Source of the DNA: a virus
DNA: 47,569 bases
Reading direction: 5' to 3' (one strand)
IMG/VR virus record: IMGVR_UViG_3300025928_000013
Span: 1 to 47,569 of that record
Part shown: in pieces, positions 1-47,569 of the stretch
Layout: the number at the start of each line of letters is the position of its first letter
Position numbering within the stretch: position 1 is the stretch's first letter
The notes under the pieces: model-generated
What the model was told of the DNA's origin: nothing
The model's input: the letters and a program-made list of their open reading frames with translations, nothing else
Database searches by the model: none
Made by a program: the position numbers and the translations under genes

Positions 1-101
1 CATTCCGCATGCTCGCCACTCCCAAACACGCAGGCCTCGCAGCACTGGGCCGGATCCGGCCTGTAAGGGTTTGAGCGGGGTCCGTCGCGATCGGTGGTCA
101 T
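1..101 (-). CDS. Small Cys-rich protein, N-terminal fragment (cut by window edge)
   Basis: An ATG at 101-99 overlaps the TGA of the preceding gene (ATGA) and opens a frame that stays open to base 1, giving 33 residues beginning MTTDRDGPRSNPYRPD. The visible part contains a CCEAC cluster followed by VFGSGEHAE, which looks like the first half of a small zinc-binding protein. The rest lies outside the window. It is the third gene downstream of the terminase in a translationally coupled string. I cannot assign a function. Confidence 0.55.
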   Translation of the reverse strand, partial: MTTDRDGPRSNPYRPDPAQCCEACVFGSGEHAE

Positions 102-430
102 TTGAATGGCTCCAGGTAAAATGCTGGCTCCAGAAACTCGACCTCAAAGTGGACGCAGTCCTGGTTGTCACAGCACATCCGCCGCGAGGGGGCATGTTCC
201 GCCCCATCGAGGTAGCGCATGGTGTGCCCGCAGCGACACCGCCAGTAGCCCTCGATCCACATCATCCCGTTGCTTTCGCATGGATCGTCTACCGGGATAA
301 CCATTCCTGGAACGGGCGGGTGCGTTTCGAGGTGCTTAGCAACAGCAGCCTCTTGTTCCGAACGTGTCCTCGCCAGCAATGGCATGATCGAATCCTTCCA
401 GAACTCAATGAATATCGGGTTAATCTTCAT
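98..430 (-). CDS. Small zinc-ribbon-like protein downstream of terminase
   Basis: This 110-residue protein starts with MKINPIFIEFWKDSIMPLL. The start is set by an 11-base overlap with the terminase stop and an AAAGGAG ribosome-binding site seven to eight bases upstream. The C-terminal half holds CRCG and then CCDNQDC, a spacing consistent with one zinc-binding site, and several acidic and aromatic residues follow. Small zinc proteins are common between terminase and portal genes, but no particular role is proven. A longer version reading back into the terminase gene was discarded because that stretch is antisense-like shadow. Confidence 0.7.
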   Translation of the reverse strand: MKINPIFIEFWKDSIMPLLARTRSEQEAAVAKHLETHPPVPGMVIPVDDPCESNGMMWIEGYWRCRCGHTMRYLDGAEHAPSRRMCCDNQDCVHFEVEFLEPAFYLEPFK

Positions 431-2105
431 CTTCGTCTCCTTTGCGGCCATACTTCGTCGGCTTGGCGAGATGCTGGTTCGCCAGCGAATCGCGGAACAC
501 AAACGCGCGGCGTGCATACGGCAGGCCTTCGATGCACAACGCCAAACCAAAGACGTCATCATCATGTCCGACGCCCTCTTCCCTGCCGTTGGGCTTGCGC
601 ACAAACCGGCGCAACTGGTCGATGGTTTCGGGATCATGCACGCCGATCGAGCCGTCCCGCAGGGCGCCGTCGAGTTTCGAAATCAGCACCGGCCGGAACA
701 CCGTGTTGGTATCGTGGCCGAGCTCCTGCAGCAGCGCCGGCCGGCGATCGCTGGGGTCGCGTTGCTTCGAGTAGATGAGCTCCGATGGATAGCTGAGCTC
801 GAGCAGCTTTCCGATGACCGCCTTTCCCACCGCCTTCGCCTCCGGACACTGGAATGCCCAGTTGTAGAATTTGCCGAGGTGGAACAAACGCTGCGCCCAT
901 GGGTGCGGTTCGTAGCGTTCCTTCAGCTTGGCCATTTCCTCACCGGTGTCGCAATCCATCACGGTGGCCGAGCCGTAATCCGGATCCGAGCCGCCGGCGC
1001 CTTTTTCCTTCGCTAACGGATCCACGCCCTCGGCGTGATCGGATCCGATGATGTAGTGGCCGCCCTTCCGCGGCTGCTTGTAGATGACGAGCTCGCCGCG
1101 GCCGTCCTCGGACTGGCGAAATTGAATCCGCTGCTCAATCCCCAGGTCGACGAGCTCGAGGCGGCCGCGGGGCGCATCGGCAACGATGGGGAGGCGCGCA
1201 ACGGCTGCCATGTCAAAGATGGTGCGCCCAGTCGCCTGGAACGCCTCCTCGGAATTACCGGGGTGCTCCTGGCGGAAGCGCTCGACCTTGCCCTCGCAGG
1301 CCGTCTCGATCATCCACCGCCGCCACACGATTTGCGGGACGGTCAGGTTGTACTTCTGCAGCTCCTCCAACTCATCGCGCATGAGCTTGAAGCCGGCCGG
1401 CACAACCATCACGTTTTCCGGGTGCTCCCAGTAGGCGAAAAAGACGGCCGCCCAACCACTGGCGCGCCGCGGATCCGACGCCTGCTTCCACAGATCGTAG
1501 AAGGGGCCACCGACGCCATTTGCGGTGGTTTCGACAATGACGCCAGAGTCGAGGGTGTGCGGAACGCGCTGCATCAACCCCGTCATCAGGGTCGACATGT
1601 CCCTGTAGAACGCTGCCTCCGAGAGCTGCACCCAGTTGAAAGGTGCGCTTCGGCCGATCTCTGCGTTGTTCGCGGTGCCCACCAGGATGGATGAGCCGTT
1701 ACGCCAGCGCAGGTGCCGTTCGGTGTCTTTCTCGAGTTCCGGAAGGAGCAGTGCGGCACCGAATTCCGAGCCGTACGGGTTGGCCAGGTACGACCGGATG
1801 TACTGCTCGTAATACTCGAAGACCAGGCCGGCGTGCAGATCGGTGTCAGCCAGCACTAGGGCGCGCCGGCCGGGGAAGAACGGAACCCTGCGGAACACCT
1901 CGGTGGCCGTCGAGGATGACATCCACACCTGCGCCGCTTTCAGCACCACCTGGCGCACCGGAACCCGAGCGAGTTCCTGCTTCCGGATCGAGCGGTTGAG
2001 TTTCTGGCCGGCGCACGAGTTCCGGTACTGAACGGGTACACCCTCTTTGTTTTTGATTTCCAGGTGGCTGCAGAACTTCGCGTGATCGTTGAAGCCGCGG
2101 ATCAT
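420..2105 (-). CDS. Terminase large subunit (TerL), packaging ATPase and nuclease
   Basis: This is the motor that pumps phage DNA into the prohead and cuts it. The 561-residue product has a Walker A-like segment at about residues 57-66 (KAAQVWMSSST), a Walker B-like segment near 158-167 (NWVQLSEAAF), the coupling motif TTANG near 193-197 followed by GGPFYDLW, and an RNase H-type nuclease half with GSDHAEGVD and a downstream PDYGSATVMD acidic stretch. The ATG at 2105 lies just after the stop of the upstream small gene; the open frame continues upstream, but that part reads as shadow of other genes. It follows the small terminase and sigma-factor genes in one leftward operon. Confidence 0.93.
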   Translation of the reverse strand: MIRGFNDHAKFCSHLEIKNKEGVPVQYRNSCAGQKLNRSIRKQELARVPVRQVVLKAAQVWMSSSTATEVFRRVPFFPGRRALVLADTDLHAGLVFEYYEQYIRSYLANPYGSEFGAALLLPELEKDTERHLRWRNGSSILVGTANNAEIGRSAPFNWVQLSEAAFYRDMSTLMTGLMQRVPHTLDSGVIVETTANGVGGPFYDLWKQASDPRRASGWAAVFFAYWEHPENVMVVPAGFKLMRDELEELQKYNLTVPQIVWRRWMIETACEGKVERFRQEHPGNSEEAFQATGRTIFDMAAVARLPIVADAPRGRLELVDLGIEQRIQFRQSEDGRGELVIYKQPRKGGHYIIGSDHAEGVDPLAKEKGAGGSDPDYGSATVMDCDTGEEMAKLKERYEPHPWAQRLFHLGKFYNWAFQCPEAKAVGKAVIGKLLELSYPSELIYSKQRDPSDRRPALLQELGHDTNTVFRPVLISKLDGALRDGSIGVHDPETIDQLRRFVRKPNGREEGVGHDDDVFGLALCIEGLPYARRAFVFRDSLANQHLAKPTKYGRKGDEDED

Positions 2106-2125
2106 GGCGCCCGCCTCGGCCTGGT

Positions 2126-2380
2126 TCAGCGTGGCGGGCACTTCGCCTCGGCTATTTTCCGCATGGCGCGCTGGATCCAGAACATCCGATTCTCGCCAGA
2201 CACCGACACCGTAGCAGCTGCGAACGTTTCGAGCACCGCGCGCGCCGTGAAGGGGTCCGTCAGGGTTCCAATGCGAAGCGTTATATCGCCCGTCACCGGG
2301 TACCATTCGCCCACCAGCCTGTCGCCATCCATCAGGCGAGCTGCGTCGACACCGTCCGCGTCGGTCCACTTCAGACTCAT
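2126..2380 (-). CDS. Conserved-looking small protein between sigma factor and TerL
   Basis: The gene encodes 84 residues (MSLKWTDADGVDAARLMDGD...). Its ATG shares an ATGA with the sigma-factor stop at 2377-2380, so translation is probably coupled. The N-terminal half is beta-rich (GEWYPVTGDITLRIGTL) and the C-terminal half is helical and basic. No domain is recognised. Its position directly upstream of TerL suggests a packaging or late-regulation accessory, which is inference. Confidence 0.72.
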   Translation of the reverse strand: MSLKWTDADGVDAARLMDGDRLVGEWYPVTGDITLRIGTLTDPFTARAVLETFAAATVSVSGENRMFWIQRAMRKIAEAKCPPR

Positions 2381-2955
2381 GCGACCAGACCCCCACATCG
2401 CTGTGCCAGCATCGTTAAAGCCTCGCGGTGGATTTGCGACAAACGCGCCGGTCCAACCTCCACCAGGTCGGACAATGCTTCAAGGGTCATCGAGCCGCCG
2501 TAGACACACAGGATCACAGCCGCGTGGCGCGCGGGCAGCCTCTGGACGATCGGCCAGACCTCCCGTAGCTGGTTCGTCGCAGCCACGGCCTCCGGAGAGG
2601 GCGCCCTATCGTGCAGCCACTCTTCCGGCGCCGGATCATCAACGTAATACGCGCCACGCCTGTCGAGGAAAAACGTGTCTGATAGCGACTCATGCTCGTG
2701 CTCGCGATACTCCCGCCGGCGAATCGCATCCCAGCAGGCGCCGCGCACCCGCCGCACCGCGTAGGAGCGGAACGAAACCCCGCGGCGCCGATCGAACCTC
2801 TGCGCGGCGTGCAACAGGGCGAGCTCCGCGGGTCCAAGCAGATCGTCTTTCCTGAACCATGTCGGCAGCTTCTTCGCTACTTCCCAGGCGATATCATGCG
2901 CCCACGCCAGGTGTTCCATGGCCAGTTGGTTACGTGCCTTGTGGGTTTTCGCCAT
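2377..2955 (-). CDS. Phage-encoded sigma-70 family factor, sigma-28-like
   Basis: The 192-residue protein has a sigma region 2 core at residues 37-80 (DDLLGPAELALLHAAQRFD, then GVSFRSYAVRRVRGACWDAIRR), the pattern of FliA/SigB-type factors. Near the C-terminus is a region 4 helix-turn-helix (LEALSDLVEVGPARLSQIHR). Region 3 is short, and the middle (about 90-135) is an acidic/proline insert. It should direct host RNA polymerase to a phage promoter class, most simply late genes. It overlaps the small terminase gene by 26 bases and the next gene by four, so it is co-expressed with packaging. ATG at 2955 chosen because it gives a complete region 2. Confidence 0.85.
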   Translation of the reverse strand: MAKTHKARNQLAMEHLAWAHDIAWEVAKKLPTWFRKDDLLGPAELALLHAAQRFDRRRGVSFRSYAVRRVRGACWDAIRRREYREHEHESLSDTFFLDRRGAYYVDDPAPEEWLHDRAPSPEAVAATNQLREVWPIVQRLPARHAAVILCVYGGSMTLEALSDLVEVGPARLSQIHREALTMLAQRCGGLVA

Positions 2956-3391
2956 TGCTCAGCTCTTGATAGAGGGCAAGTAAGTCGACCATCTCGCCCG
3001 CGAATTTCAGGCCCACGGCGCCGCTGTGGTCCACCTGGTGTCTTTCTCTGTATTTACTGGGCTTCGCGCCGCGCAGCAGGAACTGCAGCAGGGAGTCGGA
3101 GTACTCGCGCACGGTCACAGGGACCAGCCCGCCCGTCTTACGGTCCTTCATCAACGAGATACGACCCTGGAAGACCACCGGTTTGTCGACCCCGTGCACG
3201 GCTCGACGAACGGCTTCATCCTCGAGTACTTCGATCGCTTCCTCTTTGCAGGCGAGGAAAGCGGCCTTGTAATCCGGATCCTCATGTAGCCGGCGGTAGT
3301 GGATCGAGCGGTGGATCTGTGCCGCGGCGGCCGCCATCGTGACGCTGCCGGTATTCCTATACGCTTGTAAAAATACGCTCGCTCGATTCAT
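2930..3391 (-). CDS. Probable terminase small subunit (TerS)
   Basis: The 153-residue protein starts MNRASVFLQAYRNTGSVT, followed by AAAAAQIHRSIHYRRLHEDPDY, a helix-turn-helix of the kind seen in small terminases. The KYRER motif typical of this family appears near the end (FLLRGAKPSKYRER). TerS recognises the packaging site and loads TerL. It sits upstream of sigma and TerL as expected. An in-frame GTG at 3448 would add 19 residues and overlap the upstream gene; the ATG at 3391 is preferred because the extra residues look non-conserved. Neither start has a strong ribosome-binding site. Confidence 0.75.
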   Translation of the reverse strand: MNRASVFLQAYRNTGSVTMAAAAAQIHRSIHYRRLHEDPDYKAAFLACKEEAIEVLEDEAVRRAVHGVDKPVVFQGRISLMKDRKTGGLVPVTVREYSDSLLQFLLRGAKPSKYRERHQVDHSGAVGLKFAGEMVDLLALYQELSNGENPQGT

Positions 3392-3438
3392 TGGCGATAC
3401 TCGCTGTGTCCGCCAATTTGTGGACAGTCTGACATCAG

Positions 3439-3621
3439 CTATGCACACTTGCGTAACGCATCCGCGTACATCTGCTCTAGAGCGGAGGCGTAACGCCTGA
3501 CCAGCGGAGCATCCCGCAGCTCCGCTGAAGCAACCAGGTCCACCAGGAGAGTGTTGAACAGCTTCTCCTGTGCGTTCCTGGGATCAATGGGTACAAGGGC
3601 CGCTGCCCTTGCTCGTTTCAC
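3439..3621 (-). CDS. Small helical protein, paralogue of the gene at 8369-8563
   Basis: The 60-residue product contains a core (VPIDPRNAQEKLFNTLLVDL ... DAPLVRRYASALEQMYADAL) that matches the protein at 8369-8563 on the other strand at 32 of 49 aligned positions, counted by eye. It starts with GTG in a GTGA overlap with the previous gene, so it is translationally coupled. The fold is predicted helical with no membrane segment or metal motif. Function is unknown. The duplicated and conserved core argues that it is a real protein. Confidence 0.78.
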   Translation of the reverse strand: MKRARAAALVPIDPRNAQEKLFNTLLVDLVASAELRDAPLVRRYASALEQMYADALRKCA

Positions 3622-3875
3622 ACCACAGGCGCAGCCGGCGGCTTCAACTGCGTGATCAGATCCGCAACCGTGGTCTGCAAGACCTGCAGCGCGGCGACCT
3701 CCGCAGCATTCGCGGTCACTTCGAGAGCCTGATCTCCGGTGACTACGGACTTGGCTGCGTCCACCTTGGCCTGCAGGGCATCGGCAGCTCCCTGGTCGTT
3801 GGTGGTCTGGTTGTGCGCGTTGACGCGCGCTGTTTCGGATTGCTCTACGGCCGCAATGGCATCGCCCAGTGTCAT
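3618..3875 (-). CDS. Alanine-rich helical protein, unknown function
   Basis: The 85-residue product (MTLGDAIAAVEQSETARVNAHN...) is an Ala/Val/Gln-rich amphipathic helix ending PPAAPVV. It could be a small coiled-coil structural or regulatory protein. It is coupled to the next gene by GTGA and lies 18 bases after the membrane protein upstream, with a purine-rich ribosome-binding site (AAAAAGGAAT) before its ATG. No known family recognised. Confidence 0.65.
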   Translation of the reverse strand: MTLGDAIAAVEQSETARVNAHNQTTNDQGAADALQAKVDAAKSVVTGDQALEVTANAAEVAALQVLQTTVADLITQLKPPAAPVV

Positions 3876-3893
3876 ACGTTTATTCCTTTTTTG

Positions 3894-4124
3894 TTATTGG
3901 CGGAACGATTCCGCCTCGCTCATCTCGCGCTTGTTTTCCAGTCGACTGACGCGCTGCGCCAGGTTCTCGTGGCGTTCCCTGCAGACTTCGGATCCGGCGT
4001 ATCGTTTGTCCATTTCGACGAACAAACGCGCCTGGAACGCATCGAGCAGCAGCCGCGTGTAAAGCCCAAAGGCTGCCCCTGTCAGTGCGAGCGCGGCACA
4101 GATCGCGCCCACATCCCACTTCAC
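3894..4124 (-). CDS. Small membrane-anchored coiled-coil protein
   Basis: The 76-residue product has one N-terminal membrane helix (about residues 5-28, VGAICAALALTGAAFGLYT) followed by a charged helix containing ENLAQRVSRLENKREMSEAES, a probable coiled coil. It starts with GTG in a GTGA overlap with the KTSC-domain gene. Architecture fits a lysis accessory (spanin- or holin-like) or a small anchored inner-membrane protein. The sequence alone does not separate these. Confidence 0.7.
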   Translation of the reverse strand: MKWDVGAICAALALTGAAFGLYTRLLLDAFQARLFVEMDKRYAGSEVCRERHENLAQRVSRLENKREMSEAESFRQ

Positions 4125-4333
4125 GAGAGCCTCTGAAACTTATGCAGCCCGCGGATATGCTGCGCCAGGTACCCGCCAGGGGAGTCGGATGCCATCAGCG
4201 CAGCATGTTTCGCGGCCGGCACGCCGAAATATTCGTACACCGATCCGCCCTTGAATTGGACGTGCATTTTCTGGCTCGCCGGATCATAACCGACTTCCTG
4301 CACGTTCGAACTCTTCACCGGCTTGCGGTCCAT
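4121..4333 (-). CDS. KTSC-domain protein
   Basis: The 70-residue protein is a whole KTSC-type domain: VKSSNVQEVGYDP, then VQFKGGSVYEYFGVP, then ASDSPGGYLAQHIRG. These small domains are frequent in phages and mobile elements, often as single-domain proteins or fused to lysyl-tRNA synthetase-like enzymes. Their molecular role is not established. It follows the Gam-like gene directly and overlaps the next gene by four bases. Confidence 0.82.
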   Translation of the reverse strand: MDRKPVKSSNVQEVGYDPASQKMHVQFKGGSVYEYFGVPAAKHAALMASDSPGGYLAQHIRGLHKFQRLS

Positions 4334-4846
4334 TTACGCGGCCTCCGTCATCGGAAGGTCCAGGTCGAGGAAGAATTTGCCGGTGTCGTCCAGCTTCAGA
4401 CCGATCTTCCGCAACTGATCAGGCTTCAAGGAACGCTTGAGCTTTACCTTGTCGAGGCAGGGCAACTGGCGCAGCAGGAAACGCCGGCGGTAGAACTTCA
4501 TTACCGTTTCGGTCACCCGCTCCCACGTCCATTTGTCATCGATGGGAACTAACGCTGGATTGGTGGCGTACCGCATGCCGATCGTGCAGCCGCCCATCCT
4601 GCAGGAGACGGTTTTCCCCGTGGAGTTCCCGGACAGGGTCTTTCGATAGTAGGCCTCGATCTGGCGTTCGAGGAGGGCAATTTTCTCGCTTTCGCGATCG
4701 ATCGCCGGCGCGTGTTTGATGGCTATCTTGCTGATTTCAAGGTCACGATCGGCGGCCAAAGAGGCCAATTGGAGGGTAGACTTCTGGAGGAAGCGGATCG
4801 CGTGCTCGCAGTCGGCCGGTTTCCAGGTTTCCGCGGCTAGTTCCAC
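4334..4846 (-). CDS. Mu Gam-like host-nuclease inhibitor
   Basis: The approximately 170-residue product matches the Phage_Mu_Gam layout. A long N-terminal helical hairpin (residues about 15-85, including IKHAPAIDRESEKIALLERQ) is followed by a compact C-terminal domain with GKTVSCRMGGCTIGMRYATNPAL, WERVTETVMKFYRRRFL, LDKVKLKRSL and a final GKFFLDLDLP. Gam binds linear double-stranded DNA ends and blocks RecBCD/Ku-type processing. The GTG at 4846 gives a normal family length; the frame is open upstream to 4993, but those 49 residues overlap the divergent promoter region and look unlike the family. It is divergent from the LuxR-type gene. Confidence 0.7.
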   Translation of the reverse strand: MELAAETWKPADCEHAIRFLQKSTLQLASLAADRDLEISKIAIKHAPAIDRESEKIALLERQIEAYYRKTLSGNSTGKTVSCRMGGCTIGMRYATNPALVPIDDKWTWERVTETVMKFYRRRFLLRQLPCLDKVKLKRSLKPDQLRKIGLKLDDTGKFFLDLDLPMTEAA

Positions 4847-4865
4847 GTCTGAAGCATGCTCTTTA

Positions 4866-4874
4866 CGTGGATAA
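4866..4874 (-). promoter_or_regulatory. DnaA-box-like 9-mer upstream of the Gam-like gene
   Basis: On the minus strand this reads TTATCCACG, one base from the consensus TTATNCACA. It lies in the roughly 100-base divergent region between the Gam-like and LuxR-like genes. It is a single site, so it may be chance, but the phage encodes a DnaA domain-IV-like DNA binder (7950-8249). The same divergent stretch holds no convincing -35/-10 pair. Confidence 0.25.
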
Positions 4875-4949
4875 GTTCTCAATACTGTCTTTCGAAGCCG
4901 AGATTCCCTGTACACTTGATGCAGTGAAGTTACGGCGGTCCAACCAACT

Positions 4950-5219
4950 GTGCAACATGTTTCCGTCCTGTTCCTCGGCGCGGGAATCCCCAAGCACTTC
5001 TTGAGGCTGGCCGCGCATGAGCAGCGCGTGTTGCAGTTGCTTGCCTACAGCAACAAAGAGATTGCCGCAAGACTTCTTGTGACCGAGGGAACCGTCAAGG
5101 CTTACGTATCGGCCATGCTCAGTCAGTTGGGTACCGCCAATCGCACCGAACTAGCCCTGTGGGCCGCGGAGCACCGGGAGTGCCTGCTCCCTGATACGTG
5201 GATCGAGGTGGAAGCCTGA
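4950..5219 (+). CDS. Single-domain LuxR/GerE-type DNA-binding regulator
   Basis: The 89-residue protein is essentially one LuxR_C helix-turn-helix: residues 22-70 read AHEQRVLQLLAYSNKEIAAR, LLVTEGTVKAYVSAMLSQLG and TANRTELALWA. No receiver or ligand-binding domain is attached, so activity may be set by expression level or oligomerisation. It starts with GTG at 4950, and its TGA overlaps the ATG of the next gene. It is divergent from the Gam-like gene and is the best candidate for a lysis-lysogeny or early/late switch regulator here, which is inference from context. Confidence 0.78.
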   Translation: MQHVSVLFLGAGIPKHFLRLAAHEQRVLQLLAYSNKEIAARLLVTEGTVKAYVSAMLSQLGTANRTELALWAAEHRECLLPDTWIEVEA

Positions 5220-5617
5220 TGGCCGCAGCACTTATTCCCCTTGCCCTGCCGATCGCGAGCGAGATTATCACCCTGATCACCGGGTTGGTACACTCTCACG
5301 CCCCCGCGGCCGAGGCGCAGCTCGCCGGCGGCACCGGCCCGGTGAAATTCACCCAGGTTTTTCAGGCTGTGATGACGCAGTTACAGGCAGCCGCGGCCGC
5401 CGGACAAATTGCCGGCGTGCTGCCCTCTGATGAAGCCGTGAAGGTGGTAATCCAGGCCGTGGTGACGTCCATGAAGCTGCAGGGGCAGCTCGACTCGAGC
5501 ACGCCGGCGCCGGCGCCCCTGGCCTCACGCACCGCAACTGGAGCTATTACCGCGCCGGAAGCTAACAACGTCGTCCGTTTGTCGAAGGGGCAGACGATGC
5601 TCGTACAGGTGGTTTGA
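5219..5617 (+). CDS. Small hydrophobic protein, possible holin-like
   Basis: The ATG at 5219 overlaps the regulator's stop (TGATG), fixing the start. The 132-residue product has an N-terminal hydrophobic helix (MAAALIPLALPIASEIITLI), a GTGPVKFTQVFQAVMTQL helix, and a Pro/Ala/Thr-rich tail. The one-helix plus GxGxxKF segment is reminiscent of LL-H-type phage holins, but the match is loose. Its last 93 bases overlap antisense with the predicted minus-strand gene at 5525-5722, so one of the two 3' ends may be wrong. Confidence 0.6.
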   Translation: MAAALIPLALPIASEIITLITGLVHSHAPAAEAQLAGGTGPVKFTQVFQAVMTQLQAAAAAGQIAGVLPSDEAVKVVIQAVVTSMKLQGQLDSSTPAPAPLASRTATGAITAPEANNVVRLSKGQTMLVQVV

Positions 5618-5722
5618 CCACCACCAGGCGAGCCAGGCGAAGCCCAGCACTACCCCGAATCCTATGATCGCGCCGGCGAGAGCTTTAGCCAGCAGCCATG
5701 GTTTTCTCAGCGCTCTTGGCAC
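5525..5722 (-). CDS. Small single-span membrane protein
   Basis: The 65-residue product has one strong membrane helix (AKALAGAIIGFGVVLGFAWL, then AWWW) with basic residues on both flanks. It overlaps the upstream gene end by 38 bases on the same strand, and its own 3' part overlaps a plus-strand gene. The clear transmembrane helix supports it as real; the C-terminal 30 residues are less certain. A lysis-related or inner-membrane accessory role is possible. Confidence 0.5.
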   Translation of the reverse strand: MPRALRKPWLLAKALAGAIIGFGVVLGFAWLAWWWSNHLYEHRLPLRQTDDVVSFRRGNSSSCGA

Positions 5723-6068
5723 GGTAGAGAGCCTGCAATAAGTCGACCCGCTCGCCAGCTCTTAGCTGCGCTTCCTTGGCCATCTGGAGCTCTTTGTTGA
5801 GTTCCTCTGCCGTCATCAACAGCACCGCATCGATCGGCCGCGGCGGCGCCGTAGCGGCTGTGTGCAGGGTGTGAATTAAGTCTGCGACCGGCTTCGGCGT
5901 TTTGCCCGCGGTTGGTTGCGGCGCCGTACGGTCACCCGCGCCGGCAGTTTTAGCCGCGTTGTATTTTGCCCACCTGGCTTTTGTCGCGAGCGAAATTCGT
6001 CTGCGGCCGGCCGCGGACATCTTTCGTTTTGGTGTCTGCTGGGGATCGATAGCAGATGCGTTTCTCAT
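5685..6068 (-). CDS. Basic-N-terminus protein with RRISLATKARWAK motif
   Basis: The 127-residue product begins MRNASAIDPQQTPKRKMSAA and continues GRRRISLATKARWAKY, a short basic motif that recurs in small phage and plasmid proteins. It is followed by a Pro/Thr linker and a C-terminal helix (AEELNKELQMAKEAQLRAGE). The basic end could bind DNA. A similar basic motif (RRRTEIAKKAAKARWSK) ends the protein at 14146-14337. Function is unknown. Confidence 0.65.
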   Translation of the reverse strand: MRNASAIDPQQTPKRKMSAAGRRRISLATKARWAKYNAAKTAGAGDRTAPQPTAGKTPKPVADLIHTLHTAATAPPRPIDAVLLMTAEELNKELQMAKEAQLRAGERVDLLQALYRAKSAEKTMAAG

Positions 6069-6240
6069 CCCTGGATTTTACTACTTTGAGAGAGACTGAC
6101 TCGCCGTACTGAGACAAGATGCGATCGCCCACTGAATATTTGGCGTAGAAACTCGACAGGCTTTCGGCCACGTTCCAGACTCTGTACCAGCGATCGAGGG
6201 CGCGCTGTGTGGCCTGGAATAGCTCCTCTTCAGGTTCCAA
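5950..6240 (-). CDS. Small hypothetical protein, TTG start, overlaps neighbours
   Basis: The frame gives 96 residues from a TTG that overlaps the last codons of the Acb2-like gene: MEPEEELFQATQRALDRWYR, then YSVGDRILSQYGESVSLKVV, which looks like a helix followed by a small beta domain. The last 119 bases overlap the next gene in another frame, so the C-terminus is doubtful. It is kept because it fills the gap between two supported genes, but it is weaker than its neighbours. Confidence 0.42.
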   Translation of the reverse strand: MEPEEELFQATQRALDRWYRVWNVAESLSSFYAKYSVGDRILSQYGESVSLKVVKSRDEKRICYRSPADTKTKDVRGRPQTNFARDKSQVGKIQRG

Positions 6241-6466
6241 TGTTGGGGTTCGGCTCGTGAATCGCGATCGAGGCGTTCGCCATCGCGACGGCTATCTGCA
6301 GGTGGGTTATAGCCAGAGACTTTTCTCTCGACTCGGGACAAATGTCGTTTATGGTGTGGGCAAAATCGCGGGCGTTTGAGCGGATCGTCTCGTATTTGTG
6401 CGGTTGCGAGCCGTGCGGGGCGTGGTACGAGAAGATCTGATCCAAATCGTCATTCGACATTGGCAT
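6230..6466 (-). CDS. Acb2-like protein (anti-CBASS cyclic-nucleotide sponge family)
   Basis: The 78-residue product is a single helical-hairpin domain: residues 10-25 QIFSYHAPHGSQPHKY, then IRSNARDFAHTINDICPESR, EKSLAITHLQIAV and MANASIAIHEPN. This IF.YH.P...Q..KY / EKSLAIT / ANASIA pattern is, as I remember it, that of the Acb2/Tad1 hairpin family. Characterised members sequester the cyclic oligonucleotides that activate CBASS and related defences. The aromatic and lysine residues near the N-terminus correspond to the region used for ligand binding in known Acb2. It lies in the small-gene cassette between membrane protein genes. Family assignment is good; activity is inferred. Confidence 0.78.
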   Translation of the reverse strand: MPMSNDDLDQIFSYHAPHGSQPHKYETIRSNARDFAHTINDICPESREKSLAITHLQIAVAMANASIAIHEPNPNIGT

Positions 6467-6478
6467 CTTGCGATTTTA

Positions 6479-6694
6479 TCATCGGCAGCCGTCCAGCAGC
6501 TTCTTTGTGCTCTCGAGACTGGAGTCAATCGCCTGCTGGCGGCCGCGCACGCTCTCGACCTGGCCGGCAATACGGTCCCACTCGCCATTCATCCGGGCCC
6601 AGTCCTTCTGGTGCGCCTGTTCCGCCGTCATATAGCCCCATAGCCACGCCGATGCGGCCAGCATCAGAACCTCAATGACCCGCTGAATTTTCAT
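6479..6694 (-). CDS. Small membrane protein with coiled coil
   Basis: The 71-residue product has an N-terminal membrane helix (VIEVLMLAASAWLWGYMTAE) followed by a charged helix (DRIAGQVESVRGRQQAIDSS LESTKKLL) that is probably a coiled coil. It could act as an inner-membrane spanin or holin partner, by architecture only. It overlaps the upstream gene by 23 bases and ends 13 bases before the Acb2-like gene. Confidence 0.68.
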   Translation of the reverse strand: MKIQRVIEVLMLAASAWLWGYMTAEQAHQKDWARMNGEWDRIAGQVESVRGRQQAIDSSLESTKKLLDGCR

Positions 6695-6962
6695 CGCCCG
6701 GGTACCATGGTCGCTTGAGTGGGAACACCCTGCTCAGCCTTGCCAGGAGTGCGGTGGTGGTCCGGTGCTGCCATTCTGACAGAGCCACGCTCGCCTGATG
6801 AATCAGGTGCACCAGCTGCGTGGCGTGCAGGAAGATTTCAATCTCCCGGCCTTGCGTGTCGAGGAAGACCAACTTGAAACAGTGGAGAGTTGTTTCGTCT
6901 GTGATCTCCACTCTGATACTCGGCGCCGGCGCCGGGGCCTGTGCGGACTGTTCTGGTGTCAT
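6672..6962 (-). CDS. Hypothetical protein with beta-rich core
   Basis: The 96-residue product has an Ala/Pro-rich start (SAQAPAPAPS), a beta-rich core (IRVEITDETTLHCFKLVFLD, GREIEIFLHATQLVHLIHQ) and a basic tail. It resembles small phage proteins that bind a partner or DNA, but I recognise no family. It sits ten bases after the gene at 6973-7206. Confidence 0.65.
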   Translation of the reverse strand: MTPEQSAQAPAPAPSIRVEITDETTLHCFKLVFLDTQGREIEIFLHATQLVHLIHQASVALSEWQHRTTTALLARLSRVFPLKRPWYPGDENSAGH

Positions 6963-6972
6963 GACAGGTACC

Positions 6973-7206
6973 TCATAAAATCAGCCTTAGCGGAATAATC
7001 TGAAGCGCCACCGAGGGCGCGCGCTGTTCCTGCAGCTCGCGTTCAAACTGGCTGGCATCCAGATCCTTGTGCACCGCGATTCGCGTGATGAACGCGTGGC
7101 AGGCTATGCCGCTCTCGGTGTGGCCTTCCCAGAGGCGCGCCGGCACGTCGACACCGTCCACAACCAGCGACACCACTTTATCCGTCGATTCGAGCATAAC
7201 TTTCAT
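6973..7206 (-). CDS. Hypothetical beta-sheet protein
   Basis: The ATG at 7206 overlaps the upstream TGA (ATGA), so I start here and not further upstream. The 77-residue product reads MKVMLESTDKVVSLVVDGVD, then VPARLWEGHTESGIACHAFITRIAVHKD (split here as VPARLWEGHTESG and IACHAFITRIAVHKD). This pattern of alternating hydrophobics suggests a small beta barrel. No family is assigned. Confidence 0.68.
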   Translation of the reverse strand: MKVMLESTDKVVSLVVDGVDVPARLWEGHTESGIACHAFITRIAVHKDLDASQFERELQEQRAPSVALQIIPLRLIL

Positions 7207-7415
7207 CGGTAAGCCTCCGGAATCTCGTAGGGTGTGAAAGCGGGGTTGGTCAAGTTCATTTCGTTTGCTAACTGGATCCACTCCCAGAACAGTTTCTCTT
7301 CACCGGCCGCCTTTGCAGCACCGGCAGCGTAGCCCATCAGCATCAGCAACCGCTCCCAGTCGCCGATGGACATTTGCAGGATGATCTCGTCATTCTGCCG
7401 TTGGTACGTAATCAT
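7203..7415 (-). CDS. Hypothetical helical protein
   Basis: The 70-residue product (MITYQRQNDEIILQMSIGDW ...) has an Ala-rich helix (LMLMGYAAGAAKAAGEEKLF) and aromatic residues at the end. ATGA overlaps on both sides place it firmly in the coupled operon running from about 8.25 to 6.97 kb. Function is unknown. Confidence 0.68.
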   Translation of the reverse strand: MITYQRQNDEIILQMSIGDWERLLMLMGYAAGAAKAAGEEKLFWEWIQLANEMNLTNPAFTPYEIPEAYR

Positions 7416-7753
7416 CGTTCACCTCCCGGTAACAGCCTCACGTTTCGCGCACGCTGGATCCCACCTCCGCAAGCAATCACCAGGCGCCGCGGCTGCAGCA
7501 CCTTCCTCGCCCAGTCCCTGGCCCATACTTCACTCGTTGGGTAGTTCGCCAGGATCCACCGCGCCGCTCGCTTGTGCAGCACCCGCGCGCGCGCCTCCAG
7601 CATGCGAGGCAAGTCCTCGGGTAGGTGGTACAGGCCATATCCGCAGAACGGTGGCCACACATCCACCGGGTTATCATAGACGTAGGTTTGTGGTTTGCCA
7701 TCGGTGGCCGGTTGGATCTGTGAACCCAGCCGGCCTTCACTCTCGCCACTCAT
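7412..7753 (-). CDS. Hypothetical protein
   Basis: The 113-residue product has a Tyr/Trp/Pro-rich middle (YDNPVDVWPPFCGYGLYHLP) and a basic helical C-terminus (ARARVLHKRAARWILANYPT). ATGA overlaps at both ends support this frame over competing frames. No catalytic or metal-binding pattern is evident. Confidence 0.62.
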   Translation of the reverse strand: MSGESEGRLGSQIQPATDGKPQTYVYDNPVDVWPPFCGYGLYHLPEDLPRMLEARARVLHKRAARWILANYPTSEVWARDWARKVLQPRRLVIACGGGIQRARNVRLLPGGER

Positions 7754-7962
7754 AGCCCCATCCCCCTTCGGTAGTCGTTCTCGAGCTCGTGCAGGTGCGA
7801 AAGCATCGCGAGATCTTCCTTCGCCGCCTTTACTTTTGGCTCAAGTATGCGGAGTTGCCGGCGCATCCACCAGCGACGGACCCGCGGCAAGATGTCGAGC
7901 TCGAAGAAAAGCACGCAGAGCCCGCCCATCAGACCCCAGAAGAAATACTTCAGATAGCCCAT
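7750..7962 (-). CDS. Small membrane protein with basic cytoplasmic helix
   Basis: The 70-residue product has one membrane helix (YLKYFFWGLMGGLCVLFFEL) followed by a strongly basic segment (PRVRRWWMRRQLRILEPKVK) and an amphipathic helix. By the positive-inside rule, the C-terminal part should face the cytoplasm. It overlaps the DnaA-like gene by 13 bases and the next gene by four. It could be a small membrane tether for the neighbouring replication protein, or a lysis accessory; neither is shown. Confidence 0.66.
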   Translation of the reverse strand: MGYLKYFFWGLMGGLCVLFFELDILPRVRRWWMRRQLRILEPKVKAAKEDLAMLSHLHELENDYRRGMGL

Positions 7963-8249
7963 ATACCACTCTCGTCTCCTTTCTCCGGATCATACGCTTC
8001 CGGCATCCATGGATCGCTAGGCTGCACCTGCCTCACCAGTGACAGGACCGCAGTATGGTGACGATCGAGCCAGCGTCCAATCTGGGGGAAGGAATAGCCC
8101 CAGTTCCTCAAGCGCACGCACACACGCCGGCGGGCAGCTACCACTGTGGCGATCTGTGAACGGGAAAGGATGTCTGCCACTGTGACCTCGTCGTTACAGG
8201 CCTCTTCTATGGCCAGCATAACTCTGGGTGGAAGTCTGTACTTCTCCAT
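7950..8249 (-). CDS. DnaA domain IV-like DNA-binding protein
   Basis: This 99-residue protein corresponds to the C-terminal DNA-binding domain of bacterial DnaA without the AAA+ part. VTVADILSRSQIATVVAARR (residues 22-41) aligns with the DnaA VADLLSKRRSRSVARPRQ segment. SFPQIGRW followed by DRHHTAVLSL (residues 53-71) aligns with the signature [20 protein letters not shown]. Such stand-alone domains could bind DnaA boxes at a phage or host origin. It is the first gene of a leftward operon and lies close to the Rep-like gene, which fits a replication or host-takeover role. Confidence 0.83.
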   Translation of the reverse strand: MEKYRLPPRVMLAIEEACNDEVTVADILSRSQIATVVAARRRVCVRLRNWGYSFPQIGRWLDRHHTAVLSLVRQVQPSDPWMPEAYDPEKGDESGIWAI

Positions 8250-8283
8250 TGTGAACCTCGAATATCTGTCTTATGATTTGGAG

Positions 8284-8309
8284 TGCCGGCTTGATCACCG
8301 GCATCTTTT
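8284..8309 (+). terminator. Terminator-like hairpin (possible attenuator)
   Basis: TGCCGG at 8284-8289 pairs with CCGGCA at 8298-8303 across an eight-base loop, followed by TCTTTT. On the plus strand this is an intrinsic-terminator shape. No plus-strand gene precedes it closely, and it lies 60 bases upstream of the next start codon, so attenuation of the short gene at 8369 is the likeliest role. Confidence 0.45.
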
Positions 8310-8364
8310 GCGGTCAGGGGCGGGTGCCTGTAACGCCCGCCTCTCCGCAAGCCTTTACAGGAGG
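8308..8364 (+). promoter_or_regulatory. Structured 5' leader with long hairpin and strong ribosome-binding site
   Basis: TTGCGG (8308-8313) pairs with CCGCAA (8345-8350), and inside it GGCGGG (8319-8324) pairs with CCCGCC (8336-8341). This makes a long interrupted stem that ends nine bases before a perfect AGGAGG (8359-8364). With the terminator-like hairpin just upstream, and sharing its U-tract, it forms a plausible cis-regulatory leader of the gene at 8369. Confidence 0.45.
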
Positions 8365-8368
8365 TTTT

Positions 8369-8563
8369 GTGAAACCTGAGAGCGCGAAACCATCGAAACG
8401 CCACATGGTTCCAATCGATGCGCGGAACACACAAGAGCGTACTTTTAACTGGTTGCTCACCATGCTCGTCGCGTGCGTCGAGTTGGGAGATGCCCCGCTG
8501 ACACGTCGCTATTCTTGCGCGCTGGAAGCAATGTACTCCGAGGCGCTTAGGCTGAAGAAGTAG
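8369..8563 (+). CDS. Small helical protein, paralogue of the gene at 3439-3621
   Basis: GTG at 8369 lies four bases after a perfect AGGAGG, which decides the start. The 64-residue product (MKPESAKPSKRHMVPIDARN ...) shares the core VPID-RN-QE--FN-LL--LVA--EL-DAPL-RRY--ALE-MY--ALR with the terminase-adjacent gene on the other strand. It stands alone, divergent from the DnaA-like gene and convergent with the Rep-like gene (17-base overlap). Independent expression with a structured leader suggests a dosage-sensitive protein. Function is unknown. Confidence 0.78.
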   Translation: MKPESAKPSKRHMVPIDARNTQERTFNWLLTMLVACVELGDAPLTRRYSCALEAMYSEALRLKK

Positions 8564-10256
8564 AAGTAGATTCACCGGAAACACCCTCCCCTTTTCGCAT
8601 CTCATCCACCAACAGATTAATGGCGATGCGATCGAGCAGTTCCTTCTTCTGGTCGCCACTCTGCCAGTTGAAGGTCTTCAGGAGCTGCGGATCCGCATTC
8701 AGCCGGGCCCGCGCTTTCAGCAGCAGTTTGGCCTTGTCTGCCAAAGCCATCTTCGAGTACTTCTTCTCGGCCGCCACCATGATCTCCGCCTCCAGCTTCA
8801 GAGCAGCTTCGTTCTCAGCGAACCGCTTATCCCGCCGGGCGATCGCCTCCCGGTCCTCCTGGGTCCGACGCGCGCGTTCTGGCGCCTCCCGCACCCAGTC
8901 CACCGCCCAATCGTAGACCAGGGGAATGTAGCGATCGCGCGGGTTTTTCGCGACCGAATGCGTAGGCCGCGGCAGGGTGCCCATGCCCGGGGGCAAGGCG
9001 CCCAGCTTCACGCCAACGTGGAATACAAACGCTTCCACCTCCTCCGCCGGCACAACGGACAGAACACGCCGCGCCCAAATGTCATCTCCCTTGTTTTCCG
9101 GAGTCACAAGCGGAGTTCCGAATCGCGCGTGCGGGAAGCGATTTTGATACTCGCGCATTTTGGTGAAGAGCAGATCGTATCCTGCCTGCTGTTCGGGGCT
9201 GAGTGGCTCAGGTTCGGGCGGTATGACTGCAGGCTGGAGGTTGGCCGCCTCTCTTTGTTCAACAGGAGGGGTTTTACGCGGCCTCTGCGTGGGTGCAGAG
9301 CCGCTCGCTCGCTCTAAACTTCTGGGTTTTTCTGAGTCCCTCTGACCAATAAGGATAGCGGCCTCAGAATCGGCTGTACTCACTTTCTCGCTTACTCCGT
9401 ACTCACTTGGTTCGCTACTCTGTACTGACTCAGATGCGGTCTGTACAGACCTCTTAGTCGCCGCCTCGGCGAGCACGGGCAGCAGCGCCGGCGCGTACAC
9501 GGTCTGGACAAGCTCCTGGCGCTCGGCATAGGCCGCAGCATGACCGTTCTTGAACGTGTGCTCCTGCCGATTTACCTTGACACCCCTCGCCGTCCATCTG
9601 TTATCCTCTCTCTGAGTGATGAACAGCCGAAAGGTAGCGACGACGTCGGCTTGCAGGGTGTTGGCCAGCTCACGCTCGGCCTTTTCCTCAGCCACCAGCG
9701 ATTCGATCTCGTTTTTCGGCCGGTCTTTTATTTGCTTCCAGATAAAGGCTCCGAAGAGGTCTGTACAGACCTTTTCGTTCGTGTAATCTTCGCCTTCTTT
9801 GGGAAGCTCTGGCTTACCGGCCTCCTCCTCGGCCCGCTTGAGGTCCACGGCGCCGTAAAAGTATAACCGGCGTTGCCCGCGATACTTGTTGCCTTTTTGG
9901 GCAGACCTATTCCCCCAGAGTCCCATCCGGCAGCCAAGCCGCCACGCGCGCCGCACGTTCGCCTCATCCATGTCGAGATCCGCGCTCGCGTTCTCAAGGT
10001 GAAGCTCGTAGCCTTCCTGGTCCACGGCATACGGTGACAGAATCGGCCAGTGGCAGGTATGTGCCACCATCCATGACCATAGCCGGATCACTTCGGGCCA
10101 GTGCTTCAGGCGCTGCCATTTATGTTGATCGGGCGGTAGCGGATCGAACCTGGGCGCTCCCATGGCCCTCATGCATGCCATGTTGTCGGACAAGCTGATC
10201 TTCTTGGGCGTCGACGCCGCCGCGGCCTTCCCTGATGTCTGTGTTTCTGGATCCAT
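8547..10256 (-). CDS. Putative replication initiator (Rep-like, winged-helix N-terminus)
   Basis: The 569-residue protein has an N-terminal region (about 40-130) reading WPEVIRLWSWMVAHTC, YELHLENASADLDMDEANVR and RAWRLGCRMGLWG. This looks like a winged-helix domain of the Rep/primosomal type, where helix-turn-helix is followed by a small hairpin. Residues about 270-360 are Ser/Pro/Glu-rich linker. The C-terminal half has FHARFGTPLVTPEN-like and coiled-coil segments (about 470-545) and ends in Ser/Thr repeats. Location between the DnaA-like gene and the integrase supports replication. No helicase or primase motif is present. Assignment is from pattern and context, not a firm family match. Confidence 0.55.
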   Translation of the reverse strand: MDPETQTSGKAAAASTPKKISLSDNMACMRAMGAPRFDPLPPDQHKWQRLKHWPEVIRLWSWMVAHTCHWPILSPYAVDQEGYELHLENASADLDMDEANVRRAWRLGCRMGLWGNRSAQKGNKYRGQRRLYFYGAVDLKRAEEEAGKPELPKEGEDYTNEKVCTDLFGAFIWKQIKDRPKNEIESLVAEEKAERELANTLQADVVATFRLFITQREDNRWTARGVKVNRQEHTFKNGHAAAYAERQELVQTVYAPALLPVLAEAATKRSVQTASESVQSSEPSEYGVSEKVSTADSEAAILIGQRDSEKPRSLERASGSAPTQRPRKTPPVEQREAANLQPAVIPPEPEPLSPEQQAGYDLLFTKMREYQNRFPHARFGTPLVTPENKGDDIWARRVLSVVPAEEVEAFVFHVGVKLGALPPGMGTLPRPTHSVAKNPRDRYIPLVYDWAVDWVREAPERARRTQEDREAIARRDKRFAENEAALKLEAEIMVAAEKKYSKMALADKAKLLLKARARLNADPQLLKTFNWQSGDQKKELLDRIAINLLVDEMRKGEGVSGESTSTSSA

Positions 10257-10581
10257 TTACAAAAGCCTTTCCGCCAGATGCGCGTAAAAACACGCCCCCG
10301 GCTCAAAAATTCACCTATCTGTGGTTGGAAAAAGCGGCTGGAGTTGGGATATCCTGAAGATGTCGATCAAACCCAGACGCTGTTACGCTTTCGCTGAGAG
10401 CCGCCGGCCAAAGTGACACTCAGCCAAAAGACCCAATTTCTGGGGGAGGTCGAGCCTGTGGCATGGCACACGCTAGAATGGGAATTCTTCCGCGTAGCCC
10501 CCCTCTTCTAGAACCAGTACCTGACTGCTTACGGTACCGGACTATCCAACATGGCGAGCTGCCTGTCGTACCTATGGAGGC
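10257..10581 (+). other. Intergenic region between Rep-like gene and integrase
   Basis: These 325 bases lie between two divergent genes and must hold their control signals. On the minus side a GGAAAGG ribosome-binding site precedes the Rep-like ATG, and a short GCGT/ACGC hairpin lies about 30 bases upstream. On the plus side TAGAAT at 10474-10479 could be a -10 box, but no good -35 is present. TGGAGG precedes the integrase ATG. I see no iterons that would mark an origin. Confidence 0.4.
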
Positions 10582-11493
10582 ATGCTCGATTCGTTGCTGC
10601 TGCTCGAAAGCGCCCGCTTGCAGAGCCTGACACACGCCCCAGGAACCCTCAAGGCCTATCGATCGGGCTGGACGCTGTTCCAGTCCTGGTGCGCCGGAAC
10701 ATTGCGACAGAGCGCTCCTGCCAGCCAGGAAACCGTATTGCTCTACCTCACCGACATCCTGCAGCTCGGGAGTGTCGGCACCGCGAACCAGCGAGCCTGC
10801 GCCATCAATTACCATCACCAGCAGGCAGGCTACGATCCGCCGGCAGGTCCCGCGGTCCATGCCCTGCTGCGTGGGGCCCGGCGCGATCGAGACGAGCGCC
10901 CGCAACCTAAGCTCGTTATCCCGGTCGACCTGCTCCGCCAAATCTGCAACGCGACTTATGCAGGCATTTCGCCGCGCGAGGTCCGCGATCACGCCATGAT
11001 CACGCTCGGCTTCTCGAGCGCACTGAGACGATCGAACCTGGCGGCGCTCGAGCTGGCTGATGTCCACCTCGAGGTGGCGGGCCTGGTGCTGCGCATCTCG
11101 AGAGAGAAGACGGACCAGCTCGGAGCAGGCCGGCATATTGGAGTGGCCCGAGGCTTGCACGCCGAGACTTGCCCGTTGCGTGCCATCGAGAGGTGGCTTG
11201 TCATCCGGGGCGGAGAGCCAGGTGCCCTGTTCGTGCCGGTCCGCGGCGCCATTCGCACCATGCATGCGGAAAGCGTCTGTCTCGCGGTGAAGCGAGGGCT
11301 GCGCCTGGCCGGCATCGATCCCGCTCTCTACGGAGCGCACAGCCTGCGGGCCGGCTTCGTGACCACCGCCGCGGAGAATGGCGTGCATCCGCTGGTGATC
11401 GCAGCTCAGACCGGGCACAAGAGCCTGGATAGTTTGAAGCCTTACTTCAGGTCGCGAGACATTTTCCGTGCGTCGGCAGCCGTCGGCCTGTAG
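10582..11493 (+). CDS. Tyrosine recombinase (phage integrase)
   Basis: The 303-residue enzyme has an N-terminal SAM-like core-binding domain (residues about 5-100, TLKAYRSGWTLFQSWCAGTL). The catalytic domain has a complete set: Arg149 in ALRRSNLAAL, Lys176 in SREKTDQLG, His253/Arg256 in HSLRAGFVT, His279 in TGHKS and Tyr288 in KPYFR. It joins attP to attB by Arg-His-Tyr chemistry and a 3'-phosphotyrosine intermediate. TGGAGG sits upstream of the ATG at 10582. It is the only rightward gene for several kilobases, and the inverted-repeat-rich DNA just downstream is the natural place to look for attP. Confidence 0.92.
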   Translation: MLDSLLLLESARLQSLTHAPGTLKAYRSGWTLFQSWCAGTLRQSAPASQETVLLYLTDILQLGSVGTANQRACAINYHHQQAGYDPPAGPAVHALLRGARRDRDERPQPKLVIPVDLLRQICNATYAGISPREVRDHAMITLGFSSALRRSNLAALELADVHLEVAGLVLRISREKTDQLGAGRHIGVARGLHAETCPLRAIERWLVIRGGEPGALFVPVRGAIRTMHAESVCLAVKRGLRLAGIDPALYGAHSLRAGFVTTAAENGVHPLVIAAQTGHKSLDSLKPYFRSRDIFRASAAVGL

Positions 11494-11673
11494 GTGTGGC
11501 CATCGGGCAATGTGCCTATTGCCGGTGTGTGAGCGAGATTGATAATCTGGCATTGCGGCCGACACCTCGGCAGCGTTTCACATGGGCGCGGATGCTTAGA
11601 ACCTCTGCGCCCAATTTCACAAAGCCCGCATATCTTTCGGGCACATCAACAAATCTTTGGGTTAAAGGTGAGA

Positions 11674-11750
11674 CTGACAGGCGAGGTAGTGCTTGAGGTG
11701 CGAGGTCAGCGGCGCTATAGTTACTCATCATCAGTGGACCTGCCTGTCAG
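11674..11750. repeat. Inverted repeat downstream of integrase
   Basis: CTGACAGGCGAGGT at 11674-11687 is the reverse complement, with one extra base, of ACCTGCCTGTCAG at 11738-11750. The intervening 50 bases also repeat GCGAGGT. This is the strongest inverted repeat near the integrase, so it is a candidate attP or accessory-site arm pair, or the stem of an RNA. Confidence 0.45.
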
Positions 11751-11883
11751 GTCTTCGATGTAGGGGGCGGGACGTGTTATAGACGCCCCGCTCCCGCTTT
11801 GTCCCGTATCACCGGACTGTGAATCGACAGTGATATCGTACCTATCCCCAGCGGAAATTTCCACCGGGATTCTTACCCCCCGA

Positions 11884-11998
11884 CTTGTTTGTTGGTTTGT
11901 TCAGCACTTCCCCCCGCAAAGAGGCGTCGGCAGGGGGTGGCGCGCAGTTTGCGGCAACGCGCCGGGGTCCCCCCAATCCGACTTACCAGACAAACAAG
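11884..11998. repeat. Long-range inverted repeat enclosing GC-rich hairpins
   Basis: CTTGTTTGTTGG at 11884-11895 pairs with CCAGACAAACAAG at 11986-11998 (one extra base). The enclosed 90 bases contain C-runs and G-runs that can pair and a GGCGCG...CGCGCC hairpin. This is the shape of a multi-branched RNA domain or of a recombination site. Confidence 0.42.
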
Positions 11999-12149
11999 AA
12001 TAAGCGCAGTGCGCCGCGGGAGTCAATATTTATCGTGAGTGTGGCAAAAAGCAGGCGTCGCGAAACGAATAGACAGTAGCGGCGCCGTCCCGGTGCATCC
12101 GCATCAACCGACCGAGGGCCATACCTCAACCCAACGTGGATCGCGCCGC

Positions 12150-12398
12150 TTAGACCCCCGCGACACTCTGCGCCGGCTCTCCGACGTCCGACGGCTGCGG
12201 CAATTCCGCAGGTTCCGGACCAGCCAGGATCGCAACGGCACGCTGCCAGGCGGCCGCCCAGATTGTAGCCGCCCGATCGAGCACCTCGTCGTCGGTCAGG
12301 CCCGGGTGGCCAGTTGAGTCGAGCCGCTCATACGCGAGCTGTTGCCGGGCAAATGGGCATGCCTGGATAAGGTCGGACGCGAGAATTTGAGGTTCCAT
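12150..12398 (-). CDS. Hypothetical protein with operator-like upstream region
   Basis: The 82-residue product (MEPQILASDLIQACPFARQQ ... DRAATIWAAAWQRAVAILAG) is helical, with an acidic Pro-rich C-terminus. The ATG at 12398 is preceded by AGGTGA. No helix-turn-helix is obvious. The gene is transcribed away from the recombinase cluster from its own promoter, which overlaps a perfect palindrome, so it is one of the few tightly controlled single genes in the window. Confidence 0.62.
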   Translation of the reverse strand: MEPQILASDLIQACPFARQQLAYERLDSTGHPGLTDDEVLDRAATIWAAAWQRAVAILAGPEPAELPQPSDVGEPAQSVAGV

Positions 12399-12412
12399 AT
12401 CACCTGCGAGTA

Positions 12413-12428
12413 TGGCACAGCTGTGCCA
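12413..12428. promoter_or_regulatory. Perfect 16-bp palindrome, candidate operator
   Basis: TGGCACAGCTGTGCCA is fully self-complementary. It lies between the -10 box and the start codon of the gene at 12150-12398, covering the expected transcription start, the classic place for a dimeric repressor site. The binding protein is not identified; the LuxR-type regulator and the phage's uncharacterised small proteins are possibilities. Confidence 0.6.
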
Positions 12429-12429
12429 C

Positions 12430-12458
12430 AACGTAGAGCAGGGGAATAGGGCCGACAA
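12430..12458 (-). promoter_or_regulatory. Sigma-70-type promoter for the gene at 12150-12398
   Basis: On the minus strand TTGTCG (12458-12453) and TACGTT (12435-12430) are separated by 17 bases, each matching four of six consensus positions. The palindrome follows immediately, so a bound repressor would block initiation. Confidence 0.42.
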
Positions 12459-12579
12459 GGAGGTGCCGAGACAACGCTATGTAGTCCCAGCGGGCATTCG
12501 GCCCCACAAACGGACAAGGCCCGACGGGGTGCGTTTAAGCCCTGTCAGGCCCAATCTCTCTCTTCGGAATTGAAACCTC

Positions 12580-12735
12580 TTAATCTTCCCACTTGTTGCC
12601 CGTGGTGTCGAGCCACCGCTCCTCTGCAACCGCTCTGAACTGCGGGAACTGCACCAGGAACATCTGCATCCTGTCGGCCGGCAGGTTGTCATCCAGCAGA
12701 ATTGCGAGCACGGTCACGGCTTCGATCTCGTTCAT
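12580..12735 (-). CDS. 51-residue hypothetical protein
   Basis: This short gene encodes MNEIEAVTVLAILLDDNLPA then DRMQMFLVQFPQFRAVAEER and WLDTTGNKWED. GAGGA lies a few bases upstream of the ATG. The amphipathic helical start and the ordinary composition support a real protein. It is downstream of the serine recombinase in the same direction and may be a small accessory. No family is recognised. Confidence 0.6.
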   Translation of the reverse strand: MNEIEAVTVLAILLDDNLPADRMQMFLVQFPQFRAVAEERWLDTTGNKWED

Positions 12736-12874
12736 AATTCCTCAGCTCATTCATGACGCGCCAGGCCCAGTGAGGCCCGCGGAACAGCGCGCCCCATGGT
12801 GCTCTCCACAGACCTACGCGGTGCTGCGTCCAACCGGCCGCCTGCAGATCCCTGATTCGCTGCCTGACTGTCAC
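12689..12874 (-). CDS. Small Trp/Arg-rich hypothetical protein
   Basis: A GTG at 12874, 13 bases after the recombinase stop, opens 61 codons reading VRQRIRDLQAAGWTQHRVGL then WRAPWGALFRGPHWAWRVMN. The pattern (helix, then aromatic-rich strand) looks protein-like. However, the last 47 bases overlap the better supported gene at 12580-12735 in another frame, and no ribosome-binding site is clear. Confidence 0.38.
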   Translation of the reverse strand: MTVRQRIRDLQAAGWTQHRVGLWRAPWGALFRGPHWAWRVMNELRNYERDRSRDRARNSAG

Positions 12875-12887
12875 CTTGTCGCAGATT

Positions 12888-13643
12888 TTACAGTAAATTC
12901 CTGATGGTGGAGGCGTGCCACTTGCCGCGGACCACTCGACCACCGCGGCGCCGGCCCTTTGTGGGAACGCCTTCACTGTTCAGGGTCGCCGCAATCTTCG
13001 CGAACGTCATCCCGCGGCCGCGCATCCAGCGCATACGCGTGAGAATTTTCTGTTCCTTCAGCTCCGGAACCAGGCGCCGGCCCACCATCACCTTCCCAGG
13101 TTGCGCCCGGCCGGCCAGGCGCATGCCAAATGCGACGTGATTGTAGGGCAGGTTGTTGGCTTTTTTGTATTGGAGGACGGCCGAGGTCCGCTCCGAAATC
13201 GCCTCGCGTTCCCATTGCGCCACCGACGTCATGATGTTTACGATCATGCGCCCAGCCGCGGATCCCGTGTCCATCCACGTCTCGTTCACCGACACCAGCG
13301 TTGCGTTCTTGCGGTCCATCCAGGTCAGCAGCTCCCCCAGGTCGACCACCGATCGCGTGAGCCGATCCAGTTTCGCCACGATGATGCGGTTGGCCTCGCC
13401 ATGCTCGATGAGCCACTGGGCCTCGAGGATGCCCGCGCGCTCGTGTATCGAGCCCTCCTTGGCGCTTTCCTTGTCGGTGATGATCTTGACCAGCTTGCAG
13501 CCCTGCAGCGCAGCCAGGCCGCGGATCCGCTCAGCCTGGACCGCGGGAGACATCTCCTGCAGGCCAGTCGATACGCGCACGTAGCCGATGGCCAGCACCT
13601 TCGCCGGCGCCGGCGCCTTCTCCTTCTTCCGCTTGAGCCTCAC
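12888..13643 (-). CDS. Serine recombinase (resolvase/invertase family)
   Basis: The 251-residue protein has a resolvase domain with catalytic Ser25 in GYVRVSTGLQEMSP, the AKLDRLTRSVVDLGELL segment, and GRMIVNIMTSVAQWEREAIS followed by ERTSAVLQYKKANN, the long E helix. A C-terminal recombinase-type segment (LKEQKILTRMRWMRGRGMTF AKIAATLNSEGVPTKGR) should bind DNA. It could invert a segment, resolve multimers or integrate. The GTG start is fixed by a GTGA overlap with the previous gene. A second recombinase besides the tyrosine integrase suggests dimer resolution of an extrachromosomal form or control by inversion; no inverted crossover sites were found by eye. Confidence 0.9.
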   Translation of the reverse strand: MRLKRKKEKAPAPAKVLAIGYVRVSTGLQEMSPAVQAERIRGLAALQGCKLVKIITDKESAKEGSIHERAGILEAQWLIEHGEANRIIVAKLDRLTRSVVDLGELLTWMDRKNATLVSVNETWMDTGSAAGRMIVNIMTSVAQWEREAISERTSAVLQYKKANNLPYNHVAFGMRLAGRAQPGKVMVGRRLVPELKEQKILTRMRWMRGRGMTFAKIAATLNSEGVPTKGRRRGGRVVRGKWHASTIRNLL

Positions 13644-13876
13644 GCGGTTCGTTCCCGCTGCAATCGAACCCAGTCGACGGCCTCCACCAGCGAGGCAAGT
13701 TTCACGGTCTCATTGCGCTTGAGATCGGTGAGCAGCCACGGCCAGTCCGGATCCGCTGTTCGCTCGATGCGGACCTCGCCGGCCGACTCCAGCAGCTCGC
13801 CGGTTATCGCTCGCACGCCCATGACGCCGAGCTGCGCGTAACTGTCGTTGCTCAAGCGTTTCGTTTTTTTCGCCAT
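13640..13876 (-). CDS. Hypothetical protein upstream of serine recombinase
   Basis: The 78-residue product (MAKKTKRLSNDSYAQLGVMG VRAITGELLESAGEV ...) has a basic N-terminus and a small alpha/beta look, ending EAVDWVRLQRERTA. It is coupled to the recombinase through GTGA, so it may be a partner or directionality factor. That is context only. Confidence 0.65.
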   Translation of the reverse strand: MAKKTKRLSNDSYAQLGVMGVRAITGELLESAGEVRIERTADPDWPWLLTDLKRNETVKLASLVEAVDWVRLQRERTA

Positions 13877-13975
13877 CGAAACCCCCAGCCCGGGTGTCTA
13901 CTTTTGTCGCATTTCGTCGCAATCGTGCGGAACGTTGCGCGCCGAAACACACCCAAAACCAGGGTACCGCGCGCG

Positions 13976-14002
13976 CGCTTGTATTTCGCCACGCTTGTAT
14001 TT
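13976..14002. repeat. Paired 11-bp direct repeats upstream of the recombinase pair
   Basis: CGCTTGTATTT occurs at 13976-13986 and again at 13992-14002, a 16-base period. A nearby pair, TCGCATT and TCGCAAT, lies between about 13907 and 13925. The whole 130-base gap upstream of the gene at 13640-13876 therefore looks like a regulatory region with repeated protein-binding sites. Confidence 0.45.
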
Positions 14003-14008
14003 GAGGTT

Positions 14009-14149
14009 TTATAGCGCGGGACCGTCGTCTTTGCTATTGAGCGAATGCAGAATCAGGTCCAGCGTCGACTTCACCCGCTCTAATACGAGCAGCACCAGCA
14101 CCAGCAACCCCATCACGCCCATCTCTCCCCAGAAGACCCAATCCGTCAC
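14009..14149 (-). CDS. 46-residue single-span membrane protein
   Basis: A GTG at 14149 overlaps the stop of the previous gene (GTGA) and opens MTDWVFWGEMGVMGLLVLVL then LVLERVKSTLDLILHSLNSK, ending DDGPAL. One membrane helix is followed by an amphipathic helix. This resembles small phage membrane proteins involved in lysis or superinfection exclusion. It is shorter than usual gene-calling limits, but the overlap and membrane helix support it. Confidence 0.6.
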   Translation of the reverse strand: MTDWVFWGEMGVMGLLVLVLLVLERVKSTLDLILHSLNSKDDGPAL

Positions 14150-14337
14150 TTAGACCACCTCGCCTTCGCCGCCTTCTTGGCGATCTCCGTTCGCCGGCGT
14201 TGGCTGAGCGATGCCGCCCTGGCAAGCCCGCCAACGTTGCCGCCGATGCGCCCGATCTCCGACATCTCGCCTGGCGCCGCCTTCGCTGCCCGCTTTTTTC
14301 CCAATGCCACCGCGGCAGGGTCTGATTTCTTTTTCAT
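14146..14337 (-). CDS. Small Lys/Arg-rich protein
   Basis: The 63-residue product (MKKKSDPAAVALGKKRAAKA ... RRRTEIAKKAAKARWSK) contains a Gly-rich centre (EIGRIGGNVGGLARA). It is very basic and probably binds nucleic acid. Such proteins are common in plasmids and phages of soil bacteria. ATG at 14337 chosen; an ATG four codons upstream is also possible. Confidence 0.66.
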   Translation of the reverse strand: MKKKSDPAAVALGKKRAAKAAPGEMSEIGRIGGNVGGLARAASLSQRRRTEIAKKAAKARWSK

Positions 14338-14370
14338 GTCGCCAAGCATAGCAAGCTTAACCAGCGGTGA

Positions 14371-14718
14371 TCATTTCACTGCGCCCGACAGGCCTGAGGG
14401 CGCTTGGGGCGCTTGAAAGGGCACAATGCAGACTACCTCGGGAGTCCCAGATTCCCCGCCTGCGTTGAATGCCGTCACGATGTAGTAGTAGGTGCCGCCG
14501 GCGACTACCGTTGTGTCCAGGTACGTGCCGGTGGCGCCGATCGGTACTGTCGCAATCGTGGTGTAAGGCCCGCCCGTGATGTTCGCGCGCTGGACGTGAA
14601 AGCCCGTGGCCGCGTCTTTTGTCCCCTGCGCCCAGTTCCAGCTCAGTGAAACCGAGGGATGAGGTTGCTGGGCGAAAGCCGCGGCCGCCAGCAGGACCGC
14701 AATCAAACAGAGTCTCAT
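14371..14718 (-). CDS. Secreted fibronectin type III-like domain protein
   Basis: The 115-residue product has a clear Sec signal peptide (MRLCLIAVLLAAAAFAQ, cut before QPH) and one fibronectin type III-like domain. SVSLSWNWAQGT, TGFHVQRANITGGPYTTIAT, TYLDTTVVAGGTYYYIVTAF and NAGGESGTPEV follow the usual strand order. It is exported from the host cell and may bind carbohydrate or surface proteins. It is the second gene after a strong promoter, so it is likely expressed early or in the lysogen. A lysogenic-conversion or surface-modifying role is inferred. Confidence 0.78.
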   Translation of the reverse strand: MRLCLIAVLLAAAAFAQQPHPSVSLSWNWAQGTKDAATGFHVQRANITGGPYTTIATVPIGATGTYLDTTVVAGGTYYYIVTAFNAGGESGTPEVVCIVPFQAPQAPSGLSGAVK

Positions 14719-14728
14719 TCCTCAATTG

Positions 14729-14959
14729 TCAGTCCCAGCGATCGCGCCAGTGCAGCAGGCAGAAATCCACCTCGCCGCCCTGCTTCATCCCGTGTTCAGA
14801 GCAAAACGGCATATTGCAGTCATTGCCGTTCGGGTGCTTGTGATCGCACAACGCTACGGCCGGCGCCCGGCAGACGCTGCACTTTGACATCACCCCGCGG
14901 CGGCCGCCGCAGACGATCGCGGTTGTGCCGTTCGCAAATTTTACTGTTTCGCACCTCAT
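14729..14959 (-). CDS. Cys/His-rich zinc-binding protein
   Basis: The 76-residue product carries CSVC, CDHKHPNGNDC, CSEHG and FCLLHW, enough ligands for two zinc sites. It is first in the leftward operon driven by the promoter at 14968-14996, and its ATG lies eight bases past the -10 box, which implies a leaderless or nearly leaderless transcript. An RNA-, DNA- or protein-binding role is plausible. Confidence 0.72.
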   Translation of the reverse strand: MRCETVKFANGTTAIVCGGRRGVMSKCSVCRAPAVALCDHKHPNGNDCNMPFCSEHGMKQGGEVDFCLLHWRDRWD

Positions 14960-14967
14960 ACTTCAAG

Positions 14968-14996
14968 ATTATCGTTGCTTTATCACCGCTGGTCAA
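14968..14996 (-). promoter_or_regulatory. Strong sigma-70-type promoter, leftward
   Basis: On the minus strand TTGACC (14996-14991) and GATAAT (14973-14968) are 17 bases apart and match five of six positions each. The ATG at 14959 begins eight bases after the -10 box, so the predicted start site falls at or beside the start codon. Confidence 0.65.
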
Positions 14997-15003
14997 GCAT
15001 AAT
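14975..15003 (+). promoter_or_regulatory. Sigma-70-type promoter, rightward, interlocked with the leftward one
   Basis: TTGCTT (14975-14980) and CATAAT (14998-15003) are 17 bases apart. The ATG at 15011 is seven bases after the -10 box, so this transcript should also be leaderless or nearly so. The two promoters occupy the same 36 bases and cannot both be engaged at once. Confidence 0.55.
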
Positions 15004-15010
15004 AATAGGT

Positions 15011-15199
15011 ATGACGACCACCAAGCTTACCGCAATCCAACGCCGCTGGATCAGCGCGACTCTCGCCAATGATGAAACCTCGACCGACGAACAACTGGTC
15101 GAGTACTTCGTTGAAAACGGCCTCTCTGAAGAGCAGGCCAAGGCGATCGTGTCAAAGCGCGCCGGCGCCCTGAACCAAATCACCTGGAGGCTGAAGTAA
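15011..15199 (+). CDS. Hypothetical protein, first gene of rightward operon
   Basis: The 62-residue product (MTTTKLTAIQRRWISATLAN DETSTDEQLVEYFVENGLSE ...) is helical with an acidic centre and resembles small DNA-associated or regulatory proteins. The ATG at 15011 sits right after the promoter. An upstream start at 14975 would lie inside the promoter and was rejected. Confidence 0.68.
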   Translation: MTTTKLTAIQRRWISATLANDETSTDEQLVEYFVENGLSEEQAKAIVSKRAGALNQITWRLK

Positions 15200-15340
15200 A
15201 TGTTCAACAAGACGTTCCAAGTCGAGAAAAAGGGGAAGCTGCAATGGGTTGTGATTCGGCAGGCACCGCATGACCCGCAGTACAAGGTTGGCAGCCACAT
15301 CCCGGGCTACGGCAAGGTCGTAGCGGTCAGGGCCTCCTAA
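15200..15340 (+). CDS. 46-residue hypothetical protein
   Basis: The ATG immediately follows the previous TAA, and the stop overlaps the next ATG (TAATG). The product MFNKTFQVEKKGKLQWVVIR then QAPHDPQYKVGSHIPGYGKV is a small beta-rich domain. The tight coupling on both sides supports it; function is unknown. Confidence 0.62.
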   Translation: MFNKTFQVEKKGKLQWVVIRQAPHDPQYKVGSHIPGYGKVVAVRAS

Positions 15341-15741
15341 TGCTCAGCAACCGCGCTCTCTACTTCGCAGTGCATGGCCGGCCGGCGCCCAGGAAAGCAC
15401 CGCGGCGCCGCACCGGGCGCGGACCAGCCCGCAATTGGAAGTACAGGGGCTGGGTCCGGACCCTGCCCTGCGCCTGCCACATAGTCGAGATGGAGCTCGG
15501 CGAGGCCGGCGCCTGGTCGCCCTGTTTCGGCGCCGTGCAGGCTGCTCACACGGTCAACAACGGGCGCGGTAGCAAAGGGTCCGACTACTCGTGCGTCCCT
15601 CTCTGCGCCTATCACCACCAGGAATACGATAACGGTCTGCGTTCGAAGGATCTATTCGAGGCAGACCACAATATCAGCATGGCGGGCCTCGTAGCCCGCC
15701 TTAACCACGAGTGGTTCGCCCACTCCCGGGAGATGAAATGA
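15340..15741 (+). CDS. HNH-like nuclease, DUF968/Ref-like
   Basis: The 133-residue product has a basic N-terminus and a Cys/His block: CACHIVEMELG, CFGAVQAAHTVNNGRGSKG and SDYSCVPLCAYHHQEYDNG. The QAAH ... KGSDY ... PLC-HH-EYD order is that of DUF968/Ref-type HNH proteins found in phage recombination modules. It may nick or cut DNA in recombination or repair. It is translationally coupled to genes on both sides in the early-type operon. Confidence 0.78.
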   Translation: MLSNRALYFAVHGRPAPRKAPRRRTGRGPARNWKYRGWVRTLPCACHIVEMELGEAGAWSPCFGAVQAAHTVNNGRGSKGSDYSCVPLCAYHHQEYDNGLRSKDLFEADHNISMAGLVARLNHEWFAHSREMK

Positions 15742-15908
15742 ACCGCGATCGCAACAACGCCGTTGAACTGCTCCAGCATTACCTCGGTCTTGGCATGGGC
15801 AAGCTAGACGCGGATAATGCCATCGAGATCGAGCAGATTGTCGACTCCATCATCGAAGCCGCTGCCACCGTTGCCATCGAGCGACTCCGTCAGGAGGCCA
15901 AACGATGA
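15738..15908 (+). CDS. Small acidic helical protein
   Basis: ATG at 15738 overlaps the previous stop (ATGA). The 56-residue product (MNRDRNNAVELLQHYLGLGM ... IVDSIIEAAATVAIERLRQE) is predicted almost entirely helical and could dimerise. It is coupled to the next gene in the same way. Confidence 0.65.
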   Translation: MNRDRNNAVELLQHYLGLGMGKLDADNAIEIEQIVDSIIEAAATVAIERLRQEAKR

Positions 15909-16072
15909 ACAACACTATGAAGACCGTGGACGGCCACACTGCCGTCATCAGCAGCATCGGGACCGACGGCCGGATATACGGTTCGATCCCCGGTCAACTC
16001 ACGTCAACCTGGTGGCATGCCGATGGTCGCCATAACCTGTATCCCAATTTCAACCTGGAGGTTTCCCGATGA
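15905..16072 (+). CDS. 55-residue hypothetical protein
   Basis: ATG at 15905 and TGA at 16070-16072 both lie in ATGA overlaps. The product MNNTMKTVDGHTAVISSIGT then DGRIYGSIPGQLTSTWWHAD and GRHNLYPNFNLEVSR looks like a small beta-sheet domain with a Trp pair. No family is recognised. Confidence 0.62.
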   Translation: MNNTMKTVDGHTAVISSIGTDGRIYGSIPGQLTSTWWHADGRHNLYPNFNLEVSR

Positions 16073-16647
16073 AAAGCGCGATCATCAGACTCACGCCCGA
16101 GGTTCCTGTCGACATGACGCTCGCCTACACCGAGGGCAAGCCAGTCGGCCGCGGACAGATGATGTTCTCCACCGTCGACGGCCGCGTCCTGTACGTTCCG
16201 GAGCCGGCCGGCCGGGAGATTCAACGCAAGTTTTTCGCTCTCGGAATTCGGGCCGGCGATCGCGTGCTGATCCGGCAGACCGCGGAGTATGGCAGCGAAG
16301 GCCGACAAGTGTCCTGGGAAGTCTACAGGGCCAAAGTGGGGGTTGGGGTCCAGTCGGATGGCACGTTCGTGGTGGCGGCCCAGCCAGGGGCCAAGGAGGC
16401 GGCCACGGCAGTAGCCGCCCCTGGTGCGCCCATTCGTAAAGACGCTCCCTCGACCATCACATCACAAAATAATAGCTCACCACTTGCCCACTCCGGACTC
16501 GCTAACCGCCTGCGCGACGAAACTAACATGCTGGTGGCCGTCCTCGCGTCCTGCAGGAGTTACGCCCGATCTACCCATGGCGAGCTGATCGCCGACGATG
16601 ACGTCTGCAGCCTCCTGGCTGCCGTCTATGCTAGGGAGAGGAAGTAA
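16069..16647 (+). CDS. Hypothetical protein with two domains and a flexible linker
   Basis: The 192-residue product has an N-terminal beta-barrel-like domain (residues 1-95: IRLTPEVPVDMTLAYTEGKP, VLYVPEPAGREIQRKFFALG, RAGDRVLIRQTAEYG). A Gly/Ala/Ser/Pro linker (about 105-140) and a C-terminal helical segment (ETNMLVAVLASCRSYARSTH) follow. The barrel plus linker plus helix layout could fit a single-strand-binding or scaffold-type protein; this is a guess. It is the largest gene of this operon. Confidence 0.6.
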   Translation: MKSAIIRLTPEVPVDMTLAYTEGKPVGRGQMMFSTVDGRVLYVPEPAGREIQRKFFALGIRAGDRVLIRQTAEYGSEGRQVSWEVYRAKVGVGVQSDGTFVVAAQPGAKEAATAVAAPGAPIRKDAPSTITSQNNSSPLAHSGLANRLRDETNMLVAVLASCRSYARSTHGELIADDDVCSLLAAVYARERK

Positions 16648-16650
16648 GTC

Positions 16651-16812
16651 ATGCCTCGATTCGGCGTCGTCGCCCTGGCCATCTTTCGCTGGCAGTATCG
16701 CCATCCTGAAGCCGCTCACACCCTGCGCCGCGCACTCGCTGTTGTGCTGCTCGTTCTCGGCCTGTCCTCGATCGGCTGTGCCGTCGTATTCATGCTGCGA
16801 TCGGTACACTAG
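16651..16812 (+). CDS. 53-residue membrane protein
   Basis: AGGAAG precedes the ATG at 16651. The product MPRFGVVALAIFRWQYRHPE then AAHTLRRALAVVLLVLGLSS IGCAVVFML has a strong C-terminal membrane helix. It may be a phage-encoded membrane regulator or a small lysis or exclusion protein. The helix and spacing support reality; function is unknown. Confidence 0.55.
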   Translation: MPRFGVVALAIFRWQYRHPEAAHTLRRALAVVLLVLGLSSIGCAVVFMLRSVH

Positions 16813-16816
16813 CCAT

Positions 16817-17071
16817 ATGGATGCACGGGAAACCGCCGCCAAGCTCCTCTCTCTCCAGATGAAGGAGAGGATGAAACTACACGAGCTATTGCCGGTCGCC
16901 AGAGCCGCGGCTAACCAAATGTCCGATGCCGGTCTGAAAGCCGGCGCCGCGGCTCTCAATCAGTTGATCTTCGAAATCGATGGGATCGAACAAGAGGCGC
17001 GCGATCTGATAGACAAGGATCCCATCGGCGCATTGCGCAGCCTCGACTTCCTAATCAAGCAGGGTTTATGA
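16817..17071 (+). CDS. Helical hypothetical protein
   Basis: The 84-residue product (MDARETAAKLLSLQMKERMK ... FEIDGIEQEARDLIDKDPIG) is a helical bundle with an acidic middle. The ATG at 16817 fits the intergenic spacing. Its TGA overlaps the next ATG. Confidence 0.68.
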   Translation: MDARETAAKLLSLQMKERMKLHELLPVARAAANQMSDAGLKAGAAALNQLIFEIDGIEQEARDLIDKDPIGALRSLDFLIKQGL

Positions 17072-17445
17072 CCGTCGACCTCGACGAAGAGCAACGGCAA
17101 ATGATCTTACTTGCTCTCGCGGAATTGTCCCTGCGCCGCCCGGGCTGGCATGCAGCCCTCGGTGACATGGCCTCTCAGTTTTGCGGCCGCGAGATGTACG
17201 ACGCGTTCCGGAAGACGAGCGACGACATCGTTCCGCCGATCCCGTTCAACCCGGCGCTTTTGAGTTCGCGCGATCGCCACCAGATTCTCGACTCGCTCAT
17301 GGCATGCTGGATGCTTGATTGCTGCCCGCGAGACTACCACGCTCTGAAAGCCGGCCACCCGCCAAAGCTGTTTTCCAATTCGTTCATCTCCGAGCTTATG
17401 GAGTGGCCTTACCAGCAGGTCCTCAAAGAGGAAGGAAGGAGGTAG
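17068..17445 (+). CDS. Hypothetical protein, last gene of rightward operon
   Basis: The 125-residue product (MTVDLDEEQRQMILLALAEL SLRRPGWHAALGDMA ...) is helical in its first half, and later holds Cys and Pro residues (MACWMLDCCPRDYHALKAGH). It is coupled by ATGA to the upstream gene and is followed by a hairpin terminator about 80 bases on. Function is unknown. Confidence 0.68.
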   Translation: MTVDLDEEQRQMILLALAELSLRRPGWHAALGDMASQFCGREMYDAFRKTSDDIVPPIPFNPALLSSRDRHQILDSLMACWMLDCCPRDYHALKAGHPPKLFSNSFISELMEWPYQQVLKEEGRR

Positions 17446-17524
17446 TGGTTACCTGTTCTGGAACAGTCGGCACCGAACTCATCGGGCAAGGCCCGGCCGC
17501 CGGCCGTTGATTCAGGCTGCTAGG

Positions 17525-17579
17525 ACGCGCGAGGGGGAATCTACCCTTTCGCCATCGGACGTCTCCTCGCGCGTTTTTT
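17525..17579 (+). terminator. Intrinsic terminator of the rightward operon
   Basis: ACGCGCGAGG (17525-17534) pairs perfectly with CCTCGCGCGT (17565-17574), and the stem runs straight into a T-tract to 17579. The 30-base loop is longer than usual. It separates the rightward operon from the convergent leftward genes and ends within the stop codon of the gene at 17579-17818. Confidence 0.75.
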
Positions 17580-17818
17580 CACTGATCGAATAGCTTTAGC
17601 GCTGCACGCCGCGCGCGATCGTACCTCTTCCTGTCGAGCACTCCGAGTTGTGGTCTGCACTCTTCCACTTCACGCGCCCCCTTGGGACATCCGAGATACT
17701 TCCGATAGAACAGATTCCACTCGACGTTGAAATCCGCAGCTCTACGTGAGAAGGCGTCTTCCGACGTCGAGGCCGCGACTGCCAGCCCGATTACTAGCAG
17801 GATCGCGGCAATCCTCAT
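17579..17818 (-). CDS. Small secreted protein
   Basis: The 79-residue product has an N-terminal hydrophobic segment (MRIAAILLVIGLAVAASTSE) that reads as a Sec signal peptide, followed by a charged helical part with two cysteines (YLGCPKGAREVEECRP). It probably acts outside the cytoplasmic membrane. It is directly downstream of the gene at 17819-18280 (TAGATG junction). Function is unknown. Confidence 0.68.
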   Translation of the reverse strand: MRIAAILLVIGLAVAASTSEDAFSRRAADFNVEWNLFYRKYLGCPKGAREVEECRPQLGVLDRKRYDRARRAALKLFDQ

Positions 17819-18280
17819 CTATCCGAACCAGTACCCAGCCGGCATCGGTCCCACATCCGCCAATACAGGAGGCTGAGGCGGAGGCGGGATCGGCAGATTC
17901 AACGCGCGGTACTGGCTCGCGTTTGCCACCCAGTTCTGCCACGCCTGCATGTAAATCTGGACCTTGGCTGCATTCTCCCTGGTGAGTTCTCCGATGTACC
18001 AGTAGTTCATCCTGCATTCGTGCTGGTGCTTGTACATCAGATCGTCTCGGGAATCGGGCGCGGTTGCGAGGGCGATATCATCCGCCGTCATCAGCGTGAT
18101 TTTTGCTACTGGGATAGGCGGGGTCATGACGGGGATCGGAACCGGCGCGGGCGGTGGCGCGAACAGAGATGCGAAGGCTGATTGCGCCTGGGCGATGCTG
18201 CTTGTCATTGGCGAAATCGCCTGGGTAGTCGGCGAAATGGAAACGTTGCCGGGTACTGCTGTAGTCGTCGCTTCGAACAT
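17819..18280 (-). CDS. Hypothetical protein with Pro-rich ends
   Basis: AGGAGG lies just upstream of the ATG at 18280. The 153-residue product has a Ser/Thr-rich start, a Pro-rich segment (PPPAPVPIPVMTPPIPV), a helical centre (AKVQIYMQAWQNWVANASQY) and a Pro-rich end. The Ser/Pro-rich ends suggest an extended, exposed protein, possibly a virion component at the end of the morphogenesis region. No family is recognised. Confidence 0.68.
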   Translation of the reverse strand: MFEATTTAVPGNVSISPTTQAISPMTSSIAQAQSAFASLFAPPPAPVPIPVMTPPIPVAKITLMTADDIALATAPDSRDDLMYKHQHECRMNYWYIGELTRENAAKVQIYMQAWQNWVANASQYRALNLPIPPPPQPPVLADVGPMPAGYWFG

Positions 18281-18375
18281 AGATTCCTCCTGTTGCCGGG
18301 CATGTCCCAGCTCAATAAACTCCAGACCGAGACCTCATCGTCGTCTTCACAGTCGTCGTAAAATATCTGCGACAT
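18205..18375 (-). CDS. Possible short acidic leader peptide gene
   Basis: An ATG at 18375 opens a frame reading MSQIFYDDCEDDDEVSVWSL LSWDMPGN and continues through the ribosome-binding site and start of the gene at 17819-18280 in another frame. It could be a leader peptide that couples translation, or chance. Composition is very acidic and not clearly protein-like after residue 30. Confidence 0.25.
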   Translation of the reverse strand: MSQIFYDDCEDDDEVSVWSLLSWDMPGNRRNLCSKRRLQQYPATFPFRRLPRRFRQ

Positions 18376-18420
18376 ATGCTTAACCAGCCGCGTTATAATA
18401 ACCACTGAGGGAGGCCTGAC

Positions 18421-18678
18421 ATGCGAATGACAACTGATCAAGACCTGCTCGAGCGTCAACGTTTCGAGCTCGCCATGGTCCGTCAACGGAATGAGTTGAT
18501 GCGCGCCGGCAAAACCGCGACTTTCGGCGAACTGTTGAAACTCGCGCAGGCCGACATGGATGCCAGCAAACTGCGCGTTCAACAGCAACTCGCGCGCGAA
18601 AAAGCGGACCCGTTTCACGCGGCTGCGGATTCGGTTCGAGAGCGTTTCGGTGTGACTGGTCCCGCACTGGAAGACTAA
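18421..18678 (+). CDS. Small helical protein on the opposite strand
   Basis: The 85-residue product (MRMTTDQDLLERQRFELAMV RQRNELMRAGKTATFGELLK ...) is a charged helical protein. GGGAGG lies six bases before the ATG, and TATAAT at 18394-18399 is a perfect -10 box, though no good -35 is seen. It is divergent from the gene at 17819-18280 and convergent with the giant gene that ends at 18675 (four-base overlap). A small regulator or toxin/antitoxin-like protein is possible. Confidence 0.6.
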   Translation: MRMTTDQDLLERQRFELAMVRQRNELMRAGKTATFGELLKLAQADMDASKLRVQQQLAREKADPFHAAADSVRERFGVTGPALED

Positions 18679-21600
18679 CGCTCCTTCCCCAGGCTCTGCA
18701 GTAACCGTTCGGTTCCCTGCGATCGCTTGAAGCTTTTTACCGACAGTCCGAGGCGCCGGTAGAGATCCTGTTCGTAGTGCCATAGGCCTGATTGCGCTTC
18801 GTTGCGGGTGATCCCAAATTCATCCGCCAACTTCGCATCAGTATCCATAAACACCTGACGATCGGAAATCTTTTGCGGCGCCTCGATCATCTTTCCCGTG
18901 TCGTTGAACATGTAGCCGAGCCGCCTTTGGTTCGCACGCGTTGCCCACAGGTCAACGGTCGTCGCCTCCTGCGGGATCCCCATCAGGTCGTAGAAGTATC
19001 GCCCCACTTTCGGCCCCAGAATGAGGTTGCCGAAACCCATGTTTTCCCGCCGGCCGCCCACTGACTTGTTGATCTTGCGAAGTTCCCCGATCGTATGCTC
19101 GTCGAGTAGATACTTCACCAGCTCCTGCTCGCCCCTTTCGCCACCACCGAACAGATCCAGGTAACCCTGAATCTTTTTGAGCGCTTTCGTCGCACCTTGC
19201 GAGGGCCACGCCTTTCCGGAATCCTGGTAGATCTGAATTCTGCCGCTATCGCGGTACTTGCCGTACACCTGGCCGCCGTAGAACGCTTCCTGGTTGGGCT
19301 TTTGCCCTGGTGACAATGCAGCAGAGAAGACTTTCTGAATCGCGTGCTTGCTCGAGTCAGTCGCCAGTTCCGGATAAGCTTTCGCCATATCCTTGTCTGC
19401 GATCGCAGTGTCCCGGGTGTAGAAGTCCAGGTTTGGTTCCGGCTGCCGCATCTGGTCTTCGAGCTCAGTGCGCGCATAGCGCAGCACGCGCCGGAATTTT
19501 ACCGATGGCGGCGCATCCGGATCGATCGCGCCCTGGTATTTCTTGACCTGGTTTTCCAGGTAGTGCACCACCGCGCCGGTCAGGATCTTTGGTTCTCCCT
19601 TCTCACGCGTGAACGGCTTTACTTCTTCCAGCTTGGTGCCCAGCTTCCAACTCTTCGACGGGAACGACCCCTCTTCATCGCCCAGGAAATTCCGCAGGCG
19701 ATCGAGCAGGCCGTTGCCCGGGCTCGAGCCCGGCATTTGAGGGATTTCCTGAACGTCGGAACGACCGTCCTCCCCAACCATGCCCATGATGCGTGTGGCG
19801 TCTAAGGCGGCCGCTCCGGGGCTCGCAGACTTCAGGCCGCCGGTGAGCAGTTTTACTCCCCGCGGGTCGAACATCAATTTGGCCGCAGCATACCCTCCGA
19901 GCAGCCAGGCTGCGCCGGAAATAGGGTTATGGATCATCAGCAGGCCTCCCGGGATAAGCGAGCCTACGACCGCTGTGCCGCTGGGGTTCGGGTTTTCGGC
20001 GACCATGGCGGCGCCCTGGAAAAAGTTGTCCAAATTGCCTCGCAGCTCCTCGCTAGGGAACAGGATCTTCTTGGTTTCTGGTCCGAGATCCTGCCACTTC
20101 TGGAACAGCGATCGCGCGCGCCCAAAGCCGCCCTCTTCCTGCGCCCTGTCGAAGAGTTGCTGCACGTATGCGCGGCCGACCCTCGGCATCGTTTCCGGCG
20201 CCTGGTCCGCGATCTTGCGTAAGAAGTCGATGCCGGTGTCGTTCTTCCAGGTCAGTTTCTGGAACGTCTGAACCGGTTCATCGCGGAGCTGCTCAGCCAA
20301 GTCTGCGATCTCCATCTTGCCGGCGTGCGCCGCCCGCCCCGCCTGCAGGCCGCCGAGCGCATCCTCGCCCGTTGAAGCGACCGAGGCGTCGATGTTTTCC
20401 TGTAGCTGGGGGATCAGATTCGCGCCGATCCCCTGGCTGACAGTCCGCACACCGCTTTTGTTATCGGTGCGCGCCATCGTCTTCAGCCCCGAGAGGCCTC
20501 GCTCCGCCTGCCAGGCCGGGATGAAATCGTCGCCTTCCAAAATCTTTTTCAATGCCTGATAGCCCGCGGAGCTCGCGCGATCGCTGGCCGGCATCCACTG
20601 CATTTCGTCGAAGACCGGCTGCGCAAGGTACTTGATGTCGCGAACATCCACCGGCATATTGACCTGGCCCATGACCTGCGAGCCGTCGTCGGCGATCCGC
20701 AGCGGGAGCTCGTAGGTGTGGTCGGGATTATCCCGTGCCGCCCAGGCGCGTTGGTAGCCTTCGTCTGCCTGGTCGCCGAGGTTCTCGATCGACTTTCCCA
20801 GTGCTGCGGGAACCGCGGCGCCGGCTGACTCCGGAGTCTCTGGCAGGGGCGAGGCTTTCTCGGCGAGCCTGCCGCTCAAATCCTGCAGGCCCGTCTCGGT
20901 AGCGCGCTGCGCGGCCATTGCCGTCGACGCTCCGAGGGGCTGGTTCTGCGCCAGAGCCTGCGCACCCTTCAGGAATTTGTTCCCGGTTCGCGTGCCGGCA
21001 TTCACCGGTACGCCCTCGCTCTCGAGATAGTCCACGCCGGCCTGCTGCTTGGGGTTCAACTGGCTCTTGATCAGCCCACCGCCATCGCTGGGAGGGGCGA
21101 CAGGGGCCTCAGGCGGGGCGCCAGGACCACCGGGAACCTCTGGCGTTACCCCGGGACCGATCACCCGCTTTGCGAGCCTGTTGATGGGCGCAGCGGCCGC
21201 CACCTGGCCAACCAGTCCAGTTGCCTGACCCAATCCCCGAGCGACCTGCGGCGGCTGCTCTGGGCGCGTTATATTGCCCTTGTTGTCGAATTCAGGAGGC
21301 GCCCCGGCGATCGTTTCCGCTGCCGACGCCGCGGCCGGCCCGACGCCCGGCAACAGGGTCGCTGCTCCATAGCCCACACCCTCGGTGTATCTTCCCTTCT
21401 TGAATGCGTCGACCGCTTTTGCCCCGGTGTCGATGTGAGATTTGACGACATCGGTGATCAGCGGGCCCAGTGGACCGGCCACCAACCGCGCGATCTTACC
21501 GCGCATGTCTTCCGGTGGCATCGCGATACGCTGCGCCATGCCGCCCAGGCTCTTTGCGGTGTCGACAATCAGACCTTTGCCAAACTCGGCGATTGAGTCG

Positions 21601-21782
21601 AGCACGTCAGAACCAACGCTCTTCTGTGGAGTGCTCGCCAGGTGCTGGATGATGTCCGGTTTCGAATAGCCCGCTTTTACTGCGCCCGCGACATCGAACT
21701 TTCGCGTGTCTGTGAGATGCGACAGGATCTCATCGTCGCTGTAGCCGGCTTTCCGCGCGCCGTTCACATCGAAATCGGCCAT
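18675..21782 (-). CDS. Large internal virion/ejection-type protein
   Basis: The 1035-residue product starts with two tandem repeats, residues 4-23 and 29-48 (FDVNGARKAGYSDDEILSHL and FDVAGAVKAGYSKPDIIQHL), a motif I associate with podovirus internal proteins. A membrane-active-looking segment (about 65-130, helical and Gly/Ala-rich), a Pro-rich linker near 200-240 and a long helical middle follow. The C-terminal 300 residues form a separate domain (TGAVVHYLENQVKKYQGAI ... GPKVGRYFYDLMGIPQEATT VDLWATRANQRR). It is last of three consecutive internal-type genes. It probably leaves the virion with the DNA. The C-terminal domain may carry an enzymatic activity, but I cannot name it. Confidence 0.68.
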   Translation of the reverse strand: MADFDVNGARKAGYSDDEILSHLTDTRKFDVAGAVKAGYSKPDIIQHLASTPQKSVGSDVLDSIAEFGKGLIVDTAKSLGGMAQRIAMPPEDMRGKIARLVAGPLGPLITDVVKSHIDTGAKAVDAFKKGRYTEGVGYGAATLLPGVGPAAASAAETIAGAPPEFDNKGNITRPEQPPQVARGLGQATGLVGQVAAAAPINRLAKRVIGPGVTPEVPGGPGAPPEAPVAPPSDGGGLIKSQLNPKQQAGVDYLESEGVPVNAGTRTGNKFLKGAQALAQNQPLGASTAMAAQRATETGLQDLSGRLAEKASPLPETPESAGAAVPAALGKSIENLGDQADEGYQRAWAARDNPDHTYELPLRIADDGSQVMGQVNMPVDVRDIKYLAQPVFDEMQWMPASDRASSAGYQALKKILEGDDFIPAWQAERGLSGLKTMARTDNKSGVRTVSQGIGANLIPQLQENIDASVASTGEDALGGLQAGRAAHAGKMEIADLAEQLRDEPVQTFQKLTWKNDTGIDFLRKIADQAPETMPRVGRAYVQQLFDRAQEEGGFGRARSLFQKWQDLGPETKKILFPSEELRGNLDNFFQGAAMVAENPNPSGTAVVGSLIPGGLLMIHNPISGAAWLLGGYAAAKLMFDPRGVKLLTGGLKSASPGAAALDATRIMGMVGEDGRSDVQEIPQMPGSSPGNGLLDRLRNFLGDEEGSFPSKSWKLGTKLEEVKPFTREKGEPKILTGAVVHYLENQVKKYQGAIDPDAPPSVKFRRVLRYARTELEDQMRQPEPNLDFYTRDTAIADKDMAKAYPELATDSSKHAIQKVFSAALSPGQKPNQEAFYGGQVYGKYRDSGRIQIYQDSGKAWPSQGATKALKKIQGYLDLFGGGERGEQELVKYLLDEHTIGELRKINKSVGGRRENMGFGNLILGPKVGRYFYDLMGIPQEATTVDLWATRANQRRLGYMFNDTGKMIEAPQKISDRQVFMDTDAKLADEFGITRNEAQSGLWHYEQDLYRRLGLSVKSFKRSQGTERLLQSLGKER

Positions 21783-23504
21783 CTACTTTGCCTCGAAGGA
21801 ACTGAGGGGAGGCCTGGTGCCAGTGCCCGCGCCTGCTGCTGCTGGAGCTGTTGCGGCGCCCTCTGCTGGTGCGGTCCTGTTTTCGAGATACGTCCCGCGC
21901 GTCACGGCCTGGCGCCGGTATCCGATGATGGCTTGCACTTCCTCAAGTGCGGTTGCGATCGCTTTCGGGGAGTCGGTGTCTTTCAGGAGGTTCTGTGCCT
22001 GAGTCAGTTTCGCGTCGCTCACTCCGCTGCCGGTGCCGCCTCCCTGGATGATTTTTCCGATCTCGTCTCCCACCAGCGTGGCGTCGGTCTGGAACCGTTT
22101 CAGGTCAACCGAGTTGAATTGGTTCTTACCCAGCTTCACCAGGCTGTTGATGGATCGAACGTTTCCCTGTGCCAGCTTGTTTGCCGCGTCCTGCATCCGC
22201 GGGATGGAATTCAAAGCGCTGTCCATCAGCCGCACAGTGTTCTGTAAGCCGGGGCTTTTCGAGTAGTTGTAATCCGCGTCCGCCTGCGCCCAATTGAAGT
22301 GCGGATCCGTCTTGTGTATTTCCCGCTCGATCATCGTGCCGAGCGAGCCATTGCCGCGGCCGCGAATTTCCGAAAGCTGCGAGGGTGCGAGTTCATGATT
22401 TCGGATCTGCTCCGCCATCCTCGCCGCGTCTTCCTGGGTCGGCATCTGGCCAAGCTGGATCTGCTTCATCGTGTTGGCCAGGTCCCGGGTCGCGTTGGCA
22501 GACGCTTTACTGGCCAAGGTGGCCTCGCGGATTTCCGGATCGGCGTTAGCTTGCTTGAACTGTGACAGGGCCTTTTCAACTTCGCTGATGTCCAGGTCTG
22601 CCGGTTTCTTCCCGAGACTCGCGGCGAACTTCGGCAGGTAGACGGTTCCGAATTCTCCCGTTGGAACGGGAGGCCCACCGGAGGCGATTACCCGAGGTGC
22701 GGAACTTCCTGCGGAGCTGCCGGGCGCGGCCGGTGCGGGAGCTGCTGCCGGCGCGCCTCCCCCGGCTTGCTGCAGGTCCTGAAATTCGTTCGGCGCATAC
22801 TGCGGCGCCTGCGGTTGCGCTGCACCAGGCAGAATACTCCCCTGGCTGAGTCGCGACTCGCCCGGCTTCAGTGTGAACTGATCGCCATTGCGGATTTTCT
22901 GGTACGCCTCGATCAGCCCCGGCAGTTCGCCTTTCGGGATTGGGCTTCCCTGCGGATAGCCGAGCACTTCCAGGCCGGCCGGCGCCGCGACTGTGAGCCC
23001 TGGAGTCGAGAGCACTCGCCGGCGCAACTCCATGGTGATGTCTTGCTGCGCGGTGGCCTCTCCTCTCATCAGTTGCGTTTTCGATTGCAGTTCGCGCGAG
23101 GTGGCCAGTTGCTGCTGCTCTTCCGGCGTGGGCATCTCGTACTGCTTGCTCTGCCCCTGGCTATTCTTCAGCGTGGCGACAAAGCGCCCATTGCCGCCGG
23201 CTTTGCGCAGAATCCCGCCGACAGGTTGCGATCCCGGGGTCATCACACCCGGCTCCGGAGACTGCATCGCGGGCACGGTCGAGCCCGGCTCTTCCACCAT
23301 GCCGTTCTGCACCGGCCGGGCGCCGCGGCCGACGAGCGCTTCTTCGTTCATGATGTCCTGCACACTCATCTGCTGGTTGTGCAAGGCCTGATTTGTCAGG
23401 AAGGCCTGATGCTCATCGGCCTGCCTCTGCATCGCGTGGTGGAGCGAGTAAGCCTGCAGCATGCCGTCTACAACGCTGCCCAGTGGATTGGTGACTGTGC
23501 TCAT
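21783..23504 (-). CDS. Internal virion/ejection-type protein
   Basis: The 573-residue product is helical, Gln/Ala-rich in its N-terminal third (LHHAMQRQADEHQAFLTNQA), with an Ala/Pro linker at about 240-275 and a long helical C-terminal part ending in an Ala/Pro/Gly tail. It lacks signal peptide and enzyme motifs. Composition and position between two similar genes match podovirus ejection proteins (P22 gp7/16/20-type position). Assignment rests on context. Confidence 0.62.
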   Translation of the reverse strand: MSTVTNPLGSVVDGMLQAYSLHHAMQRQADEHQAFLTNQALHNQQMSVQDIMNEEALVGRGARPVQNGMVEEPGSTVPAMQSPEPGVMTPGSQPVGGILRKAGGNGRFVATLKNSQGQSKQYEMPTPEEQQQLATSRELQSKTQLMRGEATAQQDITMELRRRVLSTPGLTVAAPAGLEVLGYPQGSPIPKGELPGLIEAYQKIRNGDQFTLKPGESRLSQGSILPGAAQPQAPQYAPNEFQDLQQAGGGAPAAAPAPAAPGSSAGSSAPRVIASGGPPVPTGEFGTVYLPKFAASLGKKPADLDISEVEKALSQFKQANADPEIREATLASKASANATRDLANTMKQIQLGQMPTQEDAARMAEQIRNHELAPSQLSEIRGRGNGSLGTMIEREIHKTDPHFNWAQADADYNYSKSPGLQNTVRLMDSALNSIPRMQDAANKLAQGNVRSINSLVKLGKNQFNSVDLKRFQTDATLVGDEIGKIIQGGGTGSGVSDAKLTQAQNLLKDTDSPKAIATALEEVQAIIGYRRQAVTRGTYLENRTAPAEGAATAPAAAGAGTGTRPPLSSFEAK

Positions 23505-23510
23505 GGTGAT

Positions 23511-24176
23511 TTATCCGAAATAGGAATCGCTACCGCCAGGCATCAGGCTGGGCGATCCGCCGCTGAAAGGTACCGGGTTGTAGGAGAAGCCCCCGCTGCC
23601 CCCGTAATCTCCACCGCCGCCACCGCTCCCGGGCTTCAGCAGGTTGTTGAACATCATCAGCGTGCTCATGTTCGACAATCCGTTACCCGCACTCATGAAA
23701 GCATTGCCAGCGGAAGTGTCAGGTGTGGTACCTGTGCTCGTGGTGCCGCGGTTGAGGCCCAGCAGTTGCGTTCCGAGTGATGCGCCTGCATTCTGGCGAT
23801 CCACACCCATGGCCGCGATCTTGCCCTCGAGGTTCGATACGTCGCCGGCACGGGACATCGCCACCTTATACATTGAGTTGCCCATGTTGCCGCTCGAACC
23901 ATAACCGCGGCGCGCCATCTGCGTAGCTACAGACTGAGGCAATGTGTCGTAGGTCTTGTTGATGTTGTCGAGGCCTGCGGTGCGGATCCCGCCCATGCTG
24001 GCCGTGGGATTCGCGATCGATGACTCACTGAAGTTTGCCAACTGCGACATCAACGCCTGCATCTCGGGCGAGAAGGTGGGGGTCGACGTCGACGTCGTGG
24101 TCTTTGGTTTGCCCGATAGCAGGCTGCCGACGATGCTCGACACTCCCCCGATCGCTGCTGGAATTGCAAATGGCAC
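23511..24176 (-). CDS. Internal virion protein with Gly/Ser-rich tail
   Basis: GTG at 24176 is four bases from GGGAGGAC, a strong ribosome-binding site. The 221-residue product begins with a hydrophobic helix (AIPAAIGGVSSIVGSLLSG), then a Ser/Thr linker and a helical core (MQALMSQLANFSESSIANPT). It ends in a low-complexity Gly/Ser-rich tail (SGGGGGDYGGSGG). Small proteins of this build open the ejection-protein block in many podoviruses. Its start lies inside the acetyltransferase gene in another frame. Confidence 0.62.
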   Translation of the reverse strand: MPFAIPAAIGGVSSIVGSLLSGKPKTTTSTSTPTFSPEMQALMSQLANFSESSIANPTASMGGIRTAGLDNINKTYDTLPQSVATQMARRGYGSSGNMGNSMYKVAMSRAGDVSNLEGKIAAMGVDRQNAGASLGTQLLGLNRGTTSTGTTPDTSAGNAFMSAGNGLSNMSTLMMFNNLLKPGSGGGGGDYGGSGGFSYNPVPFSGGSPSLMPGGSDSYFG

Positions 24177-24657
24177 TGAAGTCCTCCCTATTAAGTCCGT
24201 ATAACCAGATGTCTGTGGGCTTGCCGCTTACCAGCGTTTGCCCAACTAGTGTTCCTTCTCGTTTCGCCCCCAAATTGATCAGGAGCGAACCGATCGCGAG
24301 GTTGCCGGCCAGCGGATAAAACGACAGTTTTCCGACGCCGGTCGCGAACATCTCTGCGATCGCAATCTTGCAGGCCCGCACCGCGATACCGCGCGCCTGG
24401 TGCTCCGGTTTCAACAGCAGGTGCGCCGTGCCGAGCCAGGGCGTGATTTTCTCGAACGCGATCCACCCGCCGAGCTCTTCATCGGCGTAGATGGCCCAGG
24501 TCTTCAGCCGCTCCCAACCTTCGGCCGCCTTGAACATGAACTCTTCGAGCGTCTGTGGCGCGAAATCGTCGGCCACCTTTGCGCGGAACGTCGCACCCCA
24601 TAACCAAATGCGTGGCAAGGCCTCGAACGGGAACGGGGAGCGGACGTCGATCTTCAC
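24025..24657 (-). CDS. GNAT-family acetyltransferase
   Basis: The 210-residue product carries GNAT motifs: LLKPEHQARGIAVRACKIAI at residues 81-100 supplies the acetyl-CoA-binding loop, and GNLAIGSLLINLGAKREG at 118-135 matches the family's terminal motif. The fold ends near residue 158; the last 50 residues overlap the next gene by 152 bases in another frame and may be dispensable. It is unusual to find an acetyltransferase in a morphogenesis operon. It could modify a virion protein or a host target. GTG at 24657 chosen. Confidence 0.78.
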   Translation of the reverse strand: MKIDVRSPFPFEALPRIWLWGATFRAKVADDFAPQTLEEFMFKAAEGWERLKTWAIYADEELGGWIAFEKITPWLGTAHLLLKPEHQARGIAVRACKIAIAEMFATGVGKLSFYPLAGNLAIGSLLINLGAKREGTLVGQTLVSGKPTDIWLYGLNREDFSAICNSSSDRGSVEHRRQPAIGQTKDHDVDVDPHLLARDAGVDVAVGKLQ

Positions 24658-24689
24658 ACCCTCTGTATCGCCCGCCGAGGCCTCGGCGC

Positions 24690-25334
24690 TTAACTGCCCA
24701 GCCGCAAGGCGAACAGTTTGGTGTGCCCCACGACGATGCCGGACGCTCCCGTCGCTCCAGCCTGTTTGTTGCCGCGCAATTTAAGGATGTTGCCCGCCCC
24801 GACCCCCGACAATACCCAGATTTGAGACACCGTTGCCGTGGCTCCCGCCGGCCCGGTGTAGATCGCGAGAGCGGTTTGGAGTACTCCAGCCACGCTCAGT
24901 CCGCAGGTCAGAATTGCGCCGGCATCTCCCGCGCCCGAGACCGCAAAGTTCGAAATTGCGAGTACCACCCACGTGCCTGCGGCCACTGCGAAGGTTGCGC
25001 CCGGCACGTCGTTATAAGTTGTCGCCACCAGGGTGAGAGAGCCCGTCGCGATTGCGGAATGATAGCTCAGTGTGGGCGCGGTGCTGATCTCGACCCACTC
25101 CTGCTGATTTCCGACCGTCTGCACCTGGTAGAGCAGACCTGTGTCCGTTGCCGCGCCAAATGTTCCCACTGCCGTGCCGTTCGCGTCAGGTCGTTTCGCA
25201 GCCAGGAAGAAGACGCCGGGCGGATCCGGCTCGCCGGTGGCCGTGTTGCTTTGCGGGACCGAGCGGAAGCGATCGTTGAGCATTCGTAGCAGGTCGTCTG
25301 AAACGCCCTCGATCGGAGGCAGCGGAATAATCAT
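24690..25334 (-). CDS. Beta-rich tail-associated protein
   Basis: The 214-residue product starts with a helix (DDLLRMLNDRFRSVPQS) followed by a long beta-rich region with many Gly, Thr and Val (SLTLVATTYNDVPGATFAVA, GATATVSQIWVLSGV). This resembles small phage tail or fibre-associated proteins. It overlaps the muralytic gene by four bases. Confidence 0.62.
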   Translation of the reverse strand: MIIPLPPIEGVSDDLLRMLNDRFRSVPQSNTATGEPDPPGVFFLAAKRPDANGTAVGTFGAATDTGLLYQVQTVGNQQEWVEISTAPTLSYHSAIATGSLTLVATTYNDVPGATFAVAAGTWVVLAISNFAVSGAGDAGAILTCGLSVAGVLQTALAIYTGPAGATATVSQIWVLSGVGAGNILKLRGNKQAGATGASGIVVGHTKLFALRLGS

Positions 25335-25696
25335 GCCTGCACCCTCAGTACAAGAGAGAGCGGGGTTTCTGATTTGACCATCACGCCGCGTTTCGCGAAT
25401 CCGTCAATGATCATTGACAGGTACCCGGCCGGATCGTTGGCGCCGTCTCCTTTGGGAGCCCAGGCGAAAATTGCCTGCTCGAGCGTTTCCCCTCGAGCTG
25501 CCTTCAGGCCAAGATCCCGCTCGAGGTTCCCCCATCCATGTGCGTCGGTATCGATCGTGCCGATCGCATTTGGATCCCCAGGATGCTGCGAATCTGGTGA
25601 ATGCCTCAAATCCCCAGGGTTATGCCTCACTGTGGGAATGGCGCCCGGCTTGCCGAAGCCTTCTTCTTTTGCAATCAAGTAAGCGAGGAGTGTCAT
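25331..25696 (-). CDS. Putative peptidoglycan hydrolase (structural P5-like)
   Basis: The 121-residue product has the pattern IAKEEGFGKPGAIPTVRHNP then GDLRHSP, a GWGNLERDLGLKAARGETLE stretch, and a WAPKGDGANDPAGYL block. This EGF...NPGDLR...GW..L...WAP pattern is that of P5-like/lytic-transglycosylase virion enzymes that cut the cell wall during DNA entry; Glu11-Glu12 are candidate catalytic acids. No signal peptide is present. It may also be the only muralytic enzyme of the phage, since no separate endolysin was recognised. Confidence 0.72.
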   Translation of the reverse strand: MTLLAYLIAKEEGFGKPGAIPTVRHNPGDLRHSPDSQHPGDPNAIGTIDTDAHGWGNLERDLGLKAARGETLEQAIFAWAPKGDGANDPAGYLSMIIDGFAKRGVMVKSETPLSLVLRVQA

Positions 25697-26197
25697 CTAG
25701 GCATCCACCTGCACGTCCACCCACTCCGGATTAGGCGGCGTAGGTTTGATTGCCATGGGCCGCGGATTCCAGTCTGTGGTTGGTGGGATTGCCATCTTGA
25801 CCGGATTCCAGTCAGTGATCGGCGTGATGTCCATCTTGACCGGCGCCCACTCGCCCATCGGCGGGATTTCCATCTTGACCGGCGCCCACTCAGTCGTCGG
25901 AGGCAATGGCACTGCGTACCACTGCCACTGCGTACCCGGCAGTGTGCGCGCCCAGATCCGCGCGTTATAGATCCGCATAATCGAGCCAAAATACGGGACG
26001 ATCTTCAGGTTGTAGAGGTGCCCCCGCGTCGTTGGCCGCATTCGGAAGCGAACCACCCGCCAGCTGGCCGCAACTATGCCGAACTCCTCGCGCACCGCCA
26101 TCGCGTTGCCCGGCAGATCAGTCTGAAACGTGAGTTGTCCTCCGAGGGTCGACTCGTACTCGACGTCCAGCGCGCCAAAAATTGTGACCGCCTCCAT
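25697..26197 (-). CDS. Virion protein with four 13-residue Trp/Pro repeats
   Basis: The first about 95 residues are a beta-rich domain (VTIFGALDVEYESTLGGQLT, MRPTTRGHLYNLKIVPYFG). Then come four tandem repeats: PPTTEWAPVKMEI, PPMGEWAPVKMDI, TPITDWNPVKMAI and PPTTDWNPRPMAI, followed by a Pro-rich end. The repeats read like an extended rod or binding stalk. The ATG overlaps the previous stop (TAATG). It is in the adaptor/tail region, so a virion location is likely. No family known to me. Confidence 0.75.
   Translation of the reverse strand: MEAVTIFGALDVEYESTLGGQLTFQTDLPGNAMAVREEFGIVAASWRVVRFRMRPTTRGHLYNLKIVPYFGSIMRIYNARIWARTLPGTQWQWYAVPLPPTTEWAPVKMEIPPMGEWAPVKMDITPITDWNPVKMAIPPTTDWNPRPMAIKPTPPNPEWVDVQVDA
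25748..25903 (-). repeat. Four 39-bp tandem repeats inside the Trp/Pro repeat gene
   Basis: The plus strand carries CCATCTTGACCGG-type units at 39-base intervals (about 25792, 25831, 25870). They correspond to codons for the 13-residue repeat units, with the leftmost unit more diverged. Confidence 0.8.
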
Positions 26198-26565
26198 TAA
26201 ACGCCTACTGAGTGCGGCAGTGACTCAAAGAATTCGCCGAGTGCGCCATCCAGATAAACGCCGATTTCGCGCATCCAAATCACGCCCGAGCGCAACTGAG
26301 TGCCGCCAGATGCTGACGTCGCGAACGGGTCGACGCGCTCCTGATAGAGCGTGCCTTCAAGTGGGGCGCCGTTGGCATCTACCAACGGAAACGTGATCGT
26401 ATTCGGGGTGTGGTCCGCGTTAGTGATCGGCATCGTCTTGCCGCCCGTGCGTTCTACCAGGTGGCCGCCGGGCATGTCGGTGAAAAACTTAAAGGTCGAC
26501 GGGCCACTCGGCGAGACGTACTCGAGAGAGGCTTCTTTGAACTGCGCAACTTTGCGAAATGCCAT
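26197..26565 (-). CDS. Small virion-associated protein with gp10-like C-terminal motif
   Basis: The 122-residue product (MAFRKVAQFKEASLEYVSPS ... DPFATSASGGTQLRSG) ends IGVYLDGALGEFFESLPHSV GV, the same 22-residue module that ends the next upstream gene, at 14 of 22 positions. A GGAGT ribosome-binding site overlaps the upstream stop, fixing the ATG at 26565. The remainder is beta-rich. A virion assembly or docking role for the shared tail is inferred. Confidence 0.72.
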   Translation of the reverse strand: MAFRKVAQFKEASLEYVSPSGPSTFKFFTDMPGGHLVERTGGKTMPITNADHTPNTITFPLVDANGAPLEGTLYQERVDPFATSASGGTQLRSGVIWMREIGVYLDGALGEFFESLPHSVGV

Positions 26566-26569
26566 ATTT

Positions 26570-28765
26570 TTAAACTCCGATTGATGTCGGTTCCGGCTGC
26601 CAGAAGTCGCCGACGGCGCCATCGAGATACACACCGATCGGCAGCACTCGCACGCGCAAACCGTAAAGCTGAAAGTCGGTGGTGCTGTAGGCCGTGTAGC
26701 GCAGCAGCTTGCCGATGATGGGGCGAGTCAGGACGATGCGCTCTGATTGCCGGGTGGTGGTGCTCAGGATCGCCTCGAGTGCCGCGGCCGCCATCGCTCC
26801 GCCGCCACTGTCCGCATAAGGCTGGAAATTTCCGTTGCCACCTCTCGCGTCGACGTCGAGTTCCACCTGGTCAATCTGCTTGTGCCCCTGGATGCCGTGA
26901 TCGGTTTCGTCGGTATCAAAGGTCTTGGCGTGGCGCGCCTCGTAGTAGAAGTGCACGATCAACGGCGAGTCGATCTGGCATCCCGTCGCCATGTTTCCGG
27001 TAATGCGGATTGACATGTTGTAGGCGCGGATGGGCTGACCTCGCAGCGCCACCACTGAGTAGCCGCTGGGATAAACCAGCGGGATGAGTTCTTTCGTTTT
27101 TACGGAGGAGGTGATGGTGCCCAACACGAACTCATCGGTTGCCGGCGCGCGGTTTTTGTTCGTCCGGATGGTGATGGTCAACGGCACGCCCCCGGTGAAG
27201 TGATCAATCACCAGGTCCGCGAAAGTTTTCTCGCGATCGGCCGAGCCCCCGTCGAGGTATGCGCTCTGGAACGCAGTCGCCGGGCTGCCGGCAGCGCCTG
27301 GCAACTGATAAATTCCGCTCTGCGAACCGAGCAGACCAGCACTCCCCTGCGCGTAGGCATTAAAGCCGCCCTGCATGGAGAACCAGCGATCGGACGGCAT
27401 GTGCCAGATCACCGTTCGGGTGAACGTGACTTCCTTGTAACTCACCCACAGCCGGCCGTTTTCGTAGCCGAGGGCGCATACCGATGGCGTGGCTTCGGCG
27501 AGAAAATTCTCGGGCACGGCGCCGCCATGGAAAAGCGAATTGACCTTGGTCGAGATCGGGCGCGCCCAGTCGGTCAGAATGAAGACACCCTCATCTGAGC
27601 GGAAGAATTCGCCCACTGACGACGAATAGAACGCGCGCGGACCCACAATCCCCATTTCCGGAACCAACGGCTCGAGCCGTGCGTTCGCGTCGTCAAAATC
27701 GCCCACCTGCCGCCAGATCGATTTATCCCGGTAGATGATGAGCAGGCCTGGCTTCACACTCACGCCGAGGATTCCGTCCTTCGCGTCGGTGCCTACATCG
27801 ACCCAGTCGCCGTCGTTTGGATTGGCGGCGCCGCGGAAAAAGCCCGGCTGCAGCGCTTGCGTATAGAAGAGGCGGTTCGGGTTCGCGTCGGTGTTTCCCA
27901 CAACGATGCGGCCGTTGAAGGTCTGGTTCGCCATGATCTTCGCCGCCGGCGGCGCGTCGTGATCGCCCTGCATGATGATGCCGAGCTGCAGCATCTGGGT
28001 GTCGCTGTGGGTGTGCACTTCATCGCCGTAGTCGTCGACGTAAGTGCGCGCCAGGCCGAGCGGTCCATCCTCATTCAGCAGGTACGGCGTGCCGACAATC
28101 TCGCGGTAGATGTTCCAGCCGGTGGCAGTCGCCGGCGCGCCGGCCGGCTGAAAAATTCGTACGATCGCGCCGAGGGTGGCTGGCGCCGGCGTGATTGTTG
28201 CCACCGCCGACGGGTTGGTTTCGCCGAGCGTGGTCTGCCAGGTCACGTAGTACTGGTAGGGAGTATTGAGCAGCGCGCCCTGTAGCGGCGGGTTATTGGC
28301 CGCGACTACAAAGCCGGAACCAAATGGATAGTGCAGGCCTGCGCCAGTGTCTCCACCGTCTTCGAGGTTCGGCGCTGCCGGCGGCGCGATCGTCCAGTCA
28401 CTCGTCGTTGCTCCATCGTCTTTGCGCTGATGCGCCCGGTTGATGATCCAGGTGAATCCCTGGTAAGAGATCATGCCGACTGGAAACGCGTCATAGTCAG
28501 CGTTCAGCAGCGTCACCCCGCGGTAGACGGACCCGGTCGTACTGTTGCCCAGGTAATAGGTGGTGCCCATCTGGCAAAGACTGTCGCCAAACACCGGCGC
28601 GGTGCCCGCGACAAAAGCTGCGACGGTCGACGCCTCAACCCGGCCGGCTGCTCCTGGCCACCATCCCTGCAGGTCGAGACAATCCCCTTCACTGACCTGG
28701 TCGCCCGGGGCAACAAGGTTTAGCCCGTTCGGCAGGATGCGGGCGGTCTCAAGTTTGTAAGCCAT
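26570..28765 (-). CDS. P22 gp10-like tail/DNA-stabilisation protein
   Basis: The 731-residue protein carries the hallmarks of the podovirus gp10 family: NRLFYTQALQPGFFRGAA then NDGDWVDVGTDAKDGILGVS and KPGLLIIYRDKSIWRQVGDF, a beta-propeller-type pattern. It is predicted to cap the portal/adaptor and hold packaged DNA. It is longer than P22 gp10 (about 470), with an additional N-terminal domain (residues about 150-260) and an IGVYLDGAVGDFWQPEPTSI GV end shared with the next gene. The start overlaps the previous stop (TGATG). Confidence 0.78.
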   Translation of the reverse strand: MAYKLETARILPNGLNLVAPGDQVSEGDCLDLQGWWPGAAGRVEASTVAAFVAGTAPVFGDSLCQMGTTYYLGNSTTGSVYRGVTLLNADYDAFPVGMISYQGFTWIINRAHQRKDDGATTSDWTIAPPAAPNLEDGGDTGAGLHYPFGSGFVVAANNPPLQGALLNTPYQYYVTWQTTLGETNPSAVATITPAPATLGAIVRIFQPAGAPATATGWNIYREIVGTPYLLNEDGPLGLARTYVDDYGDEVHTHSDTQMLQLGIIMQGDHDAPPAAKIMANQTFNGRIVVGNTDANPNRLFYTQALQPGFFRGAANPNDGDWVDVGTDAKDGILGVSVKPGLLIIYRDKSIWRQVGDFDDANARLEPLVPEMGIVGPRAFYSSSVGEFFRSDEGVFILTDWARPISTKVNSLFHGGAVPENFLAEATPSVCALGYENGRLWVSYKEVTFTRTVIWHMPSDRWFSMQGGFNAYAQGSAGLLGSQSGIYQLPGAAGSPATAFQSAYLDGGSADREKTFADLVIDHFTGGVPLTITIRTNKNRAPATDEFVLGTITSSVKTKELIPLVYPSGYSVVALRGQPIRAYNMSIRITGNMATGCQIDSPLIVHFYYEARHAKTFDTDETDHGIQGHKQIDQVELDVDARGGNGNFQPYADSGGGAMAAAALEAILSTTTRQSERIVLTRPIIGKLLRYTAYSTTDFQLYGLRVRVLPIGVYLDGAVGDFWQPEPTSIGV

Positions 28766-29376
28766 CAGAGCGCGCCCTTTCCGTAGTACGCCCGCATCGC
28801 CTGCTCGTATGCGTCGGCGAGGCCTCCGAGAGCCTGCGCCACATCGGGCATCTGCATCTCGCCCTCGCGCTGCCTTGCCCGCTCGAGCGTGCGCAGCAAC
28901 AGGTAATCCCCAACCGCCGCGGGCATCGCGACCGAGGGCGCCGCCGGCGTCAGGTCCGGAGGGTGTTTGTGCATCACGATCTGCAGGTATCCCGCGTACT
29001 GCGGTGGCGGATAGATCGCGATGTAATGCAGGCCGCTGATGTTTCCCACCCAGCGCTGTGGTGTGCCGATCGCGGCCTCTTCCCAGCCTGGGTCGAGAGC
29101 CTCCATCTCGGCCACTGTCGACGGCCGCAACGTGGATCCGCTCGCCGCGGCGTAGATCGTCGCGATGTGCAGGCCGTCGAGCTCGTACGTGCTCTGACCC
29201 GACACCAGCAGGATGGTGCCATCGAAGGTGACCAACAGCAGGAAGCGACCGCCAATGTCATGCAACGCTTCTTCGGCGTAGTTGTAGAGCTCGCCGATCG
29301 TCCAGGGATTGAGCTCTGAGACGTTGCTGCAATTCAGGCACTCGAGCATCCAGGGGGTGAGGGTTGCGAAGTTCAT
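28765..29376 (-). CDS. Putative head-tail adaptor/connector protein
   Basis: The 203-residue product is helical at the start (EELYNYAEEALHDIGGRFLL type), then beta-rich, and ends with a helical bundle (LLLRTLERARQREGEMQMPD). Its location between the two proteins that bracket it suggests a head-to-tail junction component. The stop overlaps the gp10-like start and its ATG shares ATGA with the gene upstream. Only context supports the role. Confidence 0.62.
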   Translation of the reverse strand: MNFATLTPWMLECLNCSNVSELNPWTIGELYNYAEEALHDIGGRFLLLVTFDGTILLVSGQSTYELDGLHIATIYAAASGSTLRPSTVAEMEALDPGWEEAAIGTPQRWVGNISGLHYIAIYPPPQYAGYLQIVMHKHPPDLTPAAPSVAMPAAVGDYLLLRTLERARQREGEMQMPDVAQALGGLADAYEQAMRAYYGKGAL

Positions 29377-30101
29377 GTCAGTTGATCCAGGTCAAGTTCG
29401 GCCGGCTGATGGTCATAGCCCTGCGCCAGGCTTCGCACCCGCACCTGCTCCCCGCGCTCTTTTGCGTCTTCCAAAAAACCTTTGATCAGTGCGGAGCCCG
29501 TTGTCATCTCCTGGCCGCCCTGGTTCATCCGCAGCCGGCCCTCGCCGTAATCGATGAGGCATTCGTGATCGGCGTCGTGGATCTCGGGGACCGCATTGTC
29601 GCCCACCAAATCGACCGGCGATCGCGCGTATGTGATCAACGCCTGCTGCCCCGCGGTGGGTTGGAGATTCAAGAAGAACAGATCCCAGCCGGCCACGCCG
29701 TAACGCATGTTCTCCGCGGCCGCATCTTCCGCGGCCATCTGGTTGAGCGTCGTCGGCCGCAATTTGGTTTTCAGAGTGTCGATGACCGCGGGCTGGTCCG
29801 GAACCACCGCATCGCCTCCGACGCCTCCAGGGAGCGCCGCATCGGTCGAGTCGGATTGAGGGGTCACCAGGCGCACGCGCAGCGGCACGATCCAGTCGTC
29901 CCAACCGAGGTCGAGCATGTGATAAAACGTGATGCCTGGCGTCAGATCGAGCGGACGCGTGGCTTCGAGCGTGAGCGTCAAGAACGCGAACAACCGCTGG
30001 CCCTCATTGATTGCGCTGGTGGCTGCAGCCTGCCACGCGAGGTTAGAGGGATCCGCTTCCATGCGCGCCAGGACCCTATCGCGAATGTCTTTCAGGGTTA
30101 T
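29373..30101 (-). CDS. Putative adaptor/structural protein, apparent ATA start
   Basis: An in-frame ATG at 30062 gives 229 residues, but it has no ribosome-binding site. GGAGGT at 30112-30107 lies five bases before an ATA at 30101, from which the frame reads ITLKDIRDRVLARMEADPSN LAWQ. This N-terminus looks like natural protein sequence, so I extend the gene to the ATA (242 residues). CTG at 30095 is another candidate. The mature part (INEGQRLFAFLTLTLEATRP, YHMLDLGWDDWIVPLRVRLV) fits an adaptor. It is the first structural gene after the antisense HNH insertion. Confidence 0.6.
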   Translation of the reverse strand: MTLKDIRDRVLARMEADPSNLAWQAAATSAINEGQRLFAFLTLTLEATRPLDLTPGITFYHMLDLGWDDWIVPLRVRLVTPQSDSTDAALPGGVGGDAVVPDQPAVIDTLKTKLRPTTLNQMAAEDAAAENMRYGVAGWDLFFLNLQPTAGQQALITYARSPVDLVGDNAVPEIHDADHECLIDYGEGRLRMNQGGQEMTTGSALIKGFLEDAKERGEQVRVRSLAQGYDHQPAELDLDQLT

Positions 30102-30229
30102 GACGCACCTCCAAAAACGCCAATATTTATGGAGTTTTCGAGTGTTGTCGCCGTATAATTGAGAAGCGAGCCGAGCCGATGCGTGAACATCGACGCGGCT
30201 CTAACCACCGATCTGAAAGGACAGACCGT

Positions 30230-31096
30230 ATGGCTAAGAAGCAGCTTACCCCAGAACAGAAGAAGGAAAGCCAACAGCAACGATGGCGGCTCGCCACGGC
30301 GCGATATAGAGCCAAGCATCCTAAGGCGAAAACCCCGAGAAAGCGCCTTACTCCAGAGGAAAGAGCTAAACGTAAACACGAAGCCCAGCGACGCGCGGCC
30401 GCTCGCTACTACGCCAAGAACCGAGAGAGGGAAGCAGCTCGCTCCAGAGTTTATCGCGCTGCGAACCTTGAAAAAACGAGACTGAGCGCTGATCGCTACC
30501 GCGAACAGAATCTGAACAAAGAACTGGCGAGATGCGCGCGATATCGAGCGGACAATCGAGAAAAAATATCGGACGCGCAACGAAAGCGCCACGTAGAACA
30601 TCCCGAACTGCGGCACAGATATTACCGTAAGTGGTACGAGGCAAAGCGCGCCGCGATTCTCGAAGCGAAGCGCGCCCGATACCTTGAGAATCAGGAGAAG
30701 GAGAAACAGCGTCGCGAACGCTACAGAGCAGAACATCCGGACAAGACACGTGAAAGCAACAGAAAGTGGGCTGTCTCGCATCCTGAAAAAGTCGCACAGC
30801 GCGGACGCAACCGTAGGGCGCGAGAACTTGGAGCGGAAGGGCATCATACCCCTGCCGACGTCACGCGAATCTTCGACCAGCAGATCGGGAAGTGTGCTGG
30901 ATGCGGAGCTGCTATTACGAAGACCGGCAAGGGTAAATACCATATCGACCACGTCATGCCCCTCTGCCGCGGAGGTTCGAATAACCCGGACAATCTGCAA
31001 CTGCTGTGTCCACCCTGCAACCACCGAAAAAACGATAAGCACCCAGACGAGTGGCGTAAGATGATCGCCGCCAAGGCCACATCTCATGGTGGATAG
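30230..31096 (+). CDS. HNH homing endonuclease-like protein, antisense insertion
   Basis: The 288-residue product has a long Lys/Arg/Tyr-rich N-terminal region with repeating ARYRA-N-EK blocks (about residues 15-200) and a C-terminal HNH domain: CAGCGAAITKTGKGKYHIDH, VMPLCRGGSNNPDNLQLLCP and PCNHRKNDKHPDEW. AAAGGA lies upstream of the ATG at 30230. It runs opposite to the structural operon, in DNA less GC-rich than its neighbours, which are signs of a mobile gene. TATAAT at 30154-30159 may be its -10 box. It probably cuts near a conserved phage site to spread itself. Confidence 0.88.
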   Translation: MAKKQLTPEQKKESQQQRWRLATARYRAKHPKAKTPRKRLTPEERAKRKHEAQRRAAARYYAKNREREAARSRVYRAANLEKTRLSADRYREQNLNKELARCARYRADNREKISDAQRKRHVEHPELRHRYYRKWYEAKRAAILEAKRARYLENQEKEKQRRERYRAEHPDKTRESNRKWAVSHPEKVAQRGRNRRARELGAEGHHTPADVTRIFDQQIGKCAGCGAAITKTGKGKYHIDHVMPLCRGGSNNPDNLQLLCPPCNHRKNDKHPDEWRKMIAAKATSHGG

Positions 31097-31101
31097 AGTC
31101 A

Positions 31102-33168
31102 TCATCGGATCCAGATCTTCGTGCCGTCGAAGGTGTAGGTGTAGAGCACGTTCGTCGACGTGGTAATGGTGGTGCCGATGGTCGCGCCCGCAGTGAAAGT
31201 GACCGCGCCCGTAGTGGTGCGGAATGTGCCGGTGCACCCGGTGCACAGGCCCAGGACGGAAGTCACGCCCGTGGTCCCGGTGATCGTGATGTTCCGGTTG
31301 ATGGGAAAAGTCAGCGCGGCCGCGGACGCGATCGCCGGGATTACATTGTCGACGCCGAGGTTGTTCAAAATGATTCTGTTGGGGCCGCCGAGCGCAGTGA
31401 TTCCGGCGGCGTGCCCACTGGTCGTGTCTACGCCCGTGATCTGGTAATTGTCGGACCCTGCACCGCTGACAACGATGGGCAGGAGCTGCTGGTCGACGCG
31501 GCTGTCACCCTGGCCGTACGCTCCGCCATTCACCTGAAAATTGGAGATGCCGGCGGCAAACTCAGCCCCATACGCCGCGCTGACACCGGCGATAGAGTTG
31601 CCGTGCGCCTTGCTCGCAGTGAGACTGACGTGTTTGACGTTGGCGCCGGAAAATGAATAACCGTTGAGCCAGTTATCGTAAGCTCTGTGACCCACAAACG
31701 AGAGGCCATCGATCACACCTGAATCGAATGTGCGGGCAGTGACACCGTTGCCGGCGGCCGTCGAGGAGCTCCACGAGTTGGTGAAGTGAATACTCTCCGC
31801 GATCGCTGTGTTGTGTGCCTCGATCAGGATCCCGCCGTCAACGCTCGTGTCGAATTGCGAATTCTCCACGAAGACAAAAGCAACGCTGGTTCCGCCCACG
31901 GCATCGACGTAGAAGCCGATCTGACACGTCAGCACGTCCACCTGGGTCACGTAGAACCCGCTCGCCTCGGTCAACTTGATTCCGTGTGGCCGCGGGAGAC
32001 TCCCGCTGCATCCGAAAATGAGGTTAGTTAAGTAGACGTCATCAGCGCTTTGATTATCGAAAAGGGCCGTGGTTCCGCTTTCGAAGCTGTCCAGGTTGGA
32101 ATCGGAAACGAAGACGCCAAAATTGGTCGGTAGGGTCTGAATCCCTGTCTGGGCAATGATCGACATGTGGTGGATCTTCATGCCGTTCTGCAACTCGACA
32201 ATGATCCCGACCAAACCCTGCCCGGTGGTGTTCGGTTGGATTTGCATGTACGAGATCTCGTTGCCGAAGCCGTTGAGAAAATGGAAACTCGGCAGGCTGG
32301 CGTGATGGTTGTTTATCTTGGTGGAACTGGAGCCTTGCCCGGTGATAATCGTGCCGATTCCGCGAATCACCACAGCCGAGTAAAACTGCAAGGTGCCCGA
32401 CGGCAGCTCCACCACTCCTCCCACACCCGCGGTGGCGATCGCCTGCACCGCTTCCGCTACTCCCGCGGTGGCGCTCTGGACCGTCCACGCGCCCGAGTGC
32501 GCGTTGGCGCAGTTCAGGATGATCACGCCCGACGTTTGGCCCGCAACGCCGGCGCCGCCGGCAATCAGGCAGTCCTCGGGGGTTCCAGTGCCGTTTTTGA
32601 TATACAGGCGGTGGTACAAGTCGGATCCATTAACCCCCAGTGGGACCGGCGTGAACGTCACCGAATTGTTTCCGATGGCGAGCGATCCGCCCGGTGTCTG
32701 CGGAGCAAAAGTGTAATCGCCGGGATAGTACTTTGTTTTTGCGGATCCAATGATCGCGGCGACGTTCGAGAGGTTCGGCCCAAGGGCAGCTTCGACCGCT
32801 TTGATCTCCTCTTTGAGCGCATTGTGGTGATAGGCTACGATGCGACCCTGCACCGCAGCGTTCTGCAGGTGGCTGGCAGCGGTGGTGCCGGCGAATCCAC
32901 GCAGGCTCAGCGTGAGGTGCTGCGCGTCGGCCACCGCGCTCACCAGCATCTGCTCGTTGTCCAAGGTGATGATCATCGGCGCCGTAAACTTTGCCGTTGA
33001 GGCAACCGGCAGCGACAACGTAGCTGCGTCGACGCCGAGCAGCAGACTGGTGTCTGCGCGATCGGACATCTTGAAGAGATCGTTGTCGGTGGCCACCGCC
33101 GCCGGATAGCGCGCGGTCTGCGCGCACAGCGTCAAGGTCAGAACAAGAAAGAGAAAAAGACGTTTCAT
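31102..33168 (-). CDS. Beta-helical tailspike-like protein with signal peptide
   Basis: The 688-residue product starts with a signal-peptide-like segment (MKRLFLFLVLTLTLCAQ, then TARYP). A head domain (GVDAATLSLPVASTAKFTA) and many short beta-strand repeats of right-handed beta-helix type follow, from about residue 240 onward (VVELPSGTLQFYSAVVIRGI, IHHMSIIAQTGIQTLPTNFG, ISNFQVNGGAYGQ). The C-terminus is a small beta domain (TYTFDGTKIWIR). Beta-helical tailspikes bind and often digest surface polysaccharide. The signal peptide is unusual for a phage spike. The HNH gene lies convergently, six bases after its stop. Confidence 0.78.
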   Translation of the reverse strand: MKRLFLFLVLTLTLCAQTARYPAAVATDNDLFKMSDRADTSLLLGVDAATLSLPVASTAKFTAPMIITLDNEQMLVSAVADAQHLTLSLRGFAGTTAASHLQNAAVQGRIVAYHHNALKEEIKAVEAALGPNLSNVAAIIGSAKTKYYPGDYTFAPQTPGGSLAIGNNSVTFTPVPLGVNGSDLYHRLYIKNGTGTPEDCLIAGGAGVAGQTSGVIILNCANAHSGAWTVQSATAGVAEAVQAIATAGVGGVVELPSGTLQFYSAVVIRGIGTIITGQGSSSTKINNHHASLPSFHFLNGFGNEISYMQIQPNTTGQGLVGIIVELQNGMKIHHMSIIAQTGIQTLPTNFGVFVSDSNLDSFESGTTALFDNQSADDVYLTNLIFGCSGSLPRPHGIKLTEASGFYVTQVDVLTCQIGFYVDAVGGTSVAFVFVENSQFDTSVDGGILIEAHNTAIAESIHFTNSWSSSTAAGNGVTARTFDSGVIDGLSFVGHRAYDNWLNGYSFSGANVKHVSLTASKAHGNSIAGVSAAYGAEFAAGISNFQVNGGAYGQGDSRVDQQLLPIVVSGAGSDNYQITGVDTTSGHAAGITALGGPNRIILNNLGVDNVIPAIASAAALTFPINRNITITGTTGVTSVLGLCTGCTGTFRTTTGAVTFTAGATIGTTITTSTNVLYTYTFDGTKIWIR

Positions 33169-34017
33169 TTAACGGCACCACCGTTTTGCGCGATGCGCAG
33201 TGAAGTATGAACTGAGTTGCATGTGCGTTGGGCCGGATCCCTGCGCCTCCGCCCTGCGCATAAGTTTCAGCGCCTCCGCTGCGTTCACCTTGGCGAATTG
33301 CGCGCCTGGAATATCCTTCAAGTGCGCCTTGATTTTCGAGATGCAGCCTTCCACGAGCGCTGCTGGCTGCAGCCAGATCTCGACCACATCAGTCGCGTCG
33401 GAGAGGCCGCCAATCTCACCGGCATAGGTGTACGGCAAGCCCGCGGTCACGTCGGGAATTGGCCAGATTTCCACCTGCATGAGGGGCGGTGTCTGCGAGT
33501 CCTCCATGTACGAGGCCCAGGCCTGTGGCGTGCCCGACGCCTGCCGGCGTGGATCAACCTCGTTCAACTTGGCGAGGGAAAAGCGCTTCAGGGGATCGAA
33601 GGCGGTGTCTTGTAGCAGGCGGGCATCGGCGGGTAGGTGATAGACGCTCTGAAAGATCGAGTAGCCGGCGCCGGTGGCGTTCGGCCCTTCGTACGGTCGT
33701 TCGATCGTGCCCACGGTGTCGGTGACACGCGTGAATTGGTAGAACTCGGGACGCGCGGCCGCGCGGAAGGACCGGCCGCTAAATTCAGCCGGCCAGGTCC
33801 CTCCGGTCAGGGTGACGGTATCGGATCCCAGCGTCACGGCAACCGTCCCAGTGACGTAGGGCGCCTGCAGGGGGAGGGTGGTGGTGAAGTTACGGCTTGT
33901 CCACGGCAGCTCGCCCAGGATCTCGGAATAGCGATCGCCGATGAATCCCTCGACCAGGTCCAAGCTCAACCCCGGGAACATCTGGGTGAGGCGGAGTTTG
34001 AGTGCGCCGTATGTCAC
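33169..34017 (-). CDS. Putative tail adaptor protein (P22 gp4-type position)
   Basis: GTG at 34017 gives 282 residues (MTYGALKLRLTQMFPGLSLD LVEGFIGDRYSEIL ...). The N-terminal helices, beta-rich central domain (YVTGTVAVTLGSDTVTLTGG) and helical end (INAAEALKLMRRAEAQG type) resemble podovirus head-tail adaptors. The GTG lies two bases after a GAGG. Upstream codons back to 34299 overlap the preceding gene and read as shadow. It sits between the big fibre genes and the tailspike. Confidence 0.62.
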   Translation of the reverse strand: MTYGALKLRLTQMFPGLSLDLVEGFIGDRYSEILGELPWTSRNFTTTLPLQAPYVTGTVAVTLGSDTVTLTGGTWPAEFSGRSFRAAARPEFYQFTRVTDTVGTIERPYEGPNATGAGYSIFQSVYHLPADARLLQDTAFDPLKRFSLAKLNEVDPRRQASGTPQAWASYMEDSQTPPLMQVEIWPIPDVTAGLPYTYAGEIGGLSDATDVVEIWLQPAALVEGCISKIKAHLKDIPGAQFAKVNAAEALKLMRRAEAQGSGPTHMQLSSYFTAHRAKRWCR

Positions 34018-34049
34018 GCCCTCTATATCGCCGTCTGCGGTGTGGAGTC

Positions 34050-37000
34050 CTAGCGGGTGCTGACTGCCGGCGTCAAGCGCACGCCAGGAGCGAGCGATAT
34101 GCCCGTTGCGGGGCTTCCCACTACAACGGCGCCCTGGGTGACGCTGAAGACTACCCCGGTGCTCGTGAAGAGGGTGGCTGATCTGCTGGCGCCTGCGTTG
34201 GCGGCCGCGGTCCACCCAATTCCTGACACGCTGCCGGTCCCAGAACAATTCGCGGTACAGGTCAGCCAGCCGGCCGAGGAGCTGAGGCCTCGATTGCAAC
34301 TCGAATCCGTCACCGAGGCGTTGAACGTGCCGATGCCGCCGGCGGCTATGGGAGTGGCAGAGCTGGGAAAAAACGAGAGATCGACACAGGGACCGGGAGG
34401 TCCCGAGATTGCCGCCTCAATATTCGCAATGTTCGCGCCCACGTTCGTCGCGTCGGAGGCCGGCCCTACGCCGGCGTCAGTCGGATCCGACGGGTCAGGA
34501 AACGCGAGATAATCGACCGCCAGCACGCGACAGGTGTCTCCGCCGCCGGCGCAGGCTTTGTAATGGCTGGACGATCCCAACGCCCACTGCGTGATCACGT
34601 CGCACGAGCCGCTCACCGGCATCATGTTGCCCGTTGCCGCTGTATACGTGCCGCTCCCTACGCTCGCCTGCAGCGTGACGCTGGTCGATGTGGACGCCTT
34701 AACGCGCCACGTATTATTCGCTCCCAGGTTGCCACGCACCCCGCTGACAATCACGTAGTCACCCACCGCCGGCGTGCATGAGAGTGCCCCGGTGCTGATC
34801 ACGATCGGCGAAGCATTCGTGGCGCCGGTTATTGGAATCAGCCCGGCGAAGCCGATCCCCGTGATGCCCCGCGGCCAGTACTGCTCCTGATAGTCCGCGA
34901 GCGTGCCGGCCGTGTAGCCTTCGTAGTATTGACGCTGGAATCCAAAATCCTCACCGCCGCCATCCGCGGCATTGCCCATCATCACGTTGCGATGCCAGAT
35001 CCACGAATTCGGGAAAGGCGGATCCGGCAGCGCACACAGGCCGCCGGCGCCGTTCGAACAAGACCCCGAGGTCTGCCAGATCTGAGCGCCGATCTTGCCG
35101 ATGGGTGAGCCTCCGTTATATGCCGCAGGCCCATTGAGACCGTGGCTTCCAAACCCAAAAATGTTGTCGTTAAAAACCCACCTGCCGATCGCTGGGGGCG
35201 TATAGCCGCCGCTCGCCTGCGTGACCTCGGACGCAGACATGATGGTGTTGTGCAAGAGTTTGAACTGCGGCGTCACGGCACCGGTATTGATGACCAAAGA
35301 GCCGCATGACACGCCTGGTTCGCAGTAGATGCCCGTTAGGTTGGTCGCCAGGTTGTTCGAGAGCTTCACCCTTTGCATCGGAATCGAACTGCCATTGTCC
35401 TGTGCGCCGAGCTGCGCCATGAACTGCACCGACGAACGACACCAGTTGTCGTGCATGTAGATGTCGCTGATGGTACCCAGGCTGGCCACGTTGTTAATGT
35501 CCTGCCAGGAACCCATAATTCTGTTCGTCAAGGTGAAGCACTGGCCTTCCTGACCGCCACCAACGGCAGCAGACCCTTCCACCACGTTTCCGGAGATGTC
35601 CCAGCGCTTCGCAGTCTTCATTTCCTGCGGATTTTTATACTGGATCGAATAGCCGTGCCGGGCTGTGATAGTCCCGGCGATTGTGCCCGAACTTGAATCG
35701 AGAGGGATGGTGAACACCGAGTTGGATCCGCCCACGGGAACTTCGAACATTGGCCCCAGCACATGAGCATCCGGCCAGGTGCACCTCTGGTTGATGCCCG
35801 AGGCGAACTGCATATGCGTGGCGTCCGTAACCGTGATCACCGACGGCCCGTTCAGGTTCACGCAGGTGCTGCCGGCCAGCCCGCTCACATAAACGGTATC
35901 GCCGCTGGTGAAGCCGTGCGCTGATCCCGTAGTGATTATGCAATTCGCGCCGTTGCAGTTCAGGTCAGCCAGCGATCCATCGGTCAGAAGAAATTCTTTC
36001 GCGTTGATCTTGCTCGCGAGACTGCCTGTTGCACCGATGAAGCTAAACCAGCGCGGGTTCGACAGGCCGACGGCGAGATCGGTTTCCTCTACGAGCGTAA
36101 TCGTCGTTGGGTTTCCGGTCGTCACCGAGGCCACCGCGTTCTGCCTCTGCAACGGGTAGGTGGGGCTGTTATTGCGGCGCGACTGATCCATGTAGAGGTA
36201 GTTCCGCTGGATGATGCCGTCCGCCGTATTCCAGCCACTGTCTCCCGCGAAGATGGACATGTGCGCGGCGCCGAGGCGATTGTTTTTGATGATGAAGCCA
36301 CCATCTGAAAGATCGGGGCTCGCAATATTGATAGCGCCCAGATCCTGACCGTAACTCCCCAAGCCCTCCGTCACTGAATCGACTACCGCAAAACTGTTCC
36401 CGCCGTACCAGTTGACGCCCGACGACATTCCAGAGGAGATGTTCTTCTGGAAGAAGTAAACGCGATCGATCACGAAATTCTGCGGGTGGTAAGCGTGCCC
36501 GTACTGACCGCCGCCCTGTGCATGCGAAAGCTCGACCAGGCCGTAACCGGTGCCGGCGGCAGCATAGAGCGGGTCTGGCTGGATCTTCAAGCCGGGCCCG
36601 AGGTGCACATTATTCGCCGAGGTGTAGGGCGCCAGCGCAAACACCGGCCCGAGCGGATGCGCGGTTTGGAGTGTCACCAGGCTGGATGCATACGTCGGAT
36701 TATCGATGCATGGGCTTGTCGCGGCCGTAGCTGCCGACGAATTGAGCGGTGGGAGGCAGGCACCCGGTGCCGGCAGAGCACTGTCCAGCGCATCGGTGCG
36801 GATTGTCATGCCGGGAGACGTGCACAGCAGCCAGCCGCCGGACGGCGCCGTGCATGTGTTTGCTGCCGGGATCTTGATCTCGGTAGTACCTCCGCTCGCG
36901 CACGCATTCGTGATCAGCGTTTGCAGCGTGCTGCAGGTCGCGTCTGTGGCCACGTGGGCAGTGTATGATCCCGGGAGCGCTGTCGAGAATGAGACGCCGG

Positions 37001-37931
37001 AAGGTGGAACAGGATCGTCAGGATCGGCCAGGCTGCTCAAGAATGTCACGGTCTGGTCTGCGCTTTGTCCCGTATGTGCCCCGATGCTGGAACAGTTCGA
37101 GGCGCCGAACTGGCGCGGCGTCGAGAGCACGATGTAATGGATCGTGGTCCCTGGCGCCTGGCCCGTGATGTATTCCCAGTGTTTGGTCTGCTGCGCAGCA
37201 TAGTTGTAGTCCACAAACACCGAGTGCGGGTAGGTGCCTGCAGAGCCGCCTGCGTCTCCGTAACACACCACGTGATCGGTGCCCAGCATGGAGATGGTTT
37301 CGCCGGCCACGTGGACCGTGCCTGAGGTGCCGTAGTTCGACTCCATCCAGACGTCGGGGTCCGAGGTGAAGTCGCAGGGCGAACAGATCGCACTGCTGGA
37401 AAAAGTGAAATGCGTGCTATCCGGTCGACTGGCGATCGCATAGCCATCACCGGTGAGGTTGGCCGTGCGGGCATAGTGAATGATGAACTTGTGACCAACG
37501 TCCCACCAGGGTTGCAGTGGGTAGGGAACCGTCGCCGTGCAGGTTCCTGCCGAGCAGACGTAAGACACGCCGGTGCGGGTCTGGTAGTGGCTCTCGCTGG
37601 TGGCGTCCGCTCCACAGACCACGTTTCCGGTCGTCCCGCTGACCGGCGCAGCCAGGCAATACTCGAGCCCATTCACGAGCACCGTGATCGGATCAGTGCT
37701 CCCAGGCGTGACCCAGTGGCTCGTTGTCCCGACGTTGATGGTCTGAGAGGCGCCCGTCGTCGTGAAACCCGGGGCACTGAGCGTCGTATCGGAAGCCGTG
37801 TCGTGATAGAAGCCGGCCGTCCAGTGGATCCGCGCCGTCGTCGACGTGACGGCATCGGAACCTACGCCCGTGATCGGCGGCGCCTGGGCAAAGACAAAGC
37901 CCGAGGCGAACAAGATGGCTAAGAGCCTCAC
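34050..37931 (-). CDS. Giant secreted fibre/adhesin with BACON-like C-terminus
   Basis: GTG at 37931 overlaps the previous stop (GTGA), giving 1293 residues. It begins with a signal peptide (MRLLAILFASGFVFAQ, then APP), followed by a fibronectin-like stretch (SDAVTSTTARIHWTAGFYHD). Long beta-helix-like repeats occupy about 350-1000 and contain a GSAHGFTSGDTVYVSGLAG module. A BACON-like domain lies near the end (GLSSSAGWLTCTANCSGTGS, TAAANAGASRSATLF, VFSVTQG). Cysteine pairs such as CSAGTC, NCNGANC, CSNGAGGLC and CTANC recur, as expected of disulphide-bonded exported protein. A receptor-binding or extracellular matrix role is inferred. Confidence 0.78.
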   Translation of the reverse strand: MRLLAILFASGFVFAQAPPITGVGSDAVTSTTARIHWTAGFYHDTASDTTLSAPGFTTTGASQTINVGTTSHWVTPGSTDPITVLVNGLEYCLAAPVSGTTGNVVCGADATSESHYQTRTGVSYVCSAGTCTATVPYPLQPWWDVGHKFIIHYARTANLTGDGYAIASRPDSTHFTFSSSAICSPCDFTSDPDVWMESNYGTSGTVHVAGETISMLGTDHVVCYGDAGGSAGTYPHSVFVDYNYAAQQTKHWEYITGQAPGTTIHYIVLSTPRQFGASNCSSIGAHTGQSADQTVTFLSSLADPDDPVPPSGVSFSTALPGSYTAHVATDATCSTLQTLITNACASGGTTEIKIPAANTCTAPSGGWLLCTSPGMTIRTDALDSALPAPGACLPPLNSSAATAATSPCIDNPTYASSLVTLQTAHPLGPVFALAPYTSANNVHLGPGLKIQPDPLYAAAGTGYGLVELSHAQGGGQYGHAYHPQNFVIDRVYFFQKNISSGMSSGVNWYGGNSFAVVDSVTEGLGSYGQDLGAINIASPDLSDGGFIIKNNRLGAAHMSIFAGDSGWNTADGIIQRNYLYMDQSRRNNSPTYPLQRQNAVASVTTGNPTTITLVEETDLAVGLSNPRWFSFIGATGSLASKINAKEFLLTDGSLADLNCNGANCIITTGSAHGFTSGDTVYVSGLAGSTCVNLNGPSVITVTDATHMQFASGINQRCTWPDAHVLGPMFEVPVGGSNSVFTIPLDSSSGTIAGTITARHGYSIQYKNPQEMKTAKRWDISGNVVEGSAAVGGGQEGQCFTLTNRIMGSWQDINNVASLGTISDIYMHDNWCRSSVQFMAQLGAQDNGSSIPMQRVKLSNNLATNLTGIYCEPGVSCGSLVINTGAVTPQFKLLHNTIMSASEVTQASGGYTPPAIGRWVFNDNIFGFGSHGLNGPAAYNGGSPIGKIGAQIWQTSGSCSNGAGGLCALPDPPFPNSWIWHRNVMMGNAADGGGEDFGFQRQYYEGYTAGTLADYQEQYWPRGITGIGFAGLIPITGATNASPIVISTGALSCTPAVGDYVIVSGVRGNLGANNTWRVKASTSTSVTLQASVGSGTYTAATGNMMPVSGSCDVITQWALGSSSHYKACAGGGDTCRVLAVDYLAFPDPSDPTDAGVGPASDATNVGANIANIEAAISGPPGPCVDLSFFPSSATPIAAGGIGTFNASVTDSSCNRGLSSSAGWLTCTANCSGTGSVSGIGWTAAANAGASRSATLFTSTGVVFSVTQGAVVVGSPATGISLAPGVRLTPAVSTR

Positions 37932-39115
37932 TGAATCTCCAGGGACACCGTGTAAATGTGAGCGGAAGGAGAAGCCGATGCGTTTACTGCGCGTGCGGAT
38001 AGCGCGCCCCCGGAGGCAAAGGTGTCGGTGACCGAACTGCAATACTCGGCTGCCGCCGCGCCTGCCGCGACGGTCTTGGTTACGGCGGATGCGGTAGACG
38101 GTCCCGTCATCAACGTAATCACGAGGGCGCCGTCTCCCGGCTGCGCATCTGCCGTGGTGATACAGAGAAGATTCGCCGTTCCGTTGTGATGAACGGTGAG
38201 CGCCACATTGGCTCCATTTAAGTTCTGCGAGAACATCTGCCCGAAAACCGGCAGGTAGGCAGTTGCAGAGCCCGCGACCTGTGGGCCTGCCACGGAGTTC
38301 CAGTTCGAAGCCAGGACAGACACTCCGCCGCCGCCTCCTCCACCGCAAGCTCCGCCGCTATCGACCAGGTTGCCTAGGGAATCGAACTTGGCGCAGTCGT
38401 TGGTGGGCGTGCTGCCGGTGGTGGTGGCGACTGTAGCGGTTCGCGCGGGCATCGTCAACACACCCGAGGCGGTCGCCGAGGCCTGCAGCTTGGTGCTGCC
38501 TGAAGTGGATCCGGGGAATATCACGGCATCGCCCGAGAGGCCCGTCACGATCACATTGCCCAACGCCTGCAGGTTGGTTCCATCCCACACGAACGTTTGC
38601 GTGGAGCAGGCGTTTGCAGTTGGATCCACCGCGCCATGGTTCTGTACGTTCGTGGGCCACACAAATGAGTGGCTGCCTCCGCTGTCCTGGCAGATCCGGA
38701 TTGTCGATATGGGGAAGCCTGAGTGGGTGATGCCGCTGGTGTCGAGCGTAGAGCTGCTCACATTGCCCGTCAGGGTCAACTGCATCGTCTTGCCGGTGTT
38801 CGCGTCGATCGCAAATGTCGGCGTGGACGAGAAGCTGACCGTGGCGAAGCCGGCCGGATCCGCATTGCCGCCGCCGCCGGTGCCCGGGGGTCCGGTTGGT
38901 CCTGCAGGCCCCATTGGTCCCGCCGAACCTACTAACGGGTACGTGGGGTTCCAGCAGTTCTGTGCGGCGAGCCATACGGTCGTCTGTCCGTCGAGCAGCG
39001 TAGTGCTGGGGCACATCGGTAATTGGACTGCGGCCGGCGTCTTCGGCGGATGGAACACCTGCTGGGCGAAAAGCAGCGGGAGGCAAAAGAGAATCAGCAG
39101 AATTCGGTTCATCAT
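37928..39115 (-). CDS. Collagen-like fibre protein with signal peptide
   Basis: The 395-residue product has a signal peptide (MMNRILLILFCLPLLFAQ, then QVF), a Cys-containing head, a short collagen-like Gly-X-Y run (GPMGPAGPTGPPGTGGGG) near residues 66-83, and beta-rich domains. Phage-fibre-like elements (VLTMPARTATVATTTG, TNDCAKFDSLGNLVDSGGAC) follow. Gly-X-Y segments trimerise fibres. It is coupled to the next gene by GTGA. Confidence 0.75.
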   Translation of the reverse strand: MMNRILLILFCLPLLFAQQVFHPPKTPAAVQLPMCPSTTLLDGQTTVWLAAQNCWNPTYPLVGSAGPMGPAGPTGPPGTGGGGNADPAGFATVSFSSTPTFAIDANTGKTMQLTLTGNVSSSTLDTSGITHSGFPISTIRICQDSGGSHSFVWPTNVQNHGAVDPTANACSTQTFVWDGTNLQALGNVIVTGLSGDAVIFPGSTSGSTKLQASATASGVLTMPARTATVATTTGSTPTNDCAKFDSLGNLVDSGGACGGGGGGGVSVLASNWNSVAGPQVAGSATAYLPVFGQMFSQNLNGANVALTVHHNGTANLLCITTADAQPGDGALVITLMTGPSTASAVTKTVAAGAAAAEYCSSVTDTFASGGALSARAVNASASPSAHIYTVSLEIQ

Positions 39116-39129
39116 AAAGACCTTTTCAT

Positions 39130-40041
39130 CTAGAAGTTCGGCCCAACAATTGACCCATGGCGGTAGTCGATGTCCTCGCTCCAGCGCTGCATTGAAGTCC
39201 AGGTGCAGGTCAGGAAATCGTTGTTGTTGCAGTCGGAGTAATGTATGATGTGAGCTCCCGCCGGATTGTTATCTAAAGACTCAAGGGCAATTCTCCAACT
39301 CCCTGCGCCCGTGGGCCGGTAAAGCGTTGGACCTTCCCAGTTACACCCCCAGCCTGCCCAGTCTCCGACTCGCTGCATGGTATACGGCCCGAGCAGCGTC
39401 GAGGCGCTGGCCAGCTCAATACACCTGTCGTCCTCGTGCGTCATCCAGAGGTAATAGGTGCTGCCAACCTTCCAGGGCTTGGGATCGTAGATATCCGTCC
39501 GATCACTGGCCCCGCCGATGTTCTTGACCTCTACAAAAACCGGGTCGCTCCAGAATGTCATCGGGCAACTTACCGATGCTGTGACGCAGGTTGCCCCGCC
39601 GGCCGTCTCCAGGGCGTGTGTTTCGTACATCTGGAACCCTACCGGATTGCTTGGAGAATTCGGGCCTGCGGGAATAATCAGGTGAACCGATCCGTCACTT
39701 TCCACAAACCATTCGCCGGAATTGGTGGCCGAGATTCCTGAGATCTTACCCGTCCAATTGATAGTTGCTATCGTGCTGACAACCCCGGAGGAATTGTGCG
39801 TTCCAATGATCCAAGGAATCCTATCCGCCGCTCCCCAGGTTTCGGATACGTGCAGGTAGTCCACCCCTTTGTACTGCAGAATCATCGGGGCATTCAGGAC
39901 ACCGGCGTGATCCGGCCAGGAGCCTCCAGCGTTTGTCCAGTGCAGGCCATCGTCGCTGACTGCTGTGGTGAAGTTGTTCACGCCGCCGATGTAGTCCTTA
40001 AAGCCAAAGTAGGTGAACCGGGTGCTGGGGGAACCGGTCAT
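39130..40041 (-). CDS. GH43-like five-bladed beta-propeller, putative glycosidase
   Basis: The 303-residue product reads through several blades: TTAVSDDGLHWTNAGGSWPD, HAGVLNAPMILQYKGVDYLH, IYDPKPWKVGSTYYLWMTHE and WAGWGCNWEGPTLYRPTGAG. Repeats of SDDG/DP-W/EGP-L type are those of family 43-type arabinanases and xylosidases, whose acids are two Asp and one Glu; Glu in WEGPTLY is a good candidate acid. It probably degrades a surface polysaccharide. The start is the first ATG 15 bases after the upstream stop; unlike its neighbours it lacks a signal peptide. Membership in the exact family is not proven. Confidence 0.62.
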   Translation of the reverse strand: MTGSPSTRFTYFGFKDYIGGVNNFTTAVSDDGLHWTNAGGSWPDHAGVLNAPMILQYKGVDYLHVSETWGAADRIPWIIGTHNSSGVVSTIATINWTGKISGISATNSGEWFVESDGSVHLIIPAGPNSPSNPVGFQMYETHALETAGGATCVTASVSCPMTFWSDPVFVEVKNIGGASDRTDIYDPKPWKVGSTYYLWMTHEDDRCIELASASTLLGPYTMQRVGDWAGWGCNWEGPTLYRPTGAGSWRIALESLDNNPAGAHIIHYSDCNNNDFLTCTWTSMQRWSEDIDYRHGSIVGPNF

Positions 40042-40056
40042 CCAACCCCCAACCAG

Positions 40057-41307
40057 CTAAGGAACACCCGTCGCGTAGGAGTCGAACACCACCGCCTGGG
40101 ATACACTCGAATTACTCGGGTTTGTCTGTACGACAAGTTGCGTTGCCGTCGCGAAAGTGTTCCTGGTCTCCGTGACAATGTTGACCCAGTTATACCCGTC
40201 GTAGCTGTAGTCCACCAGCCAATTCGTGCTGTTGTCGGTCAACCGCAGCCATACTGGCCCCCCAGAGCTTATGTACGGGCCTTTCTGGAGAATTGTCGCC
40301 AGGGTCAGGTTGCCGTTGACGCTAGTGGTGGAGTTCCAGTTTGCCCCGCCGAGTGTGACGCCGCCCGGAACCCATACCGGGCCGGCCGTAACGAGCTTAC
40401 CGGGAGTACCGACAGTCCCATCGGCCCACCCCACCTGCACAGCGGGAAAATTCGTCGGCGTCGTATTGTTCCCGCCAAGCAGGGGCCAAATTCGGAACGT
40501 GGCGGTGTAAGGTGCAGACGGTATAGCTGTTGCCACACCTTGAACGTGATCTCCGCCGCTGGCGTTGATACCCGCCCAGGTGAAACGACCGCTTCCGAAT
40601 GTGGGAGCCTGCACCATGGACCCCGTATTAAAGGCTGTCCAGTTGCCGCTGATCGGAGCGGTGAGTATAGGATAAGTTGCACTGCATCCAGGAGCAGAGT
40701 CCGACAGATCCGCGCATGCCAGCCGCGCCACCGTGACAGCACCGCCAACGGAAGTCTGCTTGAGCACTTGCGATGTCCCACCTGTTGCCGACAGGTCCGC
40801 ATTCGTGCCGCCATAAGCAAGACCGATCTTCGTTGACTGCCAGGTGCCGGTTGCAATCGTGCCGAGGTTTGCCAGAGAGGAGAGCGTCGTCACCCCAGTA
40901 TTTACGAGCGTCCCCGTGGGAACGATCGTGGTTTGGTTATCAGCGCTTGGTTGAATCGTCCAGGCTGTAGTGGGCGGCGTGAACGTTATTTTGTTCAGCG
41001 TGCCCGGCAGGGTCAGAATGCTTGGCAGGGTCAGGGTCCAGCTTCCGCTGCCGGTGATCGGTGTAGCGCCCGTGACCGTGATCTGGTTGGCGGTACCTGC
41101 GAGTCCGACACTGGTGACCGAGCCGGATCCGCCGGCCGACGACGGTGTCCAGCATCCCCGCGAGGAATTATAGGCGAAGACTTGCGTATTGGTAGGCGTG
41201 TCCGCGCATACCAGAACACCCTGAATCCTCTTGGCATTATTGCCGAACTGCGCCTGCGATACGGCCACGAAGACGGCCAGGAGAAGCCCGAGCTTAATCG
41301 AACGCAT
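40057..41307 (-). CDS. Fibre-like protein with signal peptide
   Basis: The 416-residue product begins MRSIKLGLLLAVFVAVSQAQ, a signal peptide, followed by a fibre-type repeat region (SVTSVGLAGTANQITVTGA, TPITGSGSWTLTLPSILTLP) and GTNADLSATGGTSQVLKQ. A C-terminal beta-sandwich (about 270-416: VQVGWADGTVG, WLVDYSYDGYNWVNIVTETR) resembles a laminin-G or carbohydrate-binding module. It overlaps the start of the upstream gene by 14 bases. It is likely a fibre or adhesin. Confidence 0.74.
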   Translation of the reverse strand: MRSIKLGLLLAVFVAVSQAQFGNNAKRIQGVLVCADTPTNTQVFAYNSSRGCWTPSSAGGSGSVTSVGLAGTANQITVTGATPITGSGSWTLTLPSILTLPGTLNKITFTPPTTAWTIQPSADNQTTIVPTGTLVNTGVTTLSSLANLGTIATGTWQSTKIGLAYGGTNADLSATGGTSQVLKQTSVGGAVTVARLACADLSDSAPGCSATYPILTAPISGNWTAFNTGSMVQAPTFGSGRFTWAGINASGGDHVQGVATAIPSAPYTATFRIWPLLGGNNTTPTNFPAVQVGWADGTVGTPGKLVTAGPVWVPGGVTLGGANWNSTTSVNGNLTLATILQKGPYISSGGPVWLRLTDNSTNWLVDYSYDGYNWVNIVTETRNTFATATQLVVQTNPSNSSVSQAVVFDSYATGVP

Positions 41308-41656
41308 AGTACTTCCTGCTGACCAATTTGAACGTCCGATCCGCCCCCTGATTCACCGCCAGCGCCGTCACCCCGCTGCGAATTTTCAGGTACGTTACCG
41401 AGACGAAATCACTCGGATCGAGCTGCAACCATTGCGCGGCAGCCGGACTGGTGACCTTGACCTCGAGTCCGTTCGAGGCCTGGAGCAGGTCGTACCAGGT
41501 CACGTTGTCATCGGAAACCTGAAACGTGATGTCGGCAGCAGTCCAGGCCGCCGGCATCACCAGAGCAGTGGGAACTTTGTCGCCCACGAAAACGCCTGCT
41601 GAGAGAGACGTGCCGCTCGTAATGGTGGCGGTGAGACTCGATGTATTTCTTCCCAT
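41294..41656 (-). CDS. Small beta-rich structural protein
   Basis: The 120-residue product (MGRNTSSLTATITSGTSLSA ... ITFQVSDDNVTWYDLLQASN ... YLKIRSGVTALAVNQ) is a single beta-sandwich with an Ig- or discoidin-like look (VSDDNVTWYDL). It lies between the capsid genes and the fibre block, suggesting a minor capsid or fibre-attachment protein. Confidence 0.62.
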   Translation of the reverse strand: MGRNTSSLTATITSGTSLSAGVFVGDKVPTALVMPAAWTAADITFQVSDDNVTWYDLLQASNGLEVKVTSPAAAQWLQLDPSDFVSVTYLKIRSGVTALAVNQGADRTFKLVSRKYYAFD

Positions 41657-41666
41657 GGGAAGCTCC

Positions 41667-42302
41667 TTACAGCGTGTGAACCCGGTAGTACGTGTTCACC
41701 TTCAAGGTGCCGTCGCCGGCCGTCATGTTCGCGATCAGCAGCGCGAGCACCAGGGGCTGGTTGATCGCGTTGGTATCGAGTGCGAGCTGCGCGGTCAGAG
41801 GCTGGAACATCGAGCTGACCGTGGCGCCGTCGCAGAATCCGGTCACGGCTCGAGTAGTCGAGACATCGGCGCCGGTCTTGTCCTTGTACTTCACGCTTAA
41901 GTTGGTCGCCGAGCCGATCGTGTAATCGGTGGTGACGTGGGTGTAAGTGATCGTGGCGCGGATAAATTCGAGCACCTTGCCGGCGCCGGGCGCGGGAACG
42001 AGCGAGATAGCCGTGGTGAACAACGCGAGAACCTGCGTCGAGGTCAGCGTCGTGGTGGTCATCTGGGCCGCGGGTCCGGATCCGTCCGCGGCGATGTACC
42101 ACAACAGATTTTTCGCGGAGTCGTACACGCTGATCAGGTCGTTGGTCTGCGAGGCCGCGCCCTGCACGATGAGCGGGGTCTTGTTCGCCGCGTTCGAATC
42201 GCCCACCGAGGTGCGATAGCGGGCCCTGAAAAGAGTGGATCCCAGTTTAGTCAGGTACGCCGGAATTCCACGCTGAGCGTCGGAAGGAAAAGTTGAAGGC
42301 AT
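41667..42302 (-). CDS. Putative minor capsid/tail protein
   Basis: The 211-residue product has an N-terminal segment (MPSTFPSDAQRGIPAYLTKL) followed by alternating beta strands (LISVYDSAKNLLWYIAADGS, VLEFIRATITYTHVTTDYTI) and ends TLKVNTYYRVHTL. It is the first gene downstream of the capsid gene, separated by a 137-base gap with hairpins. No family recognised. Confidence 0.6.
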   Translation of the reverse strand: MPSTFPSDAQRGIPAYLTKLGSTLFRARYRTSVGDSNAANKTPLIVQGAASQTNDLISVYDSAKNLLWYIAADGSGPAAQMTTTTLTSTQVLALFTTAISLVPAPGAGKVLEFIRATITYTHVTTDYTIGSATNLSVKYKDKTGADVSTTRAVTGFCDGATVSSMFQPLTAQLALDTNAINQPLVLALLIANMTAGDGTLKVNTYYRVHTL

Positions 42303-42360
42303 GATTTTACCGTCTGTTCTGCCGGCAGCCGCCGGCTCAATTACTGCGTGAAAAGACTGC

Positions 42361-42386
42361 CGGGGAGGCCGTATGCAACCTCCCCG
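42361..42386 (-). terminator. Hairpin after the capsid gene, partial terminator
   Basis: CGGGGAGG (42361-42368) pairs with CCTCCCCG (42379-42386). On the minus strand this is followed after four bases by TCTTTT. A second hairpin, GCCGGC/GCCGGC, lies at 42321-42336. The pair could lower expression of downstream genes relative to capsid. Confidence 0.4.
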
Positions 42387-42439
42387 ACAAAGCCCACGAT
42401 GGAGGGCAGATCAAATGAGCTCCACCGCGGAAAAGGAAC

Positions 42440-43369
42440 TTAAGCGCCAGGCGTGCCGTAGACGCCGCGCCATCCGTACGCACCAACCGTGGCACGATAG
42501 CGCATATAGACGACGCCGGTTTCGTTTTTCTCGACATAGTCCGACTTGGTGTACGGAGCTTTTCTGTCGAGCCACAACGTCTCGGTTTCGTCCGGAGGGG
42601 CGACGAGGAACCAGGCATCCGGGTCGGTCAAAAAACCTGCCCAGATGAGAGGCTCGACGGTTCCGCCAGTCTCCGTATACTTGAACGCGTTGATGGTGTG
42701 GTTAGCGGTGTCGGAACGCATCTGAGACTTCAGAAGCTCCGCCACATTCCAGCGGTTCTGAGAGGCCACCAGCACGCGCGGAGTGGGCAGCATCTGGAAA
42801 AAGCCCTCATGGGTCTTGATTAGTTCCCAGTCTGTCAACCCGAGCTCGAGCGAGGTGACATCGAGGTCCGCGGCCACTGAGAGGAGATTGCTCTGAGTGC
42901 CGCCGGCCTTGATCAGCGGGTGATCGGAAGCGCACAACGCCTTGGTGTCGGGCAACGCATAGGCACCCGTCGAGAAGGCGTTATTGAAGACAGACGCAGC
43001 CTGAATCTCGCGCGCCTGATAGATCGAATTAGAGAGCGCCTGCGCACGTTTCGAGATGATCCCAAACTTGTCATCTTCGACGAGCTCTTGCGAAGCAGGG
43101 ATTCCGAGCCCGTATTTAACGGGTCGAAATGTTTTGTTGAACCCCTGAACGAAGTAATCCGTCGGCGTGTCTTCGCCCTCTTCGACCGAGCTGGGGAGTC
43201 CCACACCGGCCATCTGGCTGTACTGCTCGATGGAGCGGTTGGTGGTATCCGAGGAGAGAACCATCTTCGCCATGAACTTTTTGGAGCGAAAATTTTGCCA
43301 AATCTTCGCGTTCACAGCGGGCAACATGGTCTCGAAAAAGAAGTCTTGAAATTGTCCACGAAATTGCAT
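42440..43369 (-). CDS. Major capsid protein, Mu gpT-like/HK97 fold
   Basis: The 309-residue product shows the gpT-type pattern: QDFFFETMLPAVNAKIWQNF at the start, then SIEQYSQMAGVGLPSSVEEG, EDTPTDYFVQGFNKTFRPVK and YGLGIPASQELVEDDKFGI. FNNAFSTGAYALPDTKALCA followed by SDHPLIKAGG is typical of this family, and LPTPRVLVASQNRW and YRATVGAYGWRGVYG close it. It forms the icosahedral shell. It follows a likely decoration protein and a scaffold-like protein in gene order. Confidence 0.87.
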   Translation of the reverse strand: MQFRGQFQDFFFETMLPAVNAKIWQNFRSKKFMAKMVLSSDTTNRSIEQYSQMAGVGLPSSVEEGEDTPTDYFVQGFNKTFRPVKYGLGIPASQELVEDDKFGIISKRAQALSNSIYQAREIQAASVFNNAFSTGAYALPDTKALCASDHPLIKAGGTQSNLLSVAADLDVTSLELGLTDWELIKTHEGFFQMLPTPRVLVASQNRWNVAELLKSQMRSDTANHTINAFKYTETGGTVEPLIWAGFLTDPDAWFLVAPPDETETLWLDRKAPYTKSDYVEKNETGVVYMRYRATVGAYGWRGVYGTPGA

Positions 43370-43370
43370 G

Positions 43371-43889
43371 TTAGACTCCCGCCACCTGGTCTTGAATCTG
43401 GCTCTGGATGGTGGTGACGATCACGCGGGCATACGCGCCCACGGCGTTATCCACGCTGTTGTAGAGCTGCAGCAGCCGCCATTCGAGCGTGTTGGTGGTC
43501 GCGATCGAACCGAGGCTGTGCTTCGAAAGATGCAGCGTCGCATCGCCGGCCGTTGCGACCAGTGCTGCGTTCTGTTGGAGCTGCGCCGCGGTCACCGTAT
43601 CGATCTGGACTTCGAACAGTTGGAACTGTGCGGGCAGAAAGATGTGATCGGTTGCGGTCGAGGCCGCTCCGTAAATGAGGTTGATGCCGTAAATCGACGA
43701 GCTCGCCGCGGCCGCCTTGATGGCAGCGCTGAACTTCGTGCCCGAGCCGCCGAGCTGCACGGCATCGCCGATAAAGAGCGCGGTGCCCTCGCCCACGATC
43801 TTGTGCGCCGAAAGAGCCGACGCGCCCGGCCCGCCAGTCAACGACCGCATCAGCGGTCGAAAACCATGAGGGTTATTGTTGTTAGCCAC
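43371..43889 (-). CDS. Putative capsid decoration/head protein
   Basis: The 172-residue product (MANNNNPHGFRPLMRSLTGG then PGASALSAHKIVGEG) is beta-rich with an N-terminal NPHGFRPL segment often seen in small capsid-linked proteins next to the major capsid gene. AGGAG lies before the GTG at 43889. It ends one base before the capsid gene's start. Confidence 0.66.
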   Translation of the reverse strand: MANNNNPHGFRPLMRSLTGGPGASALSAHKIVGEGTALFIGDAVQLGGSGTKFSAAIKAAAASSSIYGINLIYGAASTATDHIFLPAQFQLFEVQIDTVTAAQLQQNAALVATAGDATLHLSKHSLGSIATTNTLEWRLLQLYNSVDNAVGAYARVIVTTIQSQIQDQVAGV

Positions 43890-44005
43890 ACTTCACTCCT
43901 GTTGAGAAAATTCACGCCTCAATTGAGCGAAGACTGTGGCAGGCTGAGGTCTGCCGCCTGCGGTTGCCCTTGCGGGACGGTTTGCAGGCGCCTGCTTCGC
44001 GCGGA

Positions 44006-44656
44006 CTATTTCTGGTCGTCGACGATGCCCGCCGGTACTTCCGCCTGGAACTGCTGATCGATTTGCTGCAACATTTGATTGCCGCGGTTTCGATAGTGAG
44101 CGTTCCGAGCGTTCCGTTTTTCGACTGGCATATGGCCGAGAACCATGCCGCGGACTTTCACTGGATCGCCCACAGCATTCTTCACAACCTGATAATCGCC
44201 AGTGCTGGAGTTTTCCTTAATCCGGTTTTCCGAAAGGAACTTTTCCGCCATGCCCGGCACGCGGTATTTCTTCGCCACTTCGAGCAGCGGATCGCGTGAT
44301 TCGTAAAGTGGCATATCGCGATCCTTGACGTCGTCCCGGCGCTCCGAGAGGGCCTTGTTCCACTCATCGGCGCCGAGCCTCACGCCCGAGGCCTCGCGCA
44401 TCTGAGGCTGCGCATTCCGTTCGGCGATGCCCTCCTCGGTGCCCCGATAGTCGAGGCAAGCGAGAACCTGCGGATCCAGATTCATGTCGCGGATTTTAAT
44501 TCCACCGATGTGGCACTCGAGCAGGCGATCCTCGCCGCAGGGCAGCCGCTCCCCCTCGGGCGCGATGAACCGGCGCGACTCCGGAATGCCGGCGGCCAGT
44601 TGGTTCGCGCGCCGCTGTTCGCCCTTCTGTTTGTTGGTCAGCGTTTTGGTCGCCAT
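44006..44656 (-). CDS. Hydrophilic protein of the head module
   Basis: The 216-residue product is highly charged, with a basic N-terminus (MATKTLTNKQKGEQRRANQL) and helical blocks (EGERLPCGEDRLLECHIGGI, DPLLEVAKKYRVPGMAEKFL). It sits between scaffold-like and capsid-linked genes. Function is unknown; a head-assembly accessory or minor virion protein is plausible. Confidence 0.6.
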   Translation of the reverse strand: MATKTLTNKQKGEQRRANQLAAGIPESRRFIAPEGERLPCGEDRLLECHIGGIKIRDMNLDPQVLACLDYRGTEEGIAERNAQPQMREASGVRLGADEWNKALSERRDDVKDRDMPLYESRDPLLEVAKKYRVPGMAEKFLSENRIKENSSTGDYQVVKNAVGDPVKVRGMVLGHMPVEKRNARNAHYRNRGNQMLQQIDQQFQAEVPAGIVDDQK

Positions 44657-44658
44657 CG

Positions 44659-45516
44659 CTATCTCCTCCTCACCGCACGCAGGCCGGCCGTCTGCTTGCG
44701 CGATGCCTCGAATTCCTCCTCGCTAATGCCCATCGCTTTTGCCACCGTCTTGGCTTCGGTGCCCATCATGTCGTCGCTATCGATCGCTTCAGATCGGCCG
44801 CGGGGGCGCGAATCCTGCGCGTCTACGCGCCGGCGCCGGTCGTCTTCCCGCTCGCGATCGTCGTCCCGCTCCCGGTACCGCGGTTCGCGCGCATCGTCGT
44901 ACTCGGGCTCTCTCTGTCGCCTGGCGGGTGCCTCGTTGCCGTTGGCTTTGAGGATGGCGCGCGCGGTGCGCGCAGCGAGCATCAGTGCGGCCGGCGTTTT
45001 GCTGGCCGCCGGATCCATCTTGATTGCGTCCTGGTAATGCTTCGCCGTCTCCTTGAAGAGCGCGGACTCCTTGTCGCGCAACTCCGGAAACTCGGTGATC
45101 AGTTGCGTGTCGCTGGTGATCTTCGATCTCTCCTGGTCAATCATCGTCCGCGAGACTTTGCCGGCAACCTCCTTCGCCAATTTAATCGCGTCGGCCTCGG
45201 TGATAAATCCGCGGTTCTTAAGAGCCTTCACGCCGGTCGACGCGAACTCGTCGATCAATTTATCGGGCGTGTCGCCTTCGATTCCGTCGCGGCCTTCCGC
45301 TTCCTCGACCTGGTCCGTTTCCGGCTCTTCGGCCACCAGTTGTGGCTGTTGGCCTGGCCGCGCCAGGTTGGCCCAGTACCTCTCTGATTGCCTCGCTTCG
45401 TCGCGATCGCGCAGCACCGAGTCGTATTCCGCCTTGGTGAGCGTGACCTTTTCGTCCACAGGCTTTACTGCTGGCTCTGCGGGCATTTCGTTAGGATCAA
45501 CAAACTCGTCTCTCAT
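44659..45516 (-). CDS. Putative scaffolding protein
   Basis: The 285-residue product is acidic and helical, with a disordered N-terminus (residues 1-90), a helical core (about 95-200, DKLIDEFASTGVKALKNRGF) and a charged Arg/Asp-rich segment (about 205-250, DDDREREDDRRRRVDAQDS). Charged, helical proteins just upstream of capsid genes are usually scaffolds that template the procapsid. This is assigned from composition and position. Confidence 0.7.
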   Translation of the reverse strand: MRDEFVDPNEMPAEPAVKPVDEKVTLTKAEYDSVLRDRDEARQSERYWANLARPGQQPQLVAEEPETDQVEEAEGRDGIEGDTPDKLIDEFASTGVKALKNRGFITEADAIKLAKEVAGKVSRTMIDQERSKITSDTQLITEFPELRDKESALFKETAKHYQDAIKMDPAASKTPAALMLAARTARAILKANGNEAPARRQREPEYDDAREPRYRERDDDREREDDRRRRVDAQDSRPRGRSEAIDSDDMMGTEAKTVAKAMGISEEEFEASRKQTAGLRAVRRR

Positions 45517-45524
45517 ACACCCCT

Positions 45525-45713
45525 TCAGACCTTCTCGACCTGCCGCGTGTTGATCGCGCAGTACGTGTCCTTCGACTGGCGACCGGGCATGATGTGGTCG
45601 AACTCCAGGTCGAGGTTGCAGAACTCGGTGCCCTGGTGGACTGCGGTTACGGTGGCTGGGATAACGACTTTGTCGCCCACCGTGAGAACGTTTCCTTTTG
45701 CGTCGTGAGGCAT
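45525..45713 (-). CDS. Small beta-barrel (KOW/SH3-like) protein
   Basis: The 62-residue product (MPHDAKGNVLTVGDKVVIPA TVTAVHQGTEFCNLDLEF) has the G-D-x-V-x-I pattern of small SH3-like barrels such as KOW. It could bind nucleic acid or protein. It lies between zinc-finger and scaffold-like genes. Confidence 0.66.
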   Translation of the reverse strand: MPHDAKGNVLTVGDKVVIPATVTAVHQGTEFCNLDLEFDHIMPGRQSKDTYCAINTRQVEKV

Positions 45714-45719
45714 TTTGAT

Positions 45720-46073
45720 TTACTCCTTTTTCAGACTTCGGCCGAACTCTGTACCCGCGTACAGTTCAGTCCTTTTGCGGACATAATCGCGATCACACAC
45801 CAGGCACATTGCCCGGTAACGTCCGTTTTCGTAGTGGCAGGCCATTTCGCCGTGCGGCCCGGCCCGCTTCTGCTCGATCAGTTCGCGGATCGGCAGCTCA
45901 CACTCGGAGCAACTGCCGTCGAATTTCTGGGTCAGCAGCATCTCGACCGCTTCGTTATGCCGCTGCTCGCAGGTGGTGCAGATCTTGACTCCCGCCGGCA
46001 GGTGCACGATATCCCGCGGGCTACGGTGCTTTTGGCAGTACGGGCAAAGCTCACCGATGATAATTGCGGCCAT
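45720..46073 (-). CDS. Zinc-ribbon protein with four CxxC motifs
   Basis: The 117-residue product carries CPYC, CTTC, CSEC and CLVC, enough for two zinc sites. The ATG at 46073 overlaps the previous stop (TAATG), ruling out a longer start. It is a likely nucleic-acid or protein-interaction factor encoded just after the portal module. Confidence 0.72.
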   Translation of the reverse strand: MAAIIIGELCPYCQKHRSPRDIVHLPAGVKICTTCEQRHNEAVEMLLTQKFDGSCSECELPIRELIEQKRAGPHGEMACHYENGRYRAMCLVCDRDYVRKRTELYAGTEFGRSLKKE

Positions 46074-46291
46074 TAGCACTTGGTGTTGAGCATCTGGTTG
46101 GCGATGCCCGTCCACGCCGCGCCCGATGCCGGCTTCTTCTTGGCTTTGGCCGGGAGGACTTTCTTTAAATTCGGGTTCGCCTTCTTGGCCGCTGGCGAGG
46201 CGTTGCGTGTTTTGTTGGCGAGGATGGCGCCGGCCGCCTTGGGGCTGTAGCCCTCGCCCTCGATCTTGTTCTGCACCGCTTTGAAACTCAT
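46073..46291 (-). CDS. Small Lys-rich protein
   Basis: The 72-residue product (MSFKAVQNKIEGEGYSPKAA GAILANKTRNASPAAKKANP ...) has an EGYSP...AGAILANKTR-like motif found in small phage proteins and a Lys/Ala-rich basic tail. It probably binds DNA or acts in head assembly. ATGA/TAATG overlaps on both sides. Confidence 0.7.
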   Translation of the reverse strand: MSFKAVQNKIEGEGYSPKAAGAILANKTRNASPAAKKANPNLKKVLPAKAKKKPASGAAWTGIANQMLNTKC

Positions 46292-46521
46292 GTCTTGATT
46301 TCTCCCTTGAGGATTTTCGGAACTGTCAGCACCATGCGCAGCGCCGCGATGTAGCCACGCTCGTACTGCGTGGGCGCGGGCAGCAGTTCTGCTTCAAGCC
46401 GGCCGCGGTGACAATCCAACTGCTGCAGGATGCGATCGCACACCAACTGGTACCCGCGCGATCGCTCGAGCTCGAGCAGCGCGTCGACGTCTCCGGAATC
46501 CAGCGGCTCGTCGTCTGTCAC
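46288..46521 (-). CDS. Helical hypothetical protein after the portal gene
   Basis: The 77-residue product (MTDDEPLDSGDVDALLELER SRGYQLVCDRILQQLDCHRG ...) is helical and acidic at the start. It is coupled to the portal gene by ATGA. Function is unknown. Confidence 0.68.
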   Translation of the reverse strand: MTDDEPLDSGDVDALLELERSRGYQLVCDRILQQLDCHRGRLEAELLPAPTQYERGYIAALRMVLTVPKILKGEIKT

Positions 46522-47569
46522 AGCATCCCTTCAGTGGCCACCGGCGCCGCCTGTGAGCCCACCGCTGCCGGCGGAGGCCCGATCTCACCGGGACCACCTT
46601 GCGGCTGCCCTGGCAGGCCTGGGGGCATCCCTGGCGGCATTCCTGGGGGCTGCTGACCTGGGGGTTGACCCATGCCCGGCATACCCGGCTGGCCGCCGGC
46701 GCCGTAGAGTTGCTGGAGCTGCTGCAGGGTCTGCTGTGCCGCGCCAGGCTGCGCGGACTGAATCTGCTGCATCAGTTGCTGGGTCATCGCCTGCATCAGC
46801 ATCTTGATTCGCTGTTGCTGTTCGGTATCGATGATGTGTTTCACCAGCAGCCCAATTGCTTGCTCGTCGCGGTCCGGATCCTTGCGCTCGTCTTCGAGCT
46901 GCTGGATGTGGACCTGGAGGTGGTGCGCGTCGTCGTCTTGCGGATTTACGCTGACCGCTTCGCCCTCCAGCATCTTTGTCCACTCGTCCTCTGGAGTGAG
47001 TGGCTGATCGAGGTCTGGCGGTTTCGGAATGATATTTTCGAAATCGTCAATGTCGAATTCCCGCGCCAGGCGATTCAATAAAACCCACATCGCCTTGGGG
47101 TTTTGCATGACGAGCGGGGACATCATCGCCGCCTGATAGAAAGCGGCAAACTCCGCCTTCTTGGCCTGGCGCGCATACACCGACGTCGCGAACTTGAGCT
47201 TAAAATCGTACTTCCCGCCAAACTCCTTGGCCGTCATGTAGGCCCCGCCTTGTTTCACATCGAACAAGCCGTTCGCCTGTTCCTCGGTGACTCGGAAGAA
47301 GATGCCGGGCTCTGTTTTCGGCGCGAGGTCGCAGTCGAGATCCCAGAAGTCTTCGAGAATTTGCTCCATGTCTTCGCGCAAAATGGTTGCGTCCAGCCAC
47401 GCGCGGACATTTCCCTCTTCAATCAGTGCCAACTGCCCCGTAGCGGTCCGGGGTGCATTCGGCCGATCGATCGCGCGTCCGAGTGACTGGTCAGTGATGC
47501 CGGTGACGCGCTCCGCGGTGGAGAGCACGTCCTGTTGCTTTTCCATCGAGTATTCGAGGTTCGGCCGAA
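46518..47569 (-). CDS. Portal protein, C-terminal part (cut by window edge)
   Basis: The frame is open to the window end, so the gene starts outside it. The 349 visible residues begin RPNLEYSMEKQQDVLSTAER (the M is internal), then VTGITDQSLGRAIDRPNAPR and TATGQLALIEEGNVRAWLDA. They end in a Gln/Pro/Gly-Met-rich tail (MPPGMPPGLPGQPQGG). A helical P22-like portal barrel region precedes the tail. The portal is the ring through which DNA is packaged and ejected. Gene order with the terminase genes at the other end of the window supports it. Confidence 0.82.
   Translation of the reverse strand, partial: RPNLEYSMEKQQDVLSTAERVTGITDQSLGRAIDRPNAPRTATGQLALIEEGNVRAWLDATILREDMEQILEDFWDLDCDLAPKTEPGIFFRVTEEQANGLFDVKQGGAYMTAKEFGGKYDFKLKFATSVYARQAKKAEFAAFYQAAMMSPLVMQNPKAMWVLLNRLAREFDIDDFENIIPKPPDLDQPLTPEDEWTKMLEGEAVSVNPQDDDAHHLQVHIQQLEDERKDPDRDEQAIGLLVKHIIDTEQQQRIKMLMQAMTQQLMQQIQSAQPGAAQQTLQQLQQLYGAGGQPGMPGMGQPPGQQPPGMPPGMPPGLPGQPQGGPGEIGPPPAAVGSQAAPVATEGML

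Follow-up and report, generated by a model that had tools for sequence, protein, structure and literature searches.

Acb2, Tad1 and a 78-residue relative

Acb2, described from phage T4 (Vs.4, PDB 7uq2) and from Pseudomonas phage p26 (PDB 8h2j/8ixz), is a small phage protein that consists of a standalone PF24729 hairpin, in which a short N-terminal helix is followed by two long helices with an insertion at the turn. It forms a hexamer with pockets for cyclic di- and trinucleotides, binds CBASS nucleotides and protects phage against CBASS; the hairpin family as a whole sequesters alarm molecules which bacteria produce upon infection. Tad1 (CbTad1, PDB 7uav/8kbe; gp184, 8y6v) combines the same hairpin domain with an N-terminal beta domain, while Acb2 homolog 43, solved as 9ptq, is a short-turn hairpin with a P-E-[SG]-R-E-K-S motif. 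In the Panoptes co-expression assay of PMC12657218, T4 Acb2 is disabled by the substitutions Y8A and F82C, the former of which is described there as disrupting the binding of cyclic dinucleotides. In PMC12657230, T68M is described as lowering ligand binding by the same protein.

The window analysed here is an entire viral record of 47,569 bases (IMG/VR IMGVR_UViG_3300025928_000013; 60.6% G+C), the features of which are collected in Table 1. One minus-strand ORF, starting with ATG, encodes a 78-residue protein which shares with Acb2 the small size, the standalone hairpin and the succession of one short and two long helices, and with the T4 protein equivalents of Tyr8 and Thr68. It differs from the T4 and p26 proteins by a tight hairpin turn in place of the insertion, direct profile similarity to them is weak, and T4 Lys23 and Phe82 are replaced by Arg and Ala. 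Acb2 homolog 43 has the short turn and the P-E-[SG]-R-E-K-S motif in common with it but reads FDTH, without the tyrosine of the FxYH sequence. Likeness to Tad1 lies in the hairpin domain (a weak match over SRE..ALT..EEA.MW.N), whereas the beta domain is absent from the 78-residue protein, whose model is all-helical. Finally, the phrog_1454/PF24729 proteins of Paenibacillus, Gordonia, Mycobacterium and Streptomyces phages display the same motif set and, among the matches listed, 29-54% identity over the aligned stretch, but they belong to phages of other hosts and are annotated as hypothetical or as "phosphomannomutase".

Table 1. Features of the viral record in the order of their coordinates
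Feature	Position	Strand	Basis or remark
Terminase large subunit	420-2396	minus	phrog_2, E 2e-18
Terminase small subunit	2930-3448	minus	phrog_4044, E 3e-32
KTSC-domain protein	4121-4333		PF13619, 78.4 bits
Mu Gam-like protein	4334-4993	minus	
Three overlapping small ORFs (65, 127, 96 aa), downstream	5525..6240	minus	function not assigned by family search
78-aa protein of the Acb2/Tad1 hairpin family, a standalone hairpin as in Acb2	6230..6466	minus	PF24729, phrog_1454, AlphaFold2 prediction
Codon of Thr54	6305..6307	minus	aligned with T4 Thr68; Thr in 52/52 rows
Codon of Arg29	6380..6382	minus	aligned with T4 Lys23 / p26 Lys26; Arg in 51/52 rows
Codon of Tyr14	6425..6427	minus	aligned with ligand-binding Tyr8 of T4 Acb2 (p26 Tyr11); Tyr in 52/52 rows
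Six small ORFs (71, 96, 102, 70, 113, 70 aa), upstream	6479..7962	minus	function not assigned by family search
Weakly DnaA-like ORF	7950-8249		
Tail fibre proteins	~31-34 kb		
Major head protein	42440-43369	minus	

Family membership

Judged from its sequence, the 78-residue protein is a member of PF24729 with Acb2 architecture; it is not filed as an orthologue of T4 Acb2. Against the Pfam model (Acb2/Tad1 hairpin, curated gathering cut-off 27 bits) it scores 62.3 bits (E 5e-17) over profile positions 1-57 of 58, compared with 71.4 bits for T4 Acb2 itself and 30.1 bits for a Tad1 homologue. In PHROGs it matches phrog_1454 (E 5.8e-21); two further Pfam rows fell under the cut-off, and the protein was recognised by neither PADLOC nor NCBIfam. 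It is the sole PF24729 match in the whole 47.6-kb record, and the same search of 14 control genomes returned zero matches. With a profile of 51 relatives, from which the protein itself had been left out, its score was 108.5 bits, against at most 6.5 bits for 1000 shuffled versions of its sequence. One pattern scan of viral contigs further showed that 341 of 364 matching stretches encode relatives. The family assignment is based on the Pfam score, on these stretches, on the predicted fold and on the conserved ligand tyrosine. An earlier note on this DNA had placed a 78-residue Acb2/Tad1 hairpin protein at this very locus and proposed PF24729 as the check: both the ORF and the peptides quoted there are present, and the score lies above the cut-off. 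Its label "Acb2-type" stands as far as architecture is concerned, the Tad1 beta domain being absent, but direct similarity to the Acb2 proteins that have been tested is weak.

The extent of this distance can be expressed in figures. A profile of T4-like Acb2 plus p26 gave the 78-residue protein 2.6 bits, a score reached by 20 of 1000 shuffles, and T4-like Acb2 alone gave 1.0 bit, with 71 of 1000 shuffles scoring at least that much. With phmmer, the single protein found 9ptq in the PDB at E 0.25, and hhalign of the 52-row alignment A3 against alignment A4 returned a 75% probability over 25 columns only. Searching in reverse, the family profile gave T4 Acb2 13.1 bits, more than any of 1000 shuffled versions of the 78-residue protein, and a profile of 13 family members (the 78-residue protein included) retrieved Acb2 homolog 43 (E 4e-6) as well as Tad1 chains (E about 0.5). 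Since direct profile and hhalign similarities are weak, the connection to Acb2 is carried by Pfam's broad model, by the match to 9ptq and by the residues discussed below. The chance-level score with the T4-like/p26 profile, together with the lack of conservation of T4 Phe82, thus makes the protein a distant branch with Acb2 architecture.

Predicted fold

AlphaFold2, run with alignment A3, predicted helices at residues 5-11, 21-42 and 47-70 (mean pLDDT 92.8), a model that agrees with the Acb2 protomer as depicted in PMC12043709. In a VIA-align comparison over 72 chains, Acb2 occupied the first two ranks (T4 Acb2 7uq2: Z 6.2, rmsd 4.4, 64 aligned residues; 8h2x: Z 6.0, rmsd 2.8, 60 aligned residues), and unrelated helical proteins came next at Z 5.9 to 5.8. 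Helical hairpins are common folds and, because unrelated helical proteins attain Z 5.9, barely under the Acb2 chains, the fold alone proves little. In Foldseek searches, the first 11 matches in BFVD were all named Acb2/Tad1 hairpin proteins; against the PDB nothing scored below E 3.5, T4 Acb2 7uq2 being found at rank 7 (E 5.7).

The nearly equal VIA-align scores of unrelated helical hairpins would also suit a phage protein with a structural or regulatory role that has the same fold and binds no nucleotides, such as a scaffold built as an oligomer or an adaptor that binds other proteins. The gene order of Gordonia phages, where the family member directly follows the portal gene (an RNA ligase is also nearby), fits such a role. 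However, the position varies widely from phage to phage: the gene adjoins HicA/HicB in phage Bob, lies close to an ssDNA-binding protein gene in Heath and comes after tRNA genes in ScoobyDoobyDoo. Moreover, the conserved Tyr, Arg and Thr occupy ligand-linked positions of Acb2. As the standalone hairpin gene was not found in any of the seven other terminase-related records (7/7, possibly fragments), it does not appear to be a core structural gene of the lineage. A role without nucleotide binding is regarded as very improbable.

Residues at ligand-linked positions

Three MAFFT modes, in agreement with one another, were used to match residues over the 52 rows (Table 1). Throughout A3, Y14, Q21, P44, R47, A52 and T54 are invariant, and F12, H15, Y25, R29, N64 and others almost so; at Met62 the 78-residue protein departs from its branch, 50 of the 52 rows having Trp. 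Arg29 takes the place of Lys26 of p26 Acb2, which we take to be a ligand-contacting residue. In T4 Acb2, Phe82 stacks on the ligand; its counterpart here is Ala68, and p26 Acb2 likewise has Ala there, so this Phe is a mark of the T4 subgroup and not of Acb2 as a whole. With Ala68 in place of the stacking Phe82, the protein is not assigned to the T4-type subgroup.

The missing Phe82 and the distance of the branch from tested Acb2 proteins leave some room for a sponge that works in the same manner on a main target other than CBASS, be it a cyclic ADP-ribose isomer (Thoeris), a cyclic oligoadenylate (type III CRISPR) or some signal still without a name. PF24729 unites Acb2 with Tad1, which binds gcADPR in addition to CBASS signals according to PMC12043709, and a Tad1 is encoded in G007, one of the related phage records. 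On the other hand, the Tad1 beta domain, which contributes to the gcADPR pocket, is absent here, and the Tyr and Thr that are linked to the ligand in Acb2 have been retained. A main target outside CBASS is considered quite improbable.

Relatives and spread of the branch

Relatives of the 78-residue protein (E up to 1e-3) occur in 146 of 50,697 phage records, mostly of Paenibacillus, Gordonia, Mycobacterium and Streptomyces phages, and all of them are less than 60% identical to it. From the 341 viral-contig relatives, 80 were kept. With this number obtained in one scan, the branch is widespread and mostly unannotated, and its ligand could be tested through one small protein. A putative Acb2, named so by annotation, is reported for a Microbacterium phage in PMC13348362. 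Members in Paenibacillus and Brevibacillus phages (L006:1495-1710 and L010:992-1198) are annotated as "(putative) phosphomannomutase", a label that looks like a misannotation which has spread. One viral contig, L055, encodes two different PF24729 hairpins about 510 bases apart (3236-3493 and 4001-4210), which suggests two sponges with different targets.

The phage and its probable host

Positions 1-20000 of the record have no nucleotide similarity to named phages, and no relatives of the large gene at 8547-10256 were found in viral contigs. The 78-residue ORF is located between the Gam-like gene and the weakly DnaA-like ORF, among short overlapping minus-strand ORFs. The KTSC-domain gene adjoins the Mu Gam-like gene, and a relative of it is also present in two contigs with related terminases, L098 and L102. 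Contig L096 (10,183 bases) is 100% identical to positions 1-7050 and 45853-47569, the two stretches being separated by about 1.4 kb that is absent from the 47,569-base record. Because L096 spans both stretches, the two ends of the record are apparently adjacent in a genome whose map is circular or permuted.

The terminase is common to eight viral-contig loci, including the identical L096. Only one of the seven other terminase-related phage records has a PF24729 gene (L102:8657-9037, 126 aa), which lies directly upstream of the terminase and encodes a full-length Tad1 (E 7e-25 to a solved Tad1 in the PDB). This true Tad1 in a terminase relative means that the phage group does use such sponges. 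The gene for the 78-residue protein, in turn, looks accessory, given its patchy occurrence among terminase-related records that may be fragments.

In a scan of genome contigs, the terminase turned up in two Acidobacteriota MAGs and in no other record, together with a common block of structural genes; the related block in L142 may be a prophage in the chromosome or may stem from a phage contig that was binned together with the MAG. In the class of one of these MAGs, a SMODS synthase was detected in 19 of 151 sampled genomes, and at the best SMODS locus a SLATT_4 2TM effector adjoins the synthase, as in CBASS-like operons. PF24729 was found in neither of the two MAGs with related terminases (0/2) and in a single genome of the class sample (1/151), hence the hairpin gene is not a bacterial housekeeping gene. 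The soil phage with the 78-residue protein likely infects Acidobacteria, and a probable counter-defence gene is added to a phage group linked to Acidobacteriota, which are abundant soil bacteria.

Proposed function

With a probability of about 0.77, the 78-residue protein is a cyclic-nucleotide sponge of the Acb2/Tad1 hairpin family directed against CBASS-like signalling. The analysis established family membership, the predicted protomer fold, the conservation of the ligand-linked Tyr and Thr and the phage context, along with a patchy spread among related phages and SMODS synthases among genomes of the class to which the host probably belongs. For the oligomeric state, the ligand, the host and the way the protein acts in an infected cell, we infer the following scheme. 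The protein would most likely form an oligomer of helical hairpins, as in Acb2, and would bind tightly, without cleaving them, the cyclic oligonucleotides that a CD-NTase of the host, belonging to CBASS or a similar system, makes as alarm signals. The effector would then stay off and the infected cell could survive long enough for phage production. The gene is a well-supported, ordinary further member of the known phage sponge family and probably serves in counter-defence. It is rather unlikely that the FxYHxP branch to which it belongs represents a separate sponge class, with a signal unlike that of T4 and Pseudomonas-phage Acb2, and that in Acidobacteria phages it and Tad1 replace each other depending on which signals the host uses.

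The surrounding small ORFs

The "small-gene cassette" evoked in the earlier note does exist in the sense that overlapping ORFs follow one another on the minus strand, but the idea that the neighbours might be further anti-defence genes found no backing. Searches of Pfam, PHROGs, NCBIfam and PADLOC gave nothing significant for any of the nine small ORFs within 5525-7962 (9/9); PADLOC is devoted to defence systems, and the other three may contain few anti-defence genes. In a search of 99 related loci (counted after dropping the identical L096), relatives were seen only for genes outside the cassette and for none of the nine. An anti-defence island is thus unsupported rather than disproved. The 71-residue ORF at 6479-6694 has a hydrophobic N-terminus and weakly resembles an Rz-like spanin (phrog_17598, E 0.017).

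Follow-up and report, generated by a model that had tools for sequence, protein, structure and literature searches.

Introduction

The conventional view is that synthesis and assembly of tailed-phage virion proteins both take place in the cytoplasm. Classical fibres and tailspikes, such as the T4 long tail fibre and the P22 tailspike, are synthesized in the cytoplasm and have no signal peptide. In the open-licence full-text literature, in which matches were judged mostly by title and abstract, we did not come across any description of tailed-phage fibres with signal peptides. The closest precedent is the Q-rule signal-peptide proteins of Porphyromonas gingivalis phages (proposed Nixviridae), for which Matrishin et al. 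(2023) described five Q-rule genes of unknown function (PMC10367356; again in PMC10653852). The Q-rule itself was described for Bacteroidetes (PMC5837995), and a text search of PMC5837995 and PMC10653852 found no mention of Acidobacteria. Here, we analyze a set of fibre-like genes with signal peptides (SPs) in a soil phage, and conclude that the phenomenon is real, conserved and unusual for tailed phages. Standard annotation would label these genes tail fibres and overlook the export signal.

Results

Phage genome and host

The window, i.e., the whole stretch of DNA that was analyzed, comprises 47,569 bases and is an entire IMG/VR virus record; the description that fits it best is that of a temperate, podovirus-like soil phage of Acidobacteriota. 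IMG/VR contains 21 relatives of the major capsid gene (42440-43369, minus strand; Pfam Phage_capsid_4, 3.5e-12), of which 17 share 71-79% identity with it, and a relative at 79% identity is present in a Terriglobia (Acidobacteriota) MAG contig. This 97-kb contig carries bacterial genes up to ~72 kb, including those for a nitrite/sulphite reductase-like protein, a secretin, a phosphoglucomutase and an S1-domain protein, followed by the phage structural module up to the contig end; because the right border is not visible on the contig, integration of the module is what we infer rather than observe. The host assignment is based on this one contig together with the style of the signal peptides, and the phage is called temperate because of its integrase gene (10582-11493, plus strand; Pfam Phage_integrase, 9e-13). 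The window also encodes a sigma-70-like protein with regions 2 and 4 (2377-2955), which may serve the phage as a sigma factor in late transcription.

Signal peptides in the window

The initial annotation singled out four minus-strand ORFs for fibre- or spike-like proteins (31102-33168, 34050-37931, 37928-39115, and 40057-41307), all of which are present, and proposed that each begins with a signal peptide ending in AQ. Each of the four N-termini has a Lys/Arg n-region, an uncharged hydrophobic core (h-region) and an A-x-A-type site, as in Sec-exported substrates of signal peptidase I; with the predicted cut marked by an arrow, they read MKRLFLFLVLTLTLCA↓QTARYP, MRLLAILFASGFVFA↓QAPPIT, MMNRILLILFCLPLLFA↓QQVFHP, and MRSIKLGLLLAVFVAVSQA↓QFGNN. 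Thus, Sec signal peptides were correctly proposed, but the cut likely falls before the Gln rather than after AQ. Using a detector that consists of a rule set built for this analysis, we obtained seven hits among 706 open starts on the coding strand, corresponding to six genes, two of the hits (39115 and 39112) being alternative starts of the same gene, and one positive among 452 starts on the opposite strand. Composition-shuffled proteins matched the observed signal-peptide scores 0 to 5 times in 5,000. The only scan-positive genes beyond the four fibre-like ones are the two small genes (both on the minus strand) that had also been named as encoding exported proteins: 14371-14718 encodes a 115-aa exported protein with a predicted cut at AFA↓QQ and weak FN3 similarity, and 17579-17818 encodes a 79-aa protein with a signal peptide or N-terminal anchor that is not of the Q type. 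None of the four window proteins has a lipobox (Cys at +1), all four having Gln at this position, and no strong second hydrophobic segment was seen in the exported fibre-like proteins. Judged from these sequence features, the four proteins are very probably exported by Sec. As the fibre-like proteins carry secretion signals, they probably leave the cell instead of being assembled inside it.

Organization of the locus

The four SP fibre genes lie on the minus strand together with capsid and connector genes. The capsid gene is followed on the same strand by genes for conserved proteins of 211 aa (41667-42302) and 120 aa (41294-41656), both with relatives, of which the latter lies directly upstream of the A1-type SP fibre. 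This first SP fibre gene (40057-41307; 416 aa) has its first 14 nt in common with the end of 41294-41656, and its 19-aa signal peptide (41251-41307; cut at SQA↓Q) is followed by the A1 module (QFGNNAKRIQGVLVC..GCW) and then the fibre body; the protein matches phrog_19068 (4e-6). The gene at 39130-40041 (minus strand) encodes an SP-less protein of 303 aa with six Cys that is propeller-like by eye only, has no PDB or Pfam relative, and gave a structure prediction with a pLDDT of ~30. It is in frame with 40057-41307, five codons past the TAG stop of the latter (CCT TAG CTG). TAG readthrough or a nonsense mutation could place it behind the signal peptide of 40057-41307; the shared frame is weak evidence because it is expected by chance in one of three cases. 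TAG reassignment that would fuse the two genes was ruled out, as TAG terminates 9 of the 31 listed genes.

The second SP fibre (37928-39115; 395 aa) has its signal peptide at 39065-39115 (cut at LFA↓Q) and contains eight Cys in the mature protein. The collagen run reported for it consists of about five G-X-Y triplets, but there is no Pfam collagen match. Two SP-bearing proteins encoded on the chromosomes of two Acidobacteriota genomes, L071:10182-14786 (1534 aa) and L072:8454-9905 (483 aa), have a domain in common with this protein, and the gene after each of them is terminase-like by eye. The third SP fibre (34050-37931; 1293 aa) has a GTG start inside the stop of 37928-39115 (GTGA), a signal peptide at 37887-37931 (cut at VFA↓Q) and a match to the phrog_584 tail domain (3.5e-7). 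As remarked earlier, this largest protein is Cys-rich, with 32 Cys in 1278 mature residues; the BACON-like domain also ascribed to it was not recovered (no Pfam BACON at E<=0.1), the motif near the C-terminus being recognizable by eye only. Between the SP fibres lies a gene with a probable GTG start (33169-34017; 282 aa) that has 28-58% identity in relatives and weak matches to tail PHROGs; from its position, it may encode a connector/adaptor-like protein. The fourth SP fibre (31102-33168; 688 aa) adjoins the stop of this gene (TAA ATG), and has a signal peptide at 33121-33168 (cut at LCA↓Q), a tail-fibre C-terminal region, a match to phrog_33320 tail fiber (1e-12) and an SP-bearing homologue in the Terriglobia contig. 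It has no Pfam match, and structure prediction from a two-sequence alignment gave a pLDDT of ~30. This protein resembles a tail-fibre family, while the other window proteins do so weakly or not at all. Because the SP fibre genes abut or overlap head and connector genes, we expect them to be expressed late, together with the virion proteins.

An SP-less fibre candidate of the classical type is encoded at 24690-25334 (minus strand) and has an N-terminal module (LPPIEGVSDDLLRMLNDRFRSV) in common with fibres of relatives. Three further observations concern the surrounding region. A GNAT acetyltransferase-like gene in the late structural region (24025-24657) has 38-58% identity in seven relatives; 26570-28765 and its neighbour 26197-26634 have the terminal motif GVYLDGA.G.F...P.S.GV in common, which suggests a duplicated C-terminal domain; and an HNH endonuclease gene on the other strand (30179-31096), likely for a homing endonuclease, separates 31102-33168 from the structural gene that comes next.

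Relatives and mature N-terminal modules

Single-protein searches in IMG/VR detected no close relatives of three SP fibres, and tblastn of two SP fibres against INPHARED detected none. Because the SP fibre bodies are hypervariable, relatives were gathered by means of the capsid gene. These relatives have a conserved framework of the capsid gene, genes for a ~200-aa and a ~120-aa protein, a variable cassette, the connector gene (33169-34017 in the window) and further structural genes. The cassettes of most of them, at least a dozen, contain SP-bearing fibre-like genes; in G004 and L021, there is no SP fibre at this locus. In total, we gathered 25 SP-bearing fibre-like proteins from 15 soil phage records. 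The signal peptides of relatives diverge in sequence and keep their character.

Two modules recur at the predicted mature N-terminus. A1 (Q-[FVI]-x-x-NAxRLRG...C...DGQ...W....CW) stands directly behind the signal peptide of seven proteins from six records, and is too divergent for a scan of the whole collection. A2 (QIQTVPNETMPAVRAKINANFSWL) directly follows the signal peptide in nine records, the search being biased toward SP-bearing matches as the query included the signal peptide. For both modules, the preceding signal peptides diverge and the bodies that follow are unrelated. In two of the A2 records (G406 and G407), no relative of the window capsid was detected, and further SP-bearing genes are encoded elsewhere, which argues that the SP-fibre phenomenon crosses phage lineages.

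We also identified an SP-less protein, L013:7006-8751, with ~37% identity over some 350 aa to the SP-bearing protein L018:14064-15137. An SP-less homologue could reveal that the true start lies downstream of the signal peptide, as the initial annotation had cautioned; however, no alternative start is present in L018 at the position corresponding to the L013 start, arguing for a real gain or loss of the signal peptide and not for a mis-called start. In L013, there is an in-frame stop just upstream.

Gln at +1 and Cys content

Gln is at +1 in 23 of the 25 gathered proteins, including all four in the window, a fraction that is approximate because the cut sites were placed by rule and inspection; the protein bodies contain ~3% Gln. 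In predicted exported proteins of Acidobacteriota, sampled from 15 stretches of the Terriglobia genome G001 (L031-L045) and 12 other Acidobacteriota stretches (L090-L101), Gln is at +1 in 15 of 46 compared with a background of ~7% (binomial p=3e-7). This host preference supports that the phage signal peptides are fitted to host export. A match to the Glu_cyclase_2 (glutaminyl-cyclase) family is present in Terriglobia G001 and, in all, in 15 of 60 Acidobacteriota genomes.

The exported proteins are richer in Cys (1.45 per 100 aa) than 103 other structural proteins from this group of phages (0.58 per 100 aa; p=6e-8, an optimistic value given that related proteins are not independent). An even number of Cys as proof of disulphides was not upheld, the number being even in 16 of 25 proteins and odd in nine. 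Moreover, an SP-less protein of 1059 aa (G006:C1:10542-13721), which has a domain in common with 31102-33168, contains 16 Cys; therefore, Cys content alone is no proof of export. Domains among the SP-bearing proteins comprise tail-fibre PHROGs, LamG/concanavalin, GDSL esterase, pectate-lyase-like and collagen domains and a weak CE2_N. A 1296-aa protein of L018 matches several tail-fibre PHROGs, and the Pfam collagen domain occurs in this relative; with respect to a right-handed beta-helix or pectate-lyase-like spike, the SP-bearing homologue L030:9294-11432 matches Pect-lyase_RHGA_epim (8e-16), and the A3 profile matches PfbA (4mr0; 9e-6).

Discussion

Predicted signal peptides and their conservation, Gln at +1, Cys enrichment, position in the operon and modular architecture can be read from the genomes. 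From them, we infer export, cleavage, pyroglutamate formation, disulphides and docking. The export proposed in the initial annotation is supported by the conserved signal peptides, the host-like Gln at +1, the Cys enrichment and the finding that neither a lipobox nor a second strongly hydrophobic segment is present. We suggest that the four genes encode late fibre- or spike-like proteins for glycan binding or glycan processing, which would be translated together with capsid and connector proteins, cross the inner membrane via Sec and be cut at A↓Q by signal peptidase I. The new N-terminal Gln may cyclise to pyroglutamate, and the proteins would fold in the periplasm with disulphides and, lacking any membrane anchor, be soluble. 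At lysis, they would meet the particles assembled in the cytoplasm, and the short mature N-terminal modules would most likely dock them on these particles as accessory fibres or spikes. For this whole chain, from Sec export to docking on virions, our confidence falls slightly short of an even chance.

Fibres or spikes of P22 and T4 attach late to finished particles in vitro, and docking at lysis is therefore mechanically plausible. Several observations favour docking: the SP fibre genes are situated among those for the capsid, the connector and later structural proteins, the fibre architecture is modular, the SP-less L013 protein is a LamG orthologue of the SP-bearing L018 protein, an SP-less fibre of 565 aa is encoded at the same locus of G004, and the domain of 31102-33168 also occurs in the SP-less G006 protein. 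Most of these observations also speak against the main alternative, namely that the exported proteins are never on the virion and act as free adhesins, esterases or lyases, made late and located in the periplasm or outside the cell, where they would bind or trim surface polysaccharide to free the progeny, or prevent superinfection by masking receptors; moreover, fibres typically combine a short conserved module at the mature N-terminus with a variable body. However, the signal peptides imply a compartment other than that of capsid assembly, relatives contain GDSL, weak CE2 and pectate-lyase-like domains, and the secreted Q-rule proteins of P. gingivalis phages, although of unknown function, provide a precedent (PMC10367356). 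Further arguing against docking, a gene for a distinct SP-less fibre, which has a conserved N-terminal module of its own, is present in at least four genomes, including the window; therefore, a receptor-binding protein may already exist and the exported proteins need not sit on the particle. Small SP-bearing proteins without fibre character are encoded as well, and the occurrence of A2 in two phages without a detectable relative of this capsid would be unexpected if the module bound a single type of capsid, unless its binding partner had moved as well. Overall, free action is a serious contender to which we give somewhat less than an even chance. If export is taken as given, docking on virions would have about an even chance and free extracellular action only slightly less, so that the two are weighed almost equally on the present sequence evidence.

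Two other explanations appear far less probable than either docking or free action. The hydrophobic N-termini could stay uncleaved, either as membrane anchors or with the segment buried in particles packed in the cytoplasm. Cleavage is predicted here, and SAR endolysins show that signal sequences of phage proteins can remain uncleaved (PMC6116005); however, A-x-A-like sites and a Gln at +1 in nearly all gathered proteins, conserved modules that start at the predicted mature N-terminus, and h-regions as short as in cleavable signals make this very unlikely. We consider it similarly improbable that the genes are cargo of lysogenic conversion, i.e., captured host genes for secreted adhesins that are expressed from the prophage. 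The integrase in the window, the relative beside bacterial genes in the Terriglobia contig and the domain common to SP-bearing proteins of Acidobacteriota chromosomes would fit such an origin, but the genes form part of the structural operon, whose other genes they abut or overlap, instead of occupying a separate moron position, and their modules are conserved across phages. Finally, mis-called start codons that would leave the signal peptides untranslated were already disfavoured and have a negligible chance: one of the four genes has no recognizable Shine-Dalgarno sequence in our own scan and one uses GTG, but divergent relatives retain signal-peptide character at the same place, L018 lacks an alternative start at the mature N-terminus, and the starts in the window abut or overlap upstream stops.

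More generally, we tentatively propose, at less than even probability, that Acidobacteriota tailed phages finish their particles outside the cytoplasm with Sec-exported, disulphide-bonded accessory fibres that mature in the periplasm and are docked at lysis via small N-terminal modules that signal peptidase exposes. If so, phages could use surface-binding domains that depend on disulphides. Alternatively, these genes would encode uncharacterised secreted glycan-active proteins that are deployed around lysis.

The SP fibres resemble classical fibres and tailspikes such as those of P22 and T4 in combining a conserved N-terminal module with a variable glycan-binding or enzymatic body, and the late addition to the particle would be similar; unlike classical fibres, whose synthesis and assembly are cytoplasmic, they have signal peptides. 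With the exported endolysins, i.e., Lys44 of fOg44 and the SAR endolysins of P1 and phage 21, they have in common that a late tailed-phage protein uses the host Sec system; however, endolysins are lysis enzymes, whereas the window proteins are fibre-like (PMC6116005). The A↓Q sites are shared with signal peptidase I substrates that follow the Q-rule in Bacteroidetes (PMC5837995, PMC10653852), in which the Gln preference averages 71% (PMC5837995) compared with about one third, by a crude count in the genomes sampled, in Acidobacteriota. As in the P. gingivalis phages (PMC10367356), tailed-phage genes encode predicted Sec signal peptides with a Gln at +1 that is fitted to the host preference. 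While those phages have a Bacteroidota host, the window phage has an Acidobacteriota host and several such genes per genome; moreover, its genes encode large multidomain fibre- or spike-like proteins, are interleaved with capsid and connector genes, and have mature N-terminal modules in common.
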